NCBI GenBank assembly: GCA_032622095.1
Contig: CP136062.1
Span: 133,317,282-133,381,281, forward strand
Direction of reading: 5' to 3'
Source: Siphonodentalium dalli
Lineage: Eukaryota; Mollusca; Scaphopoda; Gadilida; Siphonodentaliidae
Length of the DNA: 64,000 nt
A program made the position numbers and the translations under genes. This document shows positions 1 to 64,000 of this stretch, piece after piece. Below the pieces are notes generated by a model, which was given only the letters and a program-made list of their open reading frames with translations, ran no database searches and was not told the DNA's origin. How positions within the stretch are numbered: the first letter of the stretch is position 1; the number at the start of each line of letters is the position of its first letter.

Positions 1-119
1 TGGTTGTGGGTGTCTCGTTCGCCTCACTTCTCAAAATAGAATCTTTGGGTCTAAAAATTGTTTGAGGGTAAAATTGTTCGAGGATAAAATTGGTTGTACT
101 AAAATATTCCAAATTATCA

Positions 120-290
120 AAAACCCAAAAAAAAAATTTCCAAACTTCCAAATTATCAAAACCCCAAAATTTCAAAACTTCAAATATTTCTAATCTTCCA
201 AAAATTTCAAATCTTCCAAAAATTTCAAATCTTCCAAAAATTTCAAAAATTTCAAATATTTCAAAAATTTCAAAACCCCCAAAATGTCGA
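120..290. repeat. A/T-rich short tandem repeat in the arm end (mirror at 8208-8378)
   Basis: A degenerate array of short units of the type caaatcttccaaaaattt. The reverse complement is present at 8208-8378 as part of the palindrome. The open frames across it and across the following 500 bases are low-complexity or unrecognised and are not called as genes. Confidence 0.6.
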
Positions 291-1036
291 ATGTTTATTA
301 AAATTATTTGCGTGTAATATCTTTCGTTATTTTTTTTTGTTCAAATATTTTTCATGAAATTATTAATCGATGTTTAGAAATAGCTTTATTGGACATTGTG
401 ACCATCGGTATGAATGCATACATTCCAGTGTTTTATCGGACGCAGTTCATATAATTGTCATACCTGAAAATAGACACCATTACTTTTACATAAATAATAA
501 AGAGCGTTTATTCTTTACACTCTCTCTATCCCAGATGAAGTTATTGAGTATATGACAGGTGTGTATTATCGTGAATTATTGGAAGTATTGAGATGTACTA
601 TGTTGAATCACTAACGGTCGAAAATGGTAATGTGAAATTACAACCCTCCAGAATGAATTGTCATATTCGATGGAACATATTATGTACACGTAATCACACA
701 CGCGACATTGGTGGTAACAATGTGTCTTTCACACCTTTGCTTTACCAAATGAATTCTATTATTTCCCCGGTCACAGTTATATGCCATTCAGAAAACATAT
801 CGATTTAATGTCTGAACAAACGGGTTAGTATCAATTAAGGTTGATAAACTGTGTCATTCACACGATAATTAGTTATCCAAAACATGCATACATATTACGT
901 CAGGTCGTGAGACACTCAATTATAGAAATTGCTTCGGTGTCATTGTTATAACAACATTACGTAATAACCACTTATCATTCCATTCACACTTACGCTCATT
1001 TTGTATACCAAAAATTTCAATATAATGAAGATGACG

Positions 1037-1069
1037 AAAAGTTACCTATAATTCTGCTGTGGTTAAGCC

Positions 1070-1108
<39 letters not shown>

Positions 1109-1250
1109 GTCACCAAGCGACATAACATCCTGCTTTGATGATCCAATGGCCAATGTCCATGAAGATTTTATTTCCGATGCAAGTCATATTTCCGACTAAC
1201 TCCTGAAAAGTTACCTATAATTCTGCTGTGGTTAAGCAGTCCATTATTTA
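1037..1250. repeat. Displaced fragment of the ATPase gene 5' region bounded by foldback-element ends (left arm)
   Basis: The segment begins and ends with the subterminal sequence of the central foldback element (gttacctataattctgctg and neighbours). Between the two copies lies a CAG run followed by about 75 bases matching the ATPase gene just after its poly-Q tract (compare 4770-4840). It is a partial duplicate, not a gene. The reverse copy is at 7245-7460. Confidence 0.75.
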
Positions 1251-1423
1251 GGGCATACCTGTATGTAGGCCTACCAGTGGATGAATAGTCTGCCGGAGAA
1301 GTACTGTGTAGACAGGTCTTGTCGGTAAGAGTGTCAGACGAGAAGTGAAGGCTCGGCTATTAAAACATAGTAATGCGATAGCGAACATCAAACGAGTCTG
1401 CGCACGCATATCTGTCAAAGGAT

Positions 1424-1555
1424 ACAATGGCAGTCATTGGTCAATTTATCCCCGGTGTCAGCTCAGTACAATGGCAGTCATTGGTCAATTTATCCCCGGT
1501 GTCAGCTCAGTACAATAGCAGTCATTGGTCAATTTATCCCCGGTGTCAGCTCAGT
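1424..1555. repeat. Three tandem 44-bp repeats (mirror at 6937-7068)
   Basis: Three direct copies start at 1424, 1468 and 1512, each containing gtcattggtcaatttatccc. Only one or two bases differ between copies. The same three copies are present in reverse orientation at 6937-7068, so the triplication predates formation of the palindrome or has been homogenised between arms. Confidence 0.9.
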
Positions 1556-1593
1556 ACACAATCGGCACGAAGCCGGAGGTCATAATTACTCTT

Positions 1594-2100
1594 ACGAATG
1601 AAGAGCGTTGAACATATACGAAATTATTACACGAATGAACTGAAATTTATATTTCACATCTTACCAACAACAGATACAGACATAGTCATAGTGTTATACT
1701 ATCTTACATGTACCCATGCTATGACATCATTCGAAGGGGCAATACACTCAAGGAGTTAAAGTGACACGAAACAAGGGACGTGATGTAATATTGGTGTATG
1801 AATCTTAAAGGAACACAAGACACTCTAAAGGGACACTCATTATGAAGGAATGTTAACAATACAAGCGCACGAATGAAGAGCGTTGAACATATACGAAATT
1901 ACTACACGAATGAACTGAAATTTATATTTCACATCTTACCAACAACAGATACAGACATAGTCATAGTGTTATATTATCTTACATGTACCCAAGCTATGAC
2001 ATACTTAAAGGGGGATAATGCACACACGGTGTGTGGAATGTTAAAGTGACACGAGGTAAGGGACGTTATGTAATATTGGTGTGTGAATATTAAAGGAGCA
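1594..2100. repeat. Two tandem units of about 275 bp downstream of the left-arm gene (mirror about 6395-6900)
   Basis: The sequence starting acgaatgaagagcgttgaac at 1594 recurs at 1869, and the units share the stretch from there through the acatgtaccca motif and the gacgtnatgtaatattgg motif. The mirrored pair lies 3' of the intact gene in the right arm. No coding potential was seen. Confidence 0.75.
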
Positions 2101-2181
2101 TTCTCGCTATACAAACCCCCCTCCCCACTTATAGATATATAACGAAGACGAGAATAACATGTTGATGAAGTTTATTGAAAT

Positions 2182-3720
2182 TTAATCATTGTCTGAATCT
2201 TCGACCGTTAGATTTACTTCTAAGAGTTTCTTGAATTTTCTCATCGCTTCATCTGCAGCCCATTCATTATTATATCCGCGTTTGGTCAGTTTGACCATTT
2301 TCTTCATGATCGTGTTATGTATGGGTGATGTTTTCAATCGATACTGGTATTCTATTAATCGTCTATAACTTTTGAGAAACAGAACAAACTCTGTGTCGAT
2401 GGTATCCTCTTTTCCCGACATGCTCTCATCTCCCGAAATGCTCTCTTCTTCTTTCACATCATTGGTGACGCGTTTCATCATACTTTTGAATGTGTCCATC
2501 TCGTTGACACATCGCGCAGCTTTCTTAAGACCGAATACCGTTCTACTACCGACGACATTACCATCTTTTGAATCTGATAGCGTTCCCCGTTCATCTTCAT
2601 CTGTATCTTCTCCGAAGAGAGTTGTTTTTGTCTCGGACATAGCTCCGTGTTCATCCGGGTCCTCAGTTAATTTTCGTTTTAACTTATTTTCTTGACACCA
2701 GTTTTTTACGTGTCTCTGAACATCATAATGATCTGCGAACAAAAGCCCGCATTCATTACAAGGGTACGACATGTCTTCTCGAATGTTTTGACGGTTCTTC
2801 TTATTAATTTCATCGAGCTCACCAGGTGGCCGTATGTCGTTAGTATAGTCATTATGTTGACCCTGGGCACAATATAATTATATGTTATGCCCTTCTGTTG
2901 ACCAGGGAGTTCTCTGTCATCGTATTTCATCGCATTCTGTTGACCCTGGGTCTCAGTGTCTTTTGTATGTTTTTTCATCCCATTATGTTCATCTGGGTGT
3001 TCTCTGTCTTTTTGGAGATTATATTTCATGCCATTCCATTCACCCCTATGTTGGTTCGTGTCCTCTTTTAGTACATTCTGTCGCAGACGTAATGTGTCCG
3101 GTGTTGCGGCTTTTAAATCCACCAGTAGGTAACCGTACGGTTCACTCGTCGCTTCCGAAAACTCTCGAACCATACGCTGAGGACATTCAGGATACATCTG
3201 TCTTGATAATGTTGAAATTAATCCCTTGTCGATTGGGTTATTGAACAATACCAAATATTGACAATTTCGTCGTTGCGTTGGATCTTTGTTGTAGTAGAAA
3301 TTCTGGTTCAAACTTATCAAAGATAAGTTCAAATGGTGACTTCCTTCGGAATGCAAATCATTAACTCTCTGGTCTTTTGATGAAGTTTGCATCAAGTCAT
3401 CGAGTATAACTAGATTTTTATACCGGGGGTTGATAAGCGAATCCAAGTTTGCTGGTATTCCTCGTATAAAGTTGACCTGAGGGGTGACGGTATACTTTAA
3501 TTCGTCATATAGGGGCTGCCAATATTTATAAAACCATATTATTCTGTCAGGTGCGGGTGATATTTTTGAGGCAGACTTTTGTAGTAAGGTTTTCACGAAG
3601 TATGTCTTACCACAAGATGTCGGTCCACTTACACATGCCGTGAATGGATGCTTGAAAATAAAATCTTCATGGACATTGGCCATTGGATCATCAAAGCAGG
3701 ATGTTATGTCGCTTGGTGGC

Positions 3721-3789
<69 letters not shown>

Positions 3790-3801
3790 GGCTGATGATA
3801 C

Positions 3802-3832
<31 letters not shown>

Positions 3833-3920
3833 CTGAAGGCGTGTGTTTAACTTTGATATGACGCTTCAAACTATCTTGCCAAGCATAGACACTTAAGCAC
3901 TCTTCACATTGATACTTCAT
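2182..3920 (-). pseudogene. Left-arm copy of the zinc-finger/poly-Q/packaging-ATPase gene, frameshifted
   Basis: This is the inverted twin of the gene at 4580-6310. Reading starts at 3920 with the same N-terminal C2H2 finger, two glutamine runs slightly longer than in the right arm, and the P-loop ATPase core. At 2861-2870 the left copy is one base shorter than the matching right-arm bases (5621-5631). Translation leaves frame there and the 404-residue product ends at 2706. The second zinc finger and the acidic C-terminal region remain open in another frame (2182-2772). A Ser replaces Arg just before the P-loop. The ATPase core itself is undamaged, so a truncated ATPase product is conceivable. 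It could also be a sequencing error in a long-read assembly; reads across 2861-2870 would settle that. Confidence 0.85.
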
Positions 3921-4085
3921 TTAACTAGTTCAGGCTGTCGTTCACAACGTCTCTTAGTGTTGTTTGTACTGGATACAAATTTATCACATTAGCTACAATA
4001 CAACCTACCTATCCAAATGTCAATGCAATTATGAGTGATTTCAATATGAACACTGGTGACTGACATGATGACTGACATGATGATA

Positions 4086-4402
4086 CAGTTATGCACTAAA
4101 TAATGGACTGCTTAACCACAGCAGAATTATAGGTAACTTTTCAGGAGTTAGTCGGAAATATGGCTTGTTGCCATTCATCGGAAAGCTCTCGCCGCCGGCG
4201 GATGTTGTTGGCGGCGGCATTGCGGTATTTTACTGCGGCGGCGGCGCCGCCGCCGCCGCCGCCGGCGCCGCCGCCGCCAACAACATCCGCCTGCGGCGAG
4301 AGCTTTCCGATGAATGGCAACAAGCCATATTTCCGACTAACTCCTGAAAAGTTACCTATAATTCTGCTGTGGTTAAGCAGTCCATTATTTAGTGCATAAC
4401 TG
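4086..4402. mobile_element. Tc1/mariner-like foldback MITE at the palindrome centre
   Basis: Inverted termini cagttatgcactaaataatg and its complement lie at 4086 and 4402, each bordered by TA (4084-4085 and 4403-4404). The arms fold back through the subterminal motif cttaaccacagcagaattat to a GC-rich centre of CGG/GCC triplets. Ends of the CAGTNATG type with TA borders fit the Tc1/mariner group. Because the surrounding arms are themselves inverted copies, the TA borders are not independent proof of insertion. Related termini occur at 36.1-36.6 kb. Confidence 0.7.
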
Positions 4403-4421
4403 TATCATCATGTCAGTCACC

Positions 4422-4445
4422 AGGTTACACATATCTATATAATAG
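4422..4445 (+). promoter_or_regulatory. Right-arm-only 24-bp segment with a TATA-like box
   Basis: The segment contains ctatataatag and lies about 135 bases upstream of the ATG of the intact ATPase gene. The left arm lacks it precisely: the flanking gtcacc and agtgttcat are directly joined there. A promoter role is inferred from sequence and position only. Confidence 0.35.
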
Positions 4446-4579
4446 AGTGTTCATATTGAAATCACTCATAATTGCATTGACATTTGGATAGGTAGGTTGT
4501 ATTGTAGCTAATGTGATAAATTTGTATCCAGTACAAACAACACTAAGAGACGTTGTGAACGACAGCCTGAACTAGTTAA

Positions 4580-4707
4580 ATGAAGTATCAATGTGAAGAG
4601 TGCTTAAGTGTCTATGCTTGGCAAGATAGTTTGAAGCGTCATATCAAAGTTAAACACACGCCTTCAGAACAACAACAACAACAACAACAACAACAGTATC
4701 ATCAGCC

Positions 4708-4770
<63 letters not shown>

Positions 4771-6310
4771 GCCACCAAGCGACATAACATCCTGCTTTGA
4801 TGATCCAATGGCCAATGTCCATGAAGATTTTATTTTCAAGCATCCATTCACGGCATGTGTAAGAGGACCGACATCTTGTGGTAAGACATACTTCGTGAAA
4901 ACCTTACTACAAAAGTCTGCCTCAAAAATATCACCCGCACCTGACAGAATAATATGGTTTTATAAATATTGGCAGCCCCTATATGACGAATTAAAGTATA
5001 CCGTCACCCCTCAGGTCAACTTTATACGAGGAATACCAGCAAACTTGGATTCGCTTATCAACCCCCGGTATAAAAATCTAGTTATACTCGATGACTTGAT
5101 GCAAACTTCATCAAAAGACCAGAGAGTTAATGATTTGCATTCCGAAGGAAGTCACCATTTGAACTTATCTTTGATAAGTTTGAACCAGAATTTCTACTAC
5201 AACAAAGATCCAACGCAACGACGAAATTGTCAATATTTGGTATTGTTCAATAACCCAATCGACAAGGGATTAATTTCAACATTATCAAGACAGATGTATC
5301 CTGAATGTCCTCAGCGTATGGTTCGAGAGTTTTCGGAAGCGACGAGTGAACCGTACGGTTACCTACTGGTGGATTTAAAAGCCGCAACACCGGACACATT
5401 ACGTCTGCGACAGAATGTACTAAAAGAGGACACGAACCAACATAGGGGTGAATGGAATGGCATGAAATATAATCTCCAAAAAGACAGAGAACACCCAGAT
5501 GAACAGAATGGGATGAAAAAACATACAAAAGACACTGAGACCCAGGGTCAACAGAATGCGATGAAATACGATGACAGAGAACTCCCTGGTCAACAGAAGG
5601 GCATAACATATAATTACATTGTGCCCCAGTGTCAACATAATGACTATACTAACGACATACGGCCACCTGGTGAGCTCGATGAAATTAATAAGAAGAACCG
5701 TCAAAACATTCGAGAAGACATGTCGTACCCTTGTAATGAATGCGGGCTTTTGTTCGCAGATCATTATGATGTTCAGAGACACGTAAAAAACTGGTGTCAA
5801 GAAAATAAGTTAAAACGAAAATTAACTGAGGACCCGGATGAACACGGAGCTATGTCCGAGACAAAAACAACTCTCTTCGGAGAAGATACAGATGAAGATG
5901 AACGGGGAACGCTATCAGATTCAAAAGATGGTAATGTCGTCGGTAGTAGAACGGTATTCGGTCTTAAGAAAGCTGCGCGATGTGTCAACGAGATGGACAC
6001 ATTCAAAAGTATGATGAAACGCGTCACCAATGATGTGAAAGAAGAAGAGAGCATTTCGGGAGATGAGAGCATGTCGGGAAAAGAGGATACCATCGACACA
6101 GAGTTTGTTCTGTTTCTCAAAAGTTATAGACGATTAATAGAATACCAGTATCGATTGAAAACATCACCCATACATAACACGATCATGAAGAAAATGGTCA
6201 AACTGACCAAACGCGGATATAATAATGAATGGGCTGCAGATGAAGCGATGAGAAAATTCAAGAAACTCTTAGAAGTAAATCTAACGGTCGAAGATTCAGA
6301 CAATGATTAA
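4580..6310 (+). CDS. C2H2 zinc-finger/poly-Q protein fused to a Polinton-type packaging ATPase (576 aa)
   Basis: The protein starts with a C2H2 finger (C5, C8, H21, H26), followed by glutamine runs of about 9 and 21 residues (31-64). A P-loop ATPase follows: Walker A GPTSCGKT at 96-103, Walker B NLVILDDLM near 165-173, and a SLNQNFYY sensor-like segment near 200. These match the A32/FtsK-HerA-like DNA-packaging ATPases of Polintons, including the one at 25907-26538 here (shared QPLYD, VVLDDLMD-like and ATSE..GYL motifs). Residues about 290-355 hold four imperfect short repeats around an NGMKY-type core. A second finger (C385, C388, H401, C406) and an acidic Ser-rich linker lead to an unrecognised C-terminal domain. 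The family normally pumps DNA into capsids. With no capsid gene nearby, a DNA-binding or transposition role is only inference. The start is the first ATG directly before the finger. The gene is uninterrupted. Confidence 0.9.
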
Positions 6311-6315
6311 ATTTC

Positions 6316-6321
6316 AATAAA
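6316..6321 (+). promoter_or_regulatory. Polyadenylation signal AATAAA
   Basis: AATAAA begins six bases after the stop codon of the ATPase gene, supporting that it is transcribed as a eukaryotic mRNA. The mirrored signal for the left copy is TTTATT at 2171-2176. Confidence 0.6.
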
Positions 6322-7244
6322 CTTCATCAACATGTTATTCTCGTCTTCGTTATATATCTATAAGTGGGGAGGGGGGTTTGTATAGCGAGAATGCTCCTTT
6401 AATATTCACACACCAATATTACATAACGTCCCTTACCTCGTGTCACTTTAACATTCCACACACCGTGTGTGCATTATCACCCTTTAAGTATGTCATAGCT
6501 TGGGTACATGTAAGATAATATAACACTATGACTATGTCTGTATCTGTTGTTGGTAAGATGTGAAATATAAATTTCAGTTCATTCGTGTAGTAATTTCGTA
6601 TATGTTCAACGCTCTTCATTCGTGCGCTTGTATTGTTAACATTCCTTCATAATGAGTGTCCCTTTAGAGTGTCTTGTGTTCCTTTAAGATTCATACACCA
6701 ATATTACATCACGTCCCTTGTTTCGTGTCACTTTAACTCCTTGAGTGCATTGCCCCTTCGAATGATGTCATAGCATGGGTACATGTAAGATAGTATAACA
6801 CTATGACTATGTCTGTATCTGTTGTTGGTAAGATGTGAAATATAAATTTCAGTTCATTCGTGTAATAATTTCGTATATGTTCAACGCTCTTCATTCGTAA
6901 GAGTAATTATGACCTCCGGCTTCGTGCCGATTGTGTACTGAGCTGACACCGGGGATAAATTGACCAATGACTGCTATTGTACTGAGCTGACACCGGGGAT
7001 AAATTGACCAATGACTGCCATTGTACTGAGCTGACACCGGGGATAAATTGACCAATGACTGCCATTGTATCCTTTGACAGATATGCGTGCGCAGACTCGT
7101 TTGATGTTCGCTATCGCATTACTATGTTTTAATAGCCGAGCCTTCACTTCTCGTCTGACTCTCTTACCGACAAGACCTGTCTACACAGTACTTCTCCGGC
7201 AGACTATTCATCCACTGGTAGGCCTACATACAGGTATGCCCTAA

Positions 7245-7460
7245 ATAATGGACTGCTTAACCACAGCAGAATTATAGGTAACTTTTCAGGAGTTAGTCGG
7301 AAATATGACTTGCATCGGAAATAAAATCTTCATGGATATTGGCCATTGGATCATCAAAGCAGGATGTTATGTCGCTTGGTGACTGTTGTTGTTGTTGTTG
7401 CTGTTGTTGTTGTTGTTGTTGTTGTTGTGGCTTAACCACAGCAGAATTATAGGTAACTTT
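7245..7460. repeat. Displaced fragment of the ATPase gene 5' region (right arm)
   Basis: Reverse-complement counterpart of 1037-1250: foldback-element end, about 75 bases of ATPase coding sequence, a CTG/TTG run, and a second foldback-element end (cttaaccacagcagaattat at both borders). One CTG interrupts the run, unlike the left arm. Confidence 0.75.
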
Positions 7461-8497
7461 TCGTCATCTTCATTATATTGAAATTTTTGGTATACAAAAT
7501 GAGCGTAAGTGTGAATGGAATGATAAGTGGTTATTACGTAATGTTGTTATAACAATGACACCGAAGCAATTTCTATAATTGAGTGTCTCACGACCTGACG
7601 TAATATGTATGCATGTTTTGGATAACTAATTATCGTGTGAATGACACAGTTTATCAACCTTAATTGATACTAACCCGTTTGTTCAGACATTAAATCGATA
7701 TGTTTTCTGAATGGCATATAACTGTGACCGGGGAAATAATAGAATTCATTTGGTAAAGCAAAGGTGTGAAAGACACATTGTTACCACCAATGTCGCGTGT
7801 GTGATTACGTGTACATAATATGTTCCATCGAATATGACAATTCATTCTGGAGGGTTGTAATTTCACATTACCATTTTCGACCGTTAGTGATTCAACATAG
7901 TACATCTCAATACTTCCAATAATTCACGATAATACACACCTGTCATATACTCAATAACTTCATCTGGGATAGAGAGAGTGTAAAGAATAAACGCTCTTTA
8001 TTATTTATGTAAAAGTAATGGTGTCTATTTTCAGGTATGACAATTATATGAACTGCGTCCGATAAAACACTGGAATGTATGCATTCATACCGATGGTCAC
8101 AATGTCCAATACAGCTATTTCTAAACATCGATTAATAATTTCATGAAAAATATTTGAACAAAAACAAATAACGAAAGATATTACACGCAAATAATTTTAA
8201 TAAACATTCGACATTTTGGGGGTTTTGAAATTTTTGAAATATTTGAAATTTTTGAAATTTTTGGAAGATTTGAAATTTTTGGAAGATTTGAAATTTTTGG
8301 AAGATTAGAAATATTTGAAGTTTTGAAATTTTGGGGTTTTGATAATTTGGAAGTTTGGAATTTTTTTTTTTGGGTTTTTGATAATTTGGAATATTTTAGT
8401 ACAACCAATTTTATCCTCGAACAATTTTACCCTCAAACAATTTTTAGACCCAAAGATTCTATTTTGAGAAGTGAGGCGAACGAGACACCCACAACCA

Positions 8498-9220
8498 ATT
8501 TTAGACCCAAAGATTCTATTTTTAGATGTGACGCTAAGGAGCCCCCTATTCTTCTTATCGGTGCTATCGGGGTCGATTCGGGACAATTCTGGACTCGCTC
8601 CCGACAGTTTTGAAATGTTCAAAACTATCGGGAACCAAGCCGAATCGCTCCCGATTTGTAAATCGTCGGGAGAAATTCGGGAGCAATTCGGCACCTATTC
8701 GGGAGTAGTCGGCAGTATTCGGCAATATTCGGGTGGATATTCTGGAGTAGTCGGCAGTATTCGGTAGGTTATTCCCGAATTCGCCATGTATGGCTGCTTT
8801 TATACTGAGATCCGGTGTATCTGCAAATTCGGCATCGATTCGGGACGTTCGGCAGCAATTGAATACCAATTCGGTATCTATTCGGCATCAATTCGGTACC
8901 AGTTCGGCATTGATTCGGGGTATTCGGCAACAATTCGGTGTAAGTCGGTAGTTAATCTGGGCAATTTGGCAGCCACTCGCACGAAAGTTCGGGATAATTC
9001 TTGATCATTCGGGAAGATATTCGGAAGCATTCTGGAATACTCGGCAACGTTCGGGACGATTAAATTTTGTCATAATTCGGCATCAGTTCGGCGGCTTTTT
9101 GGAATAAAACTCGTCCAGAATTCTCTCGAATGCTGCCGATTTGGTCTGGTCCCGAATTTGTGCCGAATATACTAATTCGGGACAGAAAATCGGGAATAAC
9201 TCTAAAATCAAGTGGTAATT
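8498..9220. repeat. Degenerate short-period array of attcggca/attcggga motifs
   Basis: From 8498 to 8530 the sequence repeats the palindrome's end motif (ttttagacccaaagattct). It then passes into several dozen irregularly spaced copies of attcgg followed by ca, ga or gta, with occasional complements. Open frames here only translate the repeat. No gene was seen. Confidence 0.7.
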
Positions 9221-10215
9221 TTAACGGAATTTTGACTGAGTTCTGGGCCAGATAGTATTCCCGATAATGAAAAATAATAGATTTCTAAAATCTATATCTA
9301 ACAAATCTGAGCTTTGATGGGTGACTTCCTCGACTCGAATCAAATATTTTTGACCCCCGAAGCCATTGAAATAGTAATTGAGAGGAGTTTTATCGGGTTG
9401 AGTACCTTTAAGAATATGCTTCATAAATTTTCGATGAACTTTTCCCAAAATATCATTGTTACCGAAACCCCAAATCTCGCAACCATATAATAATATTGGC
9501 ATAACATGCAGGTCGAACAAATCAAGTTGGTTTTTGATCGAGAGACAGTGCTTTCGCGATTTTCCAATAACTGAGTACATTGCTTTGGTAGCTTTTTCTG
9601 CCAGGGCCTTTTTTGCCGTCGTGAATGATCCAGATTTGCAAAATATTATTCCAAGGTAATTAAATTTATTTACTGTTTCGATTCTTCTACCTTTGAACAG
9701 AAATTTTGTCTTTTTTGGGAGACTGGTCTTCGATAGGTTGACAATTTTTGTTTTCTCGATATTCACTGTTAATTTCCATTTATTGCAATATTTTTCAAAG
9801 AGATCCAATTGTTGTAAAACTTTTGGGGTTTCCGCCATGATTGTCGTATCATCGCGGCGTAAATAATCATGACTATTTTTACATAACAGTTGAGTCGATT
9901 CTCTATTTCTAGGTCTATTGTTTTTAAGCCCACTATGTCGTTATTGTTATCGAGTAAATATTATTGCAAATCGTTTAAATACAGTGTGAATAATAGGGGG
10001 ATATGTTGCTCCTTGCCTAACACCAGCATGACAGGGGACGTAAATGGATATGTGTCCCTCTGCTTGAACACAGGATTTTAAATGAGTATACATGTTGGCA
10101 ATAACCGTGAATATTTTCCCATTGATCCCATATTTCAAAATTTTCATCCAAAGTCCTTGCCTCCACACCATGTCGAATGCCTTTTGGAAGTCAATGAACG
10201 CGCATAATAAATGTT
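9221..10215 (-). pseudogene. Decayed LINE (non-LTR) reverse transcriptase, C-terminal part
   Basis: Read on the minus strand, 10213 to 9947 contains FIDFQKAFDMVW (RT domain 2 region) and GVRQGATYPP, the usual GVRQG box. Near 9850-9875 the catalytic YADD box is degraded to RRDD followed by TTIMAET. The frame from 9838 to 9221 (205 residues) covers the RT thumb and connection region, with FNYLGI and LLYGCEIWGF motifs typical of Jockey/RTE/CR1-like elements. Frames change between these pieces, the 5' part with the endonuclease is missing, and the active site is mutated, so the copy is dead. Clade assignment is not attempted. Confidence 0.85.
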
Positions 10216-10249
10216 GTCGATAGTCGAATAATTCGATGAAAATTAGTGT

Positions 10250-10661
10250 CTAGGGATACTTTCGTATGGGGAGTCTCATAAGCCTATTCGTTTGCCCGTG
10301 CGACGCGACCTTGACATTGAAATCGGGTCAATTCAAGGTAAAATCGCGAATTTTGATGGGATTTCGATGAAATTTGATACGTAGGGTTACTTTTGTCCAC
10401 TGAGTTTTTTGGACGGGTCGAGTCGTGACCCCGACCTGACCCTGACCTTCAAAATGATCAATTCGAGGTCAAATCGGGTAAAACCGGATGGATTTCGACG
10501 GGTACTTTTGTCGGGTAGTTTTGTAAGGGCAGTGTTTTGGACGGGTCAAATCGTGACCCCACCTGACCTTGACCTTCAAAATGGACAATTCAAGGTCAAT
10601 CGCGCAATTCGCCGAAAAGCAGAGGGGAAACAGCCCGGACGAAGTCGGGTCCACCTGCTAG
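10250..10661 (+). mobile_element. Helitron-like non-autonomous copy, 3' part, with internal repeat units
   Basis: The segment has about three copies of a unit of roughly 120 bases (gaccttgaccttcaaaatg, gacgggtcaaatcgtgaccc). It ends with a short GC hairpin (cccggacgaagtcggg), a spacer and CTAG at 10658-10661, followed by T. A 3' hairpin followed by CTRR and T is the Helitron terminal signature. The 5' end is not identifiable. Family assignment is inference. Confidence 0.5.
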
Positions 10662-11481
10662 TCTCTACTATATATTTTGAGACTTCCGTATATATACATA
10701 CTAGCCGATGAGCCCGACGTTGTCCGGGCTATTCAAAAACCAAATTTCAAGTCGATAGCTCTACCCAGCCCGACGTTGTCCGGGCTATTCAAAATCCAAA
10801 TTTCAAGTCGATAGCTCTACCCGTTTCCGAGATCTGGTCTGCGCATGCGCGAAGCTGGCGTCGCACGGGCTCGGCGACCGGATAAAATTCGTATCCGGGG
10901 CAAGATACATTCACATACCAAATTTCAAGTCATTAACGATCTTTATATTGACCATATTCGGAGGTGTTAAGGATTAACGCTCTTTATTGCAATGGACGTG
11001 GCTAAACGACTGACCCCATGCGTCCGAAATACGGATGCGAGACGAAATGAAATTATCTCGATTAAAAAGGCAGAATTGATCTAAGCAGCGATTGTTTACA
11101 ATTCAACGCAACGCTATCGCTCGAAATATTATGCAGAGAGATTTCACGACGGGATTAATTGACTGTCCGCTCTTTTCGGGGAGACGGGTACCATGAATTA
11201 ACTTATTGAAAAACAAACAATGCGTTGTCTGTCGTTCCTAGGAAGGGGGATTTCATCGGGTCAATTCGGGGACTAATCTAGGAACGGGGATGTTTAGGAC
11301 GGGTACCATGAATTATCTCATTGAAAAACAAACAATGCGTTGTCTGTCGTTCCTAGGAAGGGGGATTTCATCGGGTCAATTTTTCCGCCAGAAACAAAAA
11401 ATTAATTAAAAAAATTAATTAAAACAATTTAAAATTGTCATGTTTCTGACCAACCACGCCAGTGGTGGGCTAACCTGCTAG
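10662..11481 (+). mobile_element. Helitron-like composite copy
   Basis: The segment begins TCTCTACTATATATTTTG directly after the preceding CTAG and ends with a ccac..gtgg hairpin followed by aacctgCTAG at 11478-11481. Within it, from about 10694, lies the inverted start of another copy (ctagccgatgagcccgac) and two near-identical segments around gcgttgtctgtcgttcctag (about 11220 and 11335). No coding sequence was seen. Confidence 0.45.
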
Positions 11482-12080
11482 TCTAATATATATTTTGGGA
11501 CTGTCTGTTTGTTTGTTAGCTATGGCCGGGAAAACTGCCGGACGGATTTCGACCAAACTTCCTACCTAAGGGCAAAAACACAGATGACGTGTCGTCGCAT
11601 TGCTTTTGAGAAGCTCCGAGCACTCATTCTCCATTCCCACTGCCGCCGTCTTGGAATTGTGGGGGTTAATCGCGTGATAGTTAAAGAGCGTTCGTATACG
11701 CAGTGTCGTTCATAAAGAACGTGTCTGTGTCCAGACATGAGCGTGTTGTGTCTGTGTCAAGATATGAGCGTGTTGTGTGATCCTTAGGTCTGTGTTCGTA
11801 CTTAGGGGTTCCTAGGAATGGGGGAGATTTTCATCGGGTCAGTTTTTCCGCCCGATGTGACCTTCACTTTGAAACGGGTACCCACAAATTATATATATGT
11901 ATGTATGTGTCCGTTATAGACTCGAAAACGGCCCTACCGATGGAGTCCAAACTTGCTACATAGGGCCACTTGTGTCCGGGAACTCTCATGGACCAGTCAA
12001 ATTGTGACCCCGACCTGACCTTGACCTTCAAAATGATCAATTCAAGGTCAAAGCCCTGACGAAGTCGGGTCACCTGCTAG
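11482..12080 (+). mobile_element. Helitron-like non-autonomous copy (599 bp)
   Basis: Starts TCTAATATATATTTTGGG and ends with the cctgacgaagtcggg hairpin, gtcacctg and CTAG at 12077-12080, followed by T. A TC start and a CTAG end with a 3' hairpin fit Helitron ends. The copy sits directly behind the CTAG of its neighbour, giving head-to-tail order. Confidence 0.5.
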
Positions 12081-12651
12081 TGCTCTATATACAGGCAGGG
12101 GAGAATGGGTTTCGTTATTTGATCTTAATTTATTGAAGCCAATTAAATGTATATCGGTGGCCGCTATGGTGTTACAAGTTGAGCCGATATCTAAACCGCA
12201 TTAGTCCAGGAGATATTGATAGACCATTGCATGCACCCCCCCCCCCCACACATGACTCAACATCAGCCCACTCTTCCTCGGTGCCTCTTCTCAGTTATTA
12301 CTGGCGCTAACAAGAAAAAAATAGGAGACAAGATGGCGTCCATCATGGCGGTCAAATTCAAGATATTCACCAGGCCCCTTTGATCGCCATTATAGCAAAG
12401 ATAATATAACACGTGGTTTTATTCTCCACTCGATTCGTTATGCTAATAATGGCACCCTTAACCAACAAGAGAATCGCTAGGGCGTGACAGAAAACGCCCG
12501 TGTGAATTTCAACAAAGGGCCATAACGAGTAATCCATCTGCCAAATTTGAAAACAAACATATAACTATATGACCAAGAAAACCATATATAGTCAGAAATG
12601 GTAGCGCCATCAAGATCATATTATTAGCCATATATACAATACTAGAAGGTG
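12081..12651. other. Non-coding stretch with dispersed repeats
   Basis: Contains a C-run near 12238, and from about 12583 to 12640 a dispersed motif (ccatatatagtcagaaatgg) that recurs at 33.3, 37.6 and 41.9 kb. No gene was seen. Confidence 0.5.
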
Positions 12652-13352
12652 ACCCGACTTCGTCCGGGCTATTCAAAAACCAAATTTCAAGTCGATTGCT
12701 CCACCCGTTTCCGAGATCTGGTCTGCGCATGCGCGAAGCTCGGCGACCCGATAAAATTCGTATCCGGGGCAAGATACATTCACATACCAAATTTCAAGTC
12801 GATAGCTCCACCCGTTTCCGAGATATATAGCCCAATGTCATTTGCGGATACCTCGGCCGGTGATGAGTTAACGCGACATCGGCCTGTTATTAAGAGTTAA
12901 CGCGATCACGTCAAGATATGTTGATCGCGTAATATATTTACGCAATGATTTTCGATGAGCGAAGCATGGTCACGCGTTCTTCCCGATAATTAAGGTAGAC
13001 ACCTTAAACGTACACAGGCGTGTGATACATCATTGGAAAGATGAAATGCCACAGATTCTAACCGTGCAAATTATATGACTGGCAATTTATTATTCGCGCT
13101 ATATCGAATCGATTTGTGAGCACCGAACTTAAATATATTAGCGCAAAACGGCGTAAAAACAGATTTGACCTCGGCACGTGAAAAGTTGACCTCGGATCTG
13201 AAAATCAATAGGCCTATGTTCGTCCCCGGCCGAAAATACACCCACATACCAAGTTTCATCGAAATCGGCGGGGTCATTTTCGAGTCCATCGATTACTGAC
13301 AGACAGACAGATAGATACACACACACACAGATCTTTCAAAATATATAATAGA
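12652..13352 (-). mobile_element. Helitron-like copy on the minus strand (701 bp)
   Basis: On the minus strand it begins TCTATTATATATTTTG (at 13352) and ends with the GC hairpin, cacctt and CTAG (12655-12652). It carries gacagacaga and CA microsatellites near its 5' end and the conserved segment accaagtttcatcgaaatcg. No coding sequence was seen. Confidence 0.5.
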
Positions 13353-14130
13353 CTAAAAGGTGACCCGACTTCGTCCGGGGTTTGACCTTGAATTGTCTAT
13401 TTTGAAGGCCAAGGTCAAGTGGGGTCACGATTTGACCCGTCCAAAACACAGTGCCCGAACAAAAGTACCCGACAAAAGTACCCGTCGAAATCCATCCGGT
13501 TTTACCCGATTTTACCTTTTAACCCGATTTGATTTCCACTCAAGTATATAAACGCGCCTCATATACACACGCTCATTAATTATCAAGTTTCAACGTAAAG
13601 ATAAATTACCATCGGTGCCCGAGATATCGCCAAGACGTCTGAAACAGTCAAATGCATCGGCCTGTTAAGAGTTAACGTGATCTAACTTTATGACCTCTAA
13701 CGACGTCATAGAAGTTACGCATTGTTTTTACCCTGATAGAAGATCGTACCACTTCTTCTTAATAATTGAGGCAGATAACTAAAACGGATACATACATATT
13801 ATATATCGTTGGAAAGAGGAAACACGAAAGATTCTCATAGTGTCATTATTATGACTGGCATGTTATTATTCGCGCTGTTTCGAATCGATTTGTAAGCACC
13901 GAACTGAAATATATTAGCGCAAAACGGCGTAAAAACAGATTTGACCTCGGCACGTGAAAAGTTGACCTCGCACGGACAAATTAATAGGCCTATGTTAGTC
14001 CTGACCCGAAAATACCCCCACATACCAAGTTTCATCGAAATCGGCTGGGCTATTTTCGAGTCCATCGATTACTGACAGACAGACACACACACACACACAC
14101 ACACACAGATCTTCCAAAATATATAATAGA
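13353..14130 (-). mobile_element. Second minus-strand Helitron-like copy (778 bp), adjacent to the first
   Basis: On the minus strand it starts TCTATTATATATTTTGG at 14130 and ends cgggtcaccttttag at 13353, abutting the previous copy head to tail. It shares the ttgacctcggcacgtgaaaa and gactggcan segments with its neighbour (13080-13300 against 13850-14080). Its last four bases are TTAG instead of CTAG. Confidence 0.45.
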
Positions 14131-14500
14131 TAACAACTTTATTGTCGTGATTGTGAAAAATCTGTATATAAGTAACGCCTATGTATAGTTGATTATATGT
14201 GATATTTGTTTTCTAATTTTATTTGAAATGGTGGTCTGAGTAGCGCATGAAATAGCATGCAAAAATAATAATCGGGCAAAAATTTGCGATCTTCGTAACA
14301 TGGTTCAAGTACGAGCACGTTTCTAATCACATTTAGTATCCAATTACGCAAATACGGAGTATGTTTTAATCACAATAGTCCAACACCTCCTGCGACAGGG
14401 TCAGATATACTTGCCAATATACACCATAGGAGGGCGTAATGCTGATCTAAGAATGCCCTCAGGAGGCTCAGGTAATGCACTCCTGATATGACCTCTCTTA
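14131..14500. other. Non-coding stretch
   Basis: AT-rich sequence without recognisable coding or repeat structure except for an aggagggcgtaatg motif near 14430 that has a loose counterpart near 40135. Confidence 0.3.
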
Positions 14501-14931
14501 AGGATTAATCAAAACACATGTATGGTTCCATGAGGGTAAATTAAAATATGGTCACACACAGAGAGGGTTAATTGAAATATGGTCCTATGAGGGTAAATTA
14601 AAATATGGTCACATCACGGTTAAATAAAATATGGCCCCATGAGGTTTAATTAATATATCGTCAAATGGGGGTTAACAAAAAATATGGTCCCATAATGGTT
14701 AATTAAAATTGTACCTTGATTGTTATTTAATATATCGTTCCATGAGTGTTAATAAAAATATGGACCCATGGGGGTGGGGGGGGGGGTAAATGAAATATGG
14801 TCCCATTAAGGTCAATTAAAATATGGTAACTTGACTTCCATTATGAGGGTTAATTAAAATAAAAATATGGTGTCATCAGTGTTGATTAAACTACGGTCCC
14901 ACTGGGGTGAAACACAATATAGTCCCATGAG
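14500..14931. repeat. Minisatellite that hosts the Polinton (left part)
   Basis: Irregular direct repeats of about 26-45 bases built on gttaattaaaatatggtccc and catgagggt. The array resumes on the far side of the Polinton at 29320-29410 (catgagtgtcaattaaaata), showing that the element landed inside one array. Confidence 0.8.
14926..14931. repeat. Polinton target-site duplication, left (CATGAG)
   Basis: CATGAG immediately precedes the element's first base (AGTAGTATAG...). The identical hexamer follows the last base at 29320-29325. Six-base duplications are the Polinton norm. Confidence 0.92.
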
Positions 14932-15348
14932 AGTAGTATAGTCTACGTTTTCTAGTAGATGGTTTGACTTGACTTTGCTCCACTCCTGATCCTGAGCTAA
15001 CCGGGGTTTATAGGTCACGCCGCGTGGGTGTATATATCGGTGAAGGTTATCGCCATAATAACGCGTGGCGGGTACGTCTAGTCAAGGACGAACAAAATAA
15101 TTCCGCAACAAGCGGGCCGAGGTTATCACGAGAACAGCGCGTTATCGGGGGGGGGGGGGGGGGGGCAGTACGTGTAGGTTATATATATCTATTCGGCGAA
15201 GGTTATCACCATAATAGCGTATAAACGACGCGCGTACGTCTAGGTCCCGGGCGAACAATTCGGCGAAGGTTATCACGAGAATAGCGCGTGATCACGGGTG
15301 TATATATCTAGGTCACGGGTAAACGATATATTCCGCAACAAATCGGCG
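14932..15348 (+). repeat. Polinton left terminal inverted repeat (417 bp)
   Basis: Matches the reverse complement of 28915-29319 with few differences, the largest being a G-run near 15150. After a unique first 110 bases the TIR consists of four sub-repeats of about 65-85 bp, each opening with a cggngaaggttatc motif. Similarity ends after aaatcggcg. Confidence 0.9.
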
Positions 15349-15940
15349 GGGCACGGAGCCAAGGTTTTAATGGGGTAGGGTATAACTGAACGATAAACGC
15401 GGTAGGGTTTTGTACTACAGCAGCTGGTAAATAATTGTTAATTAGTAGACAGAGATAGAACATAAAACGCGAGGTATCCGTTAATTAGCTGACGTTTCTA
15501 TTTTGAGTAAAAACAATTTCGTTTAGTGTGTGTGTATCGTTTTAATGGGGTAGTATAGGACTATAAATATGTTCGGCTCACGAGAACAAATACTATAACC
15601 GGCTGAAGCTATATCACTGACGCCCGTTTCGTTTGGTCTGACGCCAATACAGAGGGCGGGTATAAACGAAAGGCTCAGTATATAAACGTCGAATGGATAC
15701 TGTTACACAATATCGGGAATATATTTCCAACTATATATGTTCTAATATATAATTATTTAGTTTTAGTTAATAAAAGTTGGATCACAATTGTTTTAAATCA
15801 GGAAGTATTCTATTAAGGATAAACACAAAACCAGGTACGTATATTTATATTTATTCAATTGTCTTTATTTCCGGAAGTCTTGTTCAATCATAGTTTTGAG
15901 AATATATACTCCAAACCACTGTTACTCTTATTGGAGGGTA
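15349..15940. other. Polinton left non-coding region
   Basis: No coding sequence was seen between the TIR and the first minus-strand gene. The sequence holds two gttttaatggggtag motifs (near 15365 and 15540) and runs to the downstream region of that gene. Confidence 0.5.
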
Positions 15941-16270
15941 CTAACTTATAAATACACACGAGTATGGATAACTGACCTCTTTCACCCACGAAGATAACTC
16001 TATTAATAAGTTTCGATCAGCTTGTGTGTCCACACCAAATTTTAATCCCCAATACTCCAGCTCATTTGCAGATTTAGGGTTTGAATATTCTTCAGAGTCA
16101 GAGCCGCGTTGAATAAGTTTTAGAATTATAAGTAGATAATGCCGTGTCGTATCGTCTTTTGCGGGTCCTACTTGTTTGACCTTTCGTTTCTCGGTAGTAC
16201 TAGGTAGGGCGTTATAAGTGGAAGGCAAGGAATCAATAGTAGAATTAAAGCTGATGGAGGTTAATGGCAA
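15941..16270 (-). CDS. Polinton hypothetical protein (109 aa, possibly the C-terminal part of a longer, broken gene)
   Basis: Unrecognised protein. The N-terminal 30 residues are Ser/Thr-rich, followed by a basic KRKVK patch and a mixed alpha/beta-looking C-terminal half ending near Cys-Val-Phe. The frame upstream (16270 to about 16380) keeps the same Ser/Thr-rich character before stops appear, so the true start may lie further right and a small lesion may have cut the gene. It is divergent from the polymerase gene and shares the 16,470-16,965 intergenic region with it. Position in the element suggests an accessory role, but no function is assigned. Confidence 0.45.
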   Translation of the reverse strand: MPLTSISFNSTIDSLPSTYNALPSTTEKRKVKQVGPAKDDTTRHYLLIILKLIQRGSDSEEYSNPKSANELEYWGLKFGVDTQADRNLLIELSSWVKEVSYPYSCVFIS

Positions 16271-16548
16271 GCTTTTATTAGTAGTACATATCTGTCAGAA
16301 GTTGCTGGTAAACTCTCACTAGAATTAGAAGGTGCAGTAAATCCATATGTATATCACAAGATGTCTGAAGTTGATGCAATAGTAATAGGGTACTAAATCC
16401 CCTACTAGAAATAGACAGTACTACAGATGTGTTGGAACGTAGCAGCAAGAACAGAGGAATCCTCACCGCTTATTACTATACATACAAATACCTCTATAGT
16501 GCGGGTGCCAGAAGGTTATGAATTGTGATTATATATAGTGAACAGAGA

Positions 16549-16860
16549 AAATGTTGGCACACACCTATAAGTCTAACGCCTATATAATTGCGATGGAAAT
16601 ATTACCAGGCAACAGCTTATGTATGCACCGGTCTATTTTAGTCTTAATTATCATTGTGTACGTATCCCAGCTAATATATTGTAGAGTGAGACGCAATGCC
16701 AAAAATGTTGGCACGGATCAATAAGTCGAACACCCAGATAATTGCCAGGAAATACTGCCAGGTAACCGGCGTATGTACGCTCTGATCTATGTTAGTCTTA
16801 ATTAGCCTTGTGCACGTATGTCGGGAGCCAATATATATATATATTATAGCGGGTTTAGTC
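16549..16860. repeat. Two tandem units of about 152 bp in the divergent upstream region of the polymerase
   Basis: Segments starting aaaatgttggcac at 16549 and 16702 share the order: ataagtc.aac.cc, ataattgc, a gaaatactncca motif, gtatgta and gtcttaatta. The second unit leads into an alternating TA stretch (about 16831-16846) that could act as a TATA region about 120 bases before the proposed polymerase start. The regulatory role is inference. Confidence 0.55.
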
Positions 16861-17364
16861 TACTTTCCTATGCAGGTAAACTAACACTACAGAGTTTGGA
16901 AAATCGGACGACAGAAATACGAGCTTTATAGTCAACAGGCGGAAGTTCTAAACGGAAATAATACAATGGTATGTATAATTAAAAAAAAAAATTTGGTTTT
17001 AAAAAAAAAAGTTTAAAAAAAAAAAAAAAAAAAAAAATGTTTTTTTTCTTCAAAATTTATGTTTTTTTTCAAAAAAAAAATTTGGTTTTCCAAAAAAAAA
17101 AAAAAATTTAAATTTTTTTTCAATTTTTTTTCTCTCAACAATATAGTCATGTGATATATCAAATTACTCGTCTCCACGTATCGACTACAACGCAGCAATT
17201 TTTATCAAAATTGTATGTATATATTTTGAATTATTTAAAGAAATGTTATAACACTATTTCCAAATGCTAAATATTGGGGTTATATTACTGCCCTATATCA
17301 AAATGTTTTTTTTTTTTTTGGTGTTTTTTACCTTCTTCTTATTACTCCTTGTATTCCCTTTTAG

Positions 17365-17544
17365 GAAATCGACCGCGACAAAGTACCATCACCACCACCA
17401 CCACTATCAACTTCTATTGTATCAAACACAAAGATATATCAAGAAAAATGTCCAAAGTGCGAATATATTTCCCAATCAAAGGTCGACAAGATTAATCATG
17501 AAGATTTACATAGGACATTGGATAATATCTGCCAAACGTATTCC
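17365..17544 (+). other. Polymerase exon 2 (Pro-rich segment and first zinc knuckle)
   Basis: Open 60 codons between acceptor TTAG (17361-17364) and donor GTGAGT (17545). It encodes a run of prolines and a CPKC...H..C finger. The frame is uninterrupted only when spliced this way: an unspliced reading is closed by stops on both sides. Confidence 0.7.
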
Positions 17545-17656
17545 GTGAGTATTATCTTTATATGTATAGTTGTATTTATTATACCTAAATAAATTTTCTA
17601 ATTGTAGGGGAAATAAATTCTGTGGAAGTCAATTATTTATTTACTTCTATTTAAAG

Positions 17657-17848
17657 GTTACTCCCAGTGAATTCGCCTGCAGTCAGTGTGACAAGGTGTA
17701 TACTCAGAAGAACAACCTCTCTCGCCACCTGCGGGCACAACACGACGGTATTCAATACCCGTGTTCAAAATGCGGTAAACTATTCAAATACAGAAGCGAT
17801 AGCGTGAAACACGAGAAGACCTGCGGAAGTGTGTTGTATTATCACAAG
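17657..17848 (+). other. Polymerase exon 3 (two C2H2 fingers, duplicated in exon 4)
   Basis: 64 codons between the AG at 17655-17656 and GTACGT at 17849. Its two fingers (CSQC...H..H and CSKC...H..C) are closely matched by the first two fingers of exon 4, including the QHDG.QYPCSKC linker. This shows a tandem exon duplication within the element. Confidence 0.75.
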
Positions 17849-20800
17849 GTACGTATGATATATGTTTAGTGGTAAAAAATAAAAAAAAAACTATCCTTTT
17901 GATGTAGGTGGGATAGATATTATGTAACTATATACGACGCAGTATCAGTATTTTTTTTATTTTCAGGAGATCGTATTCGCTTGCGATCAGTGTGACAAGA
18001 CGTTTACCCAAAAGAAAAACCTAGCTCGTCACGAGCGGAAGCAACACGACGGCGTTCAATATCCGTGCTCAAAATGTAGTAAAGTATACAAATATAGAAG
18101 CGATAGGGTGAAACACGAGAAGGTATGCCCGGGTACCCGTGCCTCGTATTCGTGTTCAATATGCTCCAAGTCGTTCGAAGATAAAAGCAACAAGAAGAAA
18201 CACGAACTGGTATGCGTCGGTACCGACCACGTGTGTGACGTTTGTCAAATGAGGTGTTCTACAGCGGGGGGACTCAGACAACATAACGACACTCATCAAA
18301 GACAATAGAAAAGAAAACGTAGCGATATAACTTATTCCGTAGCGGCCAAACGTCCTAAAAGAAAAGTACCAATAAATTATTATTGCTGTCGGCAATGCAC
18401 CGAAAAATTCCCTGATCGACACAAGTTATATCTGCACAGAAAAAATATACACTTTCAAACCGGAGGTGGTATACAGAAAACACCGTGGGGAAACGAGCCA
18501 CCGCCGTGGCAAGATAACACCGGAGCGAACGACTCTGATTTAGAAGAAGCGTATTTAGCTAATAGGGACACCATATTACAACAACACAAAAAAGGAGCGA
18601 TATATAACTTATACAATTTCCCACTAAGCAACGAGGTCACTATAAAAACACTGATCACTTGTATAAGAAAAATATATAAGGACAAGAAAAGCGCTATGCG
18701 TCTAAACCTAATGTTCGGAGTAATATTGAAGAACAAAGATAATGGCAGATACCGCTACTACGCCCCGTATAAGAACAGCGCCGTATTTGATACCCCGGTG
18801 TACCTTTCCAGGAGGGTGGATATCAGAAAGTTGAAATCCAGATTGAGTGAAATGGATATGACCGCAGTTCTGCTGAAATCGAGACCCGACACCGCCTGGG
18901 TTCCGGTGTTAATAACCAACGTAAATTTCGAGGTTTTCGGCTTGAACTATCCAGTAGGAAGAGGGGACGTCCCAGATTATCTCACGCGAAAGATGAGTAT
19001 TCACACTCTAATCAACAATGTACAAGGCGGACGACGATACAACGACAACCTATGCGCTTTTCGCTGTATCGCGCTCCACAAAGGATATAAACTTTATAAT
19101 CTGGAAAATGCGACCAAGCAATATTTCAGCGAGTGGAAAAAGTATAAATCAATCGGCAAGCGATTCGACGGAGTATATTTCGAAGAGTTTCCCGACATCG
19201 AAAAGTTGTTCAATCTAAACCTGGAGGCCTACAGTTTGAACGAAGAGGGTTTCGCCGTATCAGTGTACGCGTCCAGGGGAAAGCACGATACAACCCTATA
19301 CGTCAATATTCACGAAAATCACATGATGTATATAAAGAATTTCCCTCAATATGCGAGCAAGTACCAATGCGTGAACTGCGATCGCCACTTTCCGAAAGCT
19401 CATAACTTACGACGACACCAAGTAATTTGCGTCAACCAGACGGAGTTCGTATACCCCGGTGGGTTTTACATGGATTTCGAAAGCATCTTCGTCCAGTTGG
19501 AACAACAAGGCATACACGTACCGAAGAACGAGCGAATATACGCGTGGTTTATTTGTTTCGATTACGAGTCGCTTCTTCAAAAGGTGGAGAATGACGTATC
19601 CGGTCAGAATCTGGAATGGATTCAGAAACACGTACCCGTAAGCGTATCTATCTGCAGTAATATCGAAGGACATACCGAACCTTTCTGTATAGTGGAACCC
19701 GACACTAATACTCTGGTGGAATGTATGGTGGCTTCTATGTACGAGATATACGCGACCGTCTCTGAGTTGGCGGAGGATAAATGGGGTTGGGTGGTGCAAG
19801 AAATTAACGAGAAAATGAAGGCTGAGAATGATGATGATGATGATGATGATGATGAGGATGATGACGATGACGAAGACGGCTGTAATAAGAAGAGGAAGAA
19901 GCACACAACCTTAAGTAGTTTACTCGGCAAATTCTCTCAATATATGTCTCAAGTCCCCGTCTTGGGATTTAACGCATCAAACTATGACTTGAATTTGATT
20001 AAGATTTGCCTAGCCAGACACTTGAACTTACACGACGAGGAGCGAGTGTTCGTGGTCAAGAAGAACAACTCGTACATGTGTATAGCTTCTAAGCGACTCA
20101 AATTCCTCGATATATCTCATTACCTATCGCCGGGTTCGTCTTACGTGAAATTCCTCAAGGCGTACGACGTCAAAGAAACGAAAGGTTTCTTTCCCTACGA
20201 CTTTTTTGACGATATCGACAAGTTGAATGCGAAGCGACTACCGCCTCACGAAGCCTTCTACAACTCGATGTCATAATCAAATATCAGCGAAGCCGACTAC
20301 GCTTACTGTCAGCTCGTGTGGGAAACCGAAGGTATGGCGACCTTTAAAGATTTTCTCGTATGGTACAACAACAGAGACGTCAAACCCTTCGTGACTGCGG
20401 TCGAACGTTTGCAAACTTTTTATTTCGATCAAAATATCGACGTCTTCAAAACCGCTATATCAATACCCGGAATCGCCAGGCAATTGGCCTTTCGTGCCGC
20501 GCGTGAAAACGACGCGAACTTCGCGCTGTTCGGAAAGAACGATTCGTCCTTGTTCAAAACGGTGAAGGATAATCTCACGGGAGGGCCCGCGATAATCTTT
20601 ACCAAAAATCACTGCGGCGGAAAAACATTTATCAGAGCCGGGAGCGATTTATGTCAATCAGTACAGGGTTTCGACGCCAATGCCCTTTATTTGAATTCCG
20701 AGAAAGCGATGCCGGTCGGTGCTTATATTATAAGAAGGGCCGAGAACGAATTCAAACCCGAATTACGAGATAAATTCTTATCCGCCTACCATTGGATGGA

Positions 20801-22529
20801 TTGGCTCACGCGTCACGAAGGTCTAGATATCCAACACAAAATGAACAGCGGCTTCGAAGTACGAATCGGCAAGTTTCCGGTCGACGGTTTTCAACCGGCT
20901 AAAGACGAGCACGGTCGAGCGATTATCTTCCAATTCCACGGCTGTTGGTTTCACGGACATTCGGGTTGTTCAGTCACCCGTAATATAACGAACGAGAAAT
21001 GGTTGAAGACTAGAGAAGCCAAATTTAAAAAAACGAACGAGACCACCGAATATTTCCGAAGTTTGGGTTACGAAGTCAGAGAAATATGGGAATGCGAATA
21101 TAAAGAATACTGCCGAAATACTCCGAAGATCTACCAATTCATCAACGCTACGAGGCCTCAATTTTTCCGTCGCCACAGACAACGGGTGAGCGAGGAAGAG
21201 ATTTTGAAAGGTATCACGGACGATGAGCTGTTCGGAATGATCGAGGTCGATATAGAAGTTCCCGTCGAATGGCCGACTTCGCTGCCCTCGACACCCGCAC
21301 TCGATCCTCGCGAATATTTCGCTGAAATGTCCCCGATTTTCTGCAACACCGATATTCCCTTCGACGCTATCGGCGAGCATATGCAAGATCACGTGCGGGA
21401 GCACGATCTTTCGCAAAAGCCGCGACGTCTCTTGGTCGGAGGTATGAAGGCCAGGCAAATTTTGTTGGCGAGCCCTCTGCAGAAATGGTATTTACAGCAC
21501 GGTATAGTAGTGACGAAGATCTACCAGGTAGTGGAGTATCGGTCCCAACGCTGTTTCCAATCGTTCGTAGACCGGGTCAGCGACGCTAGGAGAACGGGCG
21601 ACCTACATCCCGATAAATCTATAATAGCCGACACGATGAAGGTGATAGGGAATTCCGCGTACGGATCTATGATAATGAATAAAATGACGCATCGAGATAT
21701 TAAGTATATTCAGGGAGAGAACAAAACCTCTCTCAAAATCAATGAACCACGATTTCGAAAATTGGAGTGCCTGGACGAAGAAGAGGAATATTACGAAGTC
21801 GAAATGGCTAAGCAAAAAATCAAGCTGGACCTACCTATCCAATTGGGATTCTTTATTCTGCAATACGCTAAACGAAGAATGTTGGAATTCTATTACGATT
21901 TCCTCGATTTATACGTGGAGAGACGTAATTTCGAATACCTAGAAATGGACACAGATTCGGCGTATATCGCACTCGCCGGGAAAACGCTCAGAGACGTAAT
22001 TAAACCGTTGCATAAGTATGACGAAGGTATATCGGGTTCGTGTCACGATGATAACTCGGAGGATCGCTGGTTCCCGAGGACTTGTTGTACGAAACACGCC
22101 GCTTTCGACAAACGAAAACCGGGATTATTTAAGCTGGAATACAGCGGAGACGAGATGATCGGGCTTTGCTCGAAAACCTACATCGCCCGAAAGGCGAAGG
22201 TGGTTAAACCTTCCAGTACCAGAATCGTCGGATACGGGCTACTGAGGAAAGCTATCAATCTGAAAAAGAAGTCACTCCCGAAATTTCGAAAAACGAATGA
22301 ATATAAAATCAGCTCCAAGGGATTACGAAAATGCAGCATTAAAGCGCCGATGTCTATTTATAGAAGGGTACTCCGAAGCGGACGAGTAGGATCAAGCACG
22401 AACCGCGGATTCAGGGCTAGACACAACACCATATACACGTACACGCAGGAGAAGAGAGGTTTTTCATATTTTTATTGCAAAAGAGAGGTACTGAGATGCG
22501 GGATACGCACGCGACCTTTAGATATTACA

Positions 22530-23288
22530 TTAACTCCGGTACAAAAAGTACGCCAAAATAACCGCCGGAGATACTTTGACCTTGCAGGTTTCTAGTATCG
22601 CGTCCTCTATATGTACTTTGTACGTCGCGGCGTCGTCGGTCGTCATCAGACAAAACGACGGGTCGGTGCGATACAATCTCACGACCACGTCCACTTGATT
22701 CAATAGATAACGATCTTGTAAAAATACGTCGTGGAGTATAGGTCCGCATAAATCGACGGTTTTGCTATCTGCCGTCCGCTTCGAACGCTTAATTAATCCG
22801 TCGTTCCTTCCTTTCGTGTCTGCACTGTCCATATGTCCGTATTTATCTCCGTGATATAACTGACTATCCAGCTGCGTTATTTTAGCATCGTTCCCGTATT
22901 TCAAGAGCGTTTGAATAATACTCTTGTACTGGTAGTTATTGGTGTTCGAAGATACCAACTTCCCGGACATGAATACGTCTACTTGTTCGAACATAGAGGA
23001 CATAAAAAGATTGACCGGTCCGACTTTATCGGTGGCAGCGATCGACGAGCCGTCTTTTTTCGTAATTTTAGCTTTTACGTGTAAACGACTTCTTTTCAAA
23101 TCCAGATATTCCATCGCATTCTGTCCCGATATGTGGAACTCGATAGGCGAGAGGTCGGAGAGTTGAGACACCGGCCGATTTTCTTCGAAGCTTATACTCT
23201 AAACTCCGGTTTGATGAGGCGGTAATTCGAAAAGATTAAGCGAGCTGGGTTGCGCCTCGCGGAACGTTTCTTTGTTTAGGAACGACAT
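22530..23288 (-). pseudogene. MCP: Major capsid protein (double jelly roll), N-terminal half only, with in-frame TAG
   Basis: From ATG at 23288 the frame gives the typical Polinton MCP opening (LNLFELPPHQTGV), is closed by TAG at 23199-23201, and continues in the same frame through SPIEFHISG, YLDLKRS, VGPVNLFMSSMFEQVDVF and a CKVKVSPAVILAYF motif to a stop at 22530. This is the family first recognised as C. elegans F54H12.2-like proteins. Full MCPs run to roughly 450-600 residues; only about 250 codons are present, and the sequence runs directly into the 3' end of the polymerase gene, so the second jelly roll is deleted. The start overlaps the preceding gene by 53 bases. It would build the icosahedral shell, but this copy cannot encode a complete protein. 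Confidence 0.88.
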
Positions 23289-23637
23289 CGTCAAACTCGT
23301 CGTGCTTCCGTCTCTCGGCGGTGATCTGCGCCTTACTGACGAGTTTCCGTTTTTTACCTCTTTTTATAGCCGTTTGTCTCTGAATTTGACTCTTGGCTCG
23401 TTCCACGTCTTGTTGGGAGGGTGATACGAGCGACACTTCGATTTCCCCTTGAGGCTGAACCCGTTCCGTAGAATATCTTTCGATCGGTATCATATAGGTC
23501 TGTTGAATATCACCGACACCGCCGCCGCCGGTTTGAACGTTATAGTTATCCGCGTACGTGTCTGTTTTACCGCCGGCGATATTGCGGTAAAACCTCAACC
23601 ATTTTTGCGTGTCCGGTATATAGAGTTTGTCCGTCAT
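23236..23637 (-). CDS. Polinton conserved basic protein between penton and MCP (133 aa)
   Basis: Opens with a YIPDTQKWLRFYRN motif, followed by a Gly-rich stretch, an IPIERYS segment and a strongly basic patch (KRGKKRKL) in the C-terminal third. A gene of this size and character sits just upstream of MCP in many animal Polintons; a minor virion or core protein is a reasonable inference from position but is not shown. Its ATG overlaps the stop of the penton reading frame (TAATG), and its 3' end overlaps the MCP start, which indicates one tightly packed transcription unit. The frame is intact. Confidence 0.7.
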   Translation of the reverse strand: MTDKLYIPDTQKWLRFYRNIAGGKTDTYADNYNVQTGGGGVGDIQQTYMIPIERYSTERVQPQGEIEVSLVSPSQQDVERAKSQIQRQTAIKRGKKRKLVSKAQITAERRKHDEFDDVVPKQRNVPRGATQLA

Positions 23638-24078
23638 TACGAATAGAACGGATACCTTTTCAGATGTAACGTCAACGTCGACGGTTCCGTTAAAAATGAA
23701 GCCGGGTTACCCGCTTCATCTCTTATATAGAATTCCATATCATAAATTTCTTTCACTTTGAGAGGAATATATTGAGGTATCGAGAAACTGTGCGTCCATT
23801 TCCCGTTCTTAGACGGGGTAAACGACGCGCATTAACGGTTCTGAACGATCACTCACGATAGACTCGGTACATATATCACTCATAACGTAAAGGTGTGATT
23901 TTCCTTTAGCGGTTTTGGAGTTCTTCATCGAAGCGTCGATATCGGTGATCGCCACATTCCAGAAACCTTCTAACTTAAGCGGCGAACTCAAATGAATACG
24001 AAAATTATGAGTGTTATTGTCTTTCCAATATTTCAAACTCTGATCGCTCCTTATCGTTATATAATAATCCGACTGCAT
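23637..24078 (-). pseudogene. Penton / minor capsid protein (single jelly roll), one frameshift
   Basis: The start at 24078 gives a YYITIRSDQS..YW..N....F...L motif and FWNVAITDID, typical of the Polinton penton protein that forms the capsid vertices. The first frame stops at 23809. From about 23820 a second frame resumes with KWTHSFSIPQYIPL, YDMEFYIRDEAG and LTLHLKRYPF and ends at 23637. A single-base indel at about 23813-23822 explains the break. Total length of about 147 codons suits the family. The gene overlaps its upstream neighbour by 22 bases. Confidence 0.8.
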
Positions 24079-24380
24079 TTCAACCTCGGGATAATCGGTT
24101 TGAGCAGTAGCGGTAGTATATACTGATATCTGTTCAACAAGTTTCTTCTCTGCTTGTTCGTTACCCGCTTAGAAACCAAACGTCGTATAACGTTTCTATA
24201 GTCGTACAACTCCTTTTTGACTTTGTTAGTCATAGGACAAACGGCGTGGAGTACGTTGTATACGCCTTCGGTTATTGCGTGTAGTTGATCGTCCGATAAA
24301 GTTCTTAAAATAGCTTTCCGTTGTGAGTCGGAGGTTTCAATTAATATTTTGAATAATGCCAAATGTTTTTTTACGCCCAT
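24057..24380 (-). CDS. Small basic Polinton protein (107 aa)
   Basis: A Lys/Arg-rich helical protein with an N-terminal LFKILIETSDSQRKAIL motif, a central LHAITEGVYNVLHA motif, basic VIRRLVSKRVTNKQRR and a hydrophobic segment LPLLLKPIIPRL near the end. Proteins of this layout are common in animal Polintons and adintoviruses and have been compared with small adenoviral core or membrane-active proteins; that comparison is from general knowledge and uncertain here. The last residues look atypical, so the C terminus may be altered. It overlaps the penton start and lies 31 bases after the integrase stop. Confidence 0.65.
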   Translation of the reverse strand: MGVKKHLALFKILIETSDSQRKAILRTLSDDQLHAITEGVYNVLHAVCPMTNKVKKELYDYRNVIRRLVSKRVTNKQRRNLLNRYQYILPLLLKPIIPRLKCSRIII

Positions 24381-24411
24381 GTTACCGGCTGGCGATATAG
24401 AGTCGTTATAA

Positions 24412-25530
24412 TCAGTTATTATCGTTTGACCCGCTTTTTATAGCATTGAGGTCGTCTTGTTTTACCCAGGAATCGTATTTGGGACTCGGCCAGCCTTTCC
24501 AACTCACTAGGTATTCTTTCCGACCGCCTCTTTTACGAGATCGAATAACGGAGTCGATTAAATAGGTTTCTCCCTCGTAGGCCTTGCTCAGCTGATTCTG
24601 ATAGAACGTACCGGTAATGATTTCTCCGGAATAGTCTTTCAGACGGAATTGCGGAATACCCTGTTTCATAAATCTCTCCGTTATAACGAATAATTCTCGG
24701 GTCCAACGTTCGTCGTATTCTCTCTGAAACGTGCTGCGTAGGTACGATATCCGGACTAAATCCCCCACTTTGAACTTATATTTTAGTCGTTTGTTAACCT
24801 CGTTGGTTTGATATAGTAAATTCCACAGGGCTGCGGAGTCGTTTCGTTTGACGCTCGCCGGTCGTCTCTTGATAGTGCGATGATAGGTATTATTATAACT
24901 TTCGGTAACTCGGGCGAGTACGTTGACCCATTTATGCGTCTGGTTATGGGTCATATAACGGGTGAGACGCATTTTTATACTTTTAATCGCTCGTTCCGCG
25001 TAGTTGGCTTTCCCGATATTGTTGGTGGTGAAATAATCAACGCGTTTAGATTTGAGGTATCTTTTGAATTGAACATTGACGTACTCGGTGCCTGGGTCAG
25101 ATCTTATCTTTTGGGGAACTCTTCCGTCCGAGAATATAGTTTCAAAAGCCCGTACTATTTCCTTAGCGGTCTTCGTCCGCAGTGGTACCGTCCATACGTA
25201 CTTAGACATAATATCTATAGCCAAGGCGAAATATAAATAACCGTCGTTATCTAGTCTGTACTTTTCCATATACGCGGTGTCTACGTCCCATTGGTAATCC
25301 ACGGAAGGCGCTACGACTTTCCTTCTCCGGAACTTTCGTTTTTCTTCTTTGTGTAGGGAATAGCTTTCTTGTTTAGATAGCCAATCTTTTATTTTGTTTC
25401 TATTCAAGACGAATTTACCTTCCTTACGGGTTGTTCTATACAGCTTGTCGGCTCCGGCGTACGCAGCTGCGTGGGTGGGGTCATAATATATAGTCTTCAG
25501 GTACTCTTCGTATTTCATAATTTCAACCAC
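24412..25530 (-). CDS. INT: Retroviral-type integrase with chromodomain, intact (372 aa)
   Basis: Catalyses insertion of the element and makes the 6-bp duplication. The rve core shows D84 (in WDVDTAYM), D145 (in SDPGTEY) and E179 (in ANYAER), i.e. a DDE triad with 33 residues between the last two, as in other Polintons. A Lys/Arg-rich N-terminal region precedes it. Residues 323-361 form a chromodomain (YLIDSVIRSR...YLVSWKGW...DSWV), which in related integrases targets modified chromatin. All key residues are present and the frame is unbroken, in contrast to the structural genes around it. The start at 25530 overlaps the end of the upstream small gene by 16 bases; a second Met five codons in is an alternative start. 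Confidence 0.95.
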   Translation of the reverse strand: MVEIMKYEEYLKTIYYDPTHAAAYAGADKLYRTTRKEGKFVLNRNKIKDWLSKQESYSLHKEEKRKFRRRKVVAPSVDYQWDVDTAYMEKYRLDNDGYLYFALAIDIMSKYVWTVPLRTKTAKEIVRAFETIFSDGRVPQKIRSDPGTEYVNVQFKRYLKSKRVDYFTTNNIGKANYAERAIKSIKMRLTRYMTHNQTHKWVNVLARVTESYNNTYHRTIKRRPASVKRNDSAALWNLLYQTNEVNKRLKYKFKVGDLVRISYLRSTFQREYDERWTRELFVITERFMKQGIPQFRLKDYSGEIITGTFYQNQLSKAYEGETYLIDSVIRSRKRGGRKEYLVSWKGWPSPKYDSWVKQDDLNAIKSGSNDNN

Positions 25531-25862
25531 TTAAGTCTTTTCTGTTTAGATGATTTATTTCTCTTTCGCTTCAGCGGAATTCCGGGCGGCGGTGGTAAGG
25601 AGATACCTAAACCTAATTGCGTTTTATACGCCTCTGTTTTAGTGGACCGGGTGGTGACTTCTTGTTCAGATTTATTGCTTTCCTTTTGAGCGGATCGGGT
25701 GGTGACTTCTTCTTCAGATTTATTGAATTCTTTTATCGAGTAGTCGGGTTTAATTCGGGGTTCGTGAGTTGTTATGGCATTATAGTCGTTATTTACGACC
25801 TCGTCCTGACCCGACAGTAGGTGTTGAAATCTTTCATTCGATAGTAATACCAACTTTTTCAT
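25515..25862 (-). CDS. Polinton small hydrophilic protein with an internal duplication (115 aa)
   Basis: Opens with MKKLVLLSNERFQHLLSG, a pattern common for the small Polinton protein preceding integrase. The middle has a near-perfect 16-residue duplication (NKSEEEVTTRS and NKSEQEVTTRS). The C terminus has a PPPPGIP stretch followed by basic KRKRNKSSKQKR and ends in a Trp-Leu-Lys-Leu tail. It is charged throughout and predicted to be mostly disordered. Function is unknown. The frame is intact and overlaps the integrase start. Confidence 0.65.
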   Translation of the reverse strand: MKKLVLLSNERFQHLLSGQDEVVNNDYNAITTHEPRIKPDYSIKEFNKSEEEVTTRSAQKESNKSEQEVTTRSTKTEAYKTQLGLGISLPPPPGIPLKRKRNKSSKQKRLKWLKL

Positions 25863-25906
25863 CTCGACTCTACGCGTTCACAGACGCTTATGGTTAGATT
25901 TTTTTT

Positions 25907-26538
25907 TTACGCGCTCTGATATATAATGGTATCCTCGCCGGGAAATATTTTGGATCTTACTCGATACGCGTCGTCAGATGTGGGCGCTAAATCGTGTACT
26001 AGGTACCCGAAATTTTCTGAGGTGGCGTCCCTGTACGCTTCTAATATAAATTTACTTTGACCCGGAAAGGCCTGACGGGCTAAATACTGCAACTGGGTAA
26101 CGTCTCGAGGATTCTTCATAAGCACGTTTATATGAGTATTGAGATTGATAGTTCTTCCGTACCGCCCCTTGTTGAATTGGTTTTGATTCAGATATATCAC
26201 CGTCAGATTACGGTGATGCATACCTTTCACAAATAGATTCTCCATTTCGCTCGATGATAACACGGTATCCATCAAGTCATCCAAAACGACCACGTTACAT
26301 TTATTCGAATCTGATATATCTCTCAAATCTTTTTCATCGGGTACACCCTCACGAAACGAAATAAACGAGCTATTTGATCGTACAAAGGTTGATATATTCC
26401 GTAACAATATAGTACACGATCTGGTGTTTGTGAGAACATTTCATCTTTATATTTCAACAATCGATACAACCAAGTAGTTTTTCCCGAACACGTAGCTCCG
26501 GAAATAGCTATCGACGTGTTGCTCGTAAAAGGATACAT
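25907..26538 (-). pseudogene. ATPase: Polinton DNA-packaging ATPase (A32/FtsK-HerA-like), one frameshift
   Basis: The start at 26538 (MYPFTS) gives Walker A GATCSGKT at residues 14-21 and a TPDRVLYCYG..QPLYDQ motif. The frame then shifts near 26345-26370 and continues through Walker B NVVVLDDLMD, a GMHHRNLTVIYLNQN segment, NPRDVTQLQYLARQ and ATSENFGYLVHDL to the stop at 25907. Length is about 210 codons, normal for the family. The protein would drive genome packaging into capsids. It is clearly homologous to, but well diverged from, the zinc-finger ATPase at 4580-6310 and lacks the fingers and the poly-Q region. Confidence 0.9.
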
Positions 26539-26823
26539 AGTTGAATAACCGTTATCGGCGGTATTAGTGCTAATTTATATATATGATAAAAGGTAAGAGA
26601 GATATATCGATCGAATAGTGGGGGGGGGGGGGTAATAATAAAAGACTAAAACACACAATAATTAAATACGTATATTGTTTAATCCATTATAGAATATAGT
26701 ACTTCCTTTCCACGAGAAAGTTGTTTCCTTGACGACGTCTCTAATATTAGTTCGTGATTTTTTTTTTTTTTGTACATATCCGATAGCCCCTAGTTCAGTG
26801 TTCGGGATACGTGTTCATAAACA
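26539..26823. other. Polinton intergenic region between ATPase and tandem-PC4 gene
   Basis: About 285 bases with a G-run at about 26621-26632 and a T-run at about 26759-26771. No gene was seen. Confidence 0.4.
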
Positions 26824-27579
26824 TCAGAGTACTTCTTTTCGAATATCATAATCGGTGATAACGATATTTTGAAATTGTTCGTACGTGACCGTCCTTTCAA
26901 TGTTTTTGGCTTCGTCTTTAAACACACGAAATAACTCGCTTTCGTCGGTTCTATTGAAAGCGATAGCGAATAACTCCGGCCACATTTGGTTCGGCTGTAA
27001 ACACACGTCGTGATCGTTTTGGCTGGGTCTGTTATTTATACAGCCGTAACAAGCTTTTTCCACTTCAACGCGTAATTGCTTTCGAACCAGTTCGGCGTAA
27101 ATGGTAATTAACATTCCACGTAGATCGTCACAGTGTGTGGCCGGAACGGGTGTTAATAGCTCTTCCTGTTCCTTTATACTTTGATCTATATTCTGCATAT
27201 TCTTCTTCAATTCGTCCAATTCTTTAGTTTTGAGAGTGATTACGTACGGTGATGGGTTGAGGTTTCCGTCGTTTTGATAAAACTTGCGGATATGTATTAG
27301 GGTACATCCCGCGTAAATACAAACGTTGATATATCTGTCCCTTCCTAAATAAATCATATCCGTTTCCGTCCCGTCTATTCCTTGAATACGACTGTGAATT
27401 TCGTATTCGATAACGGTTAAGTTCGTTTTAAGAATTTCGTATTCTCCGATATGCAGACTGATCCCGGTTTTAGAAGGTTTAAGTGTTCCATCTTGCGAAT
27501 AATATTTCCTTAGATGTACATTCACTATACCCTCGTAGGACGACACGTCTGCGTAAATATCTCTACCGAGGTAAAACAT
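26824..27579 (-). CDS. Tandem PC4-like (transcriptional coactivator p15) domain protein with C-terminal Cys/His motif (251 aa)
   Basis: Residues 2-51 and 76-126 are two copies of one domain, each with YLGRD.Y..V, an I/L-R-K-F/Y-Y strand, a DG.L.P turn and an ISL- or ITL-type strand. This is the pattern of the PC4/Sub1 fold, which binds single-stranded DNA and aids transcription and replication. A charged linker (127-145) leads to a C-terminal domain with CYGC (177-180) and H190..C193 around a PSQNDHDVCL motif, a possible zinc site. The frame is intact. A role in element or host transcription or as an ssDNA-binding protein is inferred from the fold. The gene lies between the membrane protein and the packaging ATPase on the same strand. 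Confidence 0.75.
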   Translation of the reverse strand: MFYLGRDIYADVSSYEGIVNVHLRKYYSQDGTLKPSKTGISLHIGEYEILKTNLTVIEYEIHSRIQGIDGTETDMIYLGRDRYINVCIYAGCTLIHIRKFYQNDGNLNPSPYVITLKTKELDELKKNMQNIDQSIKEQEELLTPVPATHCDDLRGMLITIYAELVRKQLRVEVEKACYGCINNRPSQNDHDVCLQPNQMWPELFAIAFNRTDESELFRVFKDEAKNIERTVTYEQFQNIVITDYDIRKEVL

Positions 27580-27717
27580 TTTTGTTCCCTGGATAAAATA
27601 ATAGAATATACTAAACGTTCTTCCCTTATATACCGATAGCTGAACCGGCTCGAACCGGTTTTTATCCAGAATACCTCCCGCTCAGCGTTATAGCGGGTGT
27701 GTTATATATAGAACTTC

Positions 27718-27978
27718 CTAATTAGGTTGTACGTCGACGGTGCGTTGTATAGACGGGGCTGGTAGCATATAACCCAGGCATCCGCTTACTAAACTCGTCC
27801 AGAACGCCGTCTGATTTGTTCCTGCACTTAGATTTACCAAGCTTACGACGATCACTATCATAATAACGGTTACCTGGCAGAAATATACAATTTGCGCTCG
27901 AGAAATTTCTATACCCATCCAATCCCATTTAGTCGACCTGTTGGACGTCGCTCTCTCTATGGTGTCAACTTCATCCAT
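27718..27978 (-). CDS. Small Polinton membrane protein (86 aa)
   Basis: A hydrophilic N-terminal 30 residues with WDW, then a strong transmembrane segment (about 31-50: VYFCQVTVIMIVIVVSLV), and a second hydrophobic stretch (about 57-76) ending GYMLPAP. A short protein with this ending recurs in animal Polintons; from memory it is conserved but without an assigned role. A place in an inner virion membrane or host-membrane association is speculation. The frame is intact and lies between the kinase and the tandem-PC4 gene. Confidence 0.65.
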   Translation of the reverse strand: MDEVDTIERATSNRSTKWDWMGIEISRAQIVYFCQVTVIMIVIVVSLVNLSAGTNQTAFWTSLVSGCLGYMLPAPSIQRTVDVQPN

Positions 27979-28036
27979 ATCACGAAGCGATTAGGGAACT
28001 GACGGGTGTACTGCCCTCGCATTTTCTTATAAGTAT

Positions 28037-28695
28037 TTATTTTTGCGAGGTTTCGGAATACCCGCATAAAATTCTGTCTATATTACGTCGGATAATATTT
28101 TTCATCTCTGCCGCATTTACGTTACCATCGAGTATAATAACGGGAGCCGGTACTAAAAACTTTGTCTGTTTTATAAGCCATTCCTCGTGCAATTGGTGAA
28201 GTGATTGAATATATTCCAAATATCGTCTCTTCCTCCTTTCTGGCTCGTGTTTTAATCCTGTCAGCGACAACTTGCGGTTTTGTTCGTAAATATATAATAA
28301 GGTCGGCTTTTATATACGAGTTTTCCAAAAGGGACACGAACCATTCCGTCAAAATATTATATTCTATTTCGGTCAGGTTGCCGTTTCGAAACATATTTTC
28401 TGTAAATATATAATGTCCGCTGTATAGTGACCTTTCCATAATTTTTATCGGCTCGGTAGTTTCTTGTTTGTGGCGTTCGGTAGATGTCAATTGAACGTAG
28501 GATTGAAACGTCATTGCCCACCTTTTTGCGTTCGTATACATTAATTCCAAAGCGTTGACGCCTCCAATATTCCTCCATCGTTGCCGGTTCCGCGTTTATA
28601 CTCACTCGCGGATCCTCTTGAAAATAACTAAGGAAAGTGGTTTTTCCCGCCCCTATATTACCTTCTACGCACACTGTGTATTTGCTTCCTTCCAT
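28037..28695 (-). pseudogene. Deoxynucleoside kinase (dNK/TK2-like), two frameshifts
   Basis: Would phosphorylate deoxynucleosides for dNTP supply during replication. The start at 28695 gives the P-loop CVEGNIGAGKTTFLSYF. After a shift near 28565 a second frame carries MTFQSYVQLT and the ERS motif (IMERSLYSGHYIF), then RIKTRARKEEE of the LID region. After another shift near 28215 the last frame gives YLEYIQSLHQLHEEWL and ends at 28037. These are the landmarks, in order, of the Drosophila dNK / mitochondrial TK2 family. Total length of about 220 codons fits. All active-site motifs survive, so the breaks look recent or are sequence errors. It is not a core Polinton gene and is likely acquired from a host. 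Confidence 0.88.
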
Positions 28696-28769
28696 TTTGT
28701 TTCCTGGGGGGATTTATATAAGACGTGTTACTGTAGTGTGTGACCTTGTTGCGGCGTGCTTATCTCATT

Positions 28770-28914
28770 AACCGAGTTGTTGTAACTGAAGTGCTGTTTG
28801 TCGATCACGCGTTATTCTCGTGATAACCTTGACCGAGTTGTTGCGGAAATTGTTGTTTGCCTATAACCTAGACGCATACGCCCCCCGATCACGCGCTAAT
28901 GTCGTGATAACCTT
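28770..28914 (-). repeat. Two further TIR-type sub-repeats found only inside the right TIR
   Basis: Two more units with the ggttatcacgag / gcgcgtgatc signature continue the right TIR inwards, without a counterpart at the left end. This shows gain or loss of sub-repeats at one terminus. Confidence 0.7.
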
Positions 28915-29319
28915 CGCCGATTTGTTACGGAATATATCGTTTACCCGTGACCTAGATATATACACCCGTGATCACGCGCTATTCTCGTGATAACCCGAGC
29001 CGAATAGTTGCCCGGGACTTAGACATACGCTCGTTGTTTATGCGCTATTATGGTGATAACCCGAGCCGAATCGTTATATATAACCTAGACATACTGGCCC
29101 CCCGATCACGCGCTATTCCCGTGATAACCGTGGCCCACTTGTTGCGGAAATATTTTGTTCGTCCTTGACCTAGACGTACCCGCCACGCGTTATTATGGCG
29201 ATAACCTTCACCGATATATACACCCACGCGGCGTGACCTATAAACCCCGGTTAGCTCAGGATCAGGAGTGGAGCAAAGTCAAGTCAAACCATCTACTAGA
29301 AAACGTAGACTATACTACT
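28915..29319 (-). repeat. Polinton right terminal inverted repeat (405 bp)
   Basis: Reverse complement of 14932-15348, ending CTATACTACT. It contains the same sub-repeats and differs by scattered changes and a shorter G-run (about 29096-29103). Confidence 0.9.
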
Positions 29320-29325
29320 CATGAG
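29320..29325. repeat. Polinton target-site duplication, right (CATGAG)
   Basis: Identical to 14926-14931 and immediately outside the right TIR. Confidence 0.92.
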
Positions 29326-29410
29326 TGTCAATTAAAATATGGTCCAATGAGGACTAATTATAATATTCCCCCTCCGCCATGAGGATAAATTAAAACATGG
29401 TCAAAGGAAG
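29326..29410. repeat. Minisatellite continuing past the Polinton
   Basis: Three more degenerate units of the array seen at 14500-14931 (attaaaatatggtccaatga and relatives). Confidence 0.7.
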
Positions 29411-30239
29411 GGGGTGGTAATTTCTGAACATTCTTCAATGCATATAGCATTCTGATATACCCTCGGTACACATAAATAAAAATTATGTTTAGAATTAGGC
29501 CACATTGTATGTTAGACAGCCAATGTGAAAGGTTAGTGTTGGAACTTTTCTTAATAACATCTCTATTCATAGCCCCGATATATTCCGCATACAAAGACTT
29601 GAAAAGTCAATATTTACAAACAGCACGAAGGAGTAACGTGGGAATTGGTTAATAATTGCCATCCCAATTCATTTAGAATATAACATGACGATATTTGTCG
29701 CGTATAACTAAATGAAAAAGTTCACTAAACGATATATTAATGTTAAACATTGATGTAGACAAATTTAACACCTCGTAGGATTCATGTTCGAATTAAGTTT
29801 CTTATACAATCGTCAAATCCTCGTGCAGTATAATATTAGATAGAATTCCGATTTATGTCACGTGAAAATAAACGAAAATGTTCAAATAACAAAGCAACAA
29901 AGCAGGTTAAAGAACAATAGAAACACATAACGCGCAGTGCCCTAATGGTTAACGCGCGAATTCCCGTTAGAATTAATCGCCTTGCACTTCTTGGCATGCG
30001 AACAACAAACCGTGGGTCAAACAAGCATGTCTCGAGAGACGCCCGCTGCATGAAAAAAATAATGTAAACGACAATAGACGAAATTGAAATATTCCCAACT
30101 ACACCTTTTATCGGACTCGGTCTCGGGGTCGCAGAACAACTTTAATGCGTCCCAAAAATCCCAATTTCTATAAATAAAACCCCACATGCGCCCATAGATT
30201 ACCAAGAAACTGTAGCTGATAATACACCGGGAGGGCGAA
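29411..30239. other. Non-coding stretch
   Basis: AT-rich sequence with no gene or clear repeat recognised. Confidence 0.4.
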
Positions 30240-31060
30240 ATAAAGCTATCACCCGGAAACCAAAATTATCGTCAGATTGTAAGACATCAAGGGCCATAAC
30301 TCCAGTTAAAATAGGCGGACGGAGAAATTCTGTATTTTCATATGAGTAATCCATATACCAAATTTGAAAATAACCAGGTAACTATAAGACTAAAGTTATA
30401 CCACCAGAAACCAAAATAATCAGAAAATTCTAAGTCGACAAGGGACATAACTCCGGAGATGAAGCACGGCAAAAATGGGCTAAAGGAATCCAAATTCGAA
30501 CTTGATCTGTATTTTCAGGTGGCTAATCCACACTTTTAAAACAGTCAGGCAACTAAAACTAAAGTATGAACTGAGTAGACTGAAATTTGGTATGTAAGTT
30601 TACTTGCCCAATATAGAGGTCAATTCGAAACTAAAGTTAACAACCGGAAACCAAAATAATTGGCAAATTCTAGGTCGACAAGGACCATAACTCCGGCAAA
30701 AAATGGCCGGCGGAACCCAAATTCGAATTGACCTCTATATTGGGCAAGTAAACTTACATACCAAATTTCAGTCTACTCAGTTCATACTTACTAAATTTGT
30801 CATCCGGAAACGAAAATTGAGCACAAATCCAAACAAAAGGGCCGTAACTCTGGTGAAAATTGGCGGTCGGTACCCGAATTAGAACTTGACCTGTATTTTG
30901 TTCTAGTAAACGCGCATATCAAATACGATTCAATTCAGTTAAGACTTACTAAAGTTATCATCCGGAAAGAAAAAAGCGAACGTACAAACGGAGGGACAGA
31001 CAGACGGACGAACCAATAACATAATACGTTCCGTTTTTTTTAAACGGGCATAAAAAAAAG
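30240..31060 (+). repeat. Dispersed repeat with four variant modules of the 'agggccataactcc' type
   Basis: Modules with a ccggaaaccaaaat lead, an aagg.cataactcc core and an accaaattt or equivalent tail recur around 30290, 30440, 30678 and 30838. The last runs into ggacagacagacggacga and an A/T tail. Such modules are familiar from molluscan and other marine invertebrate repeats, but the class is unknown. No gene was seen. Confidence 0.55.
30562..30789. repeat. Perfect 68-bp inverted repeat with a 92-base loop
   Basis: Bases 30562-30629 are exactly complementary to 30722-30789 (arm starts aagtatgaactgagtagact). The loop contains part of a dispersed repeat module. Transcripts would fold into a long perfect stem. 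Confidence 0.9.
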
Positions 31061-31382
31061 TTAGAAGATACTTTAAGGAAGAAAATGAATGGGTTGAAGT
31101 GGAGTCCTGTGGTGTTGCAAAGGTCGACCATTATCTTCTGAACAATATAAGATTGCGTCGTGAAAACGTGCGATTTTTAAATTTACAGCCAAGTGCATCT
31201 ACATAGCATTACAATAGTAACACACATTATACAAGTTACACGTACGTGAGGCTAAACATGGTGTTAAATCGCAGAGTTCATCAGAAATACAAGTCTAGAT
31301 CTCATCCCATTCTGTATATGTGTGTGTGTATATACAGACATTAGAATCAGCTTTCATCCGTCGCAATTATATATCCCCTATA

Positions 31383-32773
31383 AGGGTCTATTCTCATTGC
31401 ACACGCGCGTGCGATTAATCGCAGCGTTTTTTAAGGTCGAGCGGCTCTATATGTGCGTTCGATTGCATTCCTTCCTCCCACTGTTAAAAGTTCCCCCAAT
31501 AGGGGTGGGGGTCTGACGAACACATTCATACACAGGGCTAGGGTAGGTTGGAGGACGATAAAGTACTTTTGGTTGTGGGTGACCACATATATATATGCTG
31601 ACACATTAACTTTAATTTTCCTCAGTTAGATTTACTCAGGTATAAGTTGAGTATAACGAGCCATGCCATCAAAATGACATAAGTTTTGAGGACACAATTT
31701 ATATCTAGCTAATTATAATTAGAAATAGAGGGTTCAATTCCATGTAGTTGGGCATAAATATGCATATTTTATTCCAGCTTGAAACGTATATAACACTATA
31801 TAGTACGATCACAACCCAGGAGTTTTATGTATATAATTGTTATTATCACTCAAGATTATCAAAAGTGTACGACTCAAGTGGTTGAATTAGATCTTTCAAA
31901 ATTTTACTTTATAGTTAGCTAGGTCTGACAAAAATCGTCTTTCTAAATAAAGCTCATTTAAAACAGTTGTACTCAAACATATGATATCCAGTAAAAATTA
32001 TGGGGAAAGAGGGGATGAGACCCCAATTTGTTGGAGGAAAAACAAATAGATTTGCATGTAGGGAGGATGGTAGACCCATGGTTGGGAGGGATTTTTATGT
32101 TCAACCCTGTGTATATATGAACGTTTTTTTCAGACCCCCTCCCCCATCATGGAGTGCTCATTTTGTATAGCCGCTGGCAACAGTGACAACGCGGCACTAG
32201 AATTGACGAACCACCATTCAAATAGCATAAGTGATTCGACCTTAAGAGTCACACACGCATCGTTTCAGGTCTCATTTTGTCGCCAGGACGCTGTTCGCAT
32301 GAGCGATTTATTTCAATTTGATCGTCATCGGCAGCTTATCATCAGTGACCGCACATGCTAAACGGCACATTACTATCAATCTATATATATTCACAATCTT
32401 GGGTACAGTTTTGCGCGGGACTGACAGGTAATATAATGCGATTGAATTCTACAAAAATCACCACTGATGCTAGCTATACGTTGGAAACTTCTTTCCAAGC
32501 CATTTCCTTTACGTACTTCATTTATTATTTTATCGCCCATCAGTTATGAGAATGACTGTACCCGGATAGTATAATTATGTGACCGAGTGAACCATGCCAT
32601 TCTCTGTAACGGCTATCTCGATGACGAGGTTGATTGCATAAGATGATTGGTCACGAATAGGACGTGGTTGTTTGAGAAAGGTAATTGATCACGAATCGCT
32701 CTGCGTTATGTCAACACGCACCTTAAAAACGCTGCGATTAATCGCACGCGCGTGAGCAATGAGAATAGACCCT
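31383..32773. mobile_element. Non-autonomous TA-inserting element (1,391 bp)
   Basis: Inverted ends agggtctattctcattgc at 31383 and 32773, about 53 bp long (through gcgattaatcgcagcg), bordered by TA on both sides (31381-31382 and 32774-32775). No transposase frame is evident inside; the open frames present are unrecognised. Confidence 0.75.
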
Positions 32774-32775
32774 TA

Positions 32776-33303
32776 GTTGGACGTGCCTTTTGAAGTTATA
32801 ATTATGTCCAACGTGATCGACAACCCCTGGTGGCAGTTTCAGTTCAACAAATTTACAGAAAGTAGGAACTGTCGGACTCGTGGTATAAAACTGCTAATTT
32901 CAGAATAAATACAAGTTCGAAAATAAAAATATCAGAACAATTTTAGCCTCTTTTGATGTGTGGTGTGAAATACTCAACGCAGATGCTGTGCCAGGCATGA
33001 GTCCAGGAGATATCGGTCGACCTTCGCAGGACTCAACTACACTCCGATCATTGTCATCCTTAATGATCGACTCCGATGTTAACAAGAACAAATTGGCCGC
33101 TGAGACTCCAGACAACATAGTGCCCATCATGGTGGCCATTTTGCTTGATATGCACCAGGTATCTTTGGTCGCCATTAACGTCTTTAGTTGAGAGGCAACA
33201 GTCAAATGGAAAGCTAGCACATTCGAACCCCTACACATATGCCTTCTTGTTTATCTCGCAAGATGACACTCAAATCCCATATGTAGAAGATTAATAATAC
33301 AAT
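32776..33303. other. Stretch with two unrecognised overlapping frames
   Basis: Frames of 112 residues (33238-32900, minus) and 77 residues (32958-33191, plus) overlap. Neither resembles a known family and neither has a supporting splice or poly(A) context. Near 33130 a catcatggtggccatttt motif links to dispersed repeats at 12.3 and 40.7 kb. Not called as genes. Confidence 0.3.
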
Positions 33304-33305
33304 AA

Positions 33306-33352
33306 AACCATATAGTCAGAAATGGTAACGCCCACAAGATAATATTATTATA
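33306..33352 (+). repeat. Copy of a dispersed motif of about 45 bp
   Basis: The motif accatagtcagaaatggtaa followed by cgccaccaagatcataatat is found near 12583-12640, here, at 37566-37612 (inverted) and at 41851-41905. Confidence 0.7.
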
Positions 33353-34140
33353 TACTAGTAGGCATATAATTATATAATATAAAATATATTGGTTTCATGA
33401 ATGCCGAAATTCCGAAAAATAACTAATCCTTCAAATTATTACAACTACGGCTTATCACTGCATGAAGGTTTTTCATTCATCACACCAGAAAGCCTCTCAA
33501 TGCAGACAACAAATATACTGATCGGATTAAATACTCCCCCAATACTTCGCAATACGACAGTTAGTCTACTTTCCACCTGAGATATACTTCATCAGCAATG
33601 TTAGCTGTTATATGATGCATTGTGTTCCCGGAATAAAATATTCAAGAGTGGCCCAGCCATTGTTTACACCTAAAGATCGAAAACAATTAACGCGGTCATA
33701 AAAGTTACATACTGCAACAATGAGACATTCGCGAAGATACATCCGCGAAAACATACATCCTGCAAAAAAGTTTAACCGGTACGCAATACAGCGAGTACGT
33801 TATTGATATAGTTACCCCATACCTACTATTTTTTTTTTTATAAATTGTATTCGTCAAAAATAACATAAGTAACGAATATAGAACAGAAAACAGTTCACAA
33901 AAATACAGTGCAATACAATACATTTATTATTATATGTTATATATGTTATAAATTAGAACTCGGTCAGATACCAAGTTTGTCAGGCTGAAAAGTCTCATTC
34001 GAGATCATTGAATACAGATCCGAATGTAAAATCCCGACTCCCCACCCCTATTTATTACGCCACCTGTGGTGTTTCTAGCTTCTGTGAGTTTGATATTGTG
34101 TGGTGTACAGGGCGAATGGTATTCTTGGAGATTTTGTGTA
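33353..34140. other. Non-coding stretch with a segmental copy
   Basis: Bases 33955-34055 (gaactcggtcagataccaag onwards) recur at 39415-39520. The rest is AT-rich with no gene seen. Confidence 0.5.
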
Positions 34141-34600
34141 CCTTACTCAATCGTACCGATAGAATCACGTAGATGCCGAAATTGTAACGTTAACGCCACC
34201 GGTGTATAATATGTTTATGAAAATATGATAAATCGTATCGATAGAGTCAGGACAGGCTGAAATTGTAAACTTAAAGTCACCGGTGTAATAATATGTTGTT
34301 GAAAATATAAATAATTTGATAGACTGAAAATAATATATAACCCATTGGGAGCCCCTGATGTATTCTTGTTTGTACCTTACTCAATCGTACCGATAGAATC
34401 ACGTAGATGCTTAAATTGTAAAGTTAACGCCACCGGTGTATAATACGTTTTTGAAAATGTGTTAAATCGTATCGATAGAGTCAGGACAGGCTGAAATTGT
34501 AAATTTAAAGTCACTTGTTGTTGAAAATATAAATAATCTGATAGACTGAAAATAATGTGTATCCCATTGAGAACCCCTGGTTTAGTGAAGTGCATTGTGG
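34141..34600. repeat. Tandem duplication with 234-bp period and 82-bp inner period
   Basis: The stretch ccttactcaatcgtaccgat at 34141 recurs at 34375. Within each unit, cgtaccgatagaatca and cgtatcgatagagtca head two related sub-units 82 bases apart, each followed by a caccggtgta motif. Confidence 0.8.
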
Positions 34601-34854
34601 GAAGTTTAATTGTGATTCTCCTACATCTTTATTTTCTGGAATTATCACCAAGATTTCTCCACTCTATTCTGTTAAAATGTACCCTGATCGGTCACATTAT
34701 TTTGATAATTCTATCTAAATACATCTTAGCTACTATTCGGATCTGCTGTCCCGGTCGAAGAATGTTTAGTTTGACCAAAACGGCTATTGACAAAAGTTTG
34801 TTTACAAAAATTGAGCATACTCAATGACCCGTAGGCCGTACACGCTGTAAATTT

Positions 34855-35110
34855 GTTATCGAAAACAAATTCAATTTCTTCCATCTAAAACATAATTACG
34901 CGCTGAACTCTGTCATTTTAAGAATATAGTAGTATTATACACATACACACCAAGTTTCAGCTCAAAATTTTGAAAAATGACAGTTTTATAGACATAAATC
35001 GATTTTAATGGCAAATTATCCCATGTTAAATTTTATCATCGAAAAAAAAAAATTCATTTCTTCGATCTAGGAAATAATTACGTGCTGTACCCTGTCATAT
35101 TTGACCGGTT
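34855..35110. repeat. Degenerate tandem pair (period about 180 bp)
   Basis: Segments around aattcatttcttcgatct and ataattacgtgctgnaccctgtcat appear near 34860-34920 and 35040-35100. Confidence 0.55.
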
Positions 35111-35119
35111 CTACCTGAT

Positions 35120-35880
35120 AATTGTGTGACAGTACAGTCGCGTTACTTTATACGTCAACATTGGTCATTATCACTCGACAAATTTATTTCGGTCTATCGT
35201 ATCAACCCCTATTTCCCCCGCGTAGCCTGACTAAGTGTCTTTATCGCTCAACTAATTTGTATCGTTTCATCGGTATGAATTCCATATCCAATTATCCACA
35301 TATAACCAACCCAACCTCTAATCCCGGTCCAATTTATTTATTTCTTTCATCGGTATATAGTCATGTTACGTAATATTTTATCTCGTGATACTTGTACTTA
35401 TATGTCTATGGTATTACTATAGTATGCCGTATATGTATATCAATTGCTATTCCTTTCTATATAATCCTGGTGCCAACTATAGAGATAATTTCAGACCCCC
35501 CCCCCAATTTTATATAATTGCTGCTTTAGTACAGTCGATCACGATGCATTACATGGCAACATCGATCCACTAATTTATGTCAGTTCATCAACTTCATCGG
35601 TACAAACCCCTTTTTTCTCCGAGTCCATATAACCAACCCAACATCTTATAGAACTCCATAAATGACTATTCTGGCACTATATAGAGATGACTAAGATTCT
35701 GACACCCCCCTATTTTATAGCCTTGTTGCAACAGTAGAGTTGATATGCATAATATCATTAATATGTCAACATTGGTCGTTATTGCTCTACAAATTTATAT
35801 CGGTTCAACCCTTAGTTCCCTGTATCGCCCACCCCTCCCTCAATTTATTTTTTCATTTGTATTATAGTCTCGTCACATAC
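35120..35880. repeat. Three degenerate direct copies of a unit of about 200-400 bp
   Basis: Around 35130, 35530 and 35725 the order is acagtcg or equivalent, a gtcaacattgg-like motif, a caaatttat..cggt motif and an aaccaacccaac or equivalent motif. No gene was seen. Confidence 0.4.
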
Positions 35881-36118
35881 ACATTTTATCTTTTGTAACT
35901 TTTGCTTCAACGCGTCGAGATCCGCTGCAGACAATACAAAACTGACAACATTTTGAAATGTAAGCAGGCTTCAAACTCATCTTATCCAAGAAAAACTCTG
36001 GTTACATAAAAAAATTGTGTATAAGGTGTACGCGCATTTGTTGCGTTAAAAACCAAAGGTCCCAAGTCAAGGTCCAAATCCCTAACACACTGATGTGAGG
36101 TTTAACTCCATCTACATA

Positions 36119-36597
36119 CAGTAATGTCCAAAGTAATTCATCACTTAACCACAGCAAAATTGTGTGTATTTTTTCATGATTCTAAATCCTGAAAAATTAC
36201 CTATAATTATGCTGTGGTTAAAGGGTCAATTACTTTGGGCATTACTGTAACCAATATAAGGATTTGAGGTTTAATGATAACTCAATCATCATACAGTAAT
36301 GTTCAAAGCAATTGATCACTTAACCACAGCAGAATAATGGGTAATTTGAGGATTGTAAATGCTGAAAAAATACATAATTCTGCTGTGGTTAAGTGGTCAA
36401 TTACTTTGGGCATTACTATAACCAATATAAGGATTTGAGGTTTAATGATAACTCAATCCTCATACAGTAATGTCCAAAGTAATTGACCACTTGACCACAG
36501 CAAAATTATTGGTAAATTTTCAGGATTTCAAATCCTGAAAAATTACCAATAATTCTGATGTGGTTAAGTGGTCAATTACTTTGGGTATTACTGTAAC
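36119..36597. mobile_element. Tandem array of three Tc1/mariner-like hairpin MITEs with shared spacers
   Basis: Hairpins with ends cagtaatgtccaaagtaatt and complement, flanked by TA, start near 36119, 36293 and 36466. Period is about 173 bp. Each is separated by the same spacer (accaatataaggatttgagg). The subterminal cttaaccacagcagaat matches the MITE at the centre of the 8.5-kb palindrome. Confidence 0.85.
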
Positions 36598-37565
36598 CAA
36601 TACAAGGATGTGAGGTTTAATGAGAACTCCATCCATATAACTAATAATTATGTGTGAAAATTAAAACAAAACAAAATAAATTCCATGATGGCGTCCAATA
36701 TGGACTGCCTAACTCTGCTCCAAAACATGTATATTCAATATATGGATGTTTATTGGGGGAAACCGATTATTTCAATGATATTTTCATTAACTGGAATCAA
36801 AACCCGACTTACGGGAGCGTGCGACTGTATCTTAAGCATATGTGCCTATTTAATGAGCCAACAATTGGAATCCCAACAGAGAAGATTGGCGTGGGACCCT
36901 TGCGCGATCTGTCCATCGAAAACTATTTAGACATATCAAGACACGTATAAGACCCAATAAGTTAATATACAGAATAGATACATCTATTGCCTGAGTGACA
37001 AATATTTATATTTGTTACAATGAGGTCAAATAGTTGCGAAGCCAGCACCACAATTCTTTCCCTCCATAGTAAATCTTAAAACAACTTCTAAAGAATTAAT
37101 AATTCACCTTATATTTGGTATGAAGCGTCCTTGGTTAACTGGAGTTCAGATTTGTTAACATCACGTCACCAAGGTAATTACTTGCGAAGCCACAGCCACA
37201 ACTATTTCCCTCCAAAGTAATTCTCAAAACAACTTCTTAAGAACAATTGACCAGGTCAGTCGCGCAATTATTGGAAGAGCCACGGTCAATCATTTTTTTT
37301 TAAACCAAATGTTACATTTAAATTATTGCTTTATTTAACCAAAACAAAAATGAGAAAATTAACTTTTACTACTTGCTAAATTTTATCTTTTAATTATTTC
37401 ATTTAAATTTTAGTATTTACAGTATACTATGTCCAAGTCTTTATAATCTGTTGAGTGACCCCACAGTCGTTTACTTTGTTAGTAATAATTTGAAGGATTA
37501 CTTGTTTAAACGCAATTGTTATCAAAATATTTTATGTATTTTTTATAATTTCTATTTATATGTAA
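36598..37565. other. Non-coding stretch with one unrecognised open region
   Basis: Two overlapping plus-strand frames (36654-36950 and 36685-36930) are open over the same bases; neither is recognised. Beyond 37000 the sequence is AT-rich with a repeated tgcgaagcca motif (near 37036 and 37183). No gene is called. Confidence 0.3.
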
Positions 37566-37615
37566 TACCATAATCTTGGTGGCGTTACCATTTCTGACTA
37601 TGGTTTTCTTGTCCG

Positions 37616-40112
37616 TGTATGTTGGTGTGGGTGCAGACCCCCGTGCTGTACGCTGTCCGATCTGGTGCGGACATTATTGGCTGATATAGGCCTACACGCC
37701 TCTGTCGGCGTGTGTGTGCGTGTCACGCGGCACACGTGTTAAAGAACGCTACTGCATGGAGTCACCACTGGAGTTACTCGAGCTACCTGGAACTCCGCAT
37801 AAGCTTCAGTAAATTGAAGGCGTCGGAATAATATGTATCTATAGCAGTCAGGGATGTGGTTAGAGGGGGGGTGTGGTGTATCCACAACCCCAACCCCCCC
37901 CCCAACTTTGGTCAAAATTTTTAAGTTGGAAATTTCATTTCACACCAACAATGGGTTGAAAATGTTCTTGTCGTTTGATTTTCAATCAATTTATTGGGGG
38001 GAATTAATTGTTTTTGGACCAATATTTGCATATTTTCCTATTTTTTGTCAAAATTTTGGACTGAAATGGTCATCAGTTGGAAATTTTCCAACCTTAGGGG
38101 GGTGACAGGTTGGAAATTTCCAACACTTGGAAAGCTTGTGTCCTGGTCCTCCCCCGTGTCTAGTCAAAACTGCTACTAAATTTAAGAAAACAATATTGTC
38201 ATACATTTGGTCAACATTGTCATTGGAATTGTCATCATTTGGAAACCTAATTGGGGGGGGTGTCAGGTTTGAAATTTCCAACTCTAAGAAGACTTGAGGC
38301 TAGTCTAGATGCTAAGATTTTGCGATTTTCTTGTTCAGATTTCAAAATTTTCGAACACCGGGCCGAACCATGGTCGGCCCGGTGTGTCACTGTCCCTCCC
38401 CCGTGACCAATACAAAATTACTAATTAGTTTAACAAAACAATAGTTTAGTACATTCGGTCAAACTTGTGGACTGAAATGGTCATCAGTTGGAGAATTTTC
38501 CAACCTAAGAGGGAGTATGAGGTTTGAAATTTCCAACACTATATAGGGAAGCTTCAGTTGAGGCCAGTCTAGATGCTAGGATTTGCGATTTTCTTGTATA
38601 GTTTTCCAAATTTTCTCACACCGGGTTGAACAAACATGGACGGACACAATGTCCTGGTGTCTTACCCGTAGCCGTGTGCATTTGTCTGGAGTAGGCTACT
38701 AGATGTTAGGATTTATGAAATTCTCAGGTTAAAGTATCTGAATTTTCTTATACCGGGCATATAGAACAACATAGTTTATGAATACATATAGGATATTAGG
38801 CCTGAGGACTGATGTGCAAGGGGGTGCAAATGGAATTATGGAAAAAGTGTGTTTGGTCTGTGATTCTGCTGTGATTCTGATTCAAGGGGGGGGGGGTGCA
38901 AATGGAATTATGCAAAAAGTTGTGTTGGTGTGATTCCGACTCAAGGAGGGGGGGAGTGCAGTTGGAATTTCTCAAGGTGGACACCCCCCCAACGGAGACC
39001 CTCTAGCCACATCCCTGATAGCAGTCTATAGTAGAAGATATATATGCAACGTCAGACATTGTTGAATAATAGTTTCTTATCGAAGTTGTATCCGTTACCT
39101 GTTTACGGTCGTTCCCCTATTTTTATTTGTCGTATTATTTCAAGTAAAACGGTTTGTTGTATAATTACAGAAATTAAATTACAGCTTCTGCAAATGATAC
39201 CTGATGTCTTGATTATATTACTAATCTTGGAAAATGTCCACAGAAAAACATTTGCTGTGTTTTATTGTGGGAATAGGACATTAATCTTCTAATACAATTT
39301 CCTAAAATAACTCGCATCGTGTGAAGCCAGAAATGTGTTGTTCCGCGAAATATCCCCATAGCTCCTGTCATCTCACCAAAACATATTATATGTTATGTTA
39401 TATAAAATAAATCAGAACTCGGTCAGATATCAAGTTTGTCAGGCTGAAAAGTCTCATTCGAGATCATTGACATGATTGAATACAGATCCGAATGCAAAAT
39501 CCCGACTCCCCACCCCCAGTTGTCCATGTATGTTGGTTTGGGTGCAGACCCCCGTGCAGTACGCTGTCCGATCTGGTGCGGACATTAATGGCTGATCCGT
39601 GTAGGCCTACACGCATCGATCGGCGTGTGTGTGCGTGTCACGTGGCACATGTGTTAAAGAACGCTACTGCATGGAGTCACCACTGGAGTTACTCGAGCTA
39701 CCTGGAACTCCGCATAAGCTTCAGTAAATTGAAGGCGTCGGATAATATGTATCTATAGTAGAAGATATATATGCAACGTCAGACATTGTTGAATAATAGT
39801 TTCTTATCGAAGTTGTTTCCGTTAGCCTACCTGTTTGCGGTCGTTCCCCTATTTTTATTTGTCGTATTATTTCATGTAAAACAGTTTGTTGTATAATTAC
39901 AGAAATTAAATTACGGCTTCTGCAAATGATACCTGATGTCTTGATTATATTACTAATCTTGGAAAATGTCCACAGAAAAACATTTGCTGTTTTATATTGT
40001 GGGAATAGGACATTAATCTGCTACTACAATTTCCTAAAATAACTCGCATCGTGTGAAGCCAGAAATGTGTTGTTCCGCGAAATATCCCCATAGCTCATGT
40101 CATCTCACCAAA
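37616..40112. repeat. Tandem duplication of a unit of about 735 bp, first copy interrupted by a transposon
   Basis: The block beginning tgtatgttggtgtgggtgca at 37616 recurs from 39529 and both copies run to the catctcaccaaaaca motif (39369 and 40101). The offset drops from 1,913 to 732 bases across the inserted element, so the duplication is older than the insertion. About 100 bases between copies match 33955-34055. Confidence 0.85.
37849..39017. mobile_element. Non-autonomous hAT-like element (1,169 bp), TSD ATAGCAGT
   Basis: Ends CAGGGATGTGGTTAGAGGG and, on the other strand, CAGGGATGTGGCTAGAGGG. The 8-bp duplication ATAGCAGT is at 37841-37848 and 39018-39025. The inside has repeated ttggaaattttccaacct motifs and C/G-runs. 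No transposase was found. Confidence 0.9.
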
Positions 40113-41420
40113 ACAGCGATACTGTATACACCCGGAGGGCGTAATGACATGCTTCTATGAAAGAAGCTTGCCAATAATAAGGATCAGAATTCTCCGCTTG
40201 TGGATAAAAAATGGTTAGCTGGACACCCGCATGTGTCTTGCTTGAAACGTTCTTATTATAGTGGGATCCTTCTCCCAGGAAGTGTAGAGGATTGTTTTGG
40301 TGTGAGCAAGATGGATTAATCCGACGAAGAAACGGCAGCTGATCCAGATAGTTCTGAATGTGGAAAATCACAATCATTTCAGGTATATAGGTGATTGTTC
40401 TGAATCTTGTAAGTATTAATATGACTGTTCGATGCACATATACGATTACAGTTACGGACATGCATTCTCGGCGCTTAGTAGAGAATCGATTTCGAAATGC
40501 CACATCGCGATTATTGTGGGGTTTCGTCCTCCCAGAATACTTCTAGCTGCGCTATGCGTTTTGTTATTTTTAAATAGGAACCGATAGATGAGCTATATAC
40601 CATGTCGTCTATACATATTGATATATGATGACGACAGTAGAAATTAATATGTGAAAATATCGACGACTTTTCAATTTATGGCCACCAGTTTGGCCGCCAT
40701 CTTGGCTGTGAGTCTCAATTATCCTGCCCACTTGTAAAATTAATGGAATTCACAAAACAATAACGTCCATTGAAAGACAGACAGTAAAGAAATATCGACG
40801 TGATTCAAATTTCTGTCGTCATTTTAGCAGCCATCTTACAGTAGCCTCATTTGGAGAAACTGTTTCTTGGAGTAATTATTTCCCCCGTGCAGTATTCCCA
40901 ACTCAACTGTAAGCATGGATGGAGTTGTCATGACAATAACGCCCACTGATATGAACATGAAGGATTTTCGGTATTTTTTTTCTTCAAATTATGTCCGCCA
41001 TATTGGGCGCCATCTTGGATTTGGCGACATTTTGTTGGATGAGATATATGAAAAGTACTTCGCTTCAGTATTCACAACTCACAATTGTAAGCCTGGATGG
41101 AGTTGTGACAATAACGCTCACTGGTCTAGTTTCATAGCCCCAGTCTGCTGGTACACATACACCAGCCATATAAGATATTGGGATAGACAGATCTGATGTC
41201 GTGTTTACGCCCCAGAACGCCCCGATAGCCTTTCTGTGACAGAGTTTACGTGCTCGTCACCAGCTCACATAAAACAAGAAATAAATGTAATCAAATATCA
41301 CAATTGCGACAATAAACTGGTAATATTCCGTATAGCAGACATGATATTTCTTCTGAACACCACATCAATTGAAAGCGGTAATGTAATGTGAAAAAATAAT
41401 ATCGAAGCGTTTATATTTTT
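40113..41420. other. Non-coding stretch with a 'gccgccatcttgg' dispersed repeat
   Basis: Around 40688-41030 three degenerate modules share an atcgacg or ttcaaatt lead, gccgccatcttgg or a variant, and aacaataacg followed by ccattga or cactga. An unrecognised minus frame (40503-40105) precedes them. No gene is called. Confidence 0.4.
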
Positions 41421-42027
41421 AAAAGTATGCGAACTCAATTGGCCTCACGAAGTGACAGCGCCATATATTCCGGCACTCGTGAGGTGAACATAAACAACCC
41501 CACGTGGTCGTAAATTGAATTTGATCAATTCTGTCACGAATACCCGGTAATTTGTAAATTAAAAATTGCATAATAATAATATATCGCGAGTGGTTAGCAT
41601 TATTTTGGGCAATTAATCGCTTCTGATAACTGAAGCGGCATTTCAAAAGTTGTTGTTGAAATCTGATGATATGCATGGGGACCATCGAATCGGATTGAGT
41701 AACTTTAACCGAGAACGATACAATGTACCAACAATTTGGAAACAATGATGATAACAATACGTGTAAAACACTTTAAATACTGAATGAACTAGCTCCATTT
41801 AATGAACGAGGAGTTTTGAATTCTGAAGCTCATATATACAAGAAAACCATAGTCAGAAATGGTAACGCCACCAAGATCATAATATTAGCCATAAATATCA
41901 ATTATAATATTATAATATAAACTAGCTTTCAAATTCCATGTTGGAAATTTGGATACTTCCATATATCAAGTTTTCCCGTTTCTCGTGTTATACATTACCT
42001 TCTTCAAGCTGTCTTTTTTTATTACAC
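41421..42027. other. Non-coding stretch
   Basis: Contains the fourth copy of the dispersed motif at 41851-41905. An open frame at 41419-41757 (minus) is unrecognised. Confidence 0.35.
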
Positions 42028-44050
42028 TAGCTGGTGGGCCCGACTTCGTCCGGGCTGTTTCCCATCTTATTTCCGGAGAAAGGCGCGATTTGACCTTGAA
42101 TTGACTATTTTGAAAGTCAAGGTCAGGTCGGGGTCATGATTTGACCCGTCCAAAACACTCCCCTGACAAAAGGAACCCTAGGTATAAAATTTCGACGAAA
42201 TCCATCTGTTTTACCCGATGTGACGTTTGATTGACCATATTGAAGGTCAAGGTCACGCCGGGGGGGGGGTGGTCACGATTTGACCCGTCCAAAACACTCC
42301 CGGAAAAAAAGTACCCCTAGCAGGGGGGGGTCTGCAAAAAAATTCCGTATATAGGGCCGGGGTGGGTGGGTGGTCCAGAGGCGGAAAACATGGTGCTTGT
42401 AAAATTTTTCCAAAATAGGTTTTTTCAAACAATTTACAAGTACTGACCATGTAATGTTGTTTGTAAGCATGTTAGTACCATGCTTGTTGGTATAGGGCTA
42501 TATAGGCAGCTAAAGTGACTCTTTAGCCTCAGATTTAGCAACATTCTGGATTTCACAGTATCCCGGACGGTGTCGGACCACTTCACAGTGGACCACCGTA
42601 TTAACGTTCAGGAAACTTATGATCAACGGAAGAAATATTTAGTAACAAAATTATATATTACCCAGTTGTATTATCTGAATAATAGTAATAAATCAAAAAA
42701 ACTCTATCACAAATTGGATACTACATGGTGAATACTCAATGGTGACTACTAGTAGATATCATTAACCTGATTGTTGCATAACATGAAATTGAAAAGGGTA
42801 TCTCATAAATTTTTAATGTCTGAAATACTGTCTTGTTCTGGCATGTAATCAAATTCACTCCTTCTGGTTATTTCTCATCTTGAATGATTGCAAGTAATGT
42901 TAATTTGCAACAATTATCCAAATAAAACTGAATTGGTTATGATGAATGACATTACTGTTTACTGCTCAGACAATCCCAAATGAAGGTGACGCTATTCTCA
43001 TTGAATTTCCGAACTTCATCTGGGAGCTTTACTGCTCAACAAGACGAAACTAAAATACTAATTGTATACTAACTGTTATCACTTACAAATACATGTAGAT
43101 TAACTGAAATAATGTGATGCATTCAGATGCATTGAGAAATGACATTCAATTCTTCATTCTGGTCTATCACCATACCATACCACATCAAAATTTGACAACC
43201 GACACTTAACTTATATTGCAAAAACCTCTGAAATTCTGATAAAAACATGAGAAACGGGGGGTGGGTCCCCAAAATTTTGGAGAATTTTTTTTTTTTTTTG
43301 CAAAAATGGGGTGGTGGGTCCCTCGAGGTCGGAAAAAACCTTTTTGGGCCCTATATGTGCAATTTTTTTCCAGACCCCCCCTGCCCCTAGGTATAAAATT
43401 TCGTCGAAATCCGTCCGTTTTACTCAATTTGACATTGAATTGACTGTTTTAAAGGTCAGGTCGGGGTCACGATTTGACCCGTCCAAAACAATCCCCGGAC
43501 AAAAGTAGCCCTAGGTATCAATTTTTGTCGAAATCCATCCGTTTTACCCGATTTGACAATTTTGAAGGTCAAGGTCAGGTCCGGGTCACGATTTGACCCG
43601 TCCAAAACACTTCCCGGACAAAACTATTCTAGGTATCAAATTTCGTCGAAATCCGTCCGTTTTATCAGATTTGACCTTGAATTGACCATTTTGAAGGTCA
43701 AGGTAAGGTATGGGTCACTATTTGACCCGTCAAAAACACTCCCCGGACAAAAGTAGCCCTAGGTATCAAATTTTGTCGAAATCCATCCGTTTTACCCGAT
43801 TTGACCTTTGATTGACCATATTGAAGGTCAATGTCTCGCCGGGGTCACGATTTGACCCGTCCAAAACACTCCCCATATAAAAGTACCCCTAGGTATCAAA
43901 TTTCGTCGAAATTCGTCCGTTTTACCCAATTTGACTTTGAATTGACTGTTTTAAAGGTCAATGTCAGGTCGGGGTCACGATTTGACCCGTCCAAAACATT
44001 CCCCGACACAAGTACCCCTAAGTATCAAATTTCGTCGAAATCCATCTTTG
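42028..44050. repeat. Tandem array of a unit of about 125 bp, split by a transposon
   Basis: Starts at an inverted Helitron-like 3' end (ctagctggtgggcccgac). Units carry gaccttgaattgaccatttt, gtcacgatttgacccgtcc and cctaggtatcaaatttcgtc. The cctaggtat landmark occurs near 43386, 43511, 43628, 43757, 43889 and 44015. It is the same unit as in 10.2-10.7 and 13.4 kb. Long open frames only translate the repeat. Confidence 0.8.
42321..43383. mobile_element. G-run-ended non-autonomous element (1,063 bp), 7-bp TSD CCCCTAG
   Basis: Ends CAGGGGGGGG-TCTG and complement. The TSD CCCCTAG is at 42314-42320 and 43384-43390, and the uninterrupted unit elsewhere in the array reads cccctaggtat, giving an empty-site check. 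No coding sequence was recognised. Confidence 0.8.
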
Positions 44051-44639
44051 ATTACCACACGATCGCATGCTTTCCAAAGGCGGTGGTAATATCAATTTAT
44101 TGCACACCCAATGACTTATTTGTCGAAATACAGCAACATACAGAAGAATTGAAACGTTCAATAAAAGAATGTTTATTGTTCTTGAGCAATACAAACATAT
44201 TACGTCAACAACGTCATTGGCGACGTCAACTTTAACAGAAAATGTCTTCGCTAAATTATGAGGTATAGTCTACATTAAGCACACGTTATTCAATTAAATA
44301 CAACAATATGGAGCTAAATGTTAGTATGTTACAAGCTGCAATCTTCAGAGTGTGCAATAAACATAGAACAACACAGTTGTGTGAACATGTTAACGTTATT
44401 GCACTCGTTTGTCGTGCCGCGAGGTCAAACTCGAGCCTCCGGTTCTCGTTTTACCATCGAGTCACAACAAATTCGTGCAATAACGTTAACTAGTTCACAC
44501 ACTTGTGTCGTTCTATCTATATCAGCTAGAGCCCGAAGCCGCCATCGCACGCCGCCGCCGCTAGCCATATTGGCCACAAGCCGCCGCCAGACATATTATC
44601 TCCAACGCCAGCCACATTTAAAAATATCCGCCGTCGGAA

Positions 44640-45194
44640 CAGGGGGGGGGGGGGGGGTGAAAACAAAATTCCGGCACGTATGCCGGGGTGGGTGGGTGGT
44701 CAAAGCCACTAACAAGCAATTTTTTCCGCAACTAAAAAAAAATTTCCTGCTTGTTTTTTTAGTGTTTTGGCAATGAGTTGGGCTTCAAAACCACTTTGAA
44801 TGAGAGAAATAATGTAATTCTAACTGGTAAACTGACTGCAGGCAGTTATCGTGTTGTATTTTGTTGCAAATTTTGAAATCCAAGATGGCCGCTGGCAGCC
44901 ATGTTTTTTTGGCCGAATGACCTCAAAATGACTCATTCCTATTTACATGTCCATGTTAACATCCATGATAAATAGTATGCACAGAAATTATACAGCTGTT
45001 TACAGTGAATTTCCCCCCGCAAATCTCTGTTTTAGTGTTAAAAGGGGGGTGGGTGTCAAAAAATGGTCGGAAAAAACTGCCGAAAACGGAAAAAAAATTT
45101 GGCGGTGGGGGTGGGTGGGTACAAAAAATGATCGAAAGGGGAAAAATGCCATACGTGCCTGAAAATTGTTTCCGACCCCCCCCCCCCCCCCCTG
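44640..45194. mobile_element. Second G-run-ended element (555 bp), 7-bp TSD GTCGGAA
   Basis: Starts CAGGGGGG and ends CCCCCCTG, with GTCGGAA at 44633-44639 and 45195-45201. Subterminal sequence (ggcacgtatgcc, ggtgggtgggtgg) matches the element at 42321-43383. Confidence 0.8.
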
Positions 45195-45201
45195 GTCGGA
45201 A

Positions 45202-46631
45202 TTGTAAAATGGCTGAGCCGTGTGCACGGGCTTATATGCACAACTGTACTGTGAATCGCAAAGAACTAAACCGCATTGCCTAGTAGGCCTATTGGCATGG
45301 ACACGGCATGGTTGTTATATTATCATAACACCGGGCCCCTTAATGTGGAATAGAAAACCCCAATGCATGCTTTCATGTAACTGAATGGGTGCATCCATTC
45401 GGTGTTGAAAGGGTTAAAATATAAATTGTTTATATCGACAACACCCAGTCTCAGACATCGCTGGCATTTGTCACTATATACACATAAGAATAGAAAATAG
45501 TTTGAAATAGTATATATCATTACTGTCGGGTTCGTCATCCAATGATGCATGCATATATCGCAAGATGGCAGTGATGATAGCAGTCTGAGGTCGACAGAAG
45601 TCCCAATGTAACTACTTATACCGATTAGATGGGAAACTAGGGAAAATTGACCACTTGAAGTTCATATAGGTCAAACCCATGGCCGGCGGGACTTTTAGTT
45701 AACACTGTCGCCTATGGAAAATAATTAGTTGTGTGTAACCTATAGAGACCCATTTTTACTGACTTAATTACCCATAATCCTCCAATTACCCATAACCCCC
45801 CCATTGGTCCGTGTGTTATTAAATTTTCCTACACAGATTACACCGGTGGCGTTAATAAAGTACGTTATCAATCTACTTGTACTCCAATTATATATAAAAT
45901 TTCTAGGTGATAGCAAAATGTCTAGGTAGGCCTATAGTTTCTCCAAAACTGAGATGAATTGAGTAATTAAATTTTTCATGTCCAATAATAATTTGAAAAC
46001 GCCCGCCCCCCCCCCCCCCCCCACCCACCCCCATCAGAAAGGAAATCCGCCTCAAATGATTGAATTGTTGCCTGTGAATACCTGTGTAGGCCTACAATGC
46101 ACTGAAGCCTCCAGACGTCTATAGATATATAAGATACTGAAGCCAATGTAACCTGAATTTAGGGCGCTGCACCCAGACATCAACATGAGAGGCAAAACAA
46201 CTGTCTTTTCAATCCTCGGTCAAATCCAAAGTTGCATGGGAAGCAACTATATTTTTAACTTTGGAATCATATAGAGTTACTCCCCATGGAACGTCAAGTG
46301 TTCTCATTATATATATCGCGATTATCTCGTTTGATGCATGGAACGTAACGAACAACCAGCTTGGGTTCGATGAATGGGTTTGGACCTGGAAAATGCCATG
46401 GAAAATAGAGTGCCCTCGTGTCCTGACGTCGAGTGTCGCTGGTTCGGGCAACTTCGGGGTATATATAGGCCTACCAAGATTTTCCGGTGTAGCCTACCTA
46501 TTACTTTGACCAATTTTGTATACAAATCAATAGGCCCTACACCATTTATGTAAGCTCAAACTTGTTTGACTCGTTTTTTTTTTGGTAATTCCGGGCGTTA
46601 CGATGCATTTCACAATTGCGTGGTCGGCCTC
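45202..46631. other. Non-coding stretch
   Basis: Contains a C-run near 46005-46025. No gene is recognised; overlapping open frames at 46209-46525 are unconvincing. Confidence 0.35.
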
Positions 46632-46724
46632 GACCGGACTCCATGATAAGTCATGAACGTAAATCCATCGCTGCATAATATCCAGCGATGGATTTACGTT
46701 CATGACTTATCATGGAGTCCGGTC
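46632..46724. repeat. Perfect 42-bp hairpin with a 9-base loop
   Basis: Bases 46632-46673 (gaccggactccatgataagt...) are exactly complementary to 46683-46724; the loop is cataatatc. Either a very recent inverted duplication or a structured RNA. No promoter was identified. Confidence 0.9.
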
Positions 46725-47639
46725 TAAAGTTAGTATTCCCAAATGTTCACCCAGTCGGTTACGACGGTTAGTACTGTACATGATAACACGAAGGCCTAAA
46801 TCTGGGTTTATACAGTCCAATTTGAACGAAACGGCAGAGAGGAGACCCTCTTAAAAGTACACTCACGCAGCCTTGTTTTATTTTAACTATAATGTATACA
46901 TTGGTTCGCCACTGGATCAGCTTTGAAATCTGTACGAAATTGTTGGAGTACGAAAATTCTCTCAGCTATGATTTGCCGCCATTTTTGCTTTTGTGATATT
47001 GTTTTTGTGAAGTGAAAATAATAACAAATGGTTGGCGACCCGCTAAAATAAGATGTTCATAAAACAGGTATACATTAAGAAGTATAAATTATCCAAAACG
47101 CAGCAATCGGTGGACAGTAATAGCACTTATATTAGGCAAATAAATTCCGTAACATCGAAAATAGGCGACATAAATAGCGTCACCTCTTTTGTTTGTAATT
47201 TTCTAGTATTTCGGAGTCTTATTGTGACCCGCAGCTATTTTTGCAATAATGACTGTTATTGACAATAACTGCATGTTAGTGTTCAAAATAAAATGAATTT
47301 CTTCGATTGGTTCTCTGCAAATGTTTTGAGTTAGACAATTGACAGAAGTGGACTCCATAATTAATCTCTTGACTGACTCACTGAGGCCACTGGGTGATTG
47401 ACAAGTTTGCAGTTTGGGATGATACCCGGGAAGATTTGAAAGAGCTGACGGCCCTCTCCTACAATCCACTTTTGAACGTTTGTAGGGTTTGTGAGTTTAT
47501 TACTATCTGCCCATGCACGATTGGTGTTTGCCTACCGTGCATTGGTGGATGCCACCGAAGCAAGAAGCAAAGCCCCCCATTCCGAATCAGGACCGGCGAT
47601 GAAGACTTACCTTGTTTTCTTTGTGATTTTTGTGCGTTG

Positions 47640-47671
<32 letters not shown>

Positions 47672-48342
47672 TTGAGTTGTGAATAGTTGTAATTTATTGT
47701 CCGATTTAGTGCTTGCATGGACTCCAGTTGCCTTAGTCTGTTGTATTCCGGGCTTGTACTACGGGTTCAACACTAGGAAGAGGGTGCAATGCCAGCCGGT
47801 TGACTTACGGTCGGTTGGGGCTCCTTAACTCTTGATGGTGCAATGCCCGCCTTTCACTCCTGTGCGAGTGTCAGAACCCGTTGACCTGGTTGTGTAATGC
47901 AGTCGCGGACTGGAAGCAGCTGAGGCCAGACTGTGTTGGTTGGTGCGTCTCTGAAGGTTTGGCGTTCCAAGTAGTGTTTTCGATTATTATGTCTCACCCG
48001 TCCTCCCTGGGCGCGGGTGAAAGCGTGTATTTGCAAATTTGTATATGCAGTTGTTAGTAGTTTTGAGAGAGATAATTATTCGACGGCTTATACTATGGCC
48101 ACGACAAGCGTATCTTAACCGCCCGAGGACATTCATCAGCGCCCAAGGAGCCATCTGGGGTGTGAGCCCGCTAACCTAGATTTTGATATTGGTGTTAGTC
48201 ATTTTTGTGGTCAGGTTTGTGAACTGGTTCTGTGTAATGATTTTACAAGGTCAGCAGGTTAGTTGGTTGTTTGATGGAGATAATTCCTCAATGGCTTATA
48301 CTACGGTCACGACAAGCGTATCTACACCGCCCGGGGACTAGT
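46725..48342. other. Non-coding stretch with a TA microsatellite
   Basis: Alternating TA at about 47641-47666. Two related units near 48070-48170 and 48280-48335 share ggcttatactac and cacgacaagcgtatct, and a third partial match (ggggacattcatcagcgccc) lies near 54940. No gene was seen. Confidence 0.4.
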
Positions 48343-48462
48343 GATGATCCGATAATCAGAATCAGCCATCGGTCGATAATAGCCCATCGGATATTAATTG
48401 TACCTCGCAGTTGAACGTCGGCTTTTACCGATTGTCAAAACAAACAAAAATATTCTAGTATC

Positions 48463-50842
48463 TAGTGATGAGCCGATAATCGGGAACGACAATCGGAATC
48501 GGCCGATTGTGGCCCATCGGATGACAATCGGTACTCGGGTTTGAACATCGGGATTTCCGATTGTCTATATAATAAATAGGTGCTTGTTTTTCTTCAATGA
48601 ACTGGTTTAAATATGACGATGTTTTGTTGAATAAATGACCTGTAAACATGGGGAAAGTGATCCCAAACACAAACTTGATATAAAGACATGTCCTCTGCAA
48701 TACCCCGGCCGTACCTGGGTCTATGTTTGAACAATATATAGTGGGGATCACCGGGAAGCATGTGACACTTTGTGTTAGAGTGACGCTGCAAGCATGACGC
48801 CGTGGTTGCGCATAATCATTAATTATTGGCATACCGGAACAGTCGTTTCAGTCGATTGATTTCATTAGCATTATGATGTACACAACGTACATATCATGGG
48901 ACTCATGTACGCCCATAGGTAACTTTATTGTTCGTCAACATGTAGACATTTTGATTTATGTCAGACTATCAAAAATCTAGATGTATGCATACTAGTGATG
49001 AGCCGATAATCGGGAACGACAATCGGAATCGGCCGATTGTGGCCCATCGGATGACAATCGGTACTCGGGTTTGAACATCGGGATTTCCGATTGTCTAAAT
49101 AATAAATGAGTGCTTGTTTTTCTTTAATAAACTGTTTTAAATATGACTATGTTTTGTTGAATAAATGACCAGTAAACATGGGGAAAGTGATACCAAACAC
49201 AAACTTGATATACATACATGCCCTCTGCAATACCCCGGCCGTACCTGGGTCCATGTGTGAACAATATATTAGTGGGGGTCGCCGGGAAGCACGTGACACT
49301 TTGAGTTAGAGTGAGGCAGCGAGCATGACGCCGTGATTGCGCATAATAATTCATTAATTATTGGCATACCGGAACAGTCGTTTCAGTCGATTGATTTCTT
49401 TAGCATTGTGATGTACACAACGTACATGTCATGGGACTCATGTACGCCCATAGGTAACTTTATTGTTCATCAACATGTAGACATTTTGATTTATATATGT
49501 CAAACTATCAAAAATCAAAATGTATGCATACCCAGTACAACAAAGCTATCTATATAGTACATACAGCGTAACAGGTATAAACACTACTATAGAAACCGAA
49601 AGTGCATGTCACGTGACTTTAAATAGTTGAAGACAATGTCATTCCATCCAGTCAGCCTCGTGTGACGTCACGTATATGTCACCACAAATGATTATTATGA
49701 TGACCACGCCGAAATCGAATCGTGTCTGTGAAATTGACATGAACATGGTGTAACTTGCAACTAGTTCAGTCGGCTCATTTCCTTTGACGTGATGTCTTTG
49801 AATTGGGATCAAAGAAAAATGCCGTTTGATGAATTGTTATCAAAAACGGACCATGGACATGTCGTCATGCACGTGGCTACATCAAACTTTCAAAAAATTT
49901 GTTGTGGAATAGCCTAGAAAACATGGGTATGTTGCCTGTATTCGATCACTAGTCTGCCCATACCCACCTATCTACTTACCCAAACATATACTTATGTATA
50001 CATTGTACTGGCATATTACTACGTTTGTTGATAGCTTCTAATTCTAAGTATTATATAACACATATAACATATTCTGCTATACATTATTGAAATAATCGGA
50101 ATCGGCACCTGAATCGGCCGATTGTGATCTCAAATAATCGGCAATCGGCGCACGGCTCTATTTGACAATCGGCTCATCACTAATGCATACGGAGTACAAC
50201 TGAGCTATATATATAGTACATACAGCGTAACAGGTATAAACTATACTATAGAAACCGAAAGTGCATGTCACGTGACTTTAAATAGTCAAAGACAATGTCA
50301 TTCCATCCAGTCAGCCTCGTGTGACGTCACATATAGGTCACCACCAATGATTATTATGATGACCACGCTGAAATCGAATCGTGTCTGAAATTGACATGAA
50401 CATGGTGTAACTTGCAACTAGTTCAGTCGGCTCATTTCCTTTGATGTGATGTCTTTGAATTGGGATTAAAGAAAAATGCCGTTTGATGAATTGTTATCAA
50501 AAACGAACCGTGGACATGTCGTCATGTCATCAAACTTTCAAACAATTTGTTATGGAATAGCCTAAAATACATGGGTAAGTTGCCTGTATTCGATCACAAG
50601 TCCGCCCATGCCCACCTATATACATGTACTTACCCAAACATATACTAAATATGTATACTGTGTACTGGCATATTATTTCGTTTGTTGCTTGCTTCTATAA
50701 TTCTAAGTATTATATAACACATATAACATATATTCTGCTATAATTATTGAAATAATCGGAATCGGCACCTGAATCGGCCGATTGTGATCTCAAATAATCG
50801 GCAATCGGCGCAAGGCTCTATTTGACAATCGGCTCATCACTA
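48463..50842. mobile_element. hAT-like non-autonomous element (outer, interrupted), TSD CTAGTATC
   Basis: Ends TAGTGATGAGCCGATAATCGG and complement. CTAGTATC is at 48455-48462 and 50843-50850. The element is split by a copy of its own family at 48993-50182. A truncated older relative with the same end (tagtgatgatccgataatc) lies just upstream at about 48340-48450. Confidence 0.9.
48993..50182. mobile_element. hAT-like element nested in its own relative (1,190 bp), TSD ATGCATAC
   Basis: Same ends as the outer copy. ATGCATAC is at 48985-48992 and 50183-50190. Removing it restores an outer element of about 1.18 kb, very similar in sequence to the inner one. No transposase was found. Confidence 0.92.
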
Positions 50843-50989
50843 CTAGTATCTAAGCGCTATATGCATGCTTTAATAAACGTACACAATACAACCGTAGTAT
50901 TGAATGTAAAACGCAGTTGTAACAGCCTAAAAAGTTATTGGCATCGTCCAAACAGTCTGGTATGATTATATATAAGCATGGCAATACAC

Positions 50990-52083
50990 TAGAGATGGGC
51001 GGTTAACCGTGGAATCAGTTCGGTTTCGGTTGTCGGGAAAAACCGGAAATGACAACCGTGGTAAATTGGAAAAACCCGTAGTTTCGGTTGTCACAACTTC
51101 CTGTAATCATGGCAGAGCACGACGAACAAACGAGTCCTGTGTGGAAATATTTTTCAAAGAAAGATAAGAAATTAAGTGTGCCGCCTGTAATATATGCAGA
51201 AAGGAGTTCGCATGGTGAAATCGCGCGACGAATTAATTACGTTGCTTCCGTGTACACCTATTTTCGCCGTAGTAAACACAACACAACTTGTCACAAGTCA
51301 GTTTATTTCTCATGATCTTTTAATCATTAAGGCCGTACAAATACTCTGAAAGGTGAATTTGATAACGAGGATACGATATCAAAAGGTATCAATCATTGTT
51401 ACCCCCGCATTCCCTATTAGTTTTTATCACTGTTTGGATGTTAAATCGTCAAATATATTTGTGCGCCGTTGATTAAAAATGTTATACCGGAATCGGAGCC
51501 AGAATGAATTATACCGTTTGTCGGTAAACTGTTGAGAAATAGCACTCATTCAGGTGACTTGTATTGGATGCATGTATAGTGTGTACAGTATTATGTTCCC
51601 TAAATATGTTAATAGGCATATAGCCAGATAATGTGATTGAGAGATTCTAGTCATGTTTTATTTTCATTTTGTTTATTTCAAATTTTATTTTTCAAATCAT
51701 AACTATACACATATATCTAGTCACACACATTAGTTTTATGCCAATATAAATGATCATTATATTATTTCACACTTATGATCATATGATGCTGAATTGCAGT
51801 CATACACAATACACAGACTCACTTGCTTTCTAGCACTGCCACTCGACATGGACATTAACAATATACATGTAATAGTAACAATATGATACATAATTTACAA
51901 TTATAAAAGGACATGTACCTCACAAGTTATGGTAATAAAATTGGTGTGTTTTCTTTGTAATGTGATGAAGCATAATTAGATTTTGTTCACATTAGTCATT
52001 TTTATTAATCGAAACCGAAACCGAGACTCAACTCTTTTTCCACAACCGAAACCGAGGCAAATTATCACAACCGCCCATCTCTA
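50990..52083. mobile_element. hAT-like element (1,094 bp) with a BED-finger relic, TSD CAATACAC
   Basis: Ends TAGAGATGGGCGGTTAACCG and complement. CAATACAC is at 50982-50989 and 52084-52091. The interior around 51120-51230 holds the start of a BED zinc finger of a ZBED/hAT transposase (SPVWKYFSKKDKK, then, one frame over, C..C..C residues), broken by a frameshift. The catalytic part is missing. Confidence 0.9.
51088..51315 (+). pseudogene. BED-finger exon relic of a hAT transposase
   Basis: The frame MSQLPVIMAEHDEQTSPVWKY leads into the canonical VWKYF BED opening. The cysteines expected next occur in a shifted frame (codons around 51175-51225), so the finger is broken. The remainder of the frame is not transposase. 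This is the N-terminal fragment of the autonomous relative of the element it lies in. Confidence 0.6.
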
Positions 52084-52353
52084 CAATACACCTGTCCGAT
52101 ATATCCCGTGTAATATGAAGTTATTGGTTCAGTCGCATGGATACGAAATAGATTCAACAACTGACCTCATTTAATACAATGCACATGTAGTTTCCAGTGG
52201 AGCACGTGCCATGCTGTGACGTCACATGCTATGTCAATAATTTGAAGCACGCACTGAATTAGTACAGTCGTGATCAGAACTGTCTTCAATAATGACCAAG
52301 GTGAGGAGGGGCATAATTAGCTTTTTCGTCTGTAAAGTACAATATGGTGAAGT

Positions 52354-54331
52354 TAGAGGTGCCACGATTATTGATTTTGATAATCGATAATCGGTCATCA
52401 ATAATCAACTATAATCGATTAATCGTACCTACGGCCACTGTTAATTAAATTTCTGTTTAGCGTCAATCGAGATTTCCATATAAGAAAGCGTAATGCGGTG
52501 ATTATTAATTATTTCCGGGGGATCTAGTTTGTGTCAGAATCTCTACTGTGGCTATGCCCATAGCGATCATACTCTGACAGGAAACATTGAAAATAATAAT
52601 GCAGGTGATATATTTATAAGTATAAAATACCTATTCGTTAAAAATGTATTTAACTGTAGGTATAACAATGTATTTAGCTGTAGGTTAAGGTCCCAGCTTG
52701 TAATTGCATGATTGAGATGAGCCAATTTTGCTTTGATTTGTTTACAATCTTGGTACCGGTATATCTCTCGGCTAATCAAAACAATTTTATTGCAATTATC
52801 GGATCACAAAAATCATGATGGCACCATCCCTACTCTCAGGTGCCAAATAATAATGTCAGCACGATTATTCATTTTGGAGAAAATTCCCCAAAGATCACTA
52901 TTATTTGGAATTGTGACATAGAGTGAAATTGCCATCTCTATTATTAATTTCAGCCTAAATCCCCACACATCACTATTATTAGGCCATCACGATTATTAGG
53001 CACCTGAGAGTAATTGTCAAATGGATTATTTAGGAACAAGTATTAACAAAGAAATTTATGCCCTGCATTGTCTGTTTAATGTTATACCGGTCAACATTTT
53101 TGCGATAAATTAAACCATAAATACGACAAAGGTGACCTTGTCGTGACACCGGAAATGGCAGTGTATACTTCTGTACGAAAAATAACCACACATATTTCCG
53201 GTCAATTTGATCGCTGCACGTCGAGATGTACAACAAAAGTTGATTTAACGCCCGCATGGTGAAATAATAAACGGAATGCGCTATTATTTTCGGCGAAAAT
53301 CAAAACGCGGCGATTGACGCTAAACAGAAATTTAATTAACAGTGGCCTATTAAATATTAATAACATCAGTGGAAGTATTCCGTAATATGGCCTATTGGCT
53401 GGGTGCTGGTTAACTGCACTGTCGCTGGTTGTTTGAGGCATCTGCTGATGTAATTTTTACGTTAATAAAGTGCATCATAATTACTATTAATACTAATGAG
53501 CACAATGTATTAAATACCAGCACAGTTTTCGGCGATTTTATGATTATAATATTTGTGAGTTCATTAAAACGAACATAGCGATTAATTTCAGTGTTATGAA
53601 TAGCCAAATATACAAACAATATAAAAGTAGGAATGTACGACAGAGCGTGGTTAACAATCACAAAGGTGTTCCCCCACCTGCACATTGCAGGACTCAGAAC
53701 AAGCTAAGTATTTGATAATAGTCAGTTTCATTCAGCATTCACCACACAATATGCGATAGCCTTTACTAGTAACTTCTATAAAGTATACTTTATATGCAAA
53801 CAAAGTATACTCGCAATTACATTGCTGATTAAAATGCCGTATATATTGGTTCCCTGGTTTTAGAGAGAATGTCAATCAACTTCCCATTGGTCCAATCAGA
53901 TTCAAGGGCCAGTGCATTCAGTTCATTGAACACGGTGACGGTCGGCACATTTCAAAGACATAGTGCCACCTTTCAAGTATAAATATACAACGACATCGCC
54001 ATGTGTTCAAATCTGCAGTGCCTCCAATTTGTAGAATATATAACGACTCGACGAGAAACCATGTCACATCATCAAATGATCTGCCGACTGTTTGCTACAT
54101 ATATTAGTAGTACATGTACTCATGTTATTGGAATCTCTTTGATACGCGTTCAAAGGATGTTAACCCCTCGGTTGTAGATTAAACTGTGTAAAACAAACAC
54201 GGTATTCAATAATACCCAGCATTTTCTGACGTCCGAAATAAATAACGCAGATTAATCAATGATGGAAATGGTAATCGATTATCGTCTTTATCAACGGTTC
54301 GTCGATTATACGATTAATCGTGGCACCCCCA
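52354..54331. mobile_element. hAT-like element (1,978 bp), TSD GGTGAAGT
   Basis: Ends TAGAGGTGCCACGATTATTG and, on the opposite strand, TGGGGGTGCCACGATTAAT. GGTGAAGT is at 52346-52353 and 54332-54339. Subterminal runs of cgattaatcg and gataatcg are present. It contains a nested small MITE (52833-53010). No intact gene was seen. Confidence 0.85.
52833..53010. mobile_element. Small TA-inserting MITE (178 bp)
   Basis: Ends CTCTCAGGTGCCAAATAATA and complement, with TA at 52831-52832 and 53011-53012. Related to the element at 59474-59907. Confidence 0.7.
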
Positions 54332-54339
54332 GGTGAAGT

Positions 54340-55304
54340 AGTCCCAAATTGCACATGTTTTTGTCGCTCCGCGAGTCGCCATTGGTATAATGTTGCTCTC
54401 ATTACAAGTTACGGCGTATGCTATGAAATATGCTTAGATCTATGTTGAACTCTGAGGCGGTCTAGCAAAACAAAATTTGAGTAGGCGGAACTATAAAAGC
54501 TTCCCAGTTTATATTAAAAGACAAAAGGTGTGACCAATGGGAATTTGGGAAATCTCAGAAAAATATGACACCAATTATTATCCATCATTCTAAATTTAGT
54601 TAATAATCATCGCATTCCATACATTGTCGCAAGTAACAAGTATTCAATCAAGACCTTTATACCGCGTGCAAGTGTTCCCCTTACGGTGATAACGTTACTC
54701 TGATTCGGCACCTTTGATCGCTATGTCAAAACAACTGCCGGCATACATCAAAGGCAGCGCACAACTGATGTTGGCAGAAATACTATAATATGTATATTTT
54801 TATGTATTTGGCTTTGAAACTTTACCAGGATATGGAGTGCAATGGGTGTATATAGGTCCATTTTGGGAACAAACACACAAAATATATAAACATCGGAATT
54901 GGAAATTGCTCCGATGGGCTTTTTCATTATCACTACCGGGGACATTCATCAGCGCCCCTGGAGCCATCTAGAGCATGAGTCTGCTGACTGAGTGAATATA
55001 TTGAGTGAGGGTGTTATATATACGTTAATAGTATATAGCGCCTTTTGAGATATGTGTTATCTCAAGTCACTGAATTAGAAGTATGATTTTTCATGAGCTC
55101 TGCTTGCAGATTGAAAAATCATACTTCTAACGAGTTGATATTGTTGTATTTATCAGGTCTGGATAATGTGAGAATATCTTACAGCTACAATAGGTTAGCT
55201 GAATTCAGCTATATATTCTACTCTCAAAACGGCTGTATTTCAGGGTTTCCGCTACTACGGCAGGCAGGCCGTCCAGCGGCCTCATTCCCCTCCCCAACCT
55301 TGAA
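54340..55304. other. Non-coding stretch with a short hairpin
   Basis: A stem of about 15 bp (agaagtatgattttt with its complement) is formed around 55078-55130. No gene was seen. Confidence 0.4.
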
Positions 55305-55308
55305 TTAA

Positions 55309-58300
55309 AGTGATGTGAAACACTCAGTAGGGTGATCAGCTATAAATGGAGAATAATCTTGCTAAAAGTAGCTATTTTTACAAATATTATATCCAAATTG
55401 ACAACACACATCGTCATTCTTACATATTAATTAAATACAGTGACTCTCGATGATTAAATCGTTTTCGTTAGTTTATTGCCGATAGTTACGTCCCGAATCG
55501 AGATGTAAATATTTACAATTCAGCGTAGTTCTGACTATGTTTTCTATGGAGTGGTACAGTCGATTTGCTTGAGATTTTCGGCAATGTTAATAGAATGCTA
55601 CATATTCATCCTATTGGCATAGTGCCTGAATACTAACTCATCAGTTTCTCATACCCAAACAAGTCCATAATATGTCTTTAATATTGGCCACAAAATAGCC
55701 ACAGACCTAGCTCAGCCCCCTTTATACACAGGACGAGCGACCACCGACACTGATGATTAACAGATTGCCAGGAAGCCTGCACCTGGTGCCTGAATAAGAC
55801 ATGATCAGTAGCATGGACCACGTGCACAGTTGTCTGAACTTGTCTCCACCATCTGGGGTAACGCTTTGTCGGCGAATATTTAGTAGTAATCATCCTCCTG
55901 CATTTTAAATTACCGTAGGTAGATTTCTGTCTATAAGTCCCAACTTTCTAACCCACTATTTCCCCTCAGAATGCGCATTATACATCGGTAAGTCAGTAAG
56001 GGGTAGAGATGGGCGGTGCTCGGTATTTACCGTGCGGTATCGGTATCAGCGTAATACCGATTTACCGTACCGAATCAAAACTGAAAATACCGTATTTTCG
56101 GTAATGAAATCATTCATGTGTTGCCAGCGTATGTGTGTGCCTTGTCACCGTATATTAGCAACGGGAATCGAATAATTATGATAACTTGGTGAAACAAGTC
56201 GATACAACATGTATTATAGTCTATTGCAACGTTGTTACGGCATCTCTGATCTTTACGACATATTAATGACAATGTAACTAACATCATGACCTTTGACTAC
56301 TCATAGCTGGATTGTTATGTGTCAATTTCGGTATCCGTGCAAACTGGAAAATGCGTGGGTAACTCGGTACAGGCCACAAGTCTTTAATCCGTGTTCCAAG
56401 TTGGATCGAAGCATGTGTTATGTGGGGTCCCCGTGCACACCAAATTGAAACCCCCACATTTTACTTTATAATTAGTCGGTGATGCAATAATGATTTGATA
56501 TACGCATTGCAGATACTTATCTTGTCAGTTCTTCTCGGAAAGTTGTGCACGTATATGTCGGTACAAATATGTTTTTATCCTACTATAAATTAAACATATA
56601 CTTACCGGCATATTATACATATGTGCCTATATTTGACAAAAAAAAGGTCACGTGATAACTTTAAATTAACATTTGGGCACCATGTGCTACCGGTAATTTG
56701 CCTGCTATAAATAAGAGTGACGCTTATACACATGGATGGTATAAATACGCTACAAGGAGGAGATTATGAACCACCCGCGGGTTTGGACATCTGCAGTTCG
56801 GAAATTGCCATCGTTTGCCGATTTTCATGACATTGCCGGGAGTCGCGCAAACTTTCATAAATTTGTGAATTGTGATTACAGGTTACTAATCACGATTTTA
56901 TTCACTCATTGAAATGTTACGGAAATCAAATTGACATGAAAAAATATTGTAGTCATGCTCTTATTCTTTTCAAATCAGTGCAATGACATGCGTGTAAATC
57001 ATCAAAGAAATGTGTGAATATTACTTAATTGTGTAGGTCATTTTGTTGCCTAATTTAGCTATTGTCATGTAGTAAATCCGTGGACCGTGGTCATATACCT
57101 GTATACACGTATAATGTTCAGCTAAAAACTTGAATTACAACAATTTACCGGGAATATCTGCTCTAGTCTTATAATTTAATAGCAATACCGATTACCGTAC
57201 TGATACCGAGGTAAATCGACAAAAATTTACCGATACCGATACCGAGATTGAAATGTCAATACCGCGCATCTCTAGTAAGGCGCTGAATTCTGAGCACAGG
57301 TGAGGTCTGGCAGTCGCTGCCACGAACAGTGCAGACATTTTACCTCAAATCAAGGTCTGTATCAAAGAAATGTTTAATTAAAAATAAAACATTTCAAAAA
57401 TATTAATAGTTATTTTCAGTGACAGTGTATTTATTCCCAATCCAATTAATACAAAAATTATCCATTATACGAATCCAGCATGAAGTCAACTCTGTCTGAG
57501 GAATGGCTTTTGATTTAACACTAATTTGTTTTTGATTGGTACCTGAAGAAAACACAATGTGTCTGCCAATGGCGGTCCCCTTTGATGTCGGTCCCCTTTG
57601 ATGTCGCTTAAATTGCTACTGTTATAAAAGTCGTATCAACTGTATATTGTGGTGTTACATGCTTTTAGTTCATCAACTTGAGATCAAAGAAAGATGATCT
57701 ATTTTAATTTGGTTTCTATACAAAGCTTCAATGTTACTGCTTGTTGTCACAAATGCAAGGAAATGGATACTATTCAGTGGTAAACATCCAAATTTTCTCC
57801 CGATAGGGTACCAGGTTTGTGCTTCCCAAATACGGCCACATTCCCCCACCCCCTAGCGGAAACCCTGTGTTTTTCGATAATAAACTAGAAGCGATAATTT
57901 GCACATTAAATTCAGGTTAGGCAAAAAAAACAAAAACCCGCCCGCCCCTATTCCGACGCACCCGCCCATTTTCATTTTATTGATTTTGAAAAATTTGTAC
58001 GTGCAGCGATTTTATTTCTGTGTAAACCCATTCATTTCCGAGTAAACCAGACACACAGTGTGTACTGTTAAAGACATATTATGGACTTTTTCGGGTGCGT
58101 AGAACTGTCAAGTTAGTACCCAGGCGTTATGCCAATTGTGGGAATGTAGCATTATACTAACATCGCCGAAAAAATCAAAGAAATCAAACATACCACTCCA
58201 TAGAAATCATCGTCTGAACTACGCTTAATTGTAAATATTTACATCTTGATTCGGGACGCAGCAATGAGTGATAAACTAACACAAATGGTTTCGCCGTCAA

Positions 58301-58447
58301 GAGTCATTGCATTAAATTAATATATAAGAAATTAAGAATGACGATGTGTGCTGTAAATTTTGATTAATATTCGTAAAAAATAACTACGTTGAGCAAGATT
58401 ATTCTCCATTTCAATTTGATCACCCAACTGGAGTGTTTCATATCACT
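55309..58447. mobile_element. TTAA-bordered element with long inverted arms (about 3.1 kb)
   Basis: TTAA at 55305-55308 and 58448-58451 borders inverted ends agtgatgtgaaacactc / agtgatatgaaacactcc. Arms of about 380 bp (55309-55685 and 58066-58447) remain roughly 80 percent alike by eye. TTAA targets are typical of piggyBac and Kolobok groups. It contains the hAT-like insertion at 56004-57274. No transposase was recognised. Confidence 0.65.
56004..57274. mobile_element. hAT-like element (1,271 bp), imperfect 8-bp TSD
   Basis: Starts TAGAGATGGGCGGTGCTCGG and ends with accgcgcatctcta. The flanks are GTAAGGGG (55996-56003) and GTAAGGCG (57275-57282), 7 of 8 matching. Subterminal repeats of taccgataccg are present at both ends. 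No coding sequence was seen. Confidence 0.75.
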
Positions 58448-58451
58448 TTAA

Positions 58452-59907
<1,456 letters not shown>

Positions 59908-60237
59908 TAATCAGGGATGGGGGTGATTTTCATTAGTTGATTAGAGGTGTCACGATTATTGATTTCGATAATCGGTCGTCAATAATCGATTATAATCGGT
60001 TAATCGTACCTAATATCAATAACAGTGGAAGTATTCTGTAATATGGCCTATTGGCTGGGTGTTGGTTATAAAACTCGGCTTATGTAATTTTTACGTTAAT
60101 AATGTGCACCATAAACCACCGGTAATGACTAATGAGCACAATGTATTCAATACCAGCACATTTCTCGACGATGTCATGGTTATAATAATTGTGAGTTCAT
60201 TAGAACGAACGTAGCCATTAATTTCAGTGTTATGAAT

Positions 60238-61286
60238 TAGTGATGGGCGGTTAACCGAGAAAACAACTCGGTTTCGGTTTTTGACAATAAACCGAAAACC
60301 GACTGACGCGATTCTGCTCAAACCGACATTACGGTTTTATTATATATGTTTATTTTTCACTTAAATCTACTTATTATACCTCCCCAGGTACTTATTAGTT
60401 GATATTGTTATCAAATTATCAGCCTCTCTGATCAATATTATATCGGAATGTGTCCATTTCGTCTCAGATATGTGTTGTTATAATATCGTAGGCGACTGTT
60501 TTTGTTCTTTTTCAAAACATTGCCGAACAAAATAACGAACAGGGTTCAACAAAAAGCCCTGTTTGGAGTTATTTTACGCGTCTAACTGGAGACGACTCCA
60601 AAAAATGTCGCTGCTTAATATGTCATAAAAACGTATCAGAGCATGCAAATACCAGCAACCTGGCCAGACAGTCGAAAACTATACCAAGTAAATGGTATGA
60701 ACACTTTGATCGTCTGGACATTCCGATGTGACGTAATCTGGGCAAACCATGTGCAGCTTGTAAACTATGTCGCAACATCAAAGCGATCGCACTGCAGTCA
60801 TTGAATGTGCGTCAATCATGCACGTGTCAAGAATTGTTACACAGTCACGGTCAGGTCAAGGACGCCCACTGTTTGTGAATTTGCTGTTTGCGGTTGAATT
60901 CTCAGATACTATAATGCATATAATATGATAAATATGTTTTAAACATGTCAGAAAGGGATGAACATTGAACATTGAAGATGGGGGTGTTTATTTTTTTAAA
61001 TACCGAATTGTATCATCTTTATGATCTTATCGCATTGGATTCATTTTGCGTTGGCATTTTGTCCCGTTGTTTACCGGTGATCGCAGTTCCTTCCTCAAAT
61101 ATTCAACGTTATTGGGACATTATTGACTCTAATTACGGTTACTTTGAAAGTATATACTCAAATTGTATGTATTTCTGTATAATTTCACTATCTAGTAAAA
61201 AAAAACCGAAAACCGAACCGAAACCGAGGTTTTTTCTCCCAAAAAAAATGAAACCGAACGTAAAAAATAAAAACCGCCCATCTCTA
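60238..61286. mobile_element. hAT-like element (1,049 bp) with BED-finger relic, TSD TTATGAAT
   Basis: Ends TAGTGATGGGCGGTTAACCG and the complement of tagagatgggcggttttta. TTATGAAT is at 60230-60237 and 61287-61294. It belongs to the family of 50990-52083. Confidence 0.9.
60530..60675 (+). pseudogene. BED zinc-finger relic of a hAT transposase
   Basis: One short frame reads KSPVWSYFTRL, a CRCLICHK knuckle and an NTSNLARQ motif, the ordered landmarks of a BED finger; the final histidines are lost. It is too short to stand as a gene and has no catalytic domain downstream. Confidence 0.7.
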
Positions 61287-61345
61287 TTATGAATAGCCAA
61301 ACATACAAACAATATAAAAGTAGGAATGCATGACGGACTGCTGGC

Positions 61346-62860
61346 GGTTCCTAAAAAAATGGAATCTAATGTTACGGAAACTATAAGTTTCAGCAAACTT
61401 CCAGACAGGGCCCAAGCTAGGTATTGAAAACAGGGAGAAATGAAGTCTCCCTCTGCAGTTTTTAGGGAGACTTGAGCCAGAATAGGGAGACTTATAAAAA
61501 AAAATACTTACTAATTTTCAAAATTCGCTTTATTTATCTGCACATCAATAAATAAGATAAAACAACAAGATAAAACATATTTAGCAAGATACAACACAAG
61601 TATAGCACATGTATAGATCGATAATCTAAAACTTTAACTAAATTTATAACTTTAAATTTTTTTTAAACTGTTGACTTTTATCTGAAGAAATTAATTGTCT
61701 ATTTCATAACTTTTAATATCTGAATTGTTATTATAAATTTAAATTTTTGGAAATGGCTTTTGGCCACTGCTGTAATGTGGGTATCCGTTAAAATAAACAA
61801 TAAGGACTAATTAAGGAGGTGTAAAAGCTTTTAATTTTGTTTCTAAAGAGTTTATTGTTGAATACCATCATCACGAGTCACGACCGTCAGTGTTGTCTGA
61901 TGATAATCCGATTAAAGCAATAAATTTGACGAGTTTGATAGCCGTGTCACTATAGTGGTTAATGTGTTCTTAACAGAGACCAGTTGAGCTTATAATATGC
62001 ACCAGCAGGTTATTTAAATACCTGCATTGTAACGAAGTAGGCCTACATGTAATTAATTTGCAACCGTTAACAGACTAACGGTATATACGCGGAGCACGTG
62101 GTCTGAGCGATAGATTGACAACAATTGTAATTTGCAAACACATAGTTTTGACACAAATTAATCCTTTTAAATGAGTTTGGATAGTAATAGTTTATTATGT
62201 AGATCTTTGATTTAACTAAGAACATTAAATTAAGTACTTCCAACGCACATTCAAACCTCTGTGTTTAATAGTAAGCAAGCACGTGTTCTTGTTTGTAAAC
62301 AAAATAAAATGCAATTCCAAAAAGTAAAAAGTTGGATTGAGAAACGGAATTCGACACAAACTACTTTTGTAAAAGTGAAAATTCATAGATATGTTTTAGT
62401 TTAATTTCAAAGACAGTATTATTTGTTCACTTTGGCTACTGCATGAGCAGTGGAAACCATGTATGGCTATACAATTTGCAGTTACAAAATGACCCGTCGG
62501 AACAAATTAAGTAAGGTCTAAATTCCAGTCTCCTTAAAACGAACCAGTAGCTCATCATAAACTTCGTTGCTCAGCGCAATTTGCCATTTCCAAAAGCACC
62601 CAATCTGATTAGAATATGTGGATAGGGTACACCATGTATAATTTATAAATAAAATGCCTCGTTGGAACAGTTGAGACTATATATATATTTTTTTGCAAAA
62701 CGAGCAGAAACGAGTCTAATTTTCACCGGTAAAATTACCGTAAATCCTAAGCTAGTTTTGTCAAATTTGGAAGGCGACCTCATTCTGCAAATGACAGACA
62801 CACTATTTCAAGGCTTGCTGATTACCGTTATGAAAAGGGCCCTAGTAGATCCATCCCTGA
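61346..62860. other. Non-coding stretch
   Basis: AT-rich with short gggagactt repeats near 61440-61500. No gene was recognised. Confidence 0.35.
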
Positions 62861-63331
62861 CAGGCCTGGAAATCTGAGGAGGGCTATTTGATAGCCCTCC
62901 TACAGCCCTCGCAAAATTGACTCCAGGAGGGCTATTTTCAGCCCCCCTAAAGCTGGACAAACTTGCCAACATGAAATTCACTTTGTGAAACTGTAACCTG
63001 TTGGGGACATATAACAAAAACTTTCTGCTAATCTCTGACATCTTCTGGTATGTTCTCAGCAACAAAGAACCAGGCTGTGTTCAATGCCACTAGTAATATC
63101 CTCTGCACAGATAACATGAATTCAAGAGAAGAGATAAAGTCTAGATGGGCTATTAGCCCTTCTAAGGCAACCAAAGAGGGCTATTTTTAGCCCGCCTGCA
63201 AACTGCCAGGCCTGAGTATTAACTCAGGTAAAATATCAAAACTGTAAAAGTTGAGGCGGGCTATAGCCCTCCTATGCAAATCTAGGAGGGCTATTAATAG
63301 CCTTCCTGGATTTTATAGACCGCCAGCCCTG
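62861..63331. mobile_element. Small element made of repeated 'aggagggctat' hairpins (471 bp)
   Basis: At least six copies of aggagggctat or its complement atagccctcct form nested hairpins. The outer ends caggcctgg and ccagccctg are bordered by CCCTGA at 62855-62860 and 63332-63337. Class is uncertain. Confidence 0.5.
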
Positions 63332-63743
63332 CCCTGAATCTACAGATATTCAAAAATCTGTTTTCTATTTCACTGATAACTAGTGTAACTCTTCCAATGA
63401 CAAGTTTTATGTAGTTTCCGGAGTACAAAATAATAAATATGAATCGAGGACACCTGTCCAGAAATGCTTCTATCAATTAATGTTAATTAATGGTATAAAA
63501 CATCCAGTCTTTCGGGATAGTTTTACAAACAATTTTTAGAACAGAAACTTCAGACTATCTCGGGGAATCGAGCATAACAAGACGCAGAACTCTATCTTCT
63601 TAGCACTCTCCATCAAGGCAAACTCATTTTGATTCAGATATTTTGCTAAACTACATAAGGAATAAACCACTGTTTACAGCTGTATAGACAAATAATATAC
63701 TCATTACATTTTGTCTGTTTTTTTCACAGAAAAATATATATAT

Positions 63744-64000
63744 CAGGGTTTCCGCGAGGGGAAAATTAATGAGTCCGTATTGGGGAAACACATAACGCGA
63801 CGGGACGACCATGGTTCGTCCCGTCGGGCGAAAATTTTGTTATTTGACACTGAAAAGTAGCAATTTCCTTGCACATAAGAGTCTCACAAAGCAACCAAAG
63901 CTACGTATATATTACGCAAGTCAATCATTTCCGTGGGTGCATTAATTCTGTTGATGGTATCCAGATAATCAATCAACTAATTACGCACATAAGACTGCCG
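63744..64000. mobile_element. Start of a further element (CAGGGTTTCCGC end), cut by the window
   Basis: The CAGGGTTTCCGC end is also seen at 55241 and, inverted, at 57856-57867. A gacgggacga..tcgtcccgtc hairpin follows at about 63800-63830. The right end is beyond the window. Confidence 0.4.

Follow-up and report, generated by a model that had tools for sequence, protein, structure and literature searches.

The locus examined here raises the question of what kind of element a large palindrome might be whose arms carry a single gene, in which zinc fingers are joined to a predicted virus-type packaging ATPase. It lies at the left edge of a stretch of 64,000 nucleotides from the scaphopod Siphonodentalium dalli (contig CP136062.1, positions 133,317,282 to 133,381,281), hereafter the window. 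The palindrome totals 8,613 bp and runs from 58 bp to the left of the window to position 8555 (1..8555 of the window, no strand assigned). The inverted 4.2-kb arms described in the initial annotation are present, with 98.7% identity over 8,528 aligned columns, but the extent given there (1..8497) was cut by an edge, the true right end being at 8555. Within the window the palindrome starts at base 1, the window itself beginning at an arbitrary cut within a 235-Mb contig. Both ends are defined: the element starts with AGAAGAATAG... and its right terminus reads CTATTCTTCT. A left terminal region (1..1014, forward strand), used in the comparison of terminal inverted repeats (TIRs) reported below, is mirrored by a right one (7484..8555, reverse strand), which is followed by the right copy of a target-site duplication (TSD), TATCGG (8556..8561, no strand), the left copy being outside the window. 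The loop of the palindrome is an asymmetric, GC-rich centre (4219..4269), and non-coding direct repeats with spacings of 275 to 285 bp and 44 bp occupy the interval between gene and TIR (6392..7069, mirrored at 1423-2100). Differences between the arms are concentrated centrally: the innermost fifth holds 15 of the 25 substitutions.

The gene, as the initial annotation had proposed, is the only substantial one, the window palindrome containing no further long ORF. It encodes a 576-aa protein (4580..6310, forward strand) comprising a C2H2 finger, a Q-rich stretch, an A32/B204-like packaging-type ATPase, a second finger and a helical, acidic C-terminal domain. The proposed combination of two fingers, a glutamine-rich region and a P-loop ATPase with both Walker motifs is borne out by their location: the N-terminal C2H2 motif (residues 5-26; 4592..4657), the Q runs (residues 31-39 and 44-64), Walker A (GPTSCGKT, residues 96-103; 4865..4888), Walker B (LVILDD, residues 167-172) and the second finger, of the C2HC type (residues 385-406; 5732..5797), all on the forward strand. 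A Pfam match to Pox_A32 (E=1.5e-5) passes the family cut-off; the finger matches fall under theirs (zf-C2H2, 24.2 vs 25.2 bits). All 13 best PDB matches of the ATPase structure model are the B204 packaging ATPase of STIV or STIV2. With Walker A, Walker B and a modelled packaging-ATPase fold, the protein is predicted to be a packaging ATPase of the A32/B204 type, and its role would be in packaging. A search of three proteins against PHROGs gave no match. The earlier claim of one such gene per arm stands for the right arm, where the frame is intact, but not for the left, where 404 aa are open before the frame breaks (2706..3920, reverse strand) and the C-terminal part continues in a different frame for 196 aa (2182..2772, reverse strand).

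The palindrome belongs to a family, and its chance origin is excluded because there are many copies in the genome: the 76 scored gene copies group as 51 elements, and each of the nine contigs of the 2.23-Gb genome carries some of them. The arrangement is head-to-head in each of the 25 elements in which both ORFs were scored. Among 17 elements examined for TSDs (L027 and L028 were left out, and the right end of L019 was not found), all 16 whose two ends could be placed are flanked by perfect duplications of 6 bp: 13 palindromes, two full Polintons and one copy-back element described below. In L017, joining the flanks with a single TSD kept yields a 481-aa frame open over the entire 1,443 bp. 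Across 13 copies so joined, a long frame spans the join only in L017; the 157 aa of the window copy lie almost wholly to one side of it, the 158 aa of L013 lie on both sides, and ten copies with 23-128 aa are uninformative. The palindrome is thus a real, recently amplified mobile element, multicopy and with shared ends as the initial annotation had anticipated, and the outcome that it named as fatal, a single copy without defined ends, is excluded by the many copies, located ends and TSDs.

Its kinship is indicated by two full Polintons of the same genome, M (16,321 bp) and N (16,203 bp). At its core (window 281-1014), the TIR matches those of M and N at 94.8-95.8% identity, while the AT-rich outer part has diverged further (76-83%). 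The palindrome ends read AGAAGAATRG..., and the element has long TIRs with AG...CT ends, as membership in the Polinton/Maverick group asks; for vertebrate Polintons, (AG)3 and (AGT)2 are given as end motifs (PMC8097293). Both full elements encode PolB (PF03175; E=2e-46 in M, 2e-51 in N), and M encodes an rve integrase with a chromodomain, as does N by identity. A 420-aa protein of M is predicted, from a model with pLDDT 92, to adopt the double jelly-roll (DJR) fold of major capsid proteins, its top PDB matches being Sputnik, SGIV and mavirus at ~10% identity. The protease match of M falls slightly under the Pfam cut-off. Integrases of the M type give 107 scored matches in the genome at 97-100% identity. 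In the window palindrome there is no PolB or rve integrase, no other long ORF being present, and no room among its ORFs for a DJR major capsid protein or a protease; among ORFs of at least 120 aa of the other palindromes, neither PolB nor integrase was recognised by eye and by comparison with the ATPase only. Since PolB and rve integrase are absent from the palindrome and present in the full elements, it would be non-autonomous, and since its TIR core is ~95% identical to theirs, we regard it on these sequence features as a non-autonomous Polinton derivative. Of the two guesses offered initially, a satellite of Polintons is therefore the better, given the Polinton ends, the 6-bp TSDs and the ~1 kb of TIR in common with full elements; the other, an undescribed class of mobile element, is set aside by the same 6-bp TSDs, AG ends and Polinton TIRs. 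As no full Polinton carrying the finger-ATPase was found in this genome, the origin of the finger-ATPase arms can only be inferred; four integrase copies nearer to a Mya integrase (50-55%) are candidate relics.

The finger-ATPase architecture is also found elsewhere. Among the 81 listed homologues in which Walker A could be recognised, a simple pattern places a finger on both sides of that motif in 24, only after it in 30 and only before it in 13 (39 further listed proteins without the motif pattern were left out of this count). Proteins with fingers on both sides include those of Pinctada, Solemya, Mytilus, Ruditapes and Mya, and the two closest pectinid proteins have the second finger only. 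The suggestion that a motor separated from capsid genes had newly been given fingers is consequently not borne out: proteins of several bivalves have the same architecture. A contig in the MAG of a Bathymodiolus symbiont, which we read as host contamination, carries a finger-ATPase gene next to PolB in divergent orientation, and in two gene models (P0052 and P0058) the finger-ATPase is fused to an integrase C-terminus and chromodomain sequence. For L030, Pfam gave a PolB match in none of three frames, but comparison with the PolB of N gave one (E=3e-21). A scan of genome contigs reduced 63 pattern matches to two loci; the corresponding scan of viral contigs (alignment A1) gave 41 pattern matches and no relatives.

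How a Polinton might become a palindrome is suggested by an element at C6:163,553,319-163,562,853, which follows M up to M 5416 and then the opposite strand downwards from M 5556, with four exact bases (GGCG) in common at the switch. (An 11-base microhomology considered at this junction was rejected: the overlap of the two BLAST pieces is imperfect, and the exact stretch is four bases.) The parts read, namely both ends, the central section that includes the left integrase, and where the right integrase lies, show one terminus duplicated in inverted form, with the strand switch at a single junction; the element is flanked by the TSD AATAGT, and its cargo differs from that of the finger-ATPase palindromes. 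As far as its structure was read, it seems to derive from the full Polinton by copy-back. We favour, as the probable account of the finger-ATPase palindromes, a non-autonomous, self-complementary Polinton satellite that arose by copy-back and replicates through a hairpin with helper PolB and integrase supplied in trans. Template switching during strand-displacement replication would generate such satellites: the nascent strand would jump to the displaced complementary strand and copy back to the same terminus. Each displaced single strand would then fold back on itself as a hairpin bearing a single terminal origin. Copying of that hairpin into a full palindrome would reset both arms to identity in each cycle, and the integrase and protein-primed PolB of a full Polinton would act on it in trans. 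Less certainly, the finger-ATPase, or in subfamily 2 the finger with the C-terminal domain, may aid recognition or packaging of satellite DNA in helper particles. The account draws on genome sequence, and its transposition steps, replication intermediates and particles are putative.

The fuller proposal, that the satellite replicates as a hairpin on the helper polymerase, integrates by way of the helper integrase and supplies from its own gene a finger-bearing packaging factor that draws helper capsids to satellite DNA, is put forward tentatively; a possibility of similar standing is that the palindromes are defective copy-back products, passively amplified, with the ATPase a functionless passenger. 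The latter is favoured by the losses: the six palindromes of subfamily 2 have no trace of the ATPase and encode a finger and the same C-terminal domain, L013 also is without it, and L011 retains 22 ATPase residues per arm. Because subfamily 2 is without it, the motor is not required for mobility. Against a passenger, 67 of the 76 scored ORFs are stop-free, though the scoring favours intact ones, and 11 of the 12 subfamily 2 arms still have an ORF of 191-192 aa for the C-terminal domain. Across 12 ORFs with ~0.6% synonymous difference, pN/pS is 0.49 for the whole ORF minus Q-rich columns, and 0.23 for the ATPase, 0.33 for the C-terminal part and 3.7 for the linker. A comparison of the subfamilies gives 0.37 within subfamily 1, 0.35 within subfamily 2 and 0.61, inflated by unlike fingers, between them. 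The values for the ATPase and the C-terminal part also count against a passenger, but with sequences so little diverged selection is difficult to gauge, which again leaves room for one.

A rather unlikely alternative to hairpin replication holds that these are ordinary non-autonomous Polintons with very long TIRs, whose arms are kept identical by gene conversion after insertion, the palindrome having no role in replication. Long palindromes are known to undergo gene conversion, and the centre of L022 includes a copy of ~113 bp from the left flank of that element, joined to the element's end, which shows that inserted copies do undergo conversion or template switching. Yet sister arms are mutually nearest in all 14 palindromes with both arms (0-0.43% apart, vs 0.29-3.74% to the nearest other arm), where conversion would be expected to leave some copies unconverted. 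In the full Polintons, a control of two elements only, the termini are mutually closest in neither, and none of 10,000 re-pairings of the arms of all 16 elements (14 palindromes and two full Polintons) gave values as low. Arm substitutions, moreover, stay at 0.1-0.5% across the outer 80% in nine of ten profiled palindromes (ten of the 13 both-ended ones, leaving out the rearranged L011 and, for runs of N, L014 and L021), which also argues against conversion. Flip/flop of the centre was dropped as a hairpin signature because a palindrome can insert in either orientation.

Assembly is known to be error-prone at palindromes this large, and a fold-back artefact could be suspected from the beginning of this one precisely at base 1 and from the runs of N in two fetched copies (L014 and L021); however, the point at which the window begins was set arbitrarily within a contig, and 13 palindromes with unlike left and right flanks and matching 6-bp TSDs argue against an artefact, which we consider very improbable and, for the family, excluded by the TSDs. 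Least credible of all is a Foldback or Galileo-like element (P/MULE type) without Polinton kinship, which has the fold-back shape and long inverted arms in its favour, as such elements have 7-9-bp TSDs and a TIR family of their own, whereas here the TSDs are 6 bp long, the ends differ and the TIR core is ~95% identical to that of a Polinton coding for PolB, integrase and capsid, tying the palindrome to Polintons.

The Polinton satellite that we favour resembles several known systems in part. Like Polintons/Mavericks (polintoviruses), it has a 6-bp TSD, ends starting with AG, ~1 kb TIRs and an A32/FtsK-type packaging ATPase; unlike them, it is a near-perfect palindrome of half the size, without PolB, integrase, capsid or protease genes and with a single gene present twice. 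Palindromic duplications of the left end were reportedly described by Daniell in 1976 in incomplete particles of adenovirus, and the inverted duplication of a terminus with adjoining genes through template switching recalls such copy-back (snap-back) defective viral genomes; the palindrome differs in being chromosomally integrated with TSDs, in dozens of copies, and in carrying a gene. Self-complementary genomes of the AAV type are palindromes that form hairpins and can supply their own second strand, a step that would have its parallel here, with Polinton termini and no Rep/ITR system. Further parallels are phage satellites such as PICI and P4, which redirect helper packaging, as well as virophages and transpovirons; the palindrome is likewise small, would depend on a capsid-coding helper and is equipped with a packaging-type gene by which it may capture that helper, but it would be a satellite of a Polinton. 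The unusual feature here is the palindrome. A literature search, covering few subscription papers and no Repbase reports, found no description of palindromic or satellite Polintons in the titles and abstract openings of the matches listed, and nothing for non-autonomous Polinton/Maverick as an exact phrase.

Polintons are regarded as virus-like. Their particles had yet to be observed at the time of PMC8097293. Small palindromes keeping a packaging-type gene and helper termini point indirectly to a linear DNA stage that replicates and is perhaps packaged, and copy-back junctions and sister-arm identity would be footprints of strand-displacement synthesis, making Polinton replication readable from genome sequence. 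The finding would give Polintons, usually treated as the autonomous party, a satellite layer of their own: if true, a counterpart, for integrated animal viruses, of the phage satellites that hijack packaging.

The element that the initial annotation placed at 1-8497 of the window stands as a palindrome, with wider limits: the 4 kb to the left of the window (L009) extend it by 58 bp past the window start, to the terminus AGAAGAATAG, and its right terminus is at 8555, with TATCGG flanking both ends. The window (C2:133,317,282-133,381,281 of a 2.23 Gb assembly in nine contigs) does not start at a contig end. The inverted arms are confirmed, chained segments of 1,108, 1,798, 959, 330 and 156 bases spanning 1-8497 and a single alignment of 8,528 columns giving 98.7% identity. 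The gene ascribed to each arm is a single ORF of 576 aa in the right arm and is disrupted into 404-aa and 196-aa frames in the left.

This palindrome is a mobile element, as had been surmised, and is multicopy with shared ends. Window positions 200-1500 gave at least 75 matches in the same genome, many as inverted pairs (40 of 4,137 candidates scored), and the 576-aa protein gave 76 long rows at 98-100% identity (76 of 7,398 candidates scored), 67 of them stop-free; a further 25 short rows are pieces of the same ORFs. The long rows resolve into at least 51 elements on all nine contigs, a lower bound from a candidate ranking that favours intact copies. Wherever both ORFs were scored (25 elements) they lie head-to-head, 649-2,542 bp apart. 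Twenty stretches were fetched for closer study, and all 13 palindromes with both ends located are flanked by identical 6-bp target-site duplications (TSDs); this count leaves aside L027 and L028, and also the palindrome L019, for which no right end was located. Two full Polintons and a copy-back element described below bring the TSDs to 16 of 16, with T at position 3 in 11 and A at position 4 in 13. The flanks of L017, joined with one TSD, give a 481-aa frame open over all 1,443 bp, which points to a clean insertion of this copy into an ORF; the same test was uninformative for the other 12 copies.

The two full Polintons, M (C2, 16,321 bp) and N (C6, 16,203 bp), have the same termini as the palindromes and likewise carry identical 6-bp TSDs. 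The core of the terminal inverted repeat (TIR) of the window palindrome (281-1014) is 94.8-95.8% identical to M/N and its AT-rich outer part 76-83%; over about 1 kb, identity to M is 89-94% in four more palindromes (L012, L015, L016, L022). Both M and N encode a DNA_pol_B_2 protein and the same integrase, with rve and chromodomain matches in M; M-type integrases number at least 107 scored matches at 97-100% identity in this genome. M further encodes a C5 protease match just under the cut-off, and a 420-aa protein whose predicted model (pLDDT 92) matches the major capsid proteins of virophages, iridoviruses and mavirus. Its P-loop ATPase is just 31% identical to that of the palindrome. Across the window and 15 loci compared with M/N, the window palindrome, L010-L015, L020, L021, L027 and L028 have no match outside the TIRs; L016-L019 and L022 have additional matches to pieces of the interior of M, chiefly M 5400-5861, at about 82-83%. 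At L017 4650-5310, one side of the centre is replaced by sequence resembling the M interior.

The window also holds a second, decayed Polinton unrelated to the palindrome (14931-29320). Its TIRs measure 0.4 kb and share 90.7% identity, and between them lie a weak match to PolB (E=2e-8), a chromodomain-bearing integrase at 40% to that of M, a frame with 40% identity to the M capsid protein, PC4 and deoxynucleoside kinase genes, and a broken ATPase frame. At 9221-9838 there is a reverse-transcriptase-like ORF with a weak Pfam RVT_1 match, under the cut-off.

The palindrome's protein combines two zinc fingers with a packaging-type ATPase. Its family counts at least 133 database proteins, of which 120 were listed, and the names in it come from Mizuhopecten, Pecten, Argopecten, Pinctada, Solemya, Mytilus, Ruditapes and Mya. 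By a simple pattern, fingers flank Walker A on both sides in 24 of 81 listed Walker A homologues, lie only after it in 30 and only before it in 13. The AlphaFold model averages a pLDDT of 71, with most blocks of the ATPase part at 78-97, and the best 13 PDB rows for the ATPase are all the STIV B204 packaging ATPase. A tree built from 101 of the 123 ATPase domains and rooted on that of M nests the palindrome's ATPase in the finger-ATPase family, far from that of M (path support mostly 0.78-0.96, with one value of 0.28 and one of 0.66). An M/N-like TIR joined to so distant an ATPase indicates that terminus and gene derive from different Polinton lineages. No donor of the gene was found within the genome; four integrase copies closer to those of Mya (50-55%) are donor candidates. 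Polinton-type ATPase genes also occur on two bacterial MAG contigs, L030 (Candidatus Thiodubiliella, a Bathymodiolus symbiont) and L029 (Ignavibacteria), probably as animal host contamination. On L030 a finger-ATPase gene (plus strand, from about 4496) is divergently oriented to an adjoining PolB (minus strand, at least 1143-2834; 27-39% to that of N, E=3e-21 and 3e-13), which a Pfam scan of three L030 frames did not recognise. The bivalve-type finger-ATPase P0055, named from a Sedimenticola MAG, is probably contamination too.

Six palindromes (L016-L020, L022) form a second subfamily with no trace of the ATPase, in which 11 of 12 arms carry a 191-192-aa ORF combining a different C2H2 finger with the same C-terminal domain; finger and C-terminal domain are hence common to both subfamilies. 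The ATPase is also lost in L013 and reduced to 22 residues per arm in L011, while N runs in L014 and L021 preclude a judgement. Its absence from the second subfamily and L013 indicates that the motor is dispensable for mobility, and the ATPase may be a passenger gene. Across 12 distinct ORFs differing at 0.6% of synonymous sites, pN/pS, taken without a significance test, is 0.23 for the ATPase part, 0.33 for the C-terminal part, 3.7 for the linker and 0.49 overall without Q-rich columns. Short-repeat arrays in about 20-bp steps lie within the arms of L016, L019, L020 and L022.

Over a 719-bp TIR core, sister arms are each other's nearest in every one of the 14 palindromes that supplied two arms (L027 and L028 supplied one each), 0-0.43% apart versus 0.29-3.74% to the nearest other. 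The termini of M and N are 1.0% and 3.3% apart and nearest in neither case, a small control (n=2); re-pairing of the 16 elements reached the observed mean in 0 of 10,000 trials. In nine of ten arm profiles substitutions amount to 0.1-0.5% over the outer 80%, the exception being L018 (3.6%, asymmetric); seven profiles have a clear excess at the centre (window, L010, L012, L016, L017, L018, L022), L013 and L015 have a slight one, and L020 has none. Gene conversion after insertion could contribute to arm identity: the centre of L022 (4700-5340) holds a copy of some 113 bp from the left flank of this same element, joined to its left end, which suggests conversion or template switching after insertion. 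Divergence this low and uniform is consistent with one arm being renewed from the other in each cycle.

An apparent copy-back palindrome of M lies at C6:163553319-163562853 (9,535 bp, TSD AATAGT); its ends and centre were read. It follows M at 99.3% as far as M 5416 and then the opposite strand downwards from M 5556, again at 99.3%, with GGCG common to both segments at the switch point; each half has one integrase gene, and the ends are 701-bp stretches 99% alike. In the proposed route, a nascent strand switched from its template to the displaced strand and copied it back as far as its own terminus; the resulting palindrome could snap back on itself when single-stranded, and its one terminus would serve to complete it. 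Polinton replication is described as protein-primed (PMC4028283).

Non-autonomous transposons are commonplace. Among the titles and abstract openings listed in a literature search, none describes a palindromic, self-complementary Polinton satellite that carries a packaging-type gene. Adenovirus offers a comparison: its packaging protein IVa2 binds a packaging sequence close to the left ITR (PMC12090768). By hypothesis only, the palindrome might be packaged in helper particles.
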